DNA of 64,000 bases from contig JAHRHY010000007.1 in the NCBI GenBank assembly GCA_019671135.1, forward strand, positions 1,488,001 through 1,552,000, in the 5' to 3' direction. The stretch's first letter is position 1; each line of letters opens with the position of its first letter. The translations under genes were made by a program, and so were the position numbers. This DNA comes from Linnemannia hyalina (Eukaryota > Mortierellomycota > Mortierellomycetes > Mortierellales > Mortierellaceae). Shown in pieces: positions 1 through 64,000 of this stretch. The notes below the pieces were generated by a model that searched no databases, had not been told where the DNA came from, and saw only the letters and a list, made by a program, of their open reading frames with translations.

Positions 1-1
1 A

Positions 2-1187
2 GATCTCCACCGGCGCAGAGGATATATTATCTATGCGACTTGCCTGACTAAAGCGGCGGTTGAGAAATACCAGGCTAGGGACTCTACCCGACTCCATGCT
101 CTACAGGTCGATGTTACCAACCAGGACGACGTTAACCGTCTTCGTGCTCAGGTAGAGGCAGAGTGCCCCCAGGGTATCTACTGTGTCTTCAACAACGCTG
201 GTATGTCGTACTTTATGTCTGACAGTTGTTGTTGTCAATGTCGTTATGTTACATGAATAGGAAGATGAGACTCGGTTATCTTCATGGACATTCTTTTCAT
301 CGTTTTGAAACCTGAGCTGACAGGTCTTTCTTTTCATATTTTTTGTCTCTTGTATGTATGTATGTATGCAGGAGTGTACCTGGGCGGATTCTTTGACTTT
401 TCGACCGAGGAGGGCTTTCAGGTACCAAAAATAATAAGGTTGCCCGACAACGGTGTGTGAGCAAAAAACAACAACCATGAACTCTATTACTCACATGCCG
501 CTCACACCGCATCCTTTTAGAAAATCATGGATGTCAATTACATGGGAGTCGTGCGCATCTCCAAGGCCCTAGTGCCGTCTTTGAGGACATACGCCAGGTC
601 CCGACACCACGCCGTCCTTGCCGAAGCCGGCCAACAAAAGTTACCTCGTGCTCGACTGTTGACGATCACATCTGTTGGTGCTCGATCTAATACCCCCGGG
701 TTCAGCGGTTACAGTGCATCAAAGCACGCCACCGCCTCGTTACTCGACACCATCCGAATCGAGCTATCACCATGGGAGATCGATGTCTCAATGCTCGAGC
801 CCACTTGTGCAAAGACACCGCTGGCGGGCCAGTTTTGAATCGATCGCAGAGCGGAACTGGAAGAATGCCGATGAGACGATGCAGCGGATGTATACTCCTC
901 GGTTCGTGGAGCAATGGGTTTTGAACAGTAAACTGTTCTATACGCAAGCTATGCCGTCGGAGTGGGCGGTCGAGGCGGCTGTGAATGCGATCGTTAAAAC
1001 GGGTGGTGCTTCGAGAGCGAGAGTGATGGTGGGACCGAGGATGTTATTGTGGTTTATTTGGTTCCAGGAAAAGTTGCCTGACTGGCTTAGTGACCACTTG
1101 AGTCGGCTTGTGGTGAAGCAACAGGGGTTGTGGCCAGCAGATCCCTTCCTTTGCAGGACGGCGTTAAGCAGGAGTAGCACAAGTTGA
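2..1187 (+). pseudogene. SDR-family dehydrogenase (retinol-dehydrogenase-like), 5' partial, frameshifted
   Basis: The window opens inside a short-chain dehydrogenase gene; the nucleotide-binding N-terminus lies outside. Exons read as 2-200, 372-421 and 521 onward, joined by GT-AG introns. Visible SDR landmarks are NNAG after the cofactor fold, MDVNYMG, and the catalytic YSASK (YxxxK), with LSPWEIDVSMLEP downstream, as in the RDH/11-beta-HSD-like group (NAD(P)-dependent oxidoreduction of lipid alcohols or steroids; substrate unknown). The frame stops at 836-838 just after LAGQF, yet the adjacent frame continues with a normal SDR tail (ESIAERNW to the stop at 1185-1187). Reading the TTTT at 833-836 as TTT restores one frame, so this is either a one-base insertion or a base-calling error. 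A related copy on the other strand at 24.2-25.3 kb supports the alignment. Confidence 0.85.
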
Positions 1188-1319
1188 TAACCCGTATAGA
1201 GGTAGACTTTATAAATCTTGCATTCCTTCTGCCTCGTATGTCTCATAATTGTTTTTTTATTTTATTTTATTTTAATGTACGATTCTGCTCCTTGTGCTCT
1301 GTGCCGCATCCATATACAT

Positions 1320-2548
1320 TTATTTTGAGCTGGGAACAACAAAGTCTTCAGGCGAGTCGGCGGGCCGCCAAGGAAGGAGGCTGCCGAAGAGCAGATGTTG
1401 GACGACAGGAAACTTGTTCAAGACCTCGGCCTTGTACATTTTGATCATGCCCGAGTTGACCTTTGTCCAATGTGGTACTCCTGAAATCTCGAACAGCACT
1501 GGTGAATGCTCATGGAAAGGTCCGCGTTTGGTCTATGAGGGTAAAAGAATAGTAGACAATGTGAGATGGAGTCAACATGGAGGCGACAAGGGAATTGACA
1601 TTCTATCATCCGTTAGCCATCCCTTTCTTTTCCGAACAGTTATTTACCTGGTGAATGGACTGGATGGCACGAAAGTACATGTAATCCGGCGCAAAGTCCT
1701 CAAGGTATGGTGTCTGCATGATAGAAACAGGCTTCAGTCTCGGATGATCTCTCAACTGGGCACTCCCCCAAAGGTACGGCAAGAACTGATAATCGTCCAG
1801 TCCCCAAACACCATGACTTCCTGCAGGTTCCAACTGATACGTCTTTTGCAATTTTCTGACCAACTCGAGGTACCGCACAAAGACTCTCAGCACTATGGCG
1901 GGGTGGTCTGTAGGTCCTCTTACAAAGCCAATGATTTCAAGACAGGCTAACCAAGCGACAAAGGAGAGTTCATGACCAGATCCATAGTCAATCCTGATGC
2001 CGTGGCCCAGCCCTTGGGTGAGGTAAGGAGATATTTCTTGGATGGCTGGGTGTAGGGTTGAGGGGAGGAGGTCCTCGAGGAGGGTGGTTGCCTTTTCTTC
2101 GACCATGCGGATGTAATCCCGGAAAGCGAGGTTGCCGAATCTTTGAGGATCTGCTTTGGGCGGTACCAGTGCGATCCAGCTGTCCAATGTGTTGAGCAGT
2201 GCCAGGATGTTAGTGATCGCCTATTTGAATGTTAACGAAGGTATGAGTGTCGTGTGAGCTCTGTGTCGCCCTGTTTCTTTTTCTTTGTGTTCCTAGGGCA
2301 TGGTTCCTGTGCAAACGCTATATTCAGTTCACTCTAGTCGTGCCATGAGTTTAAGACGTTACGTTTGACTCTGGCATAGGGTCTGACACTTTGCTGTTCA
2401 GGACAGCGTTGTTGAGGGCAAGGATGTAGGACATGATGCGTGCGTAGGCCTCAGAGTTCTGGAAGTAAGGCAGGTCCTTGGCCTCATCCTTGATGCGCTT
2501 GACGGGCACGATGAAGCTGTCCTGTGCTGTTGACTCCTGATTTGCCAT
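1320..2548 (-). CDS. PTPA: Phosphotyrosyl phosphatase activator (PTPA/Rrd), PP2A activator and peptidyl-prolyl isomerase
   Basis: Three exons (2548-2363, 2220-1648, 1532-1320) splice into a 323-residue protein, a normal PTPA length. Hallmarks are [16 protein letters not shown] in the middle and [20 protein letters not shown], then [10 protein letters not shown] and [17 protein letters not shown] near the C-terminus, which are the conserved peptide- and nucleotide-binding segments of the family. PTPA proteins (yeast Rrd1/Rrd2) act in cytosol and nucleus, activating the catalytic subunit of PP2A-type phosphatases through prolyl isomerisation and metal loading. All splice sites are GT-AG and exons join in phase. 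The ATG at 2548 is the first in frame and gives the usual short N-terminal lead. Whether it is the Rrd1 or Rrd2 orthologue is not decided. Confidence 0.96.
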
Positions 2549-2754
2549 TTGGAATTAATTGATGCGCGAGAATGTTTGAAGCCGTTGGAAAAGAAGGGGC
2601 GTTCGACCACGTTCGTTTTGTTCGCTTGTTGAGGGGATTCTACGTCGCCCAAAGAAACCAACCTTCCGACGCCCCATGACTGTTTCATACGAATGCCAAA
2701 CTTCCCAAGACCCTCAAGCCATACCTGATTAAGAATCCGCGACAGATGCGGAAG

Positions 2755-2900
2755 CTGCCCACCGATTGGTGGTTACAGGACGTCCAATCGCCACGTAGGG
2801 GCTAATACATCAGTACGTACAATACGTACAATCAGCAGAGGCTAACTTTTTTACTGACACGCGCCTATTGGTCGAGCTGTCAGCGCCAATCACGTGCAGC
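2755..2900 (-). promoter_or_regulatory. CCAAT- and E-box-rich promoter region upstream of PTPA
   Basis: Four CCAAT motifs in either orientation (2765-2769, 2784-2788, 2867-2871, 2886-2890) lie within 130 bp, and the last abuts a perfect CACGTG E-box (2891-2896). CCAAT is bound by the HAP/NF-Y complex and CACGTG by bHLH factors in fungi. The stretch sits 200-350 bp upstream of the PTPA start and no other gene starts nearby. Function is inferred from motif density alone. Confidence 0.4.
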
Positions 2901-3040
2901 ACATACCTTTTTTTACAACTTCCTTTCCATCCATTCATACATTCATTTCTTCATACCACCATTCATCTTCATTCATGCATTCCTTCTCTTAGCCTTCTCT
3001 CATCGTCGCCCAAGAAGAGAACTGGTCTTCTCTTCTTGCG

Positions 3041-3187
3041 GTCGACTTTGGGTGGACTCCTCGCCAGACTGGACAGACAGTCCAGGCTGACAGGAGGCAC
3101 TTCTCAATGGGCCGAGTTGCCATATGAGCTTGTGCTTCCTCTCGCTGGAAGTTCTGTTTGGTGAGTTGTAGTCCACCCTTGGTCGAC
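3041..3187. repeat. Short inverted repeat pair (18-bp arms)
   Basis: GTCGACTTTGGGTGGACT at 3041-3058 is repeated in inverted orientation at 3170-3187 with two mismatches. The right arm is also part of a small hairpin (TTGTAGTC/GACTACAA). The 147-bp unit could be a small MITE-like element or a folded transcript; no target duplication was recognised. Confidence 0.5.
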
Positions 3188-3332
3188 TACAAGAAAGAAG
3201 GCCAGGTCTCAGTCAAGGTTCAAAAATGAACCATAGTCGACGAATAATATAAAGTGATTGCGTGTCACGTGATCGTTCTGTCCTCCCAGTCGAGCTCCCC
3301 TTGTTGACATTAACCCACTTTACCTTACTGTA

Positions 3333-3381
3333 CAGCGCCCTCCCAAAAAGAATTAAGAATTGCCGGAAAATTATTGAGCAC
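3333..3381. repeat. Left terminal inverted repeat of the Tc1/mariner element
   Basis: 49 bp beginning CAGCGCCCTCC. It pairs with 4488-4529 in reverse complement but contains an extra 7 bp (AATTAAG), which may impair transposase binding. Confidence 0.9.
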
Positions 3382-3413
3382 TTTTTTTTTTATCTTTCAA
3401 AAGAAATTGGGTA

Positions 3414-4476
3414 TCACCACCGTGTAGAGCCGCCTTTATTCGCAATAACAGCCTTGATTCTCTCAGGCATGCTATCAATGATTTTTTTGAGGTAGTCCTT
3501 GGATATTGCTTGCCATTCCTCATTGAGGGCGATCAGCATGTCCTTGACAGTTCTGGGGCGGATATCATTGTTGTGAACTGCGCTCTTCATGAGGAACCAC
3601 ACGTTCTCTATGGGATTGAGATCGGAGGATTGGGCTGGCCACTTTATCGATTGGATTCCATTCTTTACCCTCCATTCCTTGGATACCTTGGCCCGGTGAA
3701 TGGGTGCTCCATCCTCCATGAGAAAAGCGTTGGATGTCTCTGCAAGAAACCCTGGGAGTTCTCCCTCATAGACAATCTCGATGAAGTTGACTGCTTTGCG
3801 CTCACTGGCAGGAATGACAGCCAGATTCGACATACTGCTCCCCACAAACGCACCCCACACCATTACCGATGATCGTCCACTCTTAAACGATGGAACAACA
3901 CACGACGACTCGTACTTCTCATCCTCTGTCCTCCAAACTCGGACTTTACAACAATTCTTCCCCACCTCAAACGACAACTCATCCGTCCACACAACCTTTT
4001 TTCCAATCCTCTGCGGTCCAATCTTTGTACTTTTTCGCGAACGCCAATCTCGCTGCTTTATGTTTGGGGGTGAGAAACGGTTTGATAACTGCTGCGTAGG
4101 AAAAGATGCGAAGGCTATGAAGGGTTCTTCTAACAGTAGACTGGGAGACCTTGGTTGGAAGAGAGTTGGTGATGTCGGCCAAGGTGGCACGGCGGTTCTT
4201 GTGGAGATAGGTGACGACAGAACGGACATCTCGTTCGGAAAGCTTGCATGGACGACCAGGCGACTTTCTGATCTCGACATCCCCTCGATTCTTGAACTGC
4301 TGAAGAACCGATCGGACAGTCCTTTCGCTAACGTTGAGTTCAGCAGCGATAGCAGGAGACTTGGAGCCGGCCTTGCTCATTCCCACAATCTGGCCTCGCA
4401 TGCAGCGGAAAGGGCCATGGGACAATAGAGGGGTGGGTGACGAGGAATGGGTGGGAGAAAAAAAGAGAAAGAACAA
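3414..4476 (-). pseudogene. Tc1-like DD34E transposase with a one-base frameshift
   Basis: The N-terminal half (to 3979) has a helix-turn-helix DNA-binding region (AAELNVSERTVRSVLQQF) followed by the GRP-type linker SPGRPCKLS and a second paired-like domain. The catalytic half is in another frame: WTDE (first Asp), MEDGAPIH (second Asp) and DLNPIENVW (Glu), with 34 residues between the second Asp and the Glu, as in Tc1. The frames meet at a run of six A on the minus strand (plus coordinates 3997-4002); five A would give a continuous protein. The likely start is the ATG at 4476 or 4401. As assembled it cannot make a complete transposase. Confidence 0.93.
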
Positions 4477-4487
4477 GAAAAAAAAAA

Positions 4488-4529
4488 GTGTTCAAAAATT
4501 TTCCGGCAATTCTTTTTCGGAAGGCGCTG
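4488..4529. repeat. Right terminal inverted repeat of the Tc1/mariner element
   Basis: 42 bp; its reverse complement begins CAGCGCCTTCC and ends GAACAC, aligning with the left repeat. TA follows at 4530-4531. Confidence 0.9.
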
Positions 4530-4531
4530 TA

Positions 4532-4880
4532 CTTATTTAGCCTGTTAATTGTTTTTTCCCAGTTTGATGTAACTCCTGTAGGTGAGGAGTACTAGTTTTC
4601 TGCACGACGCAATAAACAAACCAAAAAAAGAGAGCGTTGTGTGTGAGAGGTGTGTGTGAAAGGTGTCATGTAAATATTTGAGAGAAATGAGGGATGGGGA
4701 AATGTGGAAAAGCGAAATGCTCATATGCTCACGGATCAAGTAGATACGTAGAACCGATGTCTTTTCTTTCTCTTTTTTTTTTTTTCTTTCTTCATCTTCA
4801 GCATCTTTCGTCTGCTAAATTTTCATCACACCTGTCACTATCCAGCATGCCTTCCACTCCCACTCCCACTCGCTCTCGCT
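4532..4880. other. Intergenic stretch, nothing recognised
   Basis: T-rich and pyrimidine tracts (for example 4767-4781) precede the next ORF. No gene, repeat or RNA is recognised. An ATG at 4847 opens a 50-codon ORF in a frame different from the zinc-knuckle ORF, so the true start of that gene is uncertain. Confidence 0.5.
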
Positions 4881-5537
4881 GTGTCACTCTTACTTCCCCC
4901 TCCACCTGCGAACTTTACAGGATACAGACGGACCAAGGCGACCACTTTAACAAGATCGCGGCTGTCCAAGTCCGTCACGTTCTCTCCCCTCCCCAATAGG
5001 CGCACTGTTGCCACCAACTCTACTGCTACCGCTCCCTCCGTTTCCTCCGCTACCTACTCGCATCCCACCAAACACGCCACCAAGCGCGCTGCCAAACGCA
5101 CCACCACTATCACCACCGATCCAAATGCCATCACCCCCTCCTCTTCCTCCCCTTCCTCTTCTTCCATTAGTAGATGTACCAGGTGTCGTGGAACCGATCA
5201 CCAAAGGTCGAAGAGTCGACTCTGCCCATACTTTAAAGGGAAACAAACGACAAGTGCAAGGATCAACAATACTCAAAAGCACAATTCATACAACGTCGAC
5301 TACTGTGAAGCCATCTTTGACACCATCCCAGACAACGATGTTCTCGCTGCGCTTGCCGAGGTCGTTCAGGACCAGGATTTAAACACGACAAGTCAATCTA
5401 CAATTGAGCTGGATATTAATAAGGATAGCGAGGATGAGCCGCTCATAAGGCGGCGTCCAGGTTGGAAAGGTGTTTCCAGTTCGGAGCCAAGGCGAGGACG
5501 ATGTGCACCATCCCCATTAGCGACAAAAGGGCTATAG
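4881..5537 (+). CDS. Uncharacterised Ser/Thr-rich protein with a zinc-knuckle-like motif
   Basis: A 218-codon ORF with a basic, Ser/Thr/Pro-rich N-terminus. It is followed by a C-X2-C-X4-H-X7-C cluster (CTRCRGTDHQRSKSRLCP) resembling CCHC zinc knuckles of transposon-borne nucleic-acid-binding proteins, then an acidic C-terminal part. I do not recognise the family. It lies directly upstream of nuclease-element remnants and could be an accessory ORF of a mobile element, a host gene 5' exon, or a relic. The start codon is weakly supported (alternative ATG at 4847 in another frame, which would need a shift or an intron). Confidence 0.4.
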   Translation: MSLLLPPPPANFTGYRRTKATTLTRSRLSKSVTFSPLPNRRTVATNSTATAPSVSSATYSHPTKHATKRAAKRTTTITTDPNAITPSSSSPSSSSISRCTRCRGTDHQRSKSRLCPYFKGKQTTSARINNTQKHNSYNVDYCEAIFDTIPDNDVLAALAEVVQDQDLNTTSQSTIELDINKDSEDEPLIRRRPGWKGVSSSEPRRGRCAPSPLATKGL

Positions 5538-5680
5538 TTTGGAGGAGAATGGGGTGACAGTTCATGCAAGTTTTGTTTATCAACAAGGGTATATGAGTAT
5601 TACAGGTACGCAAGTGCTCTGGCAAGTCCCAATAGCTCATATTGTAGTTCTTATTAAGCTATAGGGAATGTGGATGGCCT

Positions 5681-6800
5681 CCAAAGCAGAGTTGCGCAGC
5701 TAACCCAACACGTGGTTTGGCAGTCTCTGCCATCAAAAGCGCCAAACACATTATTGTGTACAAGCTGATCGAGATGCGCATTCTGCAGCCGCTGTTCGAG
5801 ATTGGACTGGATCAGGCAGAGGATGGACCGGGCGAGAGCTTCTTGGAGAAGATCCTGGATTCCGAATGGGCGGAGAGGTTTATCCAGAACTTGCTGTTCT
5901 TCGCCTTGAGGAATTCCACTGTCCCCCAAGGACGACCGCCTGCGTCGGACAAGAGCAAGGATGCTATCGCTGAAGTAATCTCGACGTTTAACGAGTTCAA
6001 GGAGGCGCTGTGGCCAGGGTTCAAAGCCCTCAATTCATCAAATCTGGCTTTGAGCAACATCATCGCTGAACTTGCACCCAAGATCTGTCTGGATCTAAAA
6101 CTGCATTGCAGAAGAATGCCAGAGACCCTTAGAACAAAGGTACCATTCATCCATTCAGTTGGTCAAATATTGTCAATGGGATGTAAAACATATTTTAACA
6201 CTCTATTTTTGTTTATGCAATGCCAGCTCTCCAAGTTGTCCATTGATTGCGATGGTCTTCCTGAAATGGATCAAGATGACACAGACGCTGGTGGTGATGC
6301 CGGTGCTGCTGATGTTGGCAAGGATGTGGACGACGACGACGCCCTCAAGCGATCCAAGAAGATCATTTTCAAGCTGGGTCATATTCAACTCTGCTGGCGA
6401 TACTTCCTCCGCTTACCATCATCCAAGCAACCCCGGTTCTGAATTCAGGCCAAAAATGAGCGATTCTTTCATCGACATCAACGAGGAAGCGTCGGTTGCG
6501 CTTCACTGGGGAAAGAAGGCAGTTCAGCTGGACAAAGTATGGGAAGACACCCGCTACACTCACAACTGAGCAGCCGCCAAACAGCGTTCTTCGTACGGAG
6601 GAGTGATCAAGGAGCTATTCATCGGGAACCGGGATGCCATCAAGGAAGCCAGGAACAAGCAGCAGACGACATACGGGAAGAGGACAACAAACATGGCTGA
6701 GCGTCAGGTGGCCCATCCACACATATATGGACAGTTGGAGCTCGCGCGGTATTTGTCGAGGAGGATCATTGTTTTCCGAGAACGGCACAACGCTTCCCTC
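5681..6800 (+). pseudogene. Fragment of an XPG/TnpB-like element, homologous to the 39.5-40.8 kb segment
   Basis: This stretch aligns almost throughout with the middle of the minus-strand element at 38.4-43.0 kb. Shared blocks include LIEMRILQPL, QGRPPASDKSKDA, LALSNIIAELAPKICLD, a conserved intron (about 6138-6226), LSKLSIDCDGLPE and NKQQTTYGKRTT. It carries a one-base deletion near 5686, an in-frame stop after RYTHN (6567-6569) and a 3-bp insertion, so it is dead. Homology starts abruptly at about 5681 and stops at about 6800, where unrelated sequence joins. The segment lacks the flap-nuclease and RuvC parts. It is therefore an internal piece joined to the next element by recombination or nested insertion. 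Confidence 0.85.
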
Positions 6801-6972
6801 GCGGCCAGTGAGGGTCAGAGAGTTAGAGAGTTATTGGCGAAGCCCTTGCATGACCCTCACTACGAGAGGTCCTTCAACCCACGTGGGGAGCCGCGAAGAA
6901 GTGAAGTGCTCGCTCGTCTTGATTCCTCTAACCTTTTTTTTGGGCACATATTAGGCCTTCTGAGCATTAAGG

Positions 6973-9242
6973 CACGTCCTGTATGATATTCTGTCCAAGG
7001 CATTCGACAAGGAGCTCACCATCATTTATGTGGACGGATCACCATCAGAGCAGAAGCGAAGAGAACATCGGCGGAGAAACGTGACCCTAAAGCGAGCACT
7101 GGTCAAGCTACAGACGAAGGTCAGCGGTTCAACCCGGTCAACAAAGCAGATTTTCAGGACCCGCAAGAACAACTATCGCCTACCCCGAGGGAGTCTCGAC
7201 CAGGATATCCTCCCAGTATTGATAGAGAAGAGCTGGCGGATCCACCTGTGTCCGTATCAAGCAGACACATGCCTTTCAAGAGTGTGTCAGGACGCCCTAG
7301 ACCCCGACTCTGTCATAGTCGTCACTTCTGACAGTGATCTGATTGTCTGCGAGGAGATCCGCCACATCATGATGCCCGTGGGCAAGACGAGGGAGTTGCA
7401 GTTGTTCGACAGGACCAGGCTCCTGGACCGCCTAGATCTGACGTCGGAACAGCACCTTCTCCTTGTCTGTATCGTAACCTCCAACGATTACGCCAAGAAT
7501 CTTCCTTACTTTGGGCTTCTCAGGAGCTGCGACATCATACGAGACTTTGATCTGACAAGCCTAGGGCCGCTGGGAGGATCTGGAGACAACGACCACAGAG
7601 CCGAGGCATTGATGCCGTTCATTCAAAACTACCTGGACGAAGTTGGGCGTCAGCTGGGGAAACGGAAGAAAAGATCGACGCAGCAGACTTCTACTCGACA
7701 CAAGCAACAGGAAATCATACACATTGTCCCAGAATATTATCGCCACGCAGTCACCGCATTTGACGAAAGGATGGAGACACCTCTGCAAGAACACCTGGAG
7801 CCGGATGACGGGAGTCCTCACTCTTACGATATCATTACTATGATACTACAGGAACTGTACTCTCGGAAAAGCCAGCAACAGCAGCCTCAGCAATCCAGGA
7901 ACGACACCCACATCTTCACACAACACCTACCATCAGAGCGAGTCCCAATCGAACTGTCTTCTACCAAGGATATGCTCATGGACACCGATACAAACATCGA
8001 ATCAGCACTCCCGTCAACATCCATGCAACATAATTCCAAGAAGATCTCCGTATGCACCCGGAAGCGGAAAAGTTCCTTGAGACACAAGCAACGGCGGAAG
8101 GATCGTAGTTACACTTTGAAGATGTATCGAGTTTCGTTGAATTCTTACTTTTCGTGGCATAGTTCACAGTCGATTCTGGACGAGTTTGGCGTGTCATCTG
8201 TCGAGGAGATTGATGTCTGGGGCATTGACCCCGGTGAGGCTAATACTGCGGCCTTCTGTGGGATTGTACGGGCCTGTCTCACTTCAATCGACACCAATGC
8301 GGCTCTGCAGGATGACCCTGGAGGTCGAAGTCAATCCAACTTCCCCGCATCAAGCAACAGGATCCTCCCTCCTGCCTTGGAGGTCAAGAATCTGGTTGTG
8401 AACCGGCAATCGCTCTTCCAACCTGTATTTGCCCATCGCAAAAGATGGACGAGTTGGAGTCCAGAAGGATCTACACAGGTCCAGGTCAGCGGATTGAGGG
8501 CATGCTATGGGCCGAACAGGAAAACACCCAATCTGATGATTCCACCTCTTTGCCGAGTATTGACGACATTCGGAGTCTCTTTCCCTCCCACCGACACGAA
8601 TAAGTGCAAGATATTGACACATCGGTGTTACGATTCTTTCAAGTTCAAGGGCTGCTTCATCGGCTCTACGAAGACAACAGGACCAAGACTATGAACTTGT
8701 CATTAAAGAAAACAATGAAGGCAGAACTCGACCTAGCGATAGACACCATCCTCAAGGAATGCCCGAAAAAAACGCTCTTCTGCTATGGGAACAGTTCCTT
8801 TAGAACGGGCATCAACCTTGCATCACCACACGAGGCGTTCAAGGCAAAGGTAAAGAGGGTTTTCATTTTATTGTCTTTGTCTTCTCTTCATTGTTTCTGT
8901 CCGATCCAATACTAAGAAAGAAAACGCTGACCATATTTATTTCCTATATGATTATAGGAATATGCGGCAGCAGCCGGTCATGTTGTTGTCCTGGTGGACG
9001 AGTTCCTGACGTCTAGTGTATGCCCTACATGGCTGGAGACCGGGGATGCGTCCCGGCTGGCAGAGTCCACCATCCGATCCTGCGTGTGTCTCGAATGTGG
9101 TAGATGGATCCACAGGGATCTCGTCGGAGCCCATAACATTGCCGCTGCAGGAGAGGTTTGGATCTGGACCCTGACAAGGACGTTGCCCCTAAGTCGCAAG
9201 ATCCCCGCTGGACAGTCTGGAGGAGCCACCCTCCATAGTTAA
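6973..9242 (+). pseudogene. XPG/FEN1-like nuclease joined to a TnpB/Fanzor-like RuvC-zinc-ribbon domain (family B), frameshifted
   Basis: After an acceptor near 6971 the protein begins HVLYDILSKAF with VDGSPSEQKRREH, the metal-binding and lysine segment of an XPG N-region. At 7255-7360 follow YQADTCLSRV and VVTSDSDLIV (I-region acidic cluster), then SNDYAKNLPYFG (helix-hairpin region). After a low-complexity linker comes WGIDPGEANTAAF at about 8218, a RuvC-I-like Asp. The frame then breaks near 8440 and a stop lies near 8600. Later parts read LFCYGNSSFRTG, an intron (about 8851-8957), VDEFLTSSVCP, CVCLECGRWIHRD and GAHNIA, which match the TnpB/Fanzor zinc ribbon and RuvC-III. The first zinc C-X2-C is CPTW here. 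Both nuclease halves are recognisable but the gene is not expressible as one protein. Confidence 0.75.
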
Positions 9243-12200
9243 AACTAGACTACCTCACCTCCGCCGAAAACGGAGTCTCAATTATCCCAGTGATGTCTTT
9301 TGACAGTCGAATGGATAGAAGCTCAATCTTTCTCTTCCTCATCATCCTGTTTCTTCCGTTTGCCTTTGGTCACCTTTTTTTCTCCCTTGCCCTTCCCCTT
9401 TGCGTGTCTCTCTCGAACCCATACCACCAGCCGCCGTTTCTTGCTGAGACGCCACCAGTGCCAGAGCGAGTTCGCTGAGGCGCAGTGAACGGAAACACCA
9501 TGCCCTCCACTCTATTTGCTGAGCGTGACGTCGGGGGCGGGGCTTTGATAGTTTTTTTGCCACCTTCCCTTCGATTGTCAACTTTTAACCTACTTTCTTC
9601 TTGTACATTTGGCTCAAACCGCTGGACTCTTCAACCCTCTCAGCGCCTTAACTCAACTTATTGAAATCACTTGGACAAAACTGCAATATAGCAAAAGTAA
9701 ACCACCCTTTACCTAGCATTCCACTACACAACTTGACGCCTTCAACCCATACCCCCTTTCCACTTTTTTTCTTACTCTTCTTTCTAGCGCAGGCGAGGAG
9801 ATACCATTCGTTGGGGAGGCGCCAATTCTTCTTTCTTGTTCATTTTCGCATTGCAGTCTTGCGAATGCTGATAACCTCTTCACTTGATACTTTTGAGGGC
9901 AGGCGTATTCGGCGTTGGGTATGGTTCATTTTTCTTTTTCTCGTGGTGTCTCATTCCCTCACTTTTCAAGGCGACAAAAAGACTTGGACAGGAGGCGAGG
10001 CAGACGAGCTATGAGAGGGGTTTTGGTGCAAACAAAGACTTGCCATTGCGAAAGAGTTCACTCTTTCCTGTGTTGTTTGTCCTGAACTTCCCCTCATTGA
10101 CCCCCTCTTTGTCCCCACACCCAACCCGGGCACTTGCTGTTTACTCCCTGCAAAACTTTTTGATGACCCTCTCTTTCCTTGACTTCCAATTTTTGTGGTG
10201 CTTGCTGTTCGAGTGGGTTGGATCACTTCTGTTGCGAAAAGAAACTGAGAAAGATATGCCAACACAGATGGGATGAAGATGCGAAAGGGGAGCATCAATG
10301 GATGAACTGAGGACGAAGGGATGACAACTGTGATAAAAAATACTGAAGGGAATGTCCAGCGGAGAGGTAGGAAGGCCAGTGTAAGAAATCAGGGGTTTAC
10401 AAGTGATATGCCAAAGACGGAAGATGGAGCATCGAAAGGGATCATAAGAACTACGATACAGATGGGAAGGAGAGTGGGAATCGCAATATTGACACGAGAA
10501 AGCGGCATCACGAAAATGAAGCAATGACAGATGGTACGTAAAATATAAAAGTTTAAGCAGCATGGAACTGATGCGCGATCAAAAAAAAGGAAATGAAAAG
10601 GGAAAGAAGACTCAAGACTCAAAAATCAAGTCCAAAACACAATAAAACAATAACGACACGAAGCGTGCCGTGACCATTGATCGGAAAAGAAAGGTGAAAC
10701 GGTCAGTGAGAGCTATCATCAGGAAGAAAATAAAGAATAAAAGGGTAGACGCGTAGGCGGAGAGCACAAAGTGAGTCCTTACGTTTAGGTGGGGATGGTG
10801 GCCGCTTTGGTTACTCGCTCTTCCATGGGGGTTGTGAAGATATGATGGCGAGGTTTGATGAGGCGCCTGGCTCGCAAACTCCATGCGATGAGCCACCATG
10901 AAGGCATTTAGGATTGCGATGGAGCGTGTTGGCAGGATGGATTGTGCTTTAGGTAGACACACCGAGTAACAAAACGTGGTCACGGTATGGTTGCTTTGGA
11001 TCTATGGAAAGTTGAAGGGTTATTACCATGGGTCAGGTTAGTGAGGTGATGATGAGAACAACGTGGAAGCCGCAATAGTTTTAGTGGCGCAGGTTTCGTT
11101 TCAATTATCACAATCCTCCTTGAAATCGAGATCTACCCTGTGGTTTGTCGTTTTCGCATCGCGTGGACAAGTCTATGACAAAGACAAAGTAGAGAATGAC
11201 CGGACAAACCATTATTATTAACTGCGGACAACGAACTTCCCAATTGCTGCGAGTGAATTACAGCTTGCGGAGAAAAAAAAATGAGGGGACGAAAAAGAAG
11301 AGGATGTAAACAATTTGCCAGAGGATGAGGGGGCTGGGTGGCCACAATAGCCGCAAACGGCTCTTGTTTTTTCTTTACACTTGTCGAGCTTCTGCTCTTC
11401 TCTTCCTTTCACCTGTCCTTGTTGTTCTTTTTCGGGGAGAATTCTGCCGATTTCAGTCAGCATGCATCGAAGGAATTTGTTTTGTTCTTACTCTTGGCTG
11501 AATGAACAGGTGGTAGACCATTATTGAGGAACGATGAAAACAAAACAAAACAAACGATGAATGACCGTTCAAGAGCCCAGTGGAAAAATTGCGAAGAAAG
11601 AAAGTGAGCCATCGATGGTTTTTATTTCGAGACTGTGCAAGAAGTTTTCAAGAAGGACCACAAAAGAACATTCAAGTCGAGTTGAGTCGAGCGGCCACTC
11701 TGAGAGAAAATCCCACTTCCTTGTCTTTACCCCTGGATAAAACGGATTTATTATCGGGTTACGGCAACGTTTTTTTGTTGTTTTCTGGATAAAGAAGGTT
11801 CGTGGAGTCTTCGTTTCGATGTCTACATCGCCCCAACTCCAAAAAAAAAACTTTCGAGAGCCCCTCTTCTTCTTCGTTTTCTTCTTCTTTTCGTCAGTAG
11901 GGGAACATCAACAGAACCTGCCAAGAAGGCGAGATCGAGAAGACAGAAGGAAAAAAAAAAAAAAGCGGGATAGGAAACAAAAAGAAAAAAAGATGAGAGC
12001 GGGCGTTTTGAGTTGGAGACCAATTATGGCACATAATGAGAGCATTTCTGACTACAAAGTCCTAAGAGCGAGAGGGTTTGGTATTCATATTACGGCGTAC
12101 TGTACCAGAGTAGGGTTCTGTCCTACATTGCTTTGTCAGAAAGGCCCTTTATTCGTTGTACTCGTGGCTATCGTTGTGTTCAGGTTTGGATTAATTCACA

Positions 12201-12988
12201 CCCCATTGCATCCTATAACCTTTTTTTTTCTCATTTCAAGGCTTGCAGAGGTATCAATGTTCATGTATTTATCCGCCCAATAGAACGTCAACTGCCTCCT
12301 CTCCGGGTACTCGGCTCCATCTGTAGTCTGAAGGGATAATGAATGTGCAAGATGAACATGAAAAGGTTGAAGAACGAAGGAATAGTAATGAACAGAAAGA
12401 GTGAGGAATAACAGGACTAAGGTGAGGTAAGAGGTAACGTAAGTGAATGATCGATGGTGAGAGAGAGTGAGAGATGGAGAGAAGGAGATGAGGAGGTAAG
12501 GTTCATTTTGCTCATGTTTTCCCACCTCATTTCTTGCGCCAGAGAACAAAGTTGAAGGAGAAAAAAGGAGAAAAAAAAAAACAGGTCGAAAAAAGACGCT
12601 ATTATTATCCATCCATTTCGGGAGTAGAAGCATCCAAAGTCAAAAGTGAGAGGTATCTGTACTGTCGAAGGGACAAACAGCTTCTCATCATCCCCATCCT
12701 CCGCCGGGTAGCCGGGATAACAATGAGTGGACCGAATCCTGGCTCCTCTCGTCTCAATTAAACACATAAAAGGATTGTCATTCCCCCTCTTCTTTCTATT
12801 TCTTCTTCGTCACTCCCTTACAGTCCTCCGTCCCTCCCTTTTAGCCCTCTCTGTCCCTCCTTCCCACCCTCCCTCATCTCTCCCCCTCCAGTCCTTTCTA
12901 GGATCCCTTCCACTCCTTTACCCTTCTATACCACATCCCCCCGCCTTCCCATCCCTCTGTCCTTCCCATCCCTCTGTCCTTCCTTGCC
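9243..12988. other. 3.7-kb gene-poor interval
   Basis: No ORF with convincing protein character was found. The stretch holds pyrimidine- and purine-rich tracts, a small hairpin right after the nuclease relic (9259-9275, CTCCG/CGGAG) and A-runs near 11950. One minus-strand segment (about 10990-10789) is open for 66 codons and bounded by good acceptor and donor sites (CATAG and GTAAGG), so it could be an isolated exon, but no partners were found. Long UTRs or non-coding transcripts are possible. Confidence 0.4.
12770..12985 (+). promoter_or_regulatory. Polypyrimidine tract upstream of the carboxylesterase start
   Basis: About 215 bp of almost pure C/T, including tandem CCTTCCCATCCCTCTGT units at 12948-12980, ends just before the ATG at 12989. 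CT-rich stretches just upstream of starts are common in highly expressed filamentous fungal genes, and this gene's strongly C-ending codons fit that. The role is inferred. Confidence 0.4.
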
Positions 12989-15242
12989 ATGAAGACCTTC
13001 ACCCTCTCCTGCCTCATGGCAGCAGCCTCTCTCCAGGCCGTCTTTGCCCAGGTCTTGATCGCCCCCGAGACCGACATGAACTCGACCGTTATCCCTGACA
13101 CCAACACCACCACCACCACCACCACCACTGCCGCAGCATCCCGTCTCGCTGCCGCCCCTACCCCCACTATTTTGAACAGTGTCCAGGTCTTGGTCGACAA
13201 CAACCTGGAGGTCGGTGGTGCTAACTTCCCCTTCATCTACCTCACTGAGCAGCGCGTCGCTTTCTTCGGCGCTGCCTCCTGCAGTAAGCTCGGTGAGCTC
13301 CTCTACGCTGCCCAGAGTCGCTCCTTGCCCGCCGTCCAGAAGATGTTGAATCAGGTCGCCCCTAGCGTCAGCGAGTTCTGGATTGACACCGGTGCCAGCG
13401 ACTCTCGCCACGTCACCAGTTGTGACACTTTGGTCATGAAGGATGGCAAGGCCACCATCAAGACCGGTGGCTCTTGCTTGCGTCTCCTCCCCTCGCTCTG
13501 CTCGAACATCAACGTCTCGGGTAAGGTCACCGTCCAGACCAGCCTCGGTCGTGTCACTGGTGCTCGTGATGCCATGGGTTTCCGTTTCCAGGGTATCCGT
13601 TACGCCCAAGCTCCCGTCGGCAACTTGCGTTTCGCTGCCCCTGTCCCTGTCACCACCAAGTGGCTCAGCGCTGTCGATGCCACCACTGCCGGCAACAAGT
13701 GCCCCCAGTTGGGCGATGTTCCCGGTGGTAACGAGGACTGCTTGTTTTTGAACGTCTTCACCCCCATTCTCAATGCTGAGGAAAAGAACCTCTTGCCCGT
13801 TATGTTCTAGTAAGACTGAAGCCCTGAAGCGAGCGACAAATGCCGCGCGCAGTTTGCTCTTCTGTGATTTGTTGTTCTTTGGCATTTGGGAAGTACTCTC
13901 GTGGTGGTGCAAGTCTACTAATCAAAACGTTATCTTATTCTAATTACAAACAATAACAAACAGCCTGCACGGAGGTTCCTTCACCACTGGTACCGGCTCC
14001 GACCCCGCTTTCAACCCCGCCAACATGGCCTCCCGTGGCCAGGTTGTCGTTGTCACCATCAACTACCGTCTCGGTCTCCTCGGTTTCTTGGAGCGTGTCG
14101 ATGCAGGTATCAGCCGCTCGACTCTCCCCGGAAACCAGGGTGTCCGTGATATGCTCGTTGCCTTGAAGTGGGTCCAGGACAACATTGCCAGCTTCGGTGG
14201 TGACAAGTCCAAGGTCACCGTCTTTGGTGAGTCTGCTGGTGGTCACGCCGTCCGCACGCTTTTGTCTATGCCTGTTGCCGCCAAGGGTCTTTTCCGCGCT
14301 GCCATTGCCCAGTCCGACCCCATCGATCTTCCCTTCAACAACGTCAAGACTGCTTCCACTGTTGTCGGCGGTGGTGCTATGACTCTCCTTAACTGTGCCG
14401 ATCTTGCCTGCATGCGCTCCAAGACCGTCGATGAGCTCTTGGCTGCCCAGAACACCATTGTTTCCCAGGCCATTGCCCATGCCCCTGAGGAGTCCTTCCT
14501 CGAGTTGATCAAGCCCGCCGTGGACGGTATCCTCATCTTCAACAACTTTGACCAATTGATTGCTGGCAAGAACGGTGGCTTCGTCAAGGTCCCAATGATA
14601 ATCGGAACCATGAAGAACGAGGCCAACGGTTTCCTCCCCAGCTTGGGTCAGTCCACCCCCATGCCTGCCACTGTCATGGGCGCCACTTTGGCCACCATTC
14701 TCGGCTACCAGCGCGCCATGATCACCATTGGCTACGGCTTGTACCCCATCGATGGCTCCAACCCCGATGGTACCCGCGAGGCTGAGGGTCTCTTTTCCTC
14801 TGACTACCTCTGGGTTTGCCCCACTCAGTTCATTGCCAAGGCCTACGCTGCTACCAACACCCCCGTCTACCAGTACCAGTTCCAGCGCGGTTACAACCCC
14901 AACCGTCCCGCCGACGATATCTGCGCCACCCACGTTTGCCACGGTGACGATGTTGCCCTTGTCTTTGCCAGCCCTTCGCTCATGAACAACGCCACGACCT
15001 ACCCCTGGACCGCTGCCGATGCTGCCCTCTCCAGAACCGTCATGGACCGCTGGACCGCCTTTGCCGTCAGTGGCGGCAACCCCAACCCTGCTGGCGACAG
15101 CAGCCCTGCCTGGCCCCAGTACGATGGCAGCGCCCAGAGCATCTACATGTTCGACACCACTAACACTGTCTCGACTGGCGGTATCCGTCCCCAGTTCTGT
15201 GGATTCATGGACCAGGCCCTCCACTACGACTTCCAGCTCTAA
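12989..15242 (+). CDS. Secreted type-B carboxylesterase/lipase
   Basis: Two exons (12989-13809, 13964-15242) give 699 residues. A signal peptide ends around ALQAVFAQ (residues 1-20), followed by a Thr-rich stretch. The alpha/beta-hydrolase part begins near residue 178 (VTVQTSLGRVTGAR, RFQGIRYAQAPVGNLRF). Its EDCLFLNV motif is near 249, the nucleophile elbow GESAGG near 363, an acidic residue in GTMKNEANGF near 492, and the catalytic His in CHGDD near 599. It should hydrolyse ester bonds of lipids or other esters outside the cell. An extension of about 150 residues between signal peptide and hydrolase domain (two cysteine pairs; EFWIDTGASDSRHVTSCDTL) is longer than in most family members and I do not recognise it; it may bind substrate or cell wall. 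The intron splits the Tyr codon before LHGGS. Confidence 0.95.
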
Positions 15243-15763
15243 GCAAAAATAATAATAAGAGAGAATCGCACCATCATCACTCACTTCTGCACATATCCTC
15301 CTTTTCATCTAAACTGTTAATGCATGAAAATAAATATTTCAAACTCGTAGCTGGGCTACGCTTTTTTCAATGAATGACCTTGGGCTTGAATAGGGGATGG
15401 GGTTAGAGGAAGGCGGGGCGATCGCTTGTACAGCGCAGCCAGTCGTGTGCACAAATCGAGTGCGTTAGAAACAAGAGAGAGGTTTCCGCTGCACTTTTGG
15501 TCCACACACATAAAGTCAACATAACCACGGACACCACAACAACAACCACAACAACAACAACAGCAACAACACGCCAACAACCACACAACTCTGATCATCT
15601 GCCGCCTTGGTTCAAAGAAACGCCAGATTCGGGATCAACTCTTTTTTTCATAACAGCCAGCGTCTAGAAGAAAAGAGAGATCAATCAGGAACACCAGCAA
15701 ACAATAACCAGCAAACAAAGCATCCATCAACACATCCAGCAGCAGGAACCCGAGTTAGCTTCT
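15243..15763. other. Intergenic region with a CAA-rich simple repeat
   Basis: Contains an imperfect (CAA)n tract at about 15530-15585 and otherwise unremarkable AT-rich sequence. It separates the carboxylesterase 3' end from the BRE1 start. No gene recognised. Confidence 0.5.
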
Positions 15764-18700
15764 ATGGACGATAGGAGCAATCGGAAGCGCAGACTTACAG
15801 ACGACGTAGGCCCACCCTTCACATCGTCGTCTTCATCGGCAGGAGCTAGTGGTCCGGCCACCAACGGATCGCCTGCACCCATTACCTCTACAACCAATAC
15901 CAAGCGCCAGTTCACTGGGAGTGGGAGCGGGAGTGTCAGTCCACAGAATGTTGGCAAGGAGGATACCGAAACCATGACCGCTGCCGAGGTGAGGATGGGC
16001 GTTGCACTTGGGATACACATTGCTGTCATATGGGCTATCAGATTGTTCCTTGTTGTTTTTGTGGTTCAGAAATGTGAAGGACATGGCTCTTAACAAGTCA
16101 AGTTTTTGTTTTTCGATTGCGTCTATGGGTGTGATATAGGAAGTGCTGCTGAACTTTCAGAAAGAAGCCATCTGGCGTCAGATTCAGGAATACAAGCGCG
16201 AAAACGTGAGGGCACATGAACGTATAGAACGACTGAAGGATCATCAGGTTGGCTATGATGAGCGTCTTTCAGAATTAGACTCGCATTGGAGCAAGGTAAC
16301 AATTCCGTCTTGTGTTTATTCACGAGTGCAAGATATCGATGCGAGAGCAATGCGTGCCGCGAAGAAACTATTGAGACTTACTCTTTCTCTCTTCAACAAC
16401 ATAGCTGCTGGAGGATTTGCGGACGATAATTTCGCGATCTCGGATGGGAGTCGATCCAGCTGGTATGGCCGTGAAAGGTACTGAATTCGAAGGACACTGA
16501 TCGCATCCTAGGACAATCACAAGTACAGCAACACTGGCGATACTCGCTGACTCGATTATTTTCTTTTGCTGCGTTATGAATAGAGGGGAGCGGTCTTGCA
16601 TCGGCTATACAGCATACACCAGCCGAGGAATCTGAATCTCAGGAAATCAGGGAACTCACGGAGGAGTCGGTCAAGAAGTCGGTCGAGAAACGCTCGCGAT
16701 CAACCAAGGACTTGGCTCTGAAGCTCCTGCATATGGTTGAGGCCTGGTCTGAAAAGCGCGATCGGTTCTGGAGTTCACTCCAAGCAGGTACTTGATCTGC
16801 AGCAACTGTCGCGTGTTGAACACCTACAAATATGACCTACCTTTGCATCCCATATTAACCCCGGAGAGCTCTCTTCCATATGGTGCAATGCAGATTCGTC
16901 TGTTCAAGGAAGCAGGACAGTGCAACTGTTGAGCCAGACGCATGAAGCCCTTATTCAGCAACACAAGAAGGGCAGGACTGCGATCGATCAATTGCAGGCG
17001 CAGTGTCACGAGTATTCCGACCGAGTGCTTCGACTCAAGAATGAGCTCCAGATGACCAAGCATAGGCTGGAAGAAAAGTCAGGGGAACTGGACCATTCCA
17101 AGGACAGGCTGCGGAGAATGCATCGGACAATGGAGCGGGAGAAGAGCGCGTCGATGTTAGGAGCAGCTGCCGACTATGGTGCCGGCGTCGACTTTGGCTT
17201 GACAAGTGTGTCACTCTTGGGAGATATGAGCGAGGCCACCAGGGACGAGTTGCTGCAATGCCGGAGGCTTGCCATCTCACGTCAGACCGAGGTCGACGAG
17301 ATGAAGGGGCAAGACACGCAGTTGCGGGAGGAGGTTGAAAAGACACGCGCTCAATTGGGACATATGTCAGAGGAGAAAATCCAGGATTCTCAACATGTCA
17401 AAGCTCTACTGGTGCAGATGCAGTCTGTACGTCACGAGTCCGAGTTCTATCGAAGCGAGGTTCTGCGGTTGAGATCGGATCTAGATGATCTCCATTCCAG
17501 TCGGCGCAAGTTTGTGGACACGCTCGAAAACGAGGAAAAGAACCGGAGAGCGGCATTGGAGGCAGAGCTGAAGAAGCTGGAGAGCGATATTTCACGCGTT
17601 CGGGATAGCCGAGACCGGTTCCAGCAGATGTACGAGAACCGCTGTACCAAGGACGATTATGAGATGCAGCAGAACCAGGAGATTCGCAAAATCGCCAATA
17701 CGCGGAAGGTATGTTGTGTCTGTTGATTGTTCACCCAATGTGATTACTGTATTGCGAACCAGGAGATCTATGAAATTCACAATGCTGATGATATGATTTT
17801 GGTGGCGCTACACGTAGGATCGTATAACATCGCTGACGGCGGATATCCAACGACTCCAGACAATGCTGGTGGCTAACTCAGATGATTGGGAGAGCTACGC
17901 GTTTTATCTGAAGGGACCTAGCGATCACGCTGCACTCAAGGACCTTCGGGACAGTCTCAAGGCTGCAGACGAGCACATCGCAAATCTGCGGATGGAACTC
18001 GACACATCCAAGGAAGTGGCGCAACAAGTCCGCGGGTATGCAGCCGTGAAGGAGTCTGAGACGCAATTGAAGGATCAGGTGGCTACACTGTCGGCAAGGA
18101 TTGCCGAGTTGGACAACGTCGTCGGTTCTGGGGCCAAAGAGAATGTGAAGTCATTGGTGGCTACACTGGAGAATAAGGAGGCGAATTTGCGGAGATTGGA
18201 GCTCAAGGTTCAAGCACACGAGGCGGTTCAAGTCCCACTGTTGAACGAGCTCCATACGGTTGCCACCGCCTGGGGTCTACTGGAGGAGGCTACATCCCGG
18301 AAAGCGATCGATCTGGCTCAGAAGGAGGATTTGATTTTCAAGCTATTGTCGGACAAGACGCGACAGGAGTCCAAGTGTACGCATCTTGTGCGCGCTAAGG
18401 AGCAGAGCTCCAATATGACGGCCGTCATGAAGCGACAGTCGGACATGCAGCTAGAGCAGATTCAGAGACTCGAGGAGCGGGAGAAAGCTTTGGGTGTCCA
18501 GATGGTATGTCTTGTTGTTTCTGTGTCTATTTCTAGTAGGCCTAGTAATTCACTCCCTACTGTTTAAGCTAATTCATTTACTAAGACTAACCACTCATGT
18601 TCCCATCATTCCCCCCAAAACGCCTTAGGTTACGTTCGAGAAGGACCAGACGGTGCTGAGTACGGAGGTCATTGTCCACAAGACAAAGCTCCAAGAACTG

Positions 18701-19114
18701 ACTCAGCACAACGCTGGATTCAAGGAGAAGTTTACAAAGCAAGAGGAGCGTCTTGTAGAACTGCAAACGTTGCTCAAGGAGAGATCGGATGCGTATGAGA
18801 GCGAGGCCCAGGCACGGAAGAGATTGGCGGAGGAATCCGAGTCGATGAGGAAAAAGCTGGAGGAGCAGAACAAAAAGTCGGAGAGTTCGTTGTCTGGAGG
18901 CGAGTCATCCGAGGCGGCCAAGCAGGCGGCGCGATACCTGAAGCTGCTCAAGTGTCCGGCGTGCGATGTGAATTTCAAATCGCATGTCATTCTGCGATGC
19001 ATGCACGTCTTTTGCAAGAGCTGCATGGACAAGCAGATGGAGTATCGCCAGCGCAAGTGTCCCACCTGTCGCGAGAACTTTGGCGCCAAGGATGTGAAGG
19101 AAATTTATCTTTAG
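15764..19114 (+). CDS. BRE1: E3 ubiquitin ligase BRE1 (RNF20/40 type), histone H2B monoubiquitination
   Basis: Seven exons (15764-15988, 16140-16295, 16405-16477, 16584-16787, 16894-17708, 17818-18504, 18629-19114) splice in phase to 881 residues. The protein is almost all coiled coil between a Ser-rich N-terminus and a C-terminal C3HC4 RING (CPACDVNF, CMHVFCKSCMD, CPTCRENF). The layout, length and the ending EIYL are those of Bre1/RNF20. With Rad6, Bre1 monoubiquitinates histone H2B during transcription, a step needed for Dot1 and COMPASS methylation. Introns are 70-150 bp with standard GT-AG ends. The Ser/Pro-rich lead (residues 1-75) is probably disordered. NAP1 and a nucleolar FKBP, both histone chaperones, are encoded elsewhere in the window but are not clustered with it. 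Confidence 0.96.
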
Positions 19115-20319
19115 GACGGAGTGTGGGGTGAGAGGGCAGACGGATAGAAGAAGTTGGTGGAGTGTGCGTCAAGATTGTAGTTTGCCGTTCGTTTTTTTTT
19201 TTTTTTTGCCTTGTTTATTTTTGTTGTTGTAGATCGGTGCGACATGGATGGACCCTGCATTGGAGGGAGGAAGAAAGAGACCGTTGCTGTTTCGTTTCTT
19301 TTTTTGTCAGATCGTGTTGCTCTTTTGACACCGCCTCGACTATTGTCCATGGGCACATTTTTTTTTGATGATGTATAACAATTCGTAGTTCTCACATAAA
19401 TCAGGTACAATGGGTGCCCTCATGAAACAAGAGGCACCGGCCAGTTTGACGCCCCTTGATTTTTTTATTGTTTACCGTGTGTGTGCCTGCCGGGTGAACA
19501 AGCAGGGAGGGAAGAAGGAGATGGAAAGAGAGAGAAAAAGAAAGGTCAAGGGGAAAGAAAAGAACGACGAGTGAGAGAAGAGAAAGGAGAAAGGAAGGAG
19601 AGAAGGAAGGAAGGAAGGGGATGGATAAGAATGAGGGAGAGAAGGGGGTCAATTGGTGCAGAAAAGATGGACAGGTGGTTGGGAGTGTGTGTATGGGCAG
19701 GCTCAGCTTGTTGGTTTATGGTCGCTGCTTTTAGTTTATGGTTGCTGTTTTTGGTGGATGGAGAAGGGACTCGCTCGAGGAAAAAAAAAAGAGATAATTG
19801 CTCTCGTCGAAGGAAAGAGTGCTCACGGACAAAATAACACTCTTTTTACAGCGAAGAGATGAGAGCGACTCAGAGATGAGAGTCCAGTTGAGGCAGGTAT
19901 ATTATTGAAGAATTGGCTTGGAGAAAGGCTGGCTGGCTGGCAGAGGGACAGGGAAGGTGGGGGATGCACGCCATTGTGTCTCTCACTCTGTCTTTGCCCA
20001 ACGTGTGGTTGCCTTTGAGTCCTATTACCCTTCCTGCGGCTCAGAACGGCACACAGAAACACACGCATTAGTGCTACACGGGTCTAGCACGACCAATTAA
20101 TAAATTACAGGTGGGACGGCTGGAGTGGCCATCATCTTTCTTTTCTTGACCTGTCATCTCTTTTCTTTTTCATCTCTTTCTTCCTCACGACTCCCCCACC
20201 ATCCCTTTTACTCACTCTTCCTCGTCCCCTCACTACTCACCTCTGTCCTTTACCCATTCTCTCTCTTCATCCAACCCCCACCACTACCACCCCCACATAC
20301 CCTACAACCCTTATTCACT
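19115..20319. other. Intergenic region, purine- and T-rich tracts
   Basis: Holds the BRE1 3' flank with T-runs (19193-19207), a GGAA/AGG-rich purine block (19500-19650) and a pyrimidine-rich stretch (20160-20300) just before the septin start. No coding exon or RNA gene was recognised. Confidence 0.5.
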
Positions 20320-22650
20320 ATGGCACACGTAAGAATAACCCATACTCCACTCTTAAACCAGCAACAACGTTCTCTCTCCCTCTCACTTTGCATGAACTCA
20401 CAACTGACATCATTTTTCTTGCCTTGATTATCCTCCATCATCAATACATACTTCTTCTAAATAGCGCATCGGTCGCAGAAAGAACGTCAAGAAGGGATTT
20501 CAGTTCACCCTTATGGTTGTCGGTACGAACAGAAAACAACAACACTTGCAGCTGGAAACAACAACGACTTGCTTGCATCTTCCTGCTGAGGAACAACAAA
20601 CGCACAACCAACCGTCGACTCGTATCCTAAATACTCCGTCCCTCTTCTTTTCGCCTCGTTCCTTTGTCTTTTGTCTTTCTTTTAGGTGCCTCTGGTCTCG
20701 GCCGCACCACCTTCATCAACACGCTGTGCGATGCTGATGTTGTCCCCAAGCGCGAGTGCGACGAGCCCGAGATGGCTCATGTCGAGGAGGCCATCAAGAT
20801 CAAGCCCTACACCGTCGGTATGTGGTTTATGTCTCCTTCACACACACAAGGATGGCTCGTTTGTTTTTGTCACTATTATTGTTGTTTATGCTCGATGTCC
20901 TGTTGCTGGCTTGTCCGTTCGTTGTGTTACTGGACTCTATTTGCCAAATACAATATATTAATCATGCCTTTCCGGCTCCCAATTGGTCTTTTTTTAGAGC
21001 TCGACGAGGATGGTGTCAAGATCTCGCTCACCGTTGTCGATACTCCCGGCTTTGGCGACATGATTGACAACGAATACTGGTAAGTAATCCAGGCGAATAC
21101 AGACACACACCATATCTACTTGCAACTCTCCATCCTCTCCACCACGACCACCTCTCGTTGGTTGGTTCATTCACCTACAACCACTCGCTTGAAAAAGCAA
21201 CCATTTTTTTTGGCTCCTCGTGGCTGTTCGCCTTCAGGAGGGATATGTCTCTCTTTTTTTCTCTAGTGCTCAGAAACAAGAGAACCCCCCCCCCCCCCCC
21301 CCCTTGACAACCTTTCTTCGACAGATTCAAACCTGCCGATGAAGAAGGAGCATTGTTTGGTTGTGCTCTCTTAGCTTTTGTTTGCAATTGAAAGAAGAAT
21401 ATCTCGTCGCTAACACGAATCCGCCTTTCTTTCCTGCCCCATTTCTTCTCTGGCTACTTGCTCCTGTCCGGATACTTCAACAGCTTCCAAGAGATTCTGG
21501 GATATCTGGAAAGACAGTACGATGATATTTTGTCGGAGGAGTCCAGGATTAAGCGTAACCCTCGCTTCCGCGACAACCGTGTCCACGCCCTCCTCTACTT
21601 TATCACCCCCACCGGTCACAGGTAACAAGCGTGGATTCGCTACATGCCTCAGCGACAGATCGATCATCCTTTAATGAGGAAGTGGACTAACGCCTTGCTG
21701 TGTCCTTTTTTTTTGACTAGCTTGAGAGAGATCGACATTGAGTTGATGAAGCGTCTCAGCCCCAGAATCAACGTTATCCCTGTCGTCGGAAAGGCCGATA
21801 CCTTCACCCCCCAAGAGCTTGCTGACTTTAAGAAGAGGGTATGTCAAAGTCTTGTCAATAGCGCTGTTTTTATTTACTTCGCATGATGTCGTTTCCTCTG
21901 ATGCAATCATACTAAATGCCTCACCTTCTCACCTTATGTCAAATAGGTCATGGAGGACATTGAGCATCACAACATCCCAATCTACAACTTCCCCTACGAC
22001 CCCGAAGAGGATGATGAGGAGACCATTGATGAGAACAGCGAATTGCGATCCCTTCTCCCCTTCGCCTTGATCGGATGCGAGGAGGAGATCATGGTCAACG
22101 GCCGCAAGGTCCGAGGCAGACAGTACCCTTGGGGTATTGTTGAGGTCGACAACACCCAGCACTGTGACTTTGCCAAGTTGCGCTTTGCCCTTCTCAGGTA
22201 TGCCAACCTTTTCTCTCTTTGTACCTTCAGCATCATTGTATCTGACAAAAAAAGAGAAAAAGCAAACAAGCAAGGAAGGAAGGGTCAAGAAAAATTCGAG
22301 ATGGGGAGCACCGAAAAAAGAAAGACAAATATGCAAAGAGCGAGAGCGATTGAATTCAAATGTCGGGCTCACGCTAATGCTTGTTATTTTTGTTTGTTTT
22401 TCTGTTTGTTTTAATTTTGGAGAGACCCGAATCGACAAAATGGGGGAAGAGATGGGCACATGGGATGATACAGAACTGCCATACCAATGTTTTCCACAGA
22501 AGTAGCATGCTAACCATCCGTTTTTCTTATTTCATTTCTACCAACAATAGCTCGCATTTGCAGGACCTCAAGGAGATCACTCACGACTACCTCTACGAGA
22601 ACTACCGTACCGAGAAGCTGTCTCGCAGTGCGGAGAACTTGTCCGACTAG
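20320..22650 (+). CDS. CDC11: Septin, Cdc11/AspA class, short C-terminus
   Basis: Eight exons (20320-20328, 20465-20522, 20686-20817, 20998-21079, 21484-21621, 21721-21838, 21947-22197, 22551-22650) give 295 residues. The first exon encodes only Met-Ala-His. GTP-binding motifs are GASGLGRTTF (P-loop), DTPGFGD (G3) and VGKADTF (G4, written AKAD in most septins). The polybasic lead RIGRRKNVKKGFQF, septin-unique element blocks (YPWGIVEVDN) and ENYRTEKLSR are present. RRKNVKKG plus GASG.GRTTF fits the Cdc11/AspA group. Septins polymerise into filaments at septa and growing tips. Cdc11-class proteins usually continue into a C-terminal coiled coil, but here the stop comes right after AENLSD, and no coiled-coil exon is visible downstream. 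Confidence 0.94.
21285..21303 (+). repeat. Run of 19 C inside septin intron 4
   Basis: An uninterrupted C homopolymer between the donor at 21080 and the acceptor before 21484. Such runs are prone to length variation and miscalling; lying in an intron, it should not affect the protein. Confidence 0.9.
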
Positions 22651-23417
22651 GTACTGGTTTCCTAGCCACTATCTCTTCCGAGCTGGTCTCTTTTTTCTTC
22701 CTCCCTTGTTCTCTCCTAAGTCTTTCCCTTGATACACCTTACATGTTGCGCCACCCTTTTACCATCGATATTATCATCCAAATACAGCCAAACAAATAAG
22801 AACGACGCCATTACTTTTTTTTATCTTAATACGATTGCAGAGGGCCTATGTTTTTCTTAACACGGTCTTCTTTTCCCCTACTTTCTAATGCTTCAACATA
22901 CCTACCTTTCACACTCAGCAGAAAAACAAATAAAAAAAAGGTAGCCTCATGGTTCCCTTTTTGAACAACATTGGCAGCAATGGCAGGGTTGAGGGATGAC
23001 CCTGTGCGAGCGTAGCAATAGGATTTCGCTCTCGAAGGATACTTGCGGGTCAGCATAGTGCGTGGATGAGAAGATCTGCACTGTGATATCGGCCGAGCTG
23101 AGGCAGTCGTTGCGAACATGCTGGCGATTGATTAGAATGAGACTGATAAGCATGGGGTTGATATTTTGATGAAGTTCCTGTCTTTTCCTGGGATCATCCA
23201 ATTGATAGCCGGGATGGCTGCAGGGCAAGATGGGGTGAAGACTAATTACAGCCCAGTTCGCCTCGGGTCCTTGTGTAAGTTTGACAAGAGCGGTGTTGGA
23301 CCATTGGTGGCGTTATATCAAATATGTACGAAGCGCTTTTGTGCCATGAGCTACGTACGTGAAGGACCCTTAAGCCTTTTCTTGCATCGACTAACTACGC
23401 CCCTGGAGCACATATCT
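22651..23417. other. Relic-like sequence with a coding-like minus-strand fragment
   Basis: After the septin 3' flank, the minus strand from about 23300 to 22950 reads open for over 100 codons with protein-like composition (LTQGPEANWAVISL, HPGYQLDDPRKRQELH, NPMLISLILINRQHVRND, FESEILLLRSHRVI). No start codon, intron structure or recognised family accompanies it. It may be part of a host gene broken by decay and by the LINE insertion at 23.4 kb. Confidence 0.3.
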
Positions 23418-23434
23418 GATATATCAACGACGAA
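23418..23434. repeat. Target-site duplication, left copy (17 bp)
   Basis: GATATATCAACGACGAA, identical to 23831-23847 beyond the poly(A), so the bases between them were inserted by target-primed reverse transcription. Confidence 0.95.
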
Positions 23435-23830
23435 CATGACTGGATGTCGTGAGCGACGTGAGGACAAGGCGCATCACATCTTTCAGTGCGCTCCTAAATA
23501 CATCGCTTGGCAAACAATCCTTCAGTAACACACATCCAAACCACTTTGGTCTGATGACGACCTTGATAAGGTCTTGTCTTTCCATCCTCCGACCTTTGAT
23601 ATCAAACCCCAATTCAACATCACTATCCCACAATTGTTGGTTTATTGCCTCATTGGTATTTCAACAGCCAACACCATTCTTTTTCTGCATCAACACACTC
23701 AATCTGGTAGCGATATCATCCACACCATACTTCGCGAAATCACCAAAACCATAGCACAAAATAATTCATTCAAGCCACAATAAATACATTTTTTCCCCTT
23801 CCAAAAAAAAAAAAAAAAAAAAAAAAAAAA
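23435..23830 (+). mobile_element. 5'-truncated LINE retrotransposon end with poly(A)
   Basis: 396 bp between perfect 17-bp target duplications, ending in 28 A (23803-23830). The plus-strand frame encodes the last part of a LINE ORF2. A zinc-finger-like HHIFQCAPKYIAW resembles the zf-RVT region after reverse transcriptase. After one in-frame stop (23526-23528) follows PLWSDDDLDKVLSFHPP and a tail ending NNSFKPQ before the stop at about 23781. Severe 5' truncation is typical of LINE insertions. The perfect duplication implies a recent event; the internal stop may come from the source copy. Confidence 0.93.
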
Positions 23831-23847
23831 GATATATCAACGACGAA
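23831..23847. repeat. Target-site duplication, right copy (17 bp)
   Basis: Identical to 23418-23434 and directly follows the poly(A) tract. Confidence 0.95.
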
Positions 23848-24231
23848 GCTTTTAGGTTGAGTTGCCCACACCTGGATCTGCTGTCGGTCTCTGTTATCAA
23901 CAGTGCTACTTGGAAGGTTCTCATAGCCGTTATCACCATCATTTGTCAAAGCCTTGGTCAGGTCCCGTCGAAGTATTAACATGCTTCATAAGCGCCGTCG
24001 CTAAACTGACAGCTGCAGCCAGACTCATCGCGATGATCAACATCAGGTCTGAGCGTCAGTGTCGGCTTTGATGAGTTGGACTCTTTGCGAGGTTGAACTG
24101 TAAAGACGTAGCAGTCGTCAGACATTTAAGAAATGTTGCGTCTTTGAGTGGCGATTTCTGTACATTTTCACTCACGGCTGTTGTTTAACCTAATCTTGCT
24201 TGCCGTCCTTCAACAAGGGAGAATTAGTAGG
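23848..24231. other. Flank of the LINE insertion, unresolved coding-like fragments
   Basis: On the minus strand, reading across the empty LINE site would join IQVWATQPKSFVVDIS to DMCSRGVVSRCKK with no frame change, so the insertion may have hit an open frame. Upstream pieces are in other frames and no family is recognised. Confidence 0.25.
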
Positions 24232-25304
24232 CTAGGACCCACACTTCCTCATACTCGAAAGCAACATCCCATCAACCACCCACTCAGGAGCCCTCTTCAA
24301 GAACCAGACCAAGAACCGGACATACCAGAACCCAACCAAGGTCCTGGACGTTTGAGTTCCATTCTTTTTGCGAATCGCATTCACAGCCGCCTGGACGACC
24401 CATCGATGAGGTATGGCCTTCTCATATAAGAACTGGTTCTGCTTGCGAGCACTCTCGACAAACGCTGGTCCGTACATCGCATGGACGCAATCGTCAGCTC
24501 TCTTCCAGTTCTGCTCAAAGGCCGTGAAACTGTTGGTCATGATGGGTGTCTTGGCAAAGAAGGGCTCGATCATGGAGACGTCAATCTCCCAAGGCGAGAG
24601 TTCAACGCGGAGGGTATCGAGGATCGACTGGGCTGCGTGTTTGGAGGCGCTGTAAGGTCCCAGGCCGGAGGCATTGGTTCGATCGGCGACTGAGGTTACA
24701 CTGATGAGACAGGCACGAGGGAGCTTTTGGCCATCGGGGAGAGTGTGGCGGGAATTTGCGTAGGCGCTGAGGGACGGGAGTAGGGCCTTGGTGGCGCAGA
24801 TGACGCCCATGTAGTTGACATCCATCATACGCTCAAAGGCATCCTTTGCCGTCAGGTCAAAGTGACCTCCGATATTAATTCCTATTGTCAAGAAGTTGTA
24901 AAGCAAGTGAGAGGAGTAAGTGTCCATTGGTTTGGAATGTGTTATGGGTCCATTGTAGAAAAAAGGAGGCCGTTGGTTGATGGAAGTTTTCTGGCTACAG
25001 AAAGAACACAATGCTTACTGGCGTTGTTGAGGACACAATAGACGCCTTGGAGACACTTGGATTCAATTTGGCCACAGAGGTGACTGACATCGTCCTGTTC
25101 GGTAACATCGACTTAGATATCTCAGAGGTAGGTAGACTCCTTGGCTTGGTACTTTTCAACAGCTTGGAAAGTCAGGCAAATCGCATAGATAGTGGAATCG
25201 CCACGCTGGTAGAGGTCGTTGAGTATTTCCGCACCGAAGCCGCTGTCGCAACCAGGGACGACAACGACCAAGTCCTCGGAGTCAATAAGGGTATAGTGGG
25301 GCAT
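24232..25304 (-). pseudogene. SDR dehydrogenase pseudogene (retinol-dehydrogenase-like)
   Basis: A second SDR related to the one at the window start. Exon 1 (25304-25019) carries a degenerate dinucleotide-binding motif, VPGCDSGFGAEI, where family members have TGCDSGFG. Exon 2 (24881-24232) carries MDVNYMG, SVTSVADR, the catalytic YSASK and LSPWEIDVSMIEP. Two in-frame stops (TGA at 25122-25124 and TAA at 25113-25115) fall where the other copy reads LHALQ, with no length change. The NNAG motif becomes NNAR at the splice junction. Catalytic Tyr and Lys remain, but the gene cannot yield a full protein without readthrough. The intron (24882-25018) sits at the same codon as intron 1 of the other copy, so this copy arose by DNA duplication, not retroposition. 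Confidence 0.88.
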
Positions 25305-27389
25305 TGCGGATGTAAGTTGGTGGCATAAAGGACGATTGTAGGGTGGAGTTAAGCCAGATGAAAGAAAGAAAGTGTCTGCCGCATTTTTGTTAATATTTCA
25401 CCTGTGGTGTCTACTGCTCAAGAATGTCATAACAACATGATTTTCCGCTTGTGCTCCCTGGACCTTCCTCCACATGCTCACCTCACAAATAGGCTTGACT
25501 CCATTCCACGCTCAATGCGACTTTGATCCATTCTGTCTGATTAGAATGAAGGTGTTTGAGGGCTGGTGTGAAACTCATGTGCGACACACATGGTGGGGAC
25601 AATTAGATTTATGGTTTGGCGCCACGGTCGGGTGAACGATCTTGAAACACCCCTTGCAATGAACTGTTTTTAAGTGGGCTTAGCATCGTAATTGCTGGTT
25701 CATGACATTGACGCCATTCCCACGAGCAGTATGCTCTTTGTTGGCAGTTCGTAATTAGCAAGCGCTTTGAGCGAAGGATGGGGTTGAACTGGGGTTGGCG
25801 CCAAACTTCTCGATCGAAATGTCACCTCGTAGGGTAGATTCCAGGAGCAAAATGAACAAGTCATCCTCACCCAACACCTCTTCCTGCACGTATTTCTCTG
25901 TCCCCTGCACAACATCGCACACTTTTTCGACCCAACAAGTCAGAGTAACCTCGGCAAGACGCACCGATTTATCGCCATTTCACGGCACAAATCCAGGCCC
26001 TGCTGCCCGAGTAAGTGTGGCAGACCAGTAATTTTGTCCTTGACCCTGTATCACCACTTTGTCACTCTCTATCACTCATTAACGTGGCATCACTGTTTAT
26101 CTTTCATATTTCATTTGGTTATCCGTACTTGAATAGATATAAAACCCCCTCTCTTCATCTTTTCTACCTCCTCTATTTGACCACAACCCTCTCTTGACTC
26201 CCTCGCTTCCTTCTATCGTGGTCAGGGTATCTCAACGTTTGCAGCCCGACTCCCCACCACCACCCACAAGGACCATTCAAAATCAAGCATCCACTTCATC
26301 AGGGACCAGCAGCCGTTCGACATGACAGGTTTCCTCCCAGCCTCACGCACGATAGGGGCTTCGGTTGCCATCGGAGACAATGACGACGGAGTGGGAGGAC
26401 AAGGGGAAGGTGGAAACGAAAATTTTGACACCTGGCTAATTGATCGATGGCATCCTGTCAAGTCGCTTCGCTTACTCCACTCTTTTTCTTGACCGGTTTC
26501 ACCGGATTGATATATTTGGTTAACAGTCCTTGTCAATTATGAGTGTTTTGTTAAGCAATACCCTTGTAGTTGACCGAAAAATCAATCAGTTGGACGGACT
26601 CGCGCCCTCTGTGTGTCAAGATACCACGGACACTATTGTCGAATTTGTGCGTTTCACATATGGATGCTGGTTCTTTGGATCACTGGCGGTCTTCTCCTAC
26701 GTCGCTCGAGTTATTGCCAACCACCCCACCTCCTCCATCGCCGACCGGGATTAGATCAAAACTCTGCTAGACCCGATCGAGACATTCCGGAACAAGAGCT
26801 ACCTTGGGACCCTTCTGAACAATATCCATCACTATCATTACACCACAACAAGGCCACCCAAGGACCCCTGAGGCCCTGCGCAATCAGTTCATTGTCCGCG
26901 TAATGGACAACTTTCGTCAAGCTGTGGCATCCTCTCCGTCATTCGTGTCCACTCCGAGTTTTTGTGAGCGAATCCCCACCGTTTGCGCCATATATCTACA
27001 GCAGATTGGGAGGTCCTTTTGCCATCTAGCTGGATTGGCGGAGCGGGTCTGCGATACCAATCGGGATGGAGCAACTCCGCTTATGGAAGACGATTTGACG
27101 GAGGTCGATAATATCCAAAAAGGAATCGCCAACAACGACGACGGCAGTAGCTGATGCCCCTACACGTCTCCTTAGAGTCGTATGCATTTATTCTGGACGA
27201 TCAACATCAATATCCCCAGTAACGGAGGTTCACCTTCTCCCCGGGAACATCATTCATCAAGAACGTCAGGATCTCCCAAAGATCTCTTCTCGATGCAAAT
27301 AAGAGACTCACTCTGAAGCTGGACTTGGAACAGGCTTCCTCGATAGTTTTCCCTTCTTCCGCATCCTCTGTCACAGATCTGGAAAGCAC
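25305..27389. other. Relic interval with several coding-like fragments
   Basis: No intact gene. A TATAAAA at 26138-26144 is followed by a plus-strand ORF from an ATG near 26321 (MTGFLPASRTIG..., 57 codons). Later plus-strand pieces at 26540-26750 and 26903-27154 (MDNFRQAVASSPSFVSTP, LMEDDLTEVDNIQKG) look protein-like but are interrupted by stops and frame changes. A minus-strand piece (25964-25755) reads EKYVQEEVLGEDDLF. They may be the N-terminal part of the TnpB-like relic just downstream, or an unrelated decayed gene. Confidence 0.3.
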
Positions 27390-28033
27390 CATCAAGGGTA
27401 TCAACATCACGGCTGGCGCGATAGTCTCCCTGTAGACCCCACTACGACAGGCTGTTGAGGCGCGAATTATATAATGGAAATCTATCTCTCCTTCTCCGAG
27501 TACTACAACACCGACAAACGGAAACAATGGAGGATGACAGGCGCTCAGGCAACAATCGCAGCCAAAACGCGAGCAATCGATAGACGTTTGAATCATACTG
27601 GAATAACGAGCCGACAGTAGGAAGGTATGTCGCGCCCTATTATTGTGGTCGAAGATGGAGATTTCGGGCCCAAGGACGATCTACACTTGTCATTTTTGAC
27701 CCAATTCAAGAAGCGAGTAAGTAACAGTCAACTAGGATTGAAAACGGGTGGTTTTTTGTATTGCTGCATACGATCAACGTATTGTTTTTCACGACGTTCT
27801 CTTGCTATCTAGGCAGAAGCTCGGGGAATCCTTGTTGTTTGCGCCTCAGAGCGCAACAATTCGTTCATTTGCTGTCGCTGTCTCCAACGAGGTCTGGAAG
27901 GACATCGCTTCTTCTGTTCGTACAGCCGCGTTGTTGTGATATAAATGCCGCCACAAACCATCTTCAGTCCACTGCTCTTTATCTCTCGATCAATCCTTGG
28001 CTGCACATCTTTTCATCAGTGTCTAAGTTCTAG
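27390..28033 (+). pseudogene. Degenerate TnpB/Fanzor-like nuclease C-terminal remnant
   Basis: Fragments in shifting frames follow the order of a TnpB-type RuvC core. First comes KGINITAGAIVSL (RuvC-I-like, with Asn where Asp is expected), then TPLRQAVEARII between two stops, and FSEYYNTDKRKQW. Next is PIIVVEDGDFG, an intron (donor CGA/GTAAGT near 27716, acceptor before 27812) and GILVVCASE with CCRC. A frame change then leads to DINAATN, like the RDxNAAxN of RuvC-III. At least two stops and two frame changes make it non-functional. It lacks close similarity to the three XPG-linked elements and is probably a separate lineage. The assignment rests on motif order only. Confidence 0.42.
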
Positions 28034-29879
28034 TCTAGATACAAAAAATAAAGATTACCTCCAGTTGTTGCCAGTTTTCCTGACTAGCAACGATGTATGG
28101 GACGAACACAACACAAAAAAGCATTCATCTTTTCTATGAAATGGAGCTGGATAAGCATTTACGCCCTTTCTTTTTTGCTTTGCTTTGTTTTGTTTGCCTT
28201 TACTTGATTTTGCTGTCTGTGTGCTGTGGTGGGGTAACGAAGGTTTGTCGTCATCCCCTCTATCTATCTCTTCTCCTCTCGCTGCTCTCTTTTTAAGCTT
28301 TTGACTCTCGATCTAGCCCAAATGGACTATTCTTGTTCATCTTAACCCCCTTCTCAAAGACATACAAATCCAATGCCTAGATCTGCTGGTTCATGACGAC
28401 AAAGAGATCTGGCATTCAAGGAGGTTACACGTGGATTGTGGAAAGCAACGTTTTCTTTCACGGTTTATTTCTCCTTGTGAACGATAGTGCATGAGAGAGA
28501 GGGATAAAGGTCATGCATGTGGAGCAAAAATAAAAAATGCCATGTTGTTGGGCCTTTCAGGCACAGTCCTCGCCAATTGGTCTTGTTTTACACACACTCC
28601 ATTGAGTAGGCAGCAGTGCACTGAAAATTCCATCTCTTTTTCCTCCAGCACACCCTTTTAAGATGCATTCTTTAACTTAACTTTGCCCAACTCATTCTTT
28701 TCAACGCTAGTTCTTCACCTAGAAAGGGGCGCTTGACGCGAAAGATCGCGTGTTGTATCAACTAAAATAATAAATAGAAGAAAAGGTAGTTCCGTCGACA
28801 TGAGCAACAAATCCTCCACCACCTTTGACATAACCGATATTGCTCTAACCAGTGGACCCGAGTCAGCATGCTCTTTTCTTTCTATCCCGGCCTAGCCGAT
28901 CAAAGCCCATTCAACGGTATCAGTCATAGGTACACATGGCGGTTCAAACCTCACTTGCTTTGCTCTAAACCGGCATTCAAGCTCATTGGGAGATTTTTAT
29001 TCTCCGGTGTGCAGTCAGGTGAAGAAGAAATCGACCTTTCTCAGGCTTCTTCTCATCCTGCATATCCTTTCACCCCTCCCTTACCTTGCTCCATATTATT
29101 CCTGGGTTGTTTCTGTCTGCAATCATACGATCGTCTCTTCACCCCGCATATAACTACTGGTCGTGGTTTATTTGTTTTGTCTTTGAAGGTCAGCCAATGG
29201 AGAGACAGAGAGGGATGGGCTGGACGCGAATTATGTGAAAGGAGGAAATGCAAACTATGAATCACCTCTTCCTCAATTAACCGCGTCCTTTAGGTAAGGG
29301 CGTACATCGTGCCCTGTACCTTCCCGCTTCTAACGAATATGTAGTATTTTTGACGGTATCCAGCTAATTCAACCCGTTGACGGCTAAACCTTGGTACAAG
29401 CTTTCTTATATATCGTTCCAGTTGTGCAGGTCAGGAATGTTTGCATCTTGACATATTATTTTTGGCGAGGGATTAAAAAATGAATGACCTGCTGGGGTTG
29501 ACGGTGAAGCAGTCGGTCGGGTAAGCCAGAAAAAGGCAGTAGTGCAAAAAGGTGACTGACTGGACGCAACATTAGCATTCTCGATCGAAGAGAAAAAAAC
29601 CCCCACTAGCTCAAGTGCTCACCAAAGAGACGTCTTTTAATTGGGTGTGATGGGAGAGTTGGCTGAGTGCAAAACGAAAGAACCAACAGAGCAACTCTCA
29701 AAGGCTCTTCCTTTTTCCAACCTTTGGGCGCGGGCACGAATGGATCACTGAGAATGCAATATGCTGAACAAGTTTTTCTGGTTTTTATTATGTAGAAAAG
29801 ATGAAATGAATGAAACCTGCATGGGGATGAGGGGCATGCATCAATGGAGGATTAAAGTGTACAAAGAACCCTCTATCGC
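28034..29879. other. Gene-poor interval
   Basis: Mostly AT-rich sequence without recognised genes. A plus-strand frame starting at ATG 28800 (MSNKSSTTFDITDIALTSGP) has a stop after 31 codons and then stays open to about 29150 (VIGTHGGSNLTCFALNRH); it may be a decayed or mis-called small gene. No family recognised. Confidence 0.35.
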
Positions 29880-30368
29880 TTAAGCGCGACGGCGGAGGGG
29901 AGCGGGCTTGTTAGCCTGGTACCAGTTGTACTTGGGGTAGTAGCTGTCACGGTAGGCATTCTGCTGGTCAATGGGGCAGTCGTTCATGCAAGTACCGGCC
30001 TTGGTCATGAAGGCGATGGCCATGGGGGTGCCGCGCTCGAAGGTGTACGAGAGGGAGGTGAAGAAGAAGGGACCGTTGACGTCGACATCATCGTAGAGGG
30101 GGAAGTAGAACTTTCCGGCGTCCTGTTTTGAAAAGACAGAGGATGATGCGGCACGAGAGAGACACAAATGTTAGTCTTGTGTAATGGAAGAAGAGGGTGT
30201 TATGCATGAAAATGCTTTGGGTGATGTAGCGCGATCGATTGATTAGGAGGGGTCACTCACGTCAGTGCATTTGGCAACACAGGCACCCTCAGGGGCGAAG
30301 GGGAAGACAACCTGGGCGCTGGCGATGGCGGCGGCAGCGGCGGCAACGATGGCAGAGGCGAAACGCAT
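29880..30368 (-). CDS. Small secreted protein with one copy of the CX3C/CX3C repeat domain
   Basis: Two exons (30368-30261, 30122-29880) give 116 residues. A clear signal peptide (MRFASAIVAAAAAIASAQ) precedes one domain: FPFAPEGACVAKC at its start, FTSLSYTFERG, FMTKAGTCMNDCP, and YQANKP at the end. Its four cysteines form two C-X3-C pairs that probably make disulfides. The same domain occurs eight times in the GPI-anchored protein at 33.3-36.5 kb on the opposite strand, and the intron position after the first C-X3-C is the same, so the two are paralogues. This one lacks the Thr-rich linkers and GPI tail, so it should be released. The domain family is not one I can name; a cell-wall or extracellular role is inferred. 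Confidence 0.9.
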
Positions 30369-30470
30369 GGTGAATAGTTGGTTGAGTTTGGGGTAGGGTG
30401 GTGAGGAAGATTGAGAGGATGTGTTGGTGAAGCAAGAAAAAAGGGAAAAAAATTACGATGAACCCTTCCA

Positions 30471-30478
30471 CTTTATAC
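30471..30478 (-). promoter_or_regulatory. TATA box of the small secreted protein gene
   Basis: TATAAAG on the minus strand about 105 bp upstream of the ATG at 30368, a plausible distance given a short 5' UTR. Confidence 0.5.
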
Positions 30479-33208
30479 GATTTTCTGTGTTCACGAGTAA
30501 CCATTTTTTTTGCTCATGGGTGATTAGACCCTTCCAATATCCATTGACCGTTGTATGCATGGTAAACGTTGACGGTTGTGGTGGCGTCAAACGACGTGTT
30601 CTAGACGCGGGAGGAACCGTTATGAGTCTAGATGACAAAGGACTGCAAAAGGCAGCCGTTTCGTTCGGTTTGTAAACAGAAAGACAAAGCGGACCTTGGC
30701 CCAATGGATCCAAAGAGTAATTGCGTTTGTCTAGAGTTGTAATGGACGGAAGCGGACAAATAAGGAGCGATGCTTGCGCATTAGTGTGAACCATGGTAGT
30801 GGTGGTTGTTGATGAAGTTTTGTATTGTGTAGTTGTGGTGGCGGTGATTGTTATGTTCAGAAGGATACATGTTTAGCATGCAGTGTATTTTCCTTGTTTT
30901 ACAGGTTGGTGAGCAGGGCGTGAACACGAAAGAAAAAAAAGCTCAAGAATTCCAAAGACGAAGGAAGATAGATAGGATGATCTACAGTAGACCGTGAAGT
31001 GGTCTGCAAGTGCTCTTGCATCCCTCACTCATTCGATGGTGTGTCCTGGCACTTCGAACAATAGAGAGGTAAAAAGAGTGCATGTGCTGTATGGTGTGAG
31101 TATGAGTAAGCGAGCGAATTTCGGTACACGAACCTTATTTCATCCCCGTCTTGTTCAGGATCAGATAACTTAATGCATGACCGGGTTATCAGATTGTACT
31201 TCTCGAGGGATGAAGAATAATAAGCCACATCAAGGGAATTGCTATTTTCATGGAATGGAATGCTTTACTGTCATTGCTCGACTAACCGTAGTAAGACATA
31301 CAGTATAACTCTCTGAGTACGCGCCTAAATCCTGACAAAGACAACGTCTTCGAGGAGAAGTCATTGCATCTTAACACATGGCCTAGATCTCCCTCGAGTC
31401 CTCGAGTCCAAAAGAGGAAGGAGAAAAAACAACAAATGCCCCTTTTCTCCTGGCTAAACGTTAAACAGACGTAACGAAACAAGATATAACAAACAATACC
31501 TCACTCCCACCTATTCCGTCCATCTCACCTTCTCAATCTCTTAACCTAAACAAAGAAAAAAAGAAGAGTTCTTTCTTTCTTCGTACCGACAAAGAAATCA
31601 AGAAGAGTTCTTTCTTTCATTCTTTATACCGACAAAGCAGAGACTATCAGATCTTTTTGCTCTTTGGATATTTGTTCTTTTGGTTGTAGAAAATCAACGC
31701 ATGCAACGACGTGCATTTCATGTGTTCTACTGTGGTGGTGGATCGGGGCACCACCCATGTCCACCTTAAAGAATGCTGCATCTCTCCTTTATGTTCCTTG
31801 TTTGTTGACGGTTGAGCAGGTGTCCTCTTGTGTTTTCTTTCCTTCCAAAAAAACAAAAGATTCTTGGTTTGTCATGGGTGCAAGTTGACGCAACCTTTAA
31901 GGTTTGTGCTTGCTGGTCTTCAGAAAAAACTTGTTACGGTTGCCCAAATAAAGCATCCTGTTTTCATACGTCGTCTTTGTCCATGTTTTAAAACTCCTTT
32001 TGCGCCATTTGACGATGCCTCTCCGCTCTGGAACAAACAGCTCTCTTTCTTTTATTTGCTTGAGAGTGAGAAAGATAGACTACCTCATTGCTAAGCATCG
32101 ATCTCGATCATGGGTGAATGGCTTGGATTACGCCTCCGCCGACTGCCTAAGCCATCAATCATGAAATTATTCAAGACACGCTGGCATGTACTCTAGCTAC
32201 TTATCTGATCCTGGGGAAGGCTAATGATCTAGACACCAATCTCCCTTCACACCGGTCTTTCTTCACACCGGTCTCTCTTCACGCCGAACCTGACTAGAAG
32301 TATTTTTTAAATGCAGAACACCATCGACGCATTAGCATGTCTGCGGACTGGTCTACCCTCACGACAGGAACATTAGCATGGGAAAATTCTTCTCTCCTGT
32401 TGCTTATGATTTTTCTTGCAGAGGGCGTTGATTTATCAGATCCAGTTGAGAAAATAAGGTTCAAGGAGCGAAAGGTCCAGCACTGTTTTCTCTGTTTTCT
32501 TCTCTCTTCTTTCACACACACATAGAAGCGCACTTGCTTACTCACCAACCTCTTCTAGACTGCAGCTCACTTACCCGGGTTCGAAAACGACTAGCTCAGA
32601 GCGCCACAGATTGAGTTTAAACCTTTCTGATTTGTTTACAGTTTTACACACTCACACCATACACTCAGACTCGTTCACTCGACTCCAGCCTTGTCAACCT
32701 TGTCAACCTTGTCAACATTGTTCCTGTTCCTTCTTCGCCCGTGCCTGGGCCTAACCAGTCCAAGCAAAAGTACGCAACGCGTTCTATTTTTTCCCTATTG
32801 TTTTCATTCATCCACCATCATCCGTCGTCACTCCCCCTTGTTTATCCGCAATCCGCGTCTCTTGCTCATGCCTCCTTTTCGAGTCCTGTTTCTCATCCAT
32901 CTCTCTCTCTCTCTTTCTCCGGACCTGAGTCAAAGGTCCGCTTCCTTCCAAGTAGAATTCCGCCGTTTCCTCGATCTGTTTTTTTTCATTCCTCTGGAGC
33001 TGCTGTTGCTCAGTGCTGTACCTTCATCATGCGTTTTTTTCACAAATGCCCACACTACTTTAGGTTCAGCCGCGCCAGAATTTTTTGCTTGCCTCATATA
33101 ATACTCCGTGGTGGTGTCGTGCTTAATTTTAAGCAAGGATCTGATAACAATGTAGAGAGACATGAAGGAGCAAGAGAAGAGAAGAAACGTGCATGTACTT
33201 ATGCAAAC

Positions 33209-33217
33209 ATATATAAC
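33209..33217 (+). promoter_or_regulatory. TATA box of the GPI-anchored repeat protein gene
   Basis: ATATATAAC about 120 bp upstream of the ATG at 33334, followed by a pyrimidine-rich leader. The divergent paralogue has a TATA motif at a similar distance. Confidence 0.5.
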
Positions 33218-33333
33218 ACTCAACGCCCTTCCCTCTTTTTTGTTTTTTTTCTTTTCTTTTCTTCTTCGGTTTCCTAATTGCTTCCCCTTTCCCAATTCCT
33301 TTACCCTCGATCAACCGATCAACAACAATCGCA

Positions 33334-36300
33334 ATGCATTTCTCTGCAGTTGCTATTGCCACCGCCTTGATTGCGGTCGCCAACGCTCAATCTGACTACT
33401 TCCCCTTCCTTCCCGAGGGTGCCTGTGTTGCAAGATGTACCGACGTAAGTCTCTTCCCTCTCACTGTCTTTACTCGCTCTCTGTCTCTTTTGCCAACACA
33501 CGTACATTCTCCCTTCTTTCTTTTATCCAAGTTTTCGTTCACTAACATGGTCAATTATTGCACACACTTATATTTTCCATTGATAGAATGCCGGAAAGTC
33601 CCTTTTCCCCGAGTTCAACGACGTTGATGAGTATGGACCTCTCTTCATCGAGTCTCTCTCCTATTCCTTCGAGTCTGGCTCGGAAAAAACTACCGCCTTC
33701 ATGATGAAATCGGGCATGTGCATGGGTTCCTGCTCCGCTGTTGAGCAAAATCTCTACCGCCAGCAGTTCCCCTCTAAGAAGCTCTGGTACCAGGCCAACA
33801 AGAGCGGCACTCCTCCTCCTCGTCCTGTCACCACCACCACCACCACCACTACCACCACCACCACCACCACCACTGTCGCCCCTACCCCCACTACTCCTGT
33901 CCTCGACCCTGCCTTCCCCTTCATCCCCAATGGCGCCTGTGTTGCCGCCTGCACACTCGAAGCCGGTTTGGCCTTGAACCCCAATTACTCTGAGGACCCC
34001 AAGTCTCCTTACTTCTGGGAGTCTATCTCCTACAGCTATATTCGTGGCTCTTCCAGCAACCTTAAGTTTATGATCCAGGCCGGCACTTGCATGGCTCCTT
34101 GCCCCGCGGATCAGATCGCCCTCTACAAAGCCCAGTACAGCGACCAGGTCAACTGGTACAACGCCAACAAGCCCGCAGTCACTACCACCGCCGTTCCTAC
34201 CACCACCACCACCACCACTACCACCACCAGCGCTCCTCCAGTCGTCACAACCACCCCCCCAGGTGTCGACCCAGCCTATCCCTTCCAGCCCAACGGTCCC
34301 TGTGTCCAAAACTGCATCAACACTGTCGGCAAGGCCATGTTCCCCAACTTCTCTGACGATCCTAAGTCTCCTTACTTCTTTGAGTCGCTCTCGTACTCTT
34401 TTGAGTCTGGATCAGAGAACACCAGAAACTTCATGACCAGCGTCGGCATGTGCCAGGGCAAGTGCCCCCCTGCCGAGAACGAGCTCTACTCTGCCCAGTT
34501 CTTTGACCAGAAGGTTTGGTACAACGCCAACAAGCCCCAGCCCACCACCGTCGCCCCTACTGTTCCCACTACTACTACCACCACCACCACCACCACCAGC
34601 GCTCCTCCAGTCGTCACAACCACCCCCCCAGGTGTCGACCCAGCCTATCCCTTCCAGCCCAACGGTCCCTGTGTCCAAAACTGCATCAACACTGTCGGCA
34701 AGGCCATGTTCCCCAACTTCTCTGACGATCCTAAGTCTCCTTACTTCTTTGAGTCGCTCTCGTACTCCTTTGAGTCTGGATCAGAGAACACCAGAAACTT
34801 CATGACCAGCGTCGGCATGTGCCAGGGCAAGTGCCCCCCTGCCGAGAACGAGCTCTACTCTGCCCAGTTCCCTGACCAGAAGGTTTGGTACAACGCCAAC
34901 AAGCCCCAGCCCACCACCGTCGCTCCTACTGTTCCCACTGTTCCCACTACCCCCACTACTACCACAACTACCTCTGGCCCCGTTCCTACTACTCCCAGCG
35001 GTGGATTCAACTACCCCTTCAAGGCTAACGGCGCCTGCGTTGCTGGCTGCACCAACAAGGTCGGTAAGGCCATGTTCCCCAACTATTCTGAGGATCCCAA
35101 GTCGGCCTACTTCATCCAGTCCCTCGCCTACACCTTCGAGTCTGGCTCAGCCAACACCGGCAAGTTCATGACCGACGCCGGAATTTGCATGGGTACCTGC
35201 CCCGTTGAGGAGCTTAACCTCTACCGCGCGCAGTATGACGCCCAGAAGGCTTGGTACAACGCCAACAAGAACGGAAACGGTGGCACCAACCCCCCTGTTA
35301 CCACCAACAACCCCACTACTACCACCACTTCTTCTGGCCCTCTCCCCACCGGTCCCGTTACTCCCCCTGCCGGCGGATTTGACTACCCCTTCAAGGCTAA
35401 CGGCGCCTGCGTTGCTGGCTGCACCAACAAGGTCGGTAAGGCCATGTTCCCCAACTATTCTGAGGATCCCAAGTCGGCCTACTTCATCCAGTCCCTCGCC
35501 TACACCTTCGAGTCTGGCTCAGCCAACACCGGCAAGTTCATGACCGACGCCGGCATTTGCATGGGTGCCTGCCCCGTTGCTGAGCTCAACCTTTACCGCG
35601 AGCAGTATGACGCACAGAAGGCTTGGTACAACGCCAACAAGAACGGAAACGGCGGCAGCAACCCTACTAACCCCGGCGGCGAACCTACCAACCCTACCAC
35701 CCCTCCCACCGGTCCCGTTACTCCCCCTGCCGGCGGATTTGACTACCCCTTCAAGGCCAACGGCGCCTGCGTTGCTGGCTGCACCAACAAGGTCGGTAAG
35801 GCCATGTTCCCCAACTATTCTGAGGATCCCAAGTCGGCCTACTTCATCCAGTCCCTCGCCTACACCTTCGAGTCTGGCTCAGCCAACACCGGCAAGTTCA
35901 TGACCGACGCCGGCATTTGCATGGGTGCCTGCCCCGTTGAGGAGCTCAACCTCTACCGCGAGCAATACGACGCCCAGAAGGCTTGGTACAACGCCAACAA
36001 GAACGCCAACGGCGGCGGCAGCGGCGGCGACCCCACTAACCCCGGCGGTGACCCTACCACCCCTCCCACTGGCCCCATCACCCCTCCTGCCGGCGGATTC
36101 GACTATCCCTTCACGCCTAACGGTCCTTGCGTCCAAGGATGCACACTCGAGACCGGTAAGGCCATGTTCCCAGAATACTCCGAGGACCCCACGTCGCCCT
36201 ACTTCATCCAGTCTCTCGGCTACTCCTTCGAGTCTGGCTCGGACAACACCCAAGAGTTCATGACCAAGGCCGGTATGTGCATGGGCAAGTGCCCTGCCGC

Positions 36301-36544
36301 CGAGCTCGAGCTCTACACCAACCAGTTCACTGCGCAGAAGGCCTGGTACCTCGCCAACAAGAACGCTGGTCTCAACGCCACCGCCACCCCCACTGGCCCC
36401 GTTACCCCCACGGACCCCGCTACTGGTCTGCCCACCACCGTCCCTAGCACCGGCGGAGACCAGGGAAGCAGCGCTGTCAAGTTTGCGGCCTCTGGATTGG
36501 CCACTCTCTTGGCCGTCGTCTCTGCTCTCGTTGTTGTCGCTTAA
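33334..36544 (+). CDS. GPI-anchored cell-surface protein with eight cysteine-paired repeat domains
   Basis: Two exons (33334-33444, 33587-36544) give 1,022 residues. Signal peptide MHFSAVAIATALIAVANAQ is followed by eight domains of about 85-90 residues. Each runs from a YPF.PNG.CV..C opening through SEDPKSPYF, a SLSYSFESGS-like core and a CMG.CP block to a YNANK end, with two C-X3-C pairs per domain. Linkers are Thr/Pro-rich (up to a dozen Thr in a row), typical of O-mannosylated wall proteins. The C-terminus (SSAVKFAASGLATLLAVVSA and a short tail) is a GPI-attachment signal. The protein should sit on the plasma membrane or cell wall. Domains 3-4 and 5-7 are nearly identical in DNA, showing recent duplication or gene conversion. 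The ligand is unknown; adhesion or wall structure is a guess from architecture. Confidence 0.93.
33910..36363 (+). repeat. Coding tandem array, period about 360-372 bp
   Basis: Seven of the eight domain copies lie in register within exon 2. Measured spacings are 369 bp (copies 3 to 4), 372 bp (5 to 6) and 360 bp (6 to 7 and 7 to 8). Long stretches of copies 5, 6 and 7 are identical at the nucleotide level. Confidence 0.9.
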
Positions 36545-38140
36545 ATAACCCTCTATCACAGTGCATTTCTTTTAAACATATATCATTAAATCAATCTACA
36601 TTTTTTTTTGGGTCAAGTGAATTTGGAGGGACACCTACCAACTCACCACTCAATGTGCAAAAAAAAACAACAAGAAGTGACAAGTGCTCGTTATTTTGCA
36701 AAGAAAGGAGAGAGGAGCTGATGGAGTGCCCAATCATCATTCTTCATAGGCATATTTTTTTTCTCTATTCGCGCATCTTTTCTGAAGTAGAGTTGGAGAG
36801 TTAATGAGAGGTGACCTTAGTTTGATGACCATCATGACAACAACGCATATGTTTCTTTTCGTGTCCTGCAAGAGCATCGGATATTATTTGTCTTTAGTGA
36901 AAGGGGCTCGAAAGCTGAACTTGATCTTGAACAAAGGACTGCATACAACAGAAGCAGGGAACGCAACAAGGTGGCTCTTCATGAACAAAGCGTGGACTTC
37001 TACTCTTCACCAACTCCAGAGTCTCCAAGGTCTTCACCACCCTACTGTATAAATGGTCAATTAAAGTCCACCATATTGTAGTGGCCCTTTTTTTTTCGGA
37101 TGCAATCGTTTCGTTTGTTCTTTTGGCTGTGCGTCGCATGATTGTATGTAGGAGATGGAGATGTTTGATGTTGTCGTTTTATTGTCTATCGATGCTGCGT
37201 GAAAGATCGGATTCTGCGCGAAAAAAGAAGGAAGGCTGTGAGTAGTTGATCCGATTTTATGACGAGTCCGCATCCTTGTCGTCCCGTTTACTACATATAG
37301 TGAGAGAGTGAGAGAGTGAGAGAGAGAGAAAGAGAGAACGGTGTGGATGGCGTTTGTGAGTTGAAAGAAAGCAAGGCGTGAGGGCGAAGAAAAAAACCCC
37401 CTTTGAGATAATAAAAGGCGGTCTTTCCTGCAAAAAACAAATGTTTTCTTTTCTCTTTTCTCTCCTCTCCTTTTCAGCCTCCCCCCCTCGGCACCTGCCT
37501 CTACCGTTTGGGCTCCACTCGCCGTTTGAGCGACACGTGGTAAGATAAACACCTCCTTTCCTTTCTAAGCAACATAGAAAAGGATGAGGGTTCACGCGTG
37601 TGTTATTTCATTCTTCTCACCCTTTTTTCCCCCTTCTTCGTCCCATTCTTTGTATTTTCTTTCTTCGATCCCTCCTCGTGTCTCAGGGATGCGTGTTTGT
37701 TCATTCCTTTGTCTCATGTTCTTCCACACTCTGTTTTCCCCTCACTCTCCCGCCTCCTTCCCTTTGCCTGACCGGCATGATAATGTCATACGCGAAAGGT
37801 GATCTGTAAACTTATTGGCGCAAACTTCTTACTAACTAGAACATCTTTTTTCCTTCATCGTATCACTTTAGTGACAGGAGGGTGTCGAGAGGGGACCAAG
37901 AGGAGTCAAAACCCTCCTCCTCCTCATACCTAAATGCCCACAATCCCGACTTGGCACGGGTGGCCATTTGGTCACGTCTAGGGATGTGGGTGCGCTGGCA
38001 TGGTGGTCAGCCTGGGGGGCGTCTGGCCGTTCCAGCACTGACATATGCTGTTGGAGGAAGCCGTCATGGGGGTGCTAAGCCTAACCTTCTTTTTGTTAGG
38101 ATGAGGTCGCGTGACATACTGGGATAGCTTAGGAGGGCAA
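36545..38140. other. Intergenic region with GA-rich repeat
   Basis: Begins with the 3' flank of the repeat protein gene and includes a GAGAGTGAGAGA-type simple repeat at 37298-37340 and pyrimidine tracts at 37600-37760. From about 37880 the composition changes (GC-richer, CCTCCTCCTC), possibly the outer end of the mobile-element block. No gene recognised. Confidence 0.45.
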
Positions 38141-38239
38141 ACTATGGTTTCGCGGGACTATGGGTTCGCGGGCAATGTGGAGTGGTAGGAACCAATGCGA
38201 TCGGGGGATTATGGGATCGCGGAATCATGGGCTCGACAG
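38141..38239. repeat. Imperfect 16-bp repeat array downstream of the nuclease element
   Basis: ACTATGGTTTCGCGGG (38141-38156) and ACTATGGGTTCGCGGG (38157-38172) are followed after a 35-bp gap by ATTATGGGATCGCGGA (38208-38223) and ATCATGGGCTCGACAG (38224-38239). The array lies 158-256 nt beyond the stop of the minus-strand nuclease gene. It may mark the element end or a structured non-coding RNA. Confidence 0.75.
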
Positions 38240-38396
38240 ATGATTGTGTGTACATTTGTAAACTTGCATTTTTGTAGTTATGCTGAATTGGGGCAGTGGG
38301 GCAACCGAGGACAAACATACGCCTATGGACTTCTTTTTCGCTATCCCTTAATCCGTAGAAGGGGATAATGTAAACTATAGTTTCTATCTATAGAGG

Positions 38397-41300
38397 TTAG
38401 GTTTGTTTGGGGGGTCTTGCAAGGGGCTCGGGCCGTCCTAGAGACTTGAGGTACTGTTCTCCGATCAAAGCGATGTTGTGCGCCCCCACTCCATCTCGGT
38501 GAATCCACCGAGTGCACTCAACACAGGCGCATGTCCTCATCGACGGCTTGGCGAGGCGGGTGGCTCGGTTCTCAACCACACATGTTGGACACATGGTGGA
38601 AGTAAGATACTCGTCGACCAGGGCAGCCTTGTATCCGAGCGCAGCACTCTATCGGTGCAGGAATAATAAAATTGTGTTCCATAGATTTGCCATGGCATCA
38701 TGAGTGCACACAATCAAGACAAAAAGATACAACCATGCCTTTCACAATTTTTTTTTGCCTTTCGTACCTGCTGTAAAAGACGTCTGAGAAACGTGGTGTG
38801 CACCGAAGAGAGATTAAAGCCAGACCGGAAGGTTCCATTCCCCAGGGCAAAAAAAACTTTTCTTTGGTGGACGGGTACGCCCTCACATGCCTCATCCACC
38901 ATCCGCAAAACGCCAGCGACGGCCAGATCCAACTCCGACATTTTCGCCATTCTGTGCTCGTGAACCGCTACCTTCTATTCTCTTGACGCGTAAATCCCGT
39001 GGATCGGCGGTTCCTGCTCGTAGTACTTCTTGTGAGCTGCCGTCAAAGCATCCAACGAGGTGTCGTAGTTCGTTGAGGGGAGAGAATTCTCTAGGTCGTG
39101 GACAGACGGGAGAGTGGTGAGCTTGTCCAGGTCGGTAATCCGTGTCCAAAGGGATGAGTCGACAACATCGCCTGGACCAGCTGTTGGGTGTCGCCTTTTC
39201 CAATGCTGTTCCCAATCTCGGAAGGCCAGAGTAGGCTAGTATAGGGAGGCCCTCTTGATCAGCAGATTGATGACTTTTCCACCGGGAAGTGTCAAACAAA
39301 ATGCACCACTCACTACCTCTCCGGGATCAATACCGACGACAATGACTGAATCCAGGTCGTCGCCAAACGCGTCGATAAGATGCTGCCGCGTTGGATAAAG
39401 CTTCTCGATCCTAGAAAGAAACTCACTGTAATTTGGGGATTGGCGGGGTTTTGTAAAGTCATACGCGAGAATCTGCAGCTGGTGGCCATCCGTCCTATAT
39501 AGTTGTTGAGGGCGTAGCGGTAAGAACGCGGCTGCTGACGTGGGGTGGGAAGAGGCGGTGGGGTGGAGGTCGTCGATGACGATGACGTTGATGATGGCAA
39601 CGGTGGTGTCGGGGCCGTGAAGGAGGCGTTGTGCCGTTCTCGGAAAAAATTGACCTTATTCGTCAAATACCGTGCGAGCTCTAACTGTCCGTAGATGTGT
39701 GGATGGGCCTCCTCACGCTCAGCCATGGTTGTTGTCCTCTTCCCGTACGTCGTCTGCTGCTTATTCCTGGCTTCCTTGATGACATCTCGGTCACCGATGA
39801 ATAGTTCTTTGATCACCTCTCCGTACGAAGAACGCTGTTTTGCCGCTGCCCAGTTGTGAGTGTAGCGGGTGTCCTCCCATACGTTGTCCAACTGAGCTGC
39901 CTTCTCTCCCCAGAGAAGCGCAACCAACGCTTCCTCGTTGATGTCAATGAAGGAATCGCTCATTTTGGCCTGGGTGCAGAACCGGGGCCGCTTGGATGAT
40001 GGTAAGAGGAGGAAATATCGCCAGCAGAGTTGAATATGACCCGGCTTGAAAATGATCTTCTTGGATCGCTTGAGGGCGTCGTCGTCGTCCACACCCTCGT
40101 TAACGTCAGCAGCCCCGGCATCACCACCAGCGTCGGTGTCATCTTGATCTATTTCAGGAAGACCATCGCAATCAATGGACAGCTTGGAGAGCTGGCATTG
40201 CATAAACAAAAGGAGTGTTAAAATATGTTTTACACCCCATTGAAAATATTTGACAAACTGAATGGATATGGATAGATGGTACCTTTGTTCTAAGAGTCTC
40301 CGGTATTCTCCTGTAATGCAGTTTTTGATCTAGGCAGATCTTGGGTGCAAGTTCCGCGATGATATTACTCAAAGCCAGATCCGTTGAGTTGAGGGCTTTG
40401 AACCCTGGGCACAGCGTCTTCTTGAACTCGTTAAACGTCGAGATTGCTTCAGCGACAGCATCCTTGCTCTTGTCCGACGCGGGTGGACGTCCTTGGGGGA
40501 CAATGGAATTCCTCAAGACGAAGGACAGTAGGTTTTGGACAAACCTTTCCGCCCAATCGGAATCCAGGATCTTCTCCAGGAAGCTCTCGTCCGGTCCATC
40601 CTCTGCCTGGTTCAGTCCAGTCTCGATCAGCGGCTGTAGAATGCGCATCTCGATAAGCTTGTACACAATGTGTTTGGCGCTATTGACGGTAGAGACTGCC
40701 GAACTCACGTGTTGGGTTAGCTGCGCAACCTCTGCTTTCGACAGATTGGTTGATCTTCCTAGGCAGCCTTGCAGGGATCCAGTCGTGAGCGTGACCGTTG
40801 CGAAAACAGACTGGAACGCTCTCTTCAAGGCCTTGGGTCCAGCTATTCCTTTAGGTTCGCCAAGGAGTTTTTTCTTTTTCTTCTTGGCAGCGGGGGCAGG
40901 CACTTGGTTGATACGGGGGGATTGCTCCTTGGGCTTTGAAGGACGGGGGGTCGACGGCTTCAATCCTGAAAGTTCCACGACATCAACAGGGCTGGCCTTT
41001 TCTAGGAAAACAGTGTTCGGCACATAGCGATCTTGCACGTCTGTGCGCGAGCGGAATCTAGATGCGATTTTGCAATGAGTTGTGTTAAGGTGGAAATATA
41101 TGTATATAGCTGGACAAGGCGGAGAAAAATACCAGGAAAAAAGACATACCTGGAACGACGCCACTTCTGTCGTCGCCGCTGGAGGGCCCGTGAACCATGT
41201 CGGCGTTGTTTTTTAATCTTTTGCTTGTGCGATGGTGGATGTTCGGCTGGGCCATGCGTCTGCCTGATGGAAGGTGATCCCGCTGATGTAGCTTGCGGAT

Positions 41301-43026
41301 ATGGTGCTGATCCTGCCTTGGGTGCCGTTGGGAGTGGTGGTGGCGTTGCCTCTGCGTCTGTCGCCGCCCCCTGAGAAGCTGGATCTACTAGCAGCCCAGG
41401 CGGCAACGATCCCGTCCGACTCGCGGAAAAGCGACGCCAATCAGTGTAGGCTTTGTTGAATTCTGTTTCCTTAATTATGGCCATCAGTCGTGTGTGTGTA
41501 TCGGCCGCCGGGCTGATCCTGTTGTTGTCCAGAGTGGTTTCCTCGCAAAGCACGAATGTCTTGAGAGCATGGCCGAATTCTGTCACATCTACACGCAGCT
41601 GTCGATCGGCCGTTTCGATCCTCCTCAGATCCTTGTCGTGTGCCTTCACCGTTGGGTTAGGATTGCATCGCAGTCGACGACGTGCGCTTTGGGTGGCTGA
41701 GTCCTTGATTGTACGGGCCTTTTGGTGTATTATGTCAAGGTAGCGCCTAACATAGATCCGAACCACCTCCACTCGATCTTGGCCAACCGTTCCATCAAGA
41801 CCTGTCATCTTGAACTGACGGATCGTATCGACATTGGATGTCAAGCCATAGGAAAAAACTCCGTTGGTGTAGTCGTTGTTCGATACCAGAGCGGCAAGCG
41901 TTAGATGTACAGGGGTCGGAAGGCCATGCTCGTTCAGAAGCTCATCTTTGTGGAAAGTAGTCCAAGTGTTCTTGACTGGCATGGTGACGGACATGATTGA
42001 CTCGAATGCCATGAGATCGGAGTCCTTGGTGATAACTCGGATATCTCCGGGTACGGCAGCGTTGTTGACTGTCCGCGCAATGCACGTGTCGCTTTGGTTG
42101 AGACATTGGCAAATCGTCCATCCACTCTGACGCAGTACTTCCGAAACGGCGCGCAATGCCTCCGGTGGTGCTCGGTACGACGCCTTCAGGCGTTTGTATA
42201 GCTGTCTTTTGTTGTGCAGCTTGCCCTCCGTGTAATCTCGTTCAAGTGTTTCCAACTGCTTGGACAGCGCCTGATCTCGTTTGCCGTGCGCCCATTCCTT
42301 CTCCATTGATCGTAGACCATCCATATGGAGCATTGTGATGTCCTTAGACAATCGTGAGGAGAGAATCTTCTCAATTGCGGCTCCGACAGATCGAAAATCC
42401 TATTGGAAACAGCGAATTATTATTTTGGTCACAGCAATTTAGCTTTTCTCCAGATAGCATGAATCATTTAACTTTTTTCCAGATCAGTACAATCCATTTA
42501 GCTTTTCTCCAGATGGTATGATTTATGGTACTTACAATGACCTTTTCCTGGGCGCAGATTGTGGTCAGAGCGCCGCTCTCGTCGAACCGAATCTGGGATG
42601 GCTGTGTTGCCAGCAATCGCTGCATGTCTTCAACGAGAGTCGACGACCCGGAGCTGATTTGGAGGGGTCGGAGGCGTTTGTTAGAGAAGCAGTGTCGGCG
42701 GTGTCCGCATCGTCGACGTCGGCTGCTCGTTTTGGGCTGGATGAAGCCTGCCGTGTAGATGTTGTTGTGTGAGTAGACATGCCCGCGCCATCGACGTCGG
42801 CTGCTCGCTCTGGGCCGGATGAAGCCTGCTGTGTCGATGTTGTTGTGTGAGTAGATAATTGACATCGGGCGGACTTTGCAGCGAACTGCACTGTTTTATG
42901 GAAACTCAGCGAGTTCACCAACGCAAAAAACATCGACGCAAAATCTACTTCACATCTCTTCTTGGTTAGATCTTCCTCCACTCCGTCTGTCGCCTTGATC
43001 CACCCGGTGAGATTTGTGATGCCCAT
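38397..43026 (-). pseudogene. XPG/FEN1-like flap nuclease fused to a TnpB/Fanzor-like RuvC-zinc-ribbon nuclease (family A), most complete copy
   Basis: In order on the minus strand: MGITNLTGWIK and DFASMFFALV (XPG N-region, from 43026); an intron (about 42531-42401); LHMDGLRSMEKEW; SDTCIARTV and ITKDSDLMAF (I-region, about 42020); and SNNDYTNGVFSYG (helix-hairpin). After linkers and introns (about 41150-41060, 40282-40200) comes a long middle domain, then RTDGHQLQILAYDF, VVGIDPGEVVSGAF (RuvC-I, about 39330) and KRASLY. The C-terminal part reads FFALGNGTFRSGFNL, an intron, VDEYLTSTMCPTC, CACVECTRWIHRD and GAHNIA. Breaks: a frame change near 42660-42700, another near 39500, and TAG stops at 39236-39238 and 38975-38977. 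The RuvC-I Asp and the HRD Asp remain, as do both zinc C-X2-C pairs. Such proteins would cleave DNA; RNA guidance is only inferred from the TnpB resemblance. Confidence 0.8.
42715..42855 (-). repeat. Tandem in-frame duplication, period 78 bp, in the family-A gene
   Basis: Two copies (42715-42777 and 42793-42855) encode STHTTTSTQQASSGPERAAD-like linkers. The 78-bp period is 26 codons and keeps frame. It lies just after the XPG N-terminal segment. Confidence 0.85.
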
Positions 43027-43689
43027 TGCTGTAATTCTAAGTAATTCACAATTGAAGGTTGATGGTTAGCGCGAGTCTGATTTCATAGATTCTCTCAATA
43101 GCACGGGTCGCAATCACTTTCAACATCGGCCTTACATAGGTCTGTTGAAGCTCAATTGAGAAGGGGGGCAGTTTAGGAGAAGGGGGAGAAGGGGGCAGTT
43201 TAAATGAAAGGGACACGAGGCGATGCAGAACGGTGAAAAAGAAGCTAGTGGTCTTTATTCACTCAGCCTCAGCCGCTCACTCAGTCACCGTGACCATCAG
43301 AGCTATGAGCTAGGGGTGAGCAAATTAAGGGGTAGGATGGTTCTTTCGCACCAATCCCATGCATTTCAGCCTCAGTGGACAGACACTGAGATGCAACGCT
43401 ATCGGCGCGGGCACAGGACCCTTTCTAAAACTCAGGGCGCGTATGATACTCCTAAATCATTCTTGGTGCAAAGAAGACCTTGCAGAGAGAGCAGATTCGC
43501 TGGGTGGGTTGAGGATATGCTTGTGTTATGCCTTCTCGTTTATTTTATCTGCACAGGATGCAGCCAGTCATGAGTAGTTCAGTAATTCATCGTTTGGTCC
43601 CTTGAATTTTTTCGAGACATAAGGGGATACTTAGGTAGGGGTGTCGCGACATTTGGCGGACACTATCAGATCCTTAGCCAGGAACTATC
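43027..43689. other. Gap between the nuclease element and the piggyBac relic
   Basis: Contains two close direct repeats of GAGAAGGGGGCAGTTTA (about 43159-43202; one has an extra G) and otherwise nothing recognised. It may include the 5' end of the nuclease element. Confidence 0.4.
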
Positions 43690-44728
43690 GGAACTCCCTT
43701 TGATGCATGGAAGAGCCGAAGAGTTTGTTGATAAGGTACGCATTGATGATTGTTGTATCCAGTAATCAGAAGAAGATCGGAGCCCATGCGCGATAAGTCC
43801 TGAGCTGAGTCGAATAGTAGCTGCATAACTGGTCGGCAATGTCGACTCCGTTCATGTGGTGGTTGTTGTCATCGATGATTTTGGGATGGGAAGTAACGCC
43901 ATGGAACGTCCTTTATGAGCAGCCCGCACTGACTTTGCGCTGGCGCTTGTCTCTCGAGGGCGTCTGCGATCTTGGACAACGGATCAGTCGTTGTCGCCGA
44001 GGCTGAGGGCATGGACGGTGAAGAGTATGGAGACAGGTCTATTGTCCATCCAGAACACGGTAAGAACCTGAAGTGGGTCTGGCGATTGTCGCGGTTAGCT
44101 TTTATAGCCTAGCAGAGGGCAAGAGTGGTAACTCTCTTCGTTAAATAAAAGAAAAGGAAGCGAAGCACCTATCTATCACAGGCTCTACTTTTGAGAACCA
44201 ATGTTGCTCAGGCTCGTTGGGGTTGGAGACATGAAAAAAACGCTTCAGTTGTTCGAAGCGGACGAGGGACATGAAGGTAGTGATGTTGTGTTGAGGACAT
44301 TCAGGGAAGGTTGACCAATACTCAGAGACAGAGTTCTGCCTGAACACGCCCATGTAGACAATGATGCCGAGGAATGTGCGCAGTTCGTCAGGTGTGGTCT
44401 TTACCCATTGGCGCGATCCCTCTCCTGTGCCGGCTCCTTTTGATGCTGCATATGCGTTAGTGTTGTCTGCCAAATCCGTCAATACTGGGTCGGAGAAGAT
44501 TTTCTTTGTCGGTGGAGCTGAAGCATCTATCACCCCTTCATCTCCTGCCTTCTCCTCCTCCTCGTCCCCAGAGCTATCTGTACCAGGCGTTGGTCGAGTA
44601 CGACAACGGACCGAAAACAACAACTCCTCCTCCTCCTGTGCCTCGTCAACCTCCTCCGCAGATGCTACTACGGTGCCTTGAGAGTCAGAAACGTCAAAGG
44701 AACCGAGGAACTCGAGACTGGAGTCCAT
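43690..44728 (-). pseudogene. piggyBac-type transposase (DDE_Tnp_1_7) relic
   Basis: From the ATG at 44728 the frame is open for about 195 codons. After an acidic lead come TNAYA, TPDELRTFLGIIVYMGV, YWSTFP and MSLVRFEQLKRFFHVS, the N-terminal blocks of piggyBac transposases. It stops at 44141. Downstream pieces in other frames continue the family order: FWMDNRPVSILFTVHALS, then VDIADQLCSYYSTQ with WAPIFF and INAYLINKLF near 43740-43850. The central catalytic region is shortened and several stops are present, so it is inactive. Clear terminal repeats and TTAA duplications were not found. Confidence 0.85.
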
Positions 44729-44907
44729 GAGTGAGTAGGGTGAAGTCGATGTGTGAGAAAAAAAAGGTAATGGGTTGCGGGATGATGATGAGAAAAAAAG
44801 AGCTGAATTCGAGAGTGATGAATGTAATGTGACGAAGACGACAAGGACACTCCCACGACGTAGTCTTCTAACCCGTTTTATTGGAAACCTGGATAAATCG
44901 AAAAAAA

Positions 44908-44929
44908 TGTGGTGCAAATTTGCACCACA
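44908..44929. repeat. Perfect 22-bp palindrome
   Basis: TGTGGTGCAAA followed directly by its reverse complement TTTGCACCACA, 180 bp upstream of the piggyBac ORF. It could be part of a transposon end or a binding site for a dimeric factor. Confidence 0.9.
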
Positions 44930-45182
44930 AACACACTAGGGGATAACGCAAAATTATCTCTTTCATTTATTTTCTCGGGATGGTCGTTCGTTTTTTTTTG
45001 TTTGTCCGCCATTCTAAATCAAGTCGTCAACATATGCACTCTCATCTATGTTCGCTCCGTTCTCCTACAACACCACATGAAATAAACGAAGTGAGAGTAA
45101 GTACACGCTGCAATCTAGGGTGTCCTTCATACGCAGATCAACAAGCTCTACATCAATGTGAAAAGTCAAATAAAAAGAGGTT

Positions 45183-48100
45183 TCATACCTCTAAGGACAG
45201 GTGGCTCATGTCGTCTTGAATGTATTGCTCGGTTTGCTCCTCTGTTGGGTACTCGTCGTCGCCGTTGGCCTCGTGGTAGTGCTGAACAGGACTTTGTGAG
45301 CCCTGGTCAAGCAGATTTGGGAGACCTCGGCCTGACTTGATGTCTGTAGCATTATATAGGAAAGGCGAGGAAAATAAATGTCAGCTGAACACGCTCTCCC
45401 GTGAACAAAAACAACGACAACTAGGATCAACCTAGAGGACGTACCTGAAATGATGTCGCGATCGAGGGACTCCTTCCATGCATAGTAAGAGATGGCAGGA
45501 ACAGGCGTTTCTCTGGCAGCCTTGACGGCCTGCTCGGCCAAGAGACCATACTGGAGATCGGGGAACATGTCCTCGTACTCGAGAGGGTCAGCAAGTCCCT
45601 GGGCAGTCTTCTCTCTCTTGGCAGCGACCAACGAGTCCTTCCAGAGCTGGAGAACGCGAGGAACAGCACTACAAAAAATATTGACGAGAAACGTTAGGAA
45701 CACGCTCAGAGCATGAGTGCTTTCAACCAAGAAATATAGGTGCCACATGTCTTAAGTTTGTACCTTGGGGCATAAGTTCTGGCGAGCATGGCAGCCTCAG
45801 GGATACGCTCAGTATCGATAAGAATCTCGATACAGTCCTCCATTTGACCAAGAGACAGGTAGCACGAAAAGGCAACGTTGTTCTTTCCCGCCTCCTTGGC
45901 CAAAGCAGCCAACCTCCGGAGACCCTCAGCGTTTCCGCTTGAGGTGTAGATCAGCAAAAGGCCGCTCAAGTCCTTGGCGTGAATAAAGCACTCCTCGGCA
46001 AGGTTGATCTTCCACTTGTTCATGGCACAGTCTCCGAGAGTCTTCCATTTGGGCTCTGAATCGGACAATCTAGCAATCACAACAGCCTCATCCAAACGCT
46101 CCAACTGGATCGCGAGGTCAAACTTGTGCTCCTGGTCAGTCGAGACCTCCAAGGCAAGCTCCTTCAAGTCCTGGCTCTCCAAGAATCTGGCAATCTTGTT
46201 CAGCTGTTCGTGAGGGATGCGGGGCAAGAGTGTCTCGGCAAGCTCCATATCGCCACGAAGGACGGCTGTCTGGTACTCAATAACAGTCAAAGAGATACCG
46301 TAGCTGACAACGTTGACATCCTTGTCGACAAGGTACAGGCGGTCGTCGCGAGGAATGTAACCGAGGAGGTAGTGGGCGCTGTCAAAGTGGGCAATGGTCT
46401 GTGTCTGACCTCCGACCAAGTAGTTCAAGCGGTTGGCGGTGTTGGTGTAAATGAAGCAGTCTCCAACCCAGCATCCAGTCTGAACACTATAGTAAAGAAG
46501 AAACGGATAGCTGTCAGCCTTGCGCTCGATAGATTCAGCTGCATCATCAAGTAGACAAAACAAGGACAGTTGTTCGCCAGGACACCTACTTTTCAGGGAT
46601 TTCAGTAACGAACTCTAACGCTTCCTCGACACCCTCCTCTCCGACCTGGCCACCGGCCTCGACAAACTGAGAGTAGGCAAGGCGGTTGTAGCGAAGGACG
46701 TAGAAGCTATCCTCACAGGCGATGGTCATCAAATCTCCAGTCTCAGACCAGTAGACCTACGAACACGAAACGAATCATACCGATGTTAATGTCTATTTTA
46801 CATGTGCAATTCAAACTTCACAGCAACAAAAAATACACAGACAACTTACGTTCTTAGGGTCGCAGTCAATGCGACGGACGGTCAAACCAGTCTCCCAGTC
46901 GTACAAGTTCAAGAAGCTGGCGCTCTTCACTCCGAGAAGAGTGCCTCCAAAGATGCCCTCAGCAGAGTAGTTAAGGCGGATCAGATTAGGCTTCTCCTTG
47001 AAGTTCTTGAAGACCTTGACCTTGTTGGTCGACTCACGAACAGCGTACTCGTTAGAGTCTAAAGCCCAGACAAACTCCAATCCGCTGCCAAAGCTCTTGT
47101 TTCTCCAAGCCAAAGCAGTGTAGATGATGTACTCTCCATCTCCGCAAACAACAACAAAGCGTCCATTAGGACTGTGTTGAAGGGTCTGAGGGTACACTTC
47201 ACAGTTGCCGAGATCCTTGGCAGCGCTAGCAATGCGCTCACCATCCTTGAGCTCGTCGCCCGCGTTGACTCTGACGGTAGAAGTCAGAATGTCGTTGTGC
47301 TTCGCCCAGATGATCTTTCCACCGTTATCCATGCTGACAGTGGGTTCCTCACGACCCAGCTAATTGTTTGAAAGTGTAATATAGATGCACGATTAGTGGC
47401 TGTTGATTTCGCTTCTGACAAGAGATGAATGCGCTTTCAGATATCCCGCACTCTACCTTGATAACTACTGAACCGTGATCGAAACCCAAAGCGACATCGT
47501 TGGTAGAGCGGCGGTAAGCAATAGCCCAGGCGCGGTTCAGGCCATAGTTGAGAGTATTTTCCAGACGGTAAGTGTTGGCGTGCCAGATCTTGACGCTTCC
47601 ATCCTCGCTTCCTGAAATAATGATGGGCAGTTCTGGATGGAAGACGGCAAATGTGGCGTTTTGAGAATGTCCCTCCAAAGTCTGGACGCAGGTCTTGTTC
47701 TGGTAATCCCAAATCTTGACGAGCTGATCATCGCCTGCTGTGACGAGGTAAGGCTTCTCTCCTCCATAGTAGTAGTCGACCCAGTTGACGCCCTTCTCGT
47801 GACCCTCCAGTGTAAAGTTGGCGACGCTTGATCCAAGAGACCAGACCTTGACAGTGCGATCCACACAGGCAGAGGCGAATGTGTTGGTATCCTTGGGGTT
47901 AATGGTCACGGTCATAATAAAGTGAGTGTGTCCCTCGAATGTCTATTTTTTCATCGAAGGTAAGCGAATGAGGTTCGTAAACGAAGTTTAGTATCACGTC
48001 AGGGCGATTGTTCCTATGAGATATCCTTATGAGATCGACAGCAAGATCGCCAGTGGACGAAGGGTCTCACCTGCATGCACTTCCAGTTCTTGTCCCAGTC

Positions 48101-48940
48101 CCAGAGACGGATGGTCATGTCGTCTGAACCGGACAGAACATAGGGAAGAGTAGGATGGACAGCAATACAGCGAATGTAGTCGCTATGGGCATCCCAGGAG
48201 TGAACCTTCTCGTGGGTGTTGTAGTTGAAGACGCGGAGCTGCATGTCGTCGGATCCTGTAATCACATAGTTCTTGCGGGCAATGAACTTGGCAGCACGGA
48301 CTATTAGAGGCCATTGAAAGGGAGGTGGTCAGGTCATTGTCCATTTTAGATATGATTGTTTATGTAGTGAACAAGCGGTGATATATGTTGTTGTGTCCTG
48401 TGTGTTGGTATTCTTACCGGGCTGATCGGTGACCTCAAAGGTCTTGACCAATGCCTACACAGATCAAAGCAAGCAAAGAGGTTGCCACGTTAACAAAAAT
48501 TATTTTTGACGTTCAGTCGCTAGAGAAAAGGGGGTCAAAACTTCACTGAATACACTGATCAGTTTGATTGTCGCGCGATTACATTACCTGAGTCTCGTAG
48601 TTCCAGATGTAGGCATGGCCATCGTACAAGCTGGCAAGGATCCACGGCTCTGTCGGGTGAAAGTCCATAGACTTGACACGCTCAGAGTGTGCGAGCATCT
48701 TTTTCTATTTAAATTCAAGTTCCAATTCAATTCAATTCAATTGAACGTCAACTGGTCAGTTCCTGAACGTCTCTCTCCTCTTTCTCTCTCTCTCTCTTAT
48801 CCTGTCGTAGAAAGCAACATAGGTATGTCTTCCAGCTTGGCGTTATATCGAGTATTCGAGGCAATCGAGGCGTCTCCTCTAGTCCACAAGAAGGGCAAGG
48901 GACGGCATCAACTCTGTCGTACCTTGATCTCTAACTTCAT
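45183..48940 (-). CDS. COPB2: Coatomer subunit beta' (COPI vesicle coat)
   Basis: Ten exons (48940-48923, 48704-48588, 48454-48418, 48300-48071, 47942-47457, 47359-46850, 46756-46590, 46486-45764, 45668-45445, 45343-45183) splice in phase to 890 residues, the normal length for beta'-COP (Sec27). Two WD40 propellers form the N-terminal two thirds ([56 protein letters not shown]). They are followed by the alpha-solenoid ([40 protein letters not shown]). The protein is part of the cage of COPI vesicles that return cargo from Golgi to ER and binds KKxx retrieval signals through its propellers. The first exon encodes just MKLEIK. An AATTC repeat lies in intron 1. The gene is intact, though transposon relics flank both sides. 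Confidence 0.97.
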
Positions 48941-49522
48941 AACCTGTAAAGCATTGACACGACACAAAAAGAGATGCATTCGATTAGCTGACTGGACAAA
49001 AAGTGCAATGCGGGTATCTTAGAGGTGGTGCGATTAAGACAAGTCGAACCAAGATGTTGGTTTTAGCAGAGAGAGAGTGTGGTAGTTCGTTATAGGCGCT
49101 TCTGACCGTCAAGGGTTGACAAGGCGGCGTACCATGATGGACGGGATGTACTGTGAAGACTTAAAACTTTCGCGTGTCCTTGGTTATGGGATGGTGATGG
49201 ATGGGTGGTTGCGCTTTTTTGGTGGTGTGTTGATGTCGACGATTAAAACAAGGCGGCGAGATGAGGATGGCAGTGAAGATGATAGCGCGAGGAGGAGGAG
49301 AAGGACAGAAGGTTGGAGAGATGATGAATGAAAGGGAAACCGAGTTTCAAAAGTCCTGGCCTATCGTCCACTGGCGACGGTAGACTTGGCCTGCTCGTTG
49401 GCAGTTATTTGAGGGGCGATCTGGTAAATTACTGACACGTCACTGACGCCACTAATTTCAAGGCTTGTTACTACTTCAGCAAACGACTATCTTCCGACCC
49501 CAAAAGCACATGCCCCAACATC
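48941..49522. other. Upstream region of COPB2 and left flank of the third nuclease element
   Basis: No gene recognised. Contains the COPB2 promoter on the minus strand and then sequence leading into the plus-strand element. Confidence 0.4.
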
Positions 49523-52428
49523 ATGGGACTCTTTGACTGGTTCCCTTTCATTCGCCGGAAGGGGTACAACCTTGTCTTGTTGTACCACACCATACTCGGC
49601 AGCACCATAACTACCGGACGACGCCGTTTTGATGTCCTCGGCTCTAGTTTTCGCACCATCAGATATGCCTACGCCAGTCATCAGATATGCCTACGCCAGT
49701 CATCCTCAGGACGTCGCCAACAGAATACTTCAAAAGGAAGTGGAACGATTCGGGAATCATCTCAATATGACGCTGTACCTCGATGGTCTACAGCCACTAG
49801 AGAGGGCGAGTACTGCTCAAGTTCGAGAAGCGGCCCGAATGAAGGCGTTGGACCATCTTTCGACAAGCGTGGAAACTTTCGAAACTCGAATGGAGGCGGA
49901 TCTCAGGATCAGAAAACAGCACTTTGTCACCATCCGGAAGAACCTTGATTCGGCGTTCTATTGGTCCTTGTCGAGTCGGCGACACTTTGCGGAGTACATG
50001 AGAGGTGTCGGTTGGACTGTTATACTTTGCAATACGGAGGCAGATGTTGGTATCGCGCGGGGATACCCAGCCGGGAGACATTGTAATATCCTCGGACAGC
50101 GACATGATGGCCTACGCATCTGTCCAAACACTTTGGCGGCCTGTCTCCAAGGATTCAAGACTATCGAATTCAGCCGGAACCAGCTAACTGCACTGGCCAT
50201 CGTCTTTCTAGAAATGACTACCAAAGGAACATTTACTCCCTTGGCCCGGCATCCAACTACTCCATCATCAAGGCTATTGGACAAGACCAGGTACAGCTTT
50301 GTCAAGAATGACTTTTATTTGGAACCTTTCACAACCTCTTTATGTTAGAGTTTAATCTCTACCTTTTCTCTTTTGAAATACCCTTTACTCCCACCAATTT
50401 GGTGCGATCGGTCTCTGGCCAATTGGCCTTGGAATTCAAGAAAATATACAGGAATGGGACATTTGATCTCTACAAGAAGGTATGCAATGAAATGTTTTTT
50501 TACTGTCGCTACTATGTTTTCAGACACTTGTCTTCCAAAAAAAATAAGTAATATTGTTTTTTCCCCTTTGTTATGGGCTGAGATTATGAAGAAGATGGGG
50601 ACTCAGGGAACCACCGTCGACATTCAGATTCGGGAGGAAATTTCAGCGGCTGGGAACTTTCACCACCTTAACAAGCTCACCAAAAACAGCCGCAAGATCG
50701 CGCCCTTCACCACTTCCCAGCAACCCATTGTAGCCTTTTCTGAACGGGAGCTTGCCTTACTCTTTTGGAAGCGGAAGCCGTTAAGGGAGAGACTGGAAGA
50801 ATTTGCTCGCCAGGACCATACCCAGATAACGTCTACGAACGATCTCGAGACATGGATTACTGGGAAGGAGCCCGGGTACATCATAAAGCACTTCATCTGT
50901 GACGTGGCGCCCCAAGATCTAACGAGTCGCCAGCGGAGAAAGGCCGGTCACCGAGCAGCTGTAAGGCTGTTGTCATTGAACGAGATTGGAGCACACCTGG
51001 ATGTTGTCAAGGAAAAGCACCTCGACCCGTCGCAATACAAAGAACGATGATACTTGTTGAGGGGTTCCATTAGGACTGACGGTTTCCGTGTTCAGCTTCT
51101 CGCCTTTAAGCTGCGGGAACTGCAGGATGTCCGTTATCAACGTTTGTCAGAGAACCGTCTGCCGCCTAGATTGACACCCACAGTGGGAGGTACCGACTAC
51201 TACCTTCAAGAGATTCAGAACGTGATCACAAGCAAGGAGGACATTGAGCGGCTCTGACCCGGGATAAATATCGAGGATATCAGGACTTTGACCTTGGGCG
51301 CTGGACAGGCTTGCGTCATTGGAGTATTCGCGCATCTGCCCACCGAGTCGCCAACCGAGTCCAAAGACAAGGAGCCAGTCAAGAACGACTTACCGATGGG
51401 AGGAGTCATGGTCGCCATCCAACAGCCAGCAGTAGGAGCCGTTGCTCAGGATCTAACTCTCCTTGCCACAGCATAGGAAGTAGCAACAAGCGCGCTCATG
51501 AGATCGCCATGGCCGGTGTTCTTCAACCTCGCCGTCAAAAGCAAAGCGATATATCAGCCCAATTTCCGGTTCCGGAGGTGGTCGGAAAACGAAAAGAAGA
51601 CGACCCCAGATGGTGAGGACGAGTCAGTCCAAGACATTGAGATTAGATTGCCTCCTCTCAAAGGACAAAAGGCAAGTGTCGTCCACTACGTCAAAAAACC
51701 GGAGTTGGTTGAGACACGTTTATTGGAATTTTATTCTGCAAGCGACAATCGATACAATCGTCACGTTTAGGATATGAAGCGTGCAAGGCATATGGAGTTC
51801 CAATTGGTCGCGGATCAGCTCCTCAAGATTGTTGGCGGCGAAAATGGTCTCCGTTACGATCCTTCGAAACCAGCTCTCATTGGCGTAGGTCTAGGTCAGT
51901 TCTCGACAAGATCCCGACTCTCTTCCCTCCACTCATCCTTCCTTACTTACTTTGTCCAGAAGGTAAGCATCGTATTATAATGTTGTTCACCAATCAGCAA
52001 ACAGCCCTCCATACTTCACATGCGCCAGTCGCTTGGCTACGTGGTGGTAGGGCCCTGGATGCGAACTGTTTGTGGGCCAGGTCGACATCCGACGCCTCTA
52101 CTGCTCAAAGTGTCAAGTCTACCACCACCGTGATGTTATGGCGGCAGAGAACATAACAAATATTATCCAAGAGTATCTTGTGCGGCAGGAGCGTCCGGAT
52201 TGCCTCCACCCAGGTGCCGAGGACGGCTCCCTCCCTTGGAAGGCGAAGCGCGATGCTAGATCAAGTTCGAGCTCGAGCACTGCCACGGCTAGCAATGCCA
52301 TCAGCTGTACAGGTGTCCAAGGACGTCGTAAGAGGGCTTCAACTACCTCAACGCCAGAGCAGGAACAACCCCAAAAGTCCTCCAAGTCGTCCAAGTTGGC
52401 CAAGGCGTTGAAGGCGTCCAAATCATAG
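49523..52428 (+). pseudogene. XPG/FEN1-like plus TnpB/Fanzor-like nuclease element (family C), heavily decayed
   Basis: Begins MGLFDWFPFIRRKG (XPG N-terminus), then MTLYLDGLQPLERA, CNTEADVGIA, VISSDSDMMAY (about 50090) and SRNDYQRNIYSLG, the flap-nuclease series. Later come RTDGFRVQLLAFKL (about 51070), LTLGAGQACVIGVFA (51285-51330; Gly where RuvC-I Asp is expected), FNLAVKSKAIYQPNFRFRRW, IGVGLGQF, SLGYVVVG, then RRLYCSKCQVYHHRD and AAENI. Breaks include a 22-bp tandem duplication (49657-49700), an extra G at 50059-50062, another shift near 50210, TGA at 51255-51257 and TAG near 51474. The part that should encode the first zinc C-X2-C appears deleted near 52050. The element resembles families A and B in order but little in sequence. 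Confidence 0.75.
49657..49700 (+). repeat. 22-bp tandem duplication breaking the family-C frame
   Basis: CATCAGATATGCCTACGCCAGT occurs twice in a row (49657-49678, 49679-49700). Removing one copy joins RTIRYAYASH directly to PQDVANRILQK in one frame, so the duplication is a frameshifting mutation. Confidence 0.95.
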
Positions 52429-52631
52429 AATAGTTTATTTCGGGGTGTTCATCCACACCCATTAGTGCTGGTAGGGGGCAGTGGATGCCTTGATAACTCG
52501 CTTCGGTGACGTAATTATGGCGCCCATTCCCCAGCCACGCCACCAATTTAATACCCTTTAATTTTTAATTCGTCTGACAGAGCACAATTGTCTTTATTAG
52601 GAAGGTTGATCATGTCCGCCCTGTGTGCCTT

Positions 52632-53536
52632 TTAAAAAGTAAGGTAGCTAGCGATGGTTTCGGTCAAGGGGAGAGTGTAAGGCAGGACGACAAGCTCCAA
52701 GGCCGCTCCCATCATCAGCCAGTGGTGGACGTACCATAGCTTGATCGTGCCGTGGAAGAAGGCATCGTATCCTATAAAATCAATCACTACGAGTGTTAGC
52801 ATAATGTGGTACAAAACCGCGTTACCAATTGAACGAACGAAGCAAGTTGAACCCCACGTCAAGAATTATTCTCTTTCACTTGCCTCTGTAGGTCCATGCA
52901 GCATTGTATCCGATCAAGTAGATTAATGTGTAGCCCTGGATCATCTCCAAAAGCCAGATGTTGAGGGGGAAGAGCAAGATACGGAGAGCGGTCGAGCCGA
53001 TAAAGGCATGGTAGCCGTGAATCAGAATGGGGATATAGAAAACATTCATGAAGTACTGGTGAACAGTCTATAACAAAAAAAAGAGTTCGTGCGCGAGTTT
53101 TAGGATCGTTGGCTCGTTCAATTGCCCTCAATTGCTATCAGAGAGTCTTTATCATAGTTACCGTGTGTCCGGGACGGCCAGCAAAGGGCTTGACGCTCAC
53201 AGTGCCATCGGGTGACTCGACCGTCATAGTGTAGAAGGTGTATTCTAATACCCAGAAAAAATCCCACGGTTAGCGGATGGTGTGGTACAACGCAAGGCAG
53301 AAAGAAAATGGGGCGAGTATGTCAAAACACGTACCTGTGCAACTGAACAGGCCGGCTCCAATCAGGCATTGAAGCTTAACAGCGAGGGAGGTTGCGTGAA
53401 ACCACTGAATGAACACGAGGGCGATCAGGATGTAGCCGAGTGGAGGAATGGGATGAGCATTCGACTTTGGAGGAGCAGGGGCACGAATGAATGACCATGC
53501 CGAAGGCTTTATTTTTTTAGGGCGGGCGATAGCCAT
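52632..53536 (-). CDS. Multi-pass membrane protein resembling the TMEM229/CmpB (putative type-IV ABC) family
   Basis: Four exons (53536-53335, 53244-53162, 53067-52884, 52771-52632) give 202 residues with about five hydrophobic segments: GYILIALVFIQWF, NVFYIPILIHGYHAF, LRILLFPLNIWLLEMI, YTLIYLIGYNAAW and WLMMGAALELVVLPYTL. The pattern FLLFP.N.WLLE..GY, then G.N.AW.Y and a KL...HW.MMG helix, recalls TMEM229/CmpB proteins, whose function is poorly known. Intron 3 uses a GC donor (GAG/GCAAGT), and only this choice keeps the frame. Cytosolic N-terminus MAIARPKKIK is basic. Family assignment is from memory of the pattern and less certain than the gene structure. Confidence 0.75.
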
Positions 53537-54571
53537 GGTGGAGGTGGGCAGTAGTGGAGTGTGGTGAAGTCAGGTAGAGAAGAAGAAAAAAAAAAGAAGG
53601 AAAAGAAAATGAAAAAGAAAAAGAGGATGGAGAGAATAAAAGTGTGGAGAAAAGTACACTAGGAGAGACGAACAAGAAAGTACAACTGGCGTTCTTGAAA
53701 TGCATCCGAGTCGTGGCTCTCAGGTTCGCTCCACAAACCGACTCACATGTCAAAAATAAAGGTCTAAGTTATTCATATAGGGTCATAGATAGAGGAAAAG
53801 AGAACACCTTCAAAACTTCCACGCCTTTTTAAATTTTGGGCTTTGCATGGACTAGTTTCTTACTATTCAATTTACACCCTCTTTTGTCTACGGCTCCAGC
53901 GCGGCAACCAGGGTGCAAGATCGATTCTCCACTAATTTGTGGCTAATTGTCTTGTCACCGGTCAGATCGGGTTTGTCATGGAGACTCCATCAATATCCTT
54001 CACTATCAGACCAGAATGAATTCCCTGTAACTGATAAAGTTGCTCTGATCAAACCCTGGTATGTAAAACCGACAGTGAAGGAGGGAAGTCCATGCGTCCT
54101 TCCTCGTCTCCCTCTCTCTCTCTTTTATTTTCTATGTTCTACGTTGCCTAAGCACCTGTTTGCTTCATTTTTGACCCTTACACTTTCATTCCTCCCAATC
54201 CAATCCGCCCCTCTTCTCGACAATCACATTCAACGCAACTTCTCTGCTGCAGCCTGCAAGGCTCTTCCGCTTTCGGAACTTCAACTTGAGACGACTCTCT
54301 TCTGGGGGGCTGTATAAAGAAGAGCGAAGTCTTTATGGATACCTAGCCCGTGATCTCGACGCGATATGCCTTGGGCAATTGTGCCTTTTCTTTGGAAGAG
54401 CATTGGCTAAAGGCGAGCACAATTGCATGGAGAACGAGTACACAAGTTGGTGGCGAAGAGCAAGGGTGGCTTGGCATGTGACTGCACTTTTTTCTTTTCT
54501 ATCATCTTCAGCGGCACACCCCCACCACCACCAAAGCTCCATCACCATTCATTTTCTCTCAACTGCACAAC
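53537..54571. other. Divergent promoter interval between the membrane protein and FKBP genes
   Basis: About 1 kb containing A/G-rich sequence near 53580-53640 and pyrimidine stretches near 54110-54210. A TATAAAG at 54314 lies 258 bp upstream of the FKBP ATG. No coding sequence recognised. Confidence 0.45.
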
Positions 54572-56186
54572 ATGATTCTCGGGTTCTGGGGTAAGGTTCT
54601 CCGCCATGGCAGTCCTTGCCGTGGAGAAACTTATTCACCAGAGTACATTCGATGAAAGTCATTTAGTGGCATCGGTTCTTTGGGCTTTAGCATTGCAACT
54701 TACTTTTCACATTTCATTTCCAACTCAACTCCACTAGGACTAACTATCTTGCCTGACAAGACCTACACACAGATTGTGGATAACTCGTTCAAGGTGTCCA
54801 TGGTGAGCTACCAACTTGGATTTAAATCGCATATTGCAATACATCTCCACGTGGTTTCTGTCGTACTGTTGTTTCATGGCGAACTTACGAGCAGCTCTCT
54901 GCATACATTCGTGATAGGCTGCCTTGGACGAGGAGACCAAGCCTGGCCGTACTTCACTTCGCGTCAGCGTCAACAACAAATCGCAAGTTCTTTGCTCCCT
55001 CATCCCCGGAAGCGTCGACCAACAAAAGCTGGACTTGGCATTCGCCGAAGGCGAGGAAATCACCTTTTCTGTTACTGGCGACAAGTAAGGCAAAGCTTAT
55101 TTTCCCCTGCCAGATTAATCAAGGTCTTGATCAATGCCTAGGATTACCTAACAGCCGCATTTTTCAATGTCCTGTTTTCAATTACAGTGTCGTTCATCTT
55201 TCAGGAAACTATCTCCCAGATACTGGTGCCCAGGATGGTGACGAGGACGAGGACGACTACGACGAGGAGGATGATGACATGTACGGCGGATACGACGAGG
55301 ACGACGACGGTAACATTGTGATTTCCCAGGGTACCAAGCGACTCGCAGATTTAATTGGCGACGAGGATGAGGATGAGGACTCTGAGGATGACCCCGACTT
55401 CACTGGAGAGGATGATGAAGAGGACGAGGATGATTCCGATGACGACGATGATGAGGGGAGCTCCAACCCATATGCCGCGCAAGCCGAGGGCGACGAAGAT
55501 GTCAGCGAAGAGGAGGACGACGACGAGGATGATGAGGAGGAGATCGACGGCGACGATGACGAAGATGAAGATGGTGGTGATGATGATGATGAGGATGATA
55601 GTGAGGACGACGAGGACGAGGAGCCCGAACCCGTCAAGAAGGAGGCAGCACCCGCATCAAAGAAGCAAAAGGTCTCTGAAGAGAAGGCAATCCCTATCAA
55701 GCCCAAGAAGGAAGCCACCCCAGCCAAGGCCAAGGAGGAGCCAAAGAAGGCACACAAGAAGACTCTCCCCAACGGTCTGGTGATTGAGGATACCAAGGCC
55801 GGTGAGGGAGCACGAGCAAAGAGCGGCAAGAAGATCGGCATGCGCTACATTGGTCGTTTGGAAAACGGAAAGGTCTTTGACAAGAACACCAGCGGGAAGC
55901 CCTTCAGCTTTAAGCTCGGTGCTGGCGAAGTGATCAAGGGTTGGGACTTCGGTATCCAAGGCATGCAGCTCAACGGCGAGCGTCGCCTGACCATTCCCCC
56001 CGCACTCGCGTAAGTCTACACCTGCCATGCAAATTGTAATGTGTATGTATTTGTTGTTCTTCAGAGAAGCTAACTTATGTTGGGTTTAATTGATGATTCG
56101 ATAGATATGGCGCCCAGGGAGCACCGCCAGACATTCCCCGCAACGCGACCTTGGTGTTTGAGGTCAAGCTTGTCTCCTTGAAGTAA
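54572..56186 (+). CDS. Nucleolar FKBP-type peptidyl-prolyl isomerase with nucleoplasmin-like domain (Fpr3/Fpr4 type)
   Basis: Five exons (54572-54590, 54738-54802, 54918-55084, 55188-56009, 56105-56186) give 384 residues. The N-terminal [23 protein letters not shown] and VVHLSGNYL match the nucleoplasmin-like domain of fungal nuclear FKBPs. Then come very acidic Asp/Glu tracts (about residues 100-205) and a Lys-rich stretch. The C-terminal FKBP domain (from [37 protein letters not shown] to [10 protein letters not shown]) holds the usual aromatic pocket. It ends [13 protein letters not shown], where FKBPs often have YG..G....IP.N. Such proteins act as histone chaperones and isomerise histone-tail prolines in the nucleolus or rDNA. 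Fpr3 and Fpr4 cannot be told apart here. Confidence 0.95.
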
Positions 56187-56428
56187 AGCGTTACATTCTT
56201 AATAAATAAGCCTTTCAAATATCTTTTCACTGGTGGCAGTGACACAACATATGGACCATGTGGCGGGAATGTCGTTTGCATTTTACTTTGGCAGGCCATG
56301 CGATTGCAAAATTTTCTTTTCTGCCATTTGACCTCTTCATTTTTTCACAACCCGACAACATTTTTTTTCCCTTGACCAACACTCTCTTTAAAGCCCACAC
56401 CTCTTCTGTTTTTTCTCCTCTTTTCACT

Positions 56429-58533
56429 ATGGATCAGTCCTCAGGTAAAGAACCCTACTTACTTCCTTCCTCCCAAACGGTCGCATCTCATCCAGGGAAC
56501 TGCCGCATCACCCTCCTTTGACTTGCAAATCACACCAACAACTCGATCTCTGCAGCTCGCTGTTCATGTTCATAACTACCCTGGAGAAAAATAGCCAAAA
56601 AGATAAAATGGCCTTGATGACTCCGACGCATACAACGACAGCCGAGCTCACACTCATGAGGCGTCAACTCGATAAGCAAGAGCACGTTGTCAACACACTC
56701 GGCATCGGCGAAGAAATATGCAGCAGCGGTCTCTTTGTCGGATCTCTTGATTTTTCTCAATTGATTCTGCAAAGGATTGCTTGCGTGTTCATGTCTCGGA
56801 CAAACCCAAAAATCGACCAGGACCCTTACAGTCTGCAGTACTCTGTGGGTGAAATGGGCAATCGCTCGTCGATGACAAGATCTTGACATCGTTTGTATTT
56901 TTATTTTTTTTGTATGCTCACTTTTAGCCAACGTTGACATCAAGAAGAAGCAGCAACAGGAAGCCCCTACCCCTCAGAACACACCTCACTTTTCCAACCT
57001 CAACTCTTCTGCACCCCCCGCCGATAACATGGAGACCATTCAGACCCCAGGTAAAGAAGAGAGGGACGTGGCGGATAACTATATATGTGCTTTTGGTTGG
57101 GTGTTGGAGATAGCAAGCGGAAGGGGCAAGGAATTAATAACCAGAACGAAACAAGGAAGAGAGGGACGTGTTCAATGGCGCTATTCACTGGCTCAGTCGT
57201 TATTTTTTGCATTTTTCCCCCCAACAAAAAAAAAGATTTTTTTGGTTTGAAAAGGTGGAGGGAAGGGAGGAATGCAGACATTCGCGTTTTACTGACTGTA
57301 ATCTGTAATCTATTTAATCTCCTCTGCTTGTTCCTGTCGCGATAACAACAGGATCCGTCCTCGCCAACAACCCCCAGCTCATGTCCATGTTGCAGGGCCG
57401 TCTTGGCAACTTGGTCGGTGCCCCCTCCGGCTACCTCCAGACCCTGAGCCCCGACGTCCGCCGTCGTGTCAAGGGCTTGAAGTCCCTCCAGAACAAGTAT
57501 ACCGCCCTCGAGATCGAGTTCCAGAAGGAGATCCTCGCCCTCGAGAAGAAGTACCTTGAGCTCTACACTCCCCTTTACCAGAAGCGTGCCGAGGTTGTCT
57601 CTGGCAAGACTGAACCCACCGATGCCGAGGTCGAGGATGGTGTCAGCGAGGATGAGGAGGAGGACGACGAGAAGGATGAGGATGACGAGGACAAGGAGTT
57701 CGAGAAGGTTGAGGGTAAGTCTATTGGAGAGTCAATATTCTCGAAGTCATCTATCATTGTAAAGCGTTATCTGTTTGGGTCTGCCCCTGAATCGCTCAAT
57801 AACCTTGTGTGTGATTAAATTTTGACAATGATTAGGTATCCCCGAGTTCTGGCTCACCGCCTTGAAGACCAACGCTCAGTTCGCCGATATCATCACCGAG
57901 AAGGATGAGGAGGCCTTGAAGCACTTGGTCGATATCCGCATGGCCTATTTCGACAAGCCTGGCTTCCGTCTCGATTTCGAGTTCTCGCCCAACGACATCT
58001 TCACCAACACCATCTTGACCAAGACCTATTTCTACCACGACGAGCCCGGTTATGGCGGCGACTTTGTCTACGACCACGCCGAGGGCACTAAGATCGACTG
58101 GAAGGAGGGCAAGGATCTCTCGGTCACCGTTGAGACCAAGAAGCAGCGCCACAAGGGCACCAACAAGACCCGCGTCGTCAAGAAGACTGTCCCCGCCGAG
58201 ACCTTCTTCTCCTTCTTCTCTCCCCCCGTTGCTCCCGAGGAGGAGGACGAGGACGAGGAGGAGGAGGAGGAGGATGAGGACATTGATGAGAGACTCGAGG
58301 CTGACTACGGTTTGGGCGAGGAGCTCAAGGACTCGATCATTCCCCGTGCCGTCGACTGGTTCACCGGCAAGGCTCTTCAGTACCAGGACAACGGCGACCA
58401 GTACGATGACGACTTTGAGTACGATGACGATGAGGAGGAGGAGGACGATGATGATGAGGACGACGATGAGGTCGATGATGACGATGAGCAGCCCGCCAAG
58501 GATGAGAAGGCACCCGAGTGTAAACAACAGTGA
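56429..58533 (+). CDS. NAP1: Nucleosome assembly protein NAP1
   Basis: Four exons (56429-56444, 56928-57050, 57352-57714, 57836-58533) give 399 residues. The NAP domain is clear: a long dimerisation helix (RRVKGLKSLQNKYTALEIEF), YTPLYQKRAEVVSG, GIPEFWLTALKTN, and LDFEFSPNDIFTNTILTKTY, then a KTVPAETFFSFFSPP segment. The C-terminus is an acidic tail of Asp/Glu runs (residues about 280-395). NAP1 carries H2A-H2B (and H3-H4) dimers, promotes nucleosome assembly and shuttles histones into the nucleus. A first exon of only 16 nt starts at ATG 56429 in a good context and splices in phase. An internal acidic loop of DEEEDDEKDEDDEDKE is present, as in yeast Nap1. Confidence 0.96.
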
Positions 58534-58871
58534 GCAGTGCATGCGCCTCACCATACGGCATGCAATACCACGATCCAACTTCCACCAAAATAAATGCATT
58601 GCTTTCAGATCGATATTGACAATTTCGTCCGCAATTAATTGCGGTGCTGCTGTAATTTATTACACTGCCCTTCCTCCCTATGGACTTTATCATCAGAGTC
58701 TTCCTCTCCCTACATCCTGTTTTCATCGAGTCTGTGTGCGATTGTGTACATCTGTCCCTAATTCACGTTCAACAGCGACTTATCATACTTATTTTGTCGT
58801 TGTTTCCTAATGAATATGTATGTGTGCCCAACCTTTTTTTTTCTTTACGAACGGCATGCTTGCTTGCTTTT
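58534..58871. other. Convergent 3' flank between NAP1 and the SR-protein gene
   Basis: 338 bp holding the 3' UTRs of two convergent genes; AT-rich with an AATAAATG polyadenylation-like signal near 58588 on the plus strand. Nothing else recognised. Confidence 0.5.
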
Positions 58872-60254
58872 TTAACGAGCATCAGGTGAGATGGAGCGCT
58901 TCTCAGCGTTCGATCCTCGACGTTCACCAGAGGGGCTGGGCGAGCGACGTCCACGGGCAGAGGGCGATGGCTCTCTGTTGGCGGCACCTTCCTGACGGCT
59001 ATCACGGCGATCTTCTCCTCCACGCTCCTCTCCGCGGTCCTCTCCACCACGGCGCTCCTCGCGGTCCTCTCTACGATCATCGCCTCCACGGCGGTCGCGA
59101 TCTTCACGGTCATCTTTGCGGTCACGGTCGTCTCGACGGTCGTCTCTGCGGCGGTCATCTCCACGGCGGTCGTCGCGACGATCATCGCGGCGGTCATCCC
59201 TGCGGCGGTCATCACGGCGGTCATCTCCACGGCGATCACGGTCGCGGCGAGGAGAGCGGGATCTGGAGCGGTCACGTCGGCCGCGGGGCGAGCGCGATCT
59301 ATTAAGTAAATGAAAAAAGGCAAGGTTAGATTTTATGAAGGAGAGCATTTGGGCGAGCCTGGTTTGCGTGATGTTGTCTGTCATAAACAAGTACCTTCTG
59401 CGTTCACGGTCGCGGTCAGAGCGTCCACCTCCAGCTCCACCTCCACCTCCACGGCAATCGCGTGCCCAATGTCCTATTTTCATTGTAGACCATAGATTGG
59501 CAGCATGGATTTGTGTTAGTGATAATTATTCCTGAGTGTACTTCTTGCCATTGAATATCCAGTCATTTCTTCCTGTGAATAGTGTTGGTAGGTAACAAAA
59601 CAATAATGGTGCTTTTGTATTACCCTCCTTGCCGCACTATCGTAAGTAAAGTAAATAGAGGGTGATGATTGGTTAGAAAGAGTTCTTACAAATAAACAAC
59701 AACACCCACGGGGAAGACGACTAAAAAATAGTGACAAAGGTCGATCCTGTATTTTTACCTTGAAGCACTCGTTATCACCACCACGACGTCCATTGTTCTT
59801 GGCAAACTCGACAACGATGGGGTTGCCGTTGATGAGATGGCCGTTCAGCTTGTGGACAGCCTCCTCAGCATCGCGGATATCCTATTAGCAAAACGACGAA
59901 TAACATCATCAGCAATTGAATTGTAAATACAGGTCCATGTGGTTCCAGTGCCTCCAGTTGAAACGGCGTTTTTTTGTGTCGAAATTGTCCGTACCTCATA
60001 TTCCACGAAGCCGAAGCTCGAGTTGACACCTATGAGGGGTTGTGGCGGAGAGCAAGAGAGAGTGAGTGAGGGTTCGATTGTAACGATAAGAGGCGTGCCC
60101 GACATGAGTGTTGTTTGCCGCTTGTTGCTGTTGCTAAGATTGTTTATATACCTCGCTTGATGTCCAAACGGGTCACTCGACCATATTTGTTGAAGAGATC
60201 CTCGAGGTCGCGGGAGCGGGTGTCCTGAGAGAGTCGTCCTAAAAAGAGAGCCAT
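58872..60254 (-). CDS. SR-family splicing factor: RRM, CCHC zinc knuckle and RS/RD tail
   Basis: Six exons (60254-60152, 60029-59995, 59881-59759, 59636-59624, 59473-59395, 59298-58872) give 259 residues. RRM: MALFLGRLSQDTRSRDLEDLF (RNP2 ALFLGRL) and SSFGFVEYE (RNP1), with NGHLINGNPIVVEFAKNNG. A zinc knuckle, CFKCGKEGHWARDC, is completed only by the 13-nt fourth exon. A Gly-rich hinge leads to a long RS/RD tail of RSRSP and repeated DDRRDD units. This architecture (RRM, knuckle, RS) matches SRSF7/RSZ-type factors, which bind exonic enhancers and recruit U1 and U2AF. The last intron (96 nt) is free of stops and in frame, so retention would add 32 residues. Confidence 0.93.
59624..59636 (-). 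other. 13-nt microexon completing the zinc knuckle
   Basis: TGCGGCAAGGAGG is bounded by AG and GTAATA on the minus strand. It supplies the second Cys of the CCHC knuckle; without it, CFK would join GHWARDC out of frame. Confidence 0.85.
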
Positions 60255-60474
60255 GGATGTGTGTTGATAAGGGGGGAATGGAAAGGGAAGGCTGGATGAA
60301 AAAGAAACAAAAACAGTGATGGTCAATCAAAAAATAGGTGAGAGCGATCTCTAAAAGAAGAGGCTTAGCAAACACACTTCCTTCGTCGTCCCTATTTTTT
60401 CAATGGTCCAAAGAAAAGTTGCCACCAAACCTTGCTGTCGCACTTTGGTTCCAGTTCACTACCTTTTTGTTTCA

Positions 60475-62650
60475 ATGGCAGAAAACCCACCACCACCCAC
60501 AGGAATGTTACCGCAGGAACAGGATAGTCTCTTCAAGGACATCCTTCACAGCATCCATCAACTCCCTCGGCTGGCCCCACAGGAGCGACGCGTAATGTAA
60601 CTGACCACCAGAATATAGCACAGCAACTGGAAGGGTGGTTTATACCTTGACCTTTGAGAGACGTATCCACCTTTGCTGACCCTTCACTACCTTACTTATT
60701 TCTCAACCAGTATTCGAGAGTTCATCGAATGTTGCGATGAAGGCGATTTTCAAGTCCTACATCGACTTCTCGGCCAAATCAACCGGTCTGGATACGACCT
60801 CGTCTCGGCGCTTCCCGTCGAAGTCTCTCACCACCTTTTCTTGTACCTTGACGGCATGGAATTGGTCCGCTGTCAAGCGGTATGCAGGTCTTGGAGAGGG
60901 ATTATCCAGGGCAACGACGCTCTTTGGAAGGCCAAAGTCCGCGACTGGGACCCGGCTGAATGTACGCTTCTCAAGGACGTCATGGACTATCAAATAAAAC
61001 CGACTCGTAGCACACCACATCACCAATCTCAACAAATACCACCTATGATGCATGACTCTCACGACAAATATCCGCCAGCAGCTGAGACGGATTCGTTATT
61101 GGACAGGATTGAGAGTCGACCAGGATTCATCGGCTGGAAGGAGGCTGTTGTTCGCGAACTGGTGCTGAAGCAGAACTGGAAATGGGGTCGATGCGTCCAC
61201 CAGCTGACGTTGTCGTTGACCATGGACATCAAGCCGATGCTGTTGGCGTGGCCATTGTTGATACTGGTCGACAATTGGCCGCGCATACACAAGATCTCAT
61301 TGGACGGATTCAGAGGGGTTCGATATAGGGAGTTTCCTCAAGGGAATGGACGGCACTATCTGATGATGGAGGTTCCTCGAGGACATGGCTCTGTCAGTTG
61401 CGTTGCATGGGACACCACCGGCTTGGCAACCACCCAGGCTCCCATGCCCACAGAGACTGGCGATGTTGAGGAGGGGCAATCGCTACCTTTGGCACTTGGA
61501 GGATTCTTGAGGTTTGTGGCGCCTTACGACTTAAATCCTACAGCGCGTTAATTAATCGCAGCCAGCGACATTTCCCAGTACAGGGTTGCAACTGACGATT
61601 TTTTTTTCTATCATACAATAGGACTGTCAGGATGTGTGACCCTGAAACAGAAACAAGCACGACGCTACCCAACATGCTACATGGATTCGCGCTGCATCTT
61701 TGTTATGTACGCGACAAGATCATCTCTGTCACCTTGGACGGTCATGTTATTTTCTTTCCAAAGTTGCCACCGTTTGTTCCTGTTCGGTCGAGCAGCGTCA
61801 ACACCAAGGTACGCATTATCTCATCAATAGGCTTATTTAAAAGCAAGTCGGATTATACATTTGTATCTCACATTCCTCCTGCGCGCTGTGTTAGGTACTC
61901 CAAGTGATAGCGGTCGACTTCGGATCAAGGACATTTGAGCGCGGACAAGGAAACCTCTTGCAAACCTGGCAGGCGGCCGTTTGCCTTGCACACGAAGACG
62001 GGGTGATCATCAAGGATGAACATTCGCAAACATTATGTCAGGTTCAACTTGAGTTGGGGGCAAAGTTGATCCACATCCAGGCGATTGCAGACAACACCTG
62101 GCCCTACCGCAACGAACTCTTGATCCTCTACGAAGAGCCGAACACGCGTCAGAGACTCGTTCTCTGTGTCCAAATGGAGCCAGGATACAGGGAAGAGAGT
62201 TCCAGGAGGTTGCTGACACCTAGTTTCTCGTTGGGCAGAGGTGGCGATGCCCGCGATTCGATTGCAATGTATCGCGACCGGATCGGTATCATGAGCCACC
62301 GCAACTGTTCCTCCGACCTAGGTCATTATTGTTTGCTCCGGTTGATGGACCTGAAGCAGGATGTGGCTGTCAGCACGGAGTATGCTAGATCTGAGAGTGT
62401 GGACGAAGAGGAGGCTGTCGCTGATGGCGCGGACATCGATGATGGCAGTCATGGCGATAACGAGGACGAGGTCGAGGACGGTGATGAAGGAGGAGTTTTG
62501 AAGGCAAGCAGCGTTCATATGCGCGGGAAGGCTATCCGGCTGGACCATACTACGGTCAACAAGGCCGCGTATCGAATTTTGGCGCTGGATCATGCAAGAA
62601 TTGTGCTCGGGGTAGGGCCGAGGACTGTCAAGATCCTCTATCTGGTATAG
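60475..62650 (+). CDS. F-box protein with a predicted propeller-like C-terminal region
   Basis: Four exons (60475-60596, 60711-61511, 61622-61808, 61895-62650) give 621 residues. The F-box follows a 75-residue lead: LPVEVSHHLFLYLDGMELVRCQAVCRSWRGIIQGNDALWK is the usual 40-residue fold, in which LP and the W of RSW contact Skp1. A hydrophobic middle and beta-rich blocks (LCYVRDKIISVTLDGHVIFF, IQAIADNTWPYRNELLILYE) suggest a propeller or similar substrate-binding part, but I could not assign WD repeats. An acidic loop (near residue 545) precedes a C-terminal VLGVGPRTVKILYLV. It should be the substrate receptor of an SCF ubiquitin ligase; the substrate is unknown. The donor at 60597 (GTAACT) is chosen because only it keeps the frame. 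Confidence 0.9.
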
Positions 62651-64000
62651 TAGTTGGACGTCTTTCTTGTGTTTTGATCCCCTTCCCGCTTTGTATATAA
62701 AATTGAACTAGCCAGAACGGCCATTGGGTTGTTCGTGTGTTTGAATGTGCTTGCCCCTTTTCTTCAACGCATTGTTTTGTCGACTGTTCGTGCGTGTGTG
62801 AGAGAGTGTGAAAGGGTGTGTGGGCTGTGTGCAAGCATACAAGAACAGATGCGAGTGACTGGCATGTCCAAGTGAGAGAGAGAGGATGGAGTGCCAAATG
62901 TACCTGCTCCTTGTTCTTGTCCTTTTCTCAACTTCTCTCTTACACTTTTTATCATTTTTTTTCTGTCCGCCCTTTACCCTTTCTTCAACCCTTGCCCTTC
63001 TTCACCTTCCCTCTCCGTGCCTTGGGTGCTGTGCCTTTTTTTTTTGTCTGTCCGTCCGCCCTTGTCAATCATTCCTCCTTCTTACTTCATTAGGCACCTA
63101 CGCACCTCACTACTTCTACTTCTCACTTCGACTGCCAAACACCGCGCATAGAAAACGACTGCGACATTCCTTCCACCCCTCTTCACTCGTCCCTGTTGTT
63201 GACCCTCCCCTCAGCTCCAACTCTCCACTTCTCTTTTTCCTACTCCTTCTCTTCCGTCATTCCTCCCCTCGCCTCAGCTTACTTGACTTGACACACGTCG
63301 GCTCACAATCACCAACCTATAAAGACTGACGTTGAGCAAGGAGGAAGAAAAGCGTCATGCACCTGGAAACCAAGCACTGCGAGCATGCAACAATACTAGC
63401 TGCACGCCCAAACCCCCTTGCCAAGATTGAATCCACCAGCTTCAAGGCAAGTCCTTTCACTTCTTCTTTCTCCACCTCATTCATTCAGTTGGACAAGCAT
63501 CCATACACGCCATACAGTATAACTAGCAGGAGGGCTAGAAGGACTAGCAGGGGAAGACAGGATGAATTCAGATATAATAACTCGTTGTCTTGCGGAACTG
63601 TCGTCGTTGTTTTATTTCTTCACACTTTCTTCGCGGTTCACGCCTTTCAAGGTGCCAGAGCAACGAAGACTCCTTTCAAGGTGCTCGTTTAAGAAGACAA
63701 AGTGGGAAAGAAAGTGAAGAGTTGGGGTACGGCTGGCGGAGTTGGGAACCCAGAGTTTTTTTTATGTTTTTTCGCACAACCCATCCATTCCGCACAGTCT
63801 CGGTGCCGTGCTCACTTTTCACGAACCGGAACTGTGGCTGTGCCGAATGGACAGGAATCGGGGTATCCATGACGGAACAGGGACAGTCTGGCCAAATCTG
63901 AGTATTCAAGGACACGGACTATCATCAGGGCGACTCTCCAATAAAATAAATCCGACAATCATTGGTTATTTCACATGGAAGCACAGAATAGCTAACCGGT
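62651..64000. other. 3' flank of the F-box gene and possible promoter of a following gene
   Basis: Mostly pyrimidine-rich. An ATG at 63357 opens a 31-codon frame (MHLETKHCEHATILAARPNP...) ending at AAG/GCAAGT near 63448, a possible GC donor, so this may be exon 1 of a gene that continues past the window. No downstream exon was recognised with confidence. Confidence 0.35.

Follow-up and report, generated by a model that had tools for sequence, protein, structure and literature searches.

Does a single gene in Linnemannia hyalina (Mortierellomycota) join an XPG/FEN1-like nuclease to a Fanzor-like RuvC nuclease, and what might such a protein do for the element that carries it? The question is raised by motifs of both kinds that an earlier note had quoted from the minus strand between positions 38397 and 43026 of the window (the whole 64,000-nucleotide stretch analysed). 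We confirm these motifs and find the XPG and RuvC/TNB motifs distributed over three frames. The locus is a five-exon gene with GT-AG borders, inside a 6.6 kb inverted-repeat element; its ATG at 43026 and its stop codon at 38397 both match the limits of the locus. GT-AG introns account for four frame changes, which rules out decay as the source of every frame change. The exons are as follows.

42536..43026, minus strand: exon 1, which opens the XPG-like module (MGITNLTGWIK, VDFASMFF) and also encodes a Ser/Thr-rich stretch, its frame being shifted here; placed by the ATG, the GT donor and the frame relative to the C6 copy
41150..42399, minus strand: exon 2, which completes the XPG/FEN1-like module (DG, I-region, KDSD, NDY) and adds a basic linker, with an open frame here; placed by AG/GT borders, genome matches, relatives above the XPG_I cut-off and RAD2/FEN1/EXO1 profile hits
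40283..41057, minus strand: exon 3, middle region, conserved in the family, without an assigned fold; placed by AG/GT borders and conservation in alignment A1
38768..40191, minus strand: exon 4, covering more of the middle region and the beginning of the RuvC module (GIDPGE), with two in-frame TAG codons and a frameshift here; placed by AG/GT borders and the stops
38397..38648, minus strand: exon 5, encoding the TNB zinc ribbon and the final RuvC motif (DEYLTSTMCPTC ... CACVECTRWIHRD ... AHNIA) with the stop codon; placed by the PF07282 match, the AG border and the stop

The window copy is broken: exon 4 has two in-frame TAG codons, and exons 1 and 4 are both frameshifted relative to an intact copy on contig C6, which is 99.5% identical to the window element over 6609 bp. 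Without its introns, the C6 copy forms a single unbroken frame of 1397 amino acids, its counterpart of exon 4 being open across 538 codons. This bears out the claim that one gene holds both nuclease modules. In the intact protein, an XPG/FEN1-family module covers approximately the first 330 residues and is followed by a linker, and a Fanzor1-type module covers approximately the last 800. Our splice of a divergent locus is identical to the NCBI protein P0013, and, in our own reading of both genes, intron places are conserved between subfamily A and the L069 gene. The XPG piece has 68 matches in the same genome and the RuvC piece 115; together with the unbroken C6 frame, this argues that the observation is more than chance.

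The fusion of XPG and Fanzor-like modules in one protein is strongly supported across copies and genomes. Single annotated proteins that contain both modules occur in seven genera. All four marker columns of the two modules are occupied in 18 of the 47 homologues aligned. The earlier note had proposed a Pfam check on homologues from other Mortierellomycota. Precomputed annotation gives both domains for P0016 and P0017; in our own scan, P0017 passes the cut-offs for both XPG_I and Cas12f1-like_TNB, while P0016 passes for TNB alone, its XPG_I score falling just short (23.5 vs 24.9 bits). Within L. hyalina, an XPG piece lies upstream of 62 of the 91 TNB matches, in the same orientation, compared with 5/91 and 2/91 for two misplaced controls. 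The arrangement that the note had named as contrary to its claim, XPG and RuvC parts always in separate genes, was not encountered; yet for 29 of the 91 TNB matches no upstream XPG piece was found, which counts against our preferred reading. Pairwise distances of the XPG and RuvC halves correlate (r 0.714, reached in 0/2000 permutations). Chance motifs or two separate genes are thus ruled out by the annotated joined proteins, the 62/91 pairing and the correlated halves.

The two modules have long been inherited together, and the element has recently spread in the L. hyalina genome. Many nearly identical copies occur in this one sequenced soil fungus, at least one with a complete frame. Five subfamily B copies have no stops or indels over 1350 codons, with dN/dS of 0.35-0.48, an estimate that comes from few substitutions and with exon 1 at approximately 1 in three of four comparisons. 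When the protein collection was searched with a profile, the sole hit was the first row of that profile itself. No relatives of P0016 were seen in viral contigs, a weak negative because that scan was limited to six short patterns.

Both catalytic sets are largely conserved. For the XPG half, the assignment of the window gene comes via relatives and a profile rather than a direct Pfam match: Pfam XPG models match neither window exon 2 nor the 1397-residue protein. A profile of 47 homologues matches structure chains of RAD2, FEN1 and EXO1 at its N end (best E 3.3e-11), and three fusion loci in the L. hyalina genome (L005-L007) exceed the XPG_I cut-off. Among eight proteins scanned for XPG_I (PF00867), two lie above the cut-off (P0017 and P0018), four are listed below it and two are unlisted; none of seven nearer relatives exceeds it. 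We take the acidic active-site residues of human FEN1 to be D34, D86, E158, E160, D179, D181 and D233. Counting sequences with a letter at each column, the acidic residue is retained at D34 in 17/19, D86 in 28/28, E158 in 22/27, D179 in 24/31, D181 in 27/30 and D233 in 32/35. The position of E160 holds D in 27/27, and that of E158 holds Q in 4/27 and Y in 1/27, which also counts against our preferred reading. The element protein thus shares with XPG, FEN1, EXO1 and RAD2 nucleases the motifs of the gateway and the I-region, together with most of the acidic residues, but differs in being multi-copy, transposon-encoded and joined to a RuvC/TNB module, with E160 replaced by D and E158 sometimes by Q. 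XPG relatives cut at junctions of single- and double-stranded DNA.

The C-terminal half resembles Fanzor1. At its C end, the 47-homologue profile matches chains of TnpB-like L79, LaTranC and TnpB (best E 2.4e-7). A separate C-terminal profile matches Fanzor1 of Guillardia (4.1e-4) and Spizellomyces (0.0073). Exon 5 matches the TNB model PF07282 at 32.6 bits against a cut-off of 26.3; this cut-off is exceeded by 7/8 proteins in one scan and 3/7 in another, and by the 1397-residue protein. Several of the TNB misses are protein models cut short. The Fanzor pattern is D-X(125,275)-[TS][TS]-XX-C4-X(5,50)-RD in the available part of Bao and Jurka 2013 (PMC3627910). P0040, a protein of 1174 amino acids, carries it as D886, TS at 1079-1080 (192 residues between), cysteines 1083, 1086, 1100 and 1103, and RD at 1109-1110 (five between). 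Across the alignment, the pattern columns hold D in 42/43, T in 31/34 and S in 33/34, the cysteines in 33/34, 33/35, 31/32 and 31/32, and R and D each in 32/32. At the catalytic E position, in the loop preceding the ribbon, 34 sequences have a letter: 29 have E, three K and two G. Whole-TnpB family models score far below their cut-offs and match the ribbon end alone, a further point against our preferred reading. The middle third gave no profile match to known structures and no detected relation to Fanzor REC/WED, hits being confined to the last part; this, too, counts against that reading.

The gene lies in a defined mobile element. Its parts, and two further copies in the window, are as follows.

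38342..44945, minus strand: entire element of subfamily A, with TATCCC and GGGATA at its two ends; bounded by where C6 similarity stops and, in 12 copies of the subfamily, by end sequences and flanks that differ from copy to copy
38342..38398, minus strand: right end of 57 nt bearing two hairpins, which may represent the 3' portion of an omega-RNA scaffold or the end of a DNA transposon; layout common to subfamilies A-E
44141..44917, minus strand: fragment of a piggyBac-type transposase, truncated, on the left side of the element; matches PF13843 at E 2.4e-20 over profile positions 8-115 of 349
6002..9317, plus strand: second copy, a subfamily A gene piece (6002-6983), then a shortened subfamily D gene (6964-9239) with a D-type right end; placed by frames and the end motif
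49523..52425, plus strand: third copy, a decayed L069-type gene from the XPG start (MGLFDWFPF) through a zinc-ribbon remnant; placed by match C48:1537523-1538284 and frames

The subfamily A left end is present at 18 places. A TA stands at each end of the subfamily A element; it may belong to the ends themselves or represent duplicated target sequence. No TTAA duplication was found: among 14 copies, no flanking repeat was seen other than the TA (possibly end sequence), save one 2-bp match. A plain piggyBac transposon is ruled out, the DDE transposase being incomplete (8-115 of 349) and the TTAA duplication absent.

The right end is a candidate omega-RNA scaffold and equally a candidate DNA transposon end. 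Its two-hairpin layout occurs with differing stems in the five subfamilies A-E, and left ends also carry hairpins. The subfamily A right end folds with a z of -1.07, such that shuffles would often do as well, and the L095 right end folds poorly. No two-sided change was seen in the right-end alignment, and Rfam gave no match to window positions 38000-45200.

We compared the element with known systems using portions of five papers (PMC3627910, PMC10711439, PMC10432273, PMC11423790, PMC11071296). It resembles Fanzor1 (SpuFz1, GtFz1, PpFz1) in the RuvC D, the E beside the ribbon, the C4 ribbon and the last RuvC D, in the position of the gene in the right part of a transposon, and in a predicted two-stem RNA adjoining the right end; the SpuFz1 RNA scaffold consists of two stems and a linker, according to the portion of PMC10432273 drawn on. 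It differs in having an XPG module fused in front and a protein of approximately 1300-1400 amino acids, whereas most Fz1 proteins have 600-700 in the corresponding portion of PMC11423790, whose main text lacks the words 'xpg' and 'flap'. In the available part of PMC3627910, Fanzors sit in several kinds of DNA transposon, chimeric elements share one end and Helitron2 ends bear hairpins. The present element shares the transposon-carried Fanzor, the chimerism and the hairpin ends. That part contains no XPG fusion, however, and mentions piggyBac once, for a DEDDh nuclease; here, a truncated piggyBac-type gene, seen in subfamily A, is the only trace of piggyBac. 'Fanzor flap endonuclease homologs' are named in viral contigs, with no layout given in the portion of PMC11071296 drawn on. 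We found no description of an XPG-Fanzor or XPG-TnpB fusion in one open-access library, most subscription papers lying outside this scope.

On the best reading of the sequences, the element protein is a Fanzor1-type nuclease that gained a structure-specific XPG nuclease. The joined homologues, profile hits and conserved residues support the earlier proposal of an element-encoded protein with two nuclease modules. We give a probability of about 0.55 to a transposon-encoded dual nuclease in which an XPG/FEN1 module, a linker and a Fanzor1-type module form one spliced protein that loads omega-RNA and trims flaps with its XPG half. We infer that the protein is RNA-guided and that its two nuclease sites cooperate. 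The Fanzor half would be loaded with omega-RNA from the two-hairpin right end, its guide portion read from flanking DNA. It would then cut DNA matching the flank, i.e., the empty site, and repair would restore or copy the element. At the R-loop or break, the XPG half may trim flaps or the strand that has been displaced, so that retention of the element is favored. Excision and insertion are probably carried out by an outside or lost transposase. The broader proposal is somewhat less likely than even: a eukaryotic RNA-guided effector with two different nuclease sites per chain, forming a lineage-wide class in Mortierellomycota, in which RuvC would open and cut the guided target and XPG would cut the resulting flap or bubble, leaving a processed break that favors homing.

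The same fusion might instead act without a guide, the RuvC/TNB half having lost guide use and working with the XPG half as a structure-specific nuclease on the hairpin ends of the element during transposition. Hairpins at both ends and a middle region without detected REC/WED similarity are consistent with this. We nevertheless consider it unlikely: most sequences retain the four cysteines as well as the D, E and D of the RuvC columns, as do guide-using Fanzors in the portions of the literature cited above, and the structured right end adjoins the ribbon-coding exon, where a Fanzor RNA is expected. A still less probable arrangement is that both modules are active in unrelated ways, with the XPG half a passenger that serves repair of DNA of the host or the element, and guided cutting left to the Fanzor half alone. 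Distances correlate less between XPG and middle regions (0.778) than between middle and RuvC regions (0.920), which indicates that the XPG half evolves more freely, and subfamilies A and B are 43% identical in the XPG piece but 66% in the RuvC piece. Against this, XPG and RuvC modules stay paired in different subfamilies and genera. That neighboring genes or a chance junction were taken as one gene is highly improbable. The broken window copy and the chimeric models P0001 and P0011 would fit such an artefact, but the joined layout in seven genera, the shared intron places of subfamily A and L069, and the unbroken C6 splice already contradict it.

If the two sites of the preferred dual nuclease cooperate, it would be a natural counterpart of the combinations of end-processing nuclease and RNA-guided cutter that genome engineers attempt. 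The role of Fanzors for transposons would also become testable, since the XPG half should act on a Fanzor-made DNA intermediate.

Some public gene models of the family are chimeric: P0001 opens with piggyBac sequence, and P0011 merges parts of two copies. In the window, the second copy (6002..9317) corresponds to matches C48:1494976-1495698 and C48:1496955-1497140.

The XPG-RuvC/TNB fusion gene lies, as the earlier note had it, at 38397-43026 as a single minus-strand gene, with an ATG, GT/AG exon borders and a stop codon within a subfamily A element.

38342-44945, subfamily A element, TATCCC at one end and GGGATA at the other
43026-42536, minus strand, exon 1, with ATG and GT/AG border
42399-41150, minus strand, exon 2, with GT/AG borders
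41057-40283, minus strand, exon 3, with GT/AG borders
40191-38768, minus strand, exon 4, with GT/AG borders
38648-38397, minus strand, exon 5, with GT/AG border and stop codon

This copy is broken by two in-frame TAG codons in exon 4 and, when compared with a copy on contig C6, by frameshifts in exons 1 and 4. The C6 copy is 99.5% identical across 6609 bp. Once the introns matching those of the window copy are removed, it encodes one 1397-residue protein, bearing out the proposal that a single gene carries both modules.

The two modules belong to different nuclease families. The 1397-aa protein matches PF07282 (TNB, a zinc ribbon) in Pfam, and the same scan returned no XPG model; its XPG identity rests on relatives. 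Among these, P0017 (Linnemannia gamsii) exceeds both curated cut-offs (XPG_I 28.1 against 24.9; TNB 52 against 26.3). P0018 is also above the XPG_I cut-off; P0016, P0040, P0013 and P0023 fall under it, and P0020 and P0027 are absent from the XPG_I listing. The XPG piece of the window copy matches C4:1735704-1736234 (E 3.4e-11), a locus barely above the XPG_I cut-off (25.2 against 24.9), for which the splice predicted here equals NCBI protein P0013 exactly. By sequence match, the tie of the window copy to XPG_I relatives is direct, via this locus.

A 47-homologue profile matched RAD2, XPG/FEN1 and EXO1 chains at its N end, and L79, LaTranC, TnpB and Cas12f chains at its C end, together with Fanzor1 chains at E 0.16 and 6.4. 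A nine-row profile gave only two matches at E up to 10: an XPG/FEN1 chain (0.002) and Guillardia Fanzor1 (0.36). A C-terminal profile of eight sequences matched Fanzor1 from Guillardia (4.1e-4), Spizellomyces (0.0073) and Parasitella (0.18). At the sequence level, we show one gene with two nuclease-family modules whose catalytic residues are largely conserved, with XPG active-site positions numbered as in FEN1.

The XPG and RuvC modules, judged from sequence comparison, have long been joined in one protein. Homologue searches gave 12 and 40 sequences, all named from seven Mortierellomycota genera (Linnemannia, Haplosporangium, Podila, Mortierella, Dissophora, Benniella and Entomortierella), a range that holds within the ~8000 candidates scored per search. 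We aligned 47 of the 52, excluding P0001, P0002, P0010, P0011 and P0050, which we judged chimeric or redundant. All four marker columns are filled in 18 of the 47, spanning the seven genera, and at least one column of each module in 37; many of the other 10 are partial models. Across the 26 sequences with sufficient letters, distances are correlated between XPG and RuvC (r 0.714; 0 of 2000 permutations), between XPG and middle (0.778) and between middle and RuvC (0.920).

We compared 91 TNB matches (one under the Pfam cut-off) with 87 XPG pieces, among the matches listed. At least 62 of the 91 have a same-strand XPG piece upstream within 8 kb (distance 1257-3929 bp, median 2945). Parts that are always separate genes, which the note held would count against fusion, were not found. 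In controls, also among the matches listed, the XPG piece is downstream for at least 5 of 91 and on the other strand for at least 2 of 91. Up to 29 TNB matches are unpaired; these may represent Fanzors that stand alone, copies that have been cut, or cases where the XPG part was missed. Set against four others, one subfamily B copy has no stops or indels across 1350 codons. Its dN/dS is 0.35-0.48, on just 18-31 differences per comparison; exon 1 on its own reaches ~1 in three of four comparisons, and exon 5 lacks synonymous changes in three of four.

The element is shown to have been recently mobile. Across the L. hyalina genome (51.5 Mb, 50 contigs), the RuvC piece has 115 matches and the XPG piece 68. 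The element's left end occurs at 18 places: 12 are subfamily A copies, with differing flanking DNA, and two are partial. The other four have the same end, and coordinates place at least two of them (C1, C23) upstream of subfamily D genes. The terminal motif recurs in subfamily B (TATCCCTTCGTC ... GACGAAGGGATA). Among the 14 copies compared (12 of A and 2 of B), TA is present at both ends and might be the target duplication; TA aside, a search for duplications of 2-10 bp gave only one 2-bp match.

The elements resemble chimeras with a changing right-hand part. Subfamily A has a truncated piggyBac-type transposase in its left part, subfamily D combines an A-like left end (C1, C23) with a piece 92% identical to exon 4 of A, and subfamily B contains a 428-bp piece 88% like exon 1 of A.

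From stop codon to element end, subfamilies A to E have a common layout: ACCT, one hairpin, a brief linker and another hairpin, which TATCC ... GGGATA closes on the element's last base; stem sequences differ between subfamilies. Shuffle z-scores are -1.07 (A), -3.57 (B), -2.11 (C), -2.60 (D) and -2.71 (E). A sixth sequence, L095, folds poorly, the L091 right end lacks hairpin 2, and a MAFFT alignment of six right ends contained no two-sided pair change. The SpuFz1 RNA scaffold comprises two stems and a linker, according to PMC10432273. The right end is a candidate omega-RNA (Fanzor guide RNA) on sequence features; a role at the DNA level is equally possible, because left ends also have hairpins.

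Judging from the two families, the Fanzor half would cut flank-matching DNA under RNA guidance, and the XPG half would cut the junctions that the R-loop or break creates. Retention or homing is the likeliest gain to the element from such a protein. Fanzor and XPG nucleases are each already known, and the open-access literature searched yielded no description of the fusion. Its proteins are already in public databases, auto-named "XPG-I domain-containing" or "Cas12f1-like TNB domain-containing". The fusion would count for more if the two sites work within a single guided reaction.

In public models P0001 and P0002, named PiggyBac transposable element protein, the XPG-Fanzor gene is fused to the truncated piggyBac start, which in P0001 takes the place of the real XPG start. 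Subfamily B elements of ~9.6 kb (C4:809692-819274, with L085, L087 and L026/L049, and a C50 counterpart) carry, left of the gene, the 88%-identical piece of A exon 1 and a 112-aa ORF with no Pfam match; no transposase was recognised there. In the subfamily A copy at C44:2227288-2233923 (L042/L016), a ~400-bp repeat, with which L068:498-816 is listed, interrupts the right end; sequence related to this repeat also occurs to the left of the C6 copy and beside the C5 subfamily C copy.

The window holds three XPG-Fanzor copies. At 6002-9317 (+), a subfamily A gene piece leads into an XPG-RuvC gene of subfamily D that is shortened; the two appear to be joined in one protein in the public model P0011 (KI688_011646). 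A decayed copy of the divergent L069 type lies at 49523-52425 (+). A 947-aa ORF at 33701-36544 (+), with tandem cysteine-containing repeats and Thr/Pro-rich spacers, looks like a cell-surface protein.
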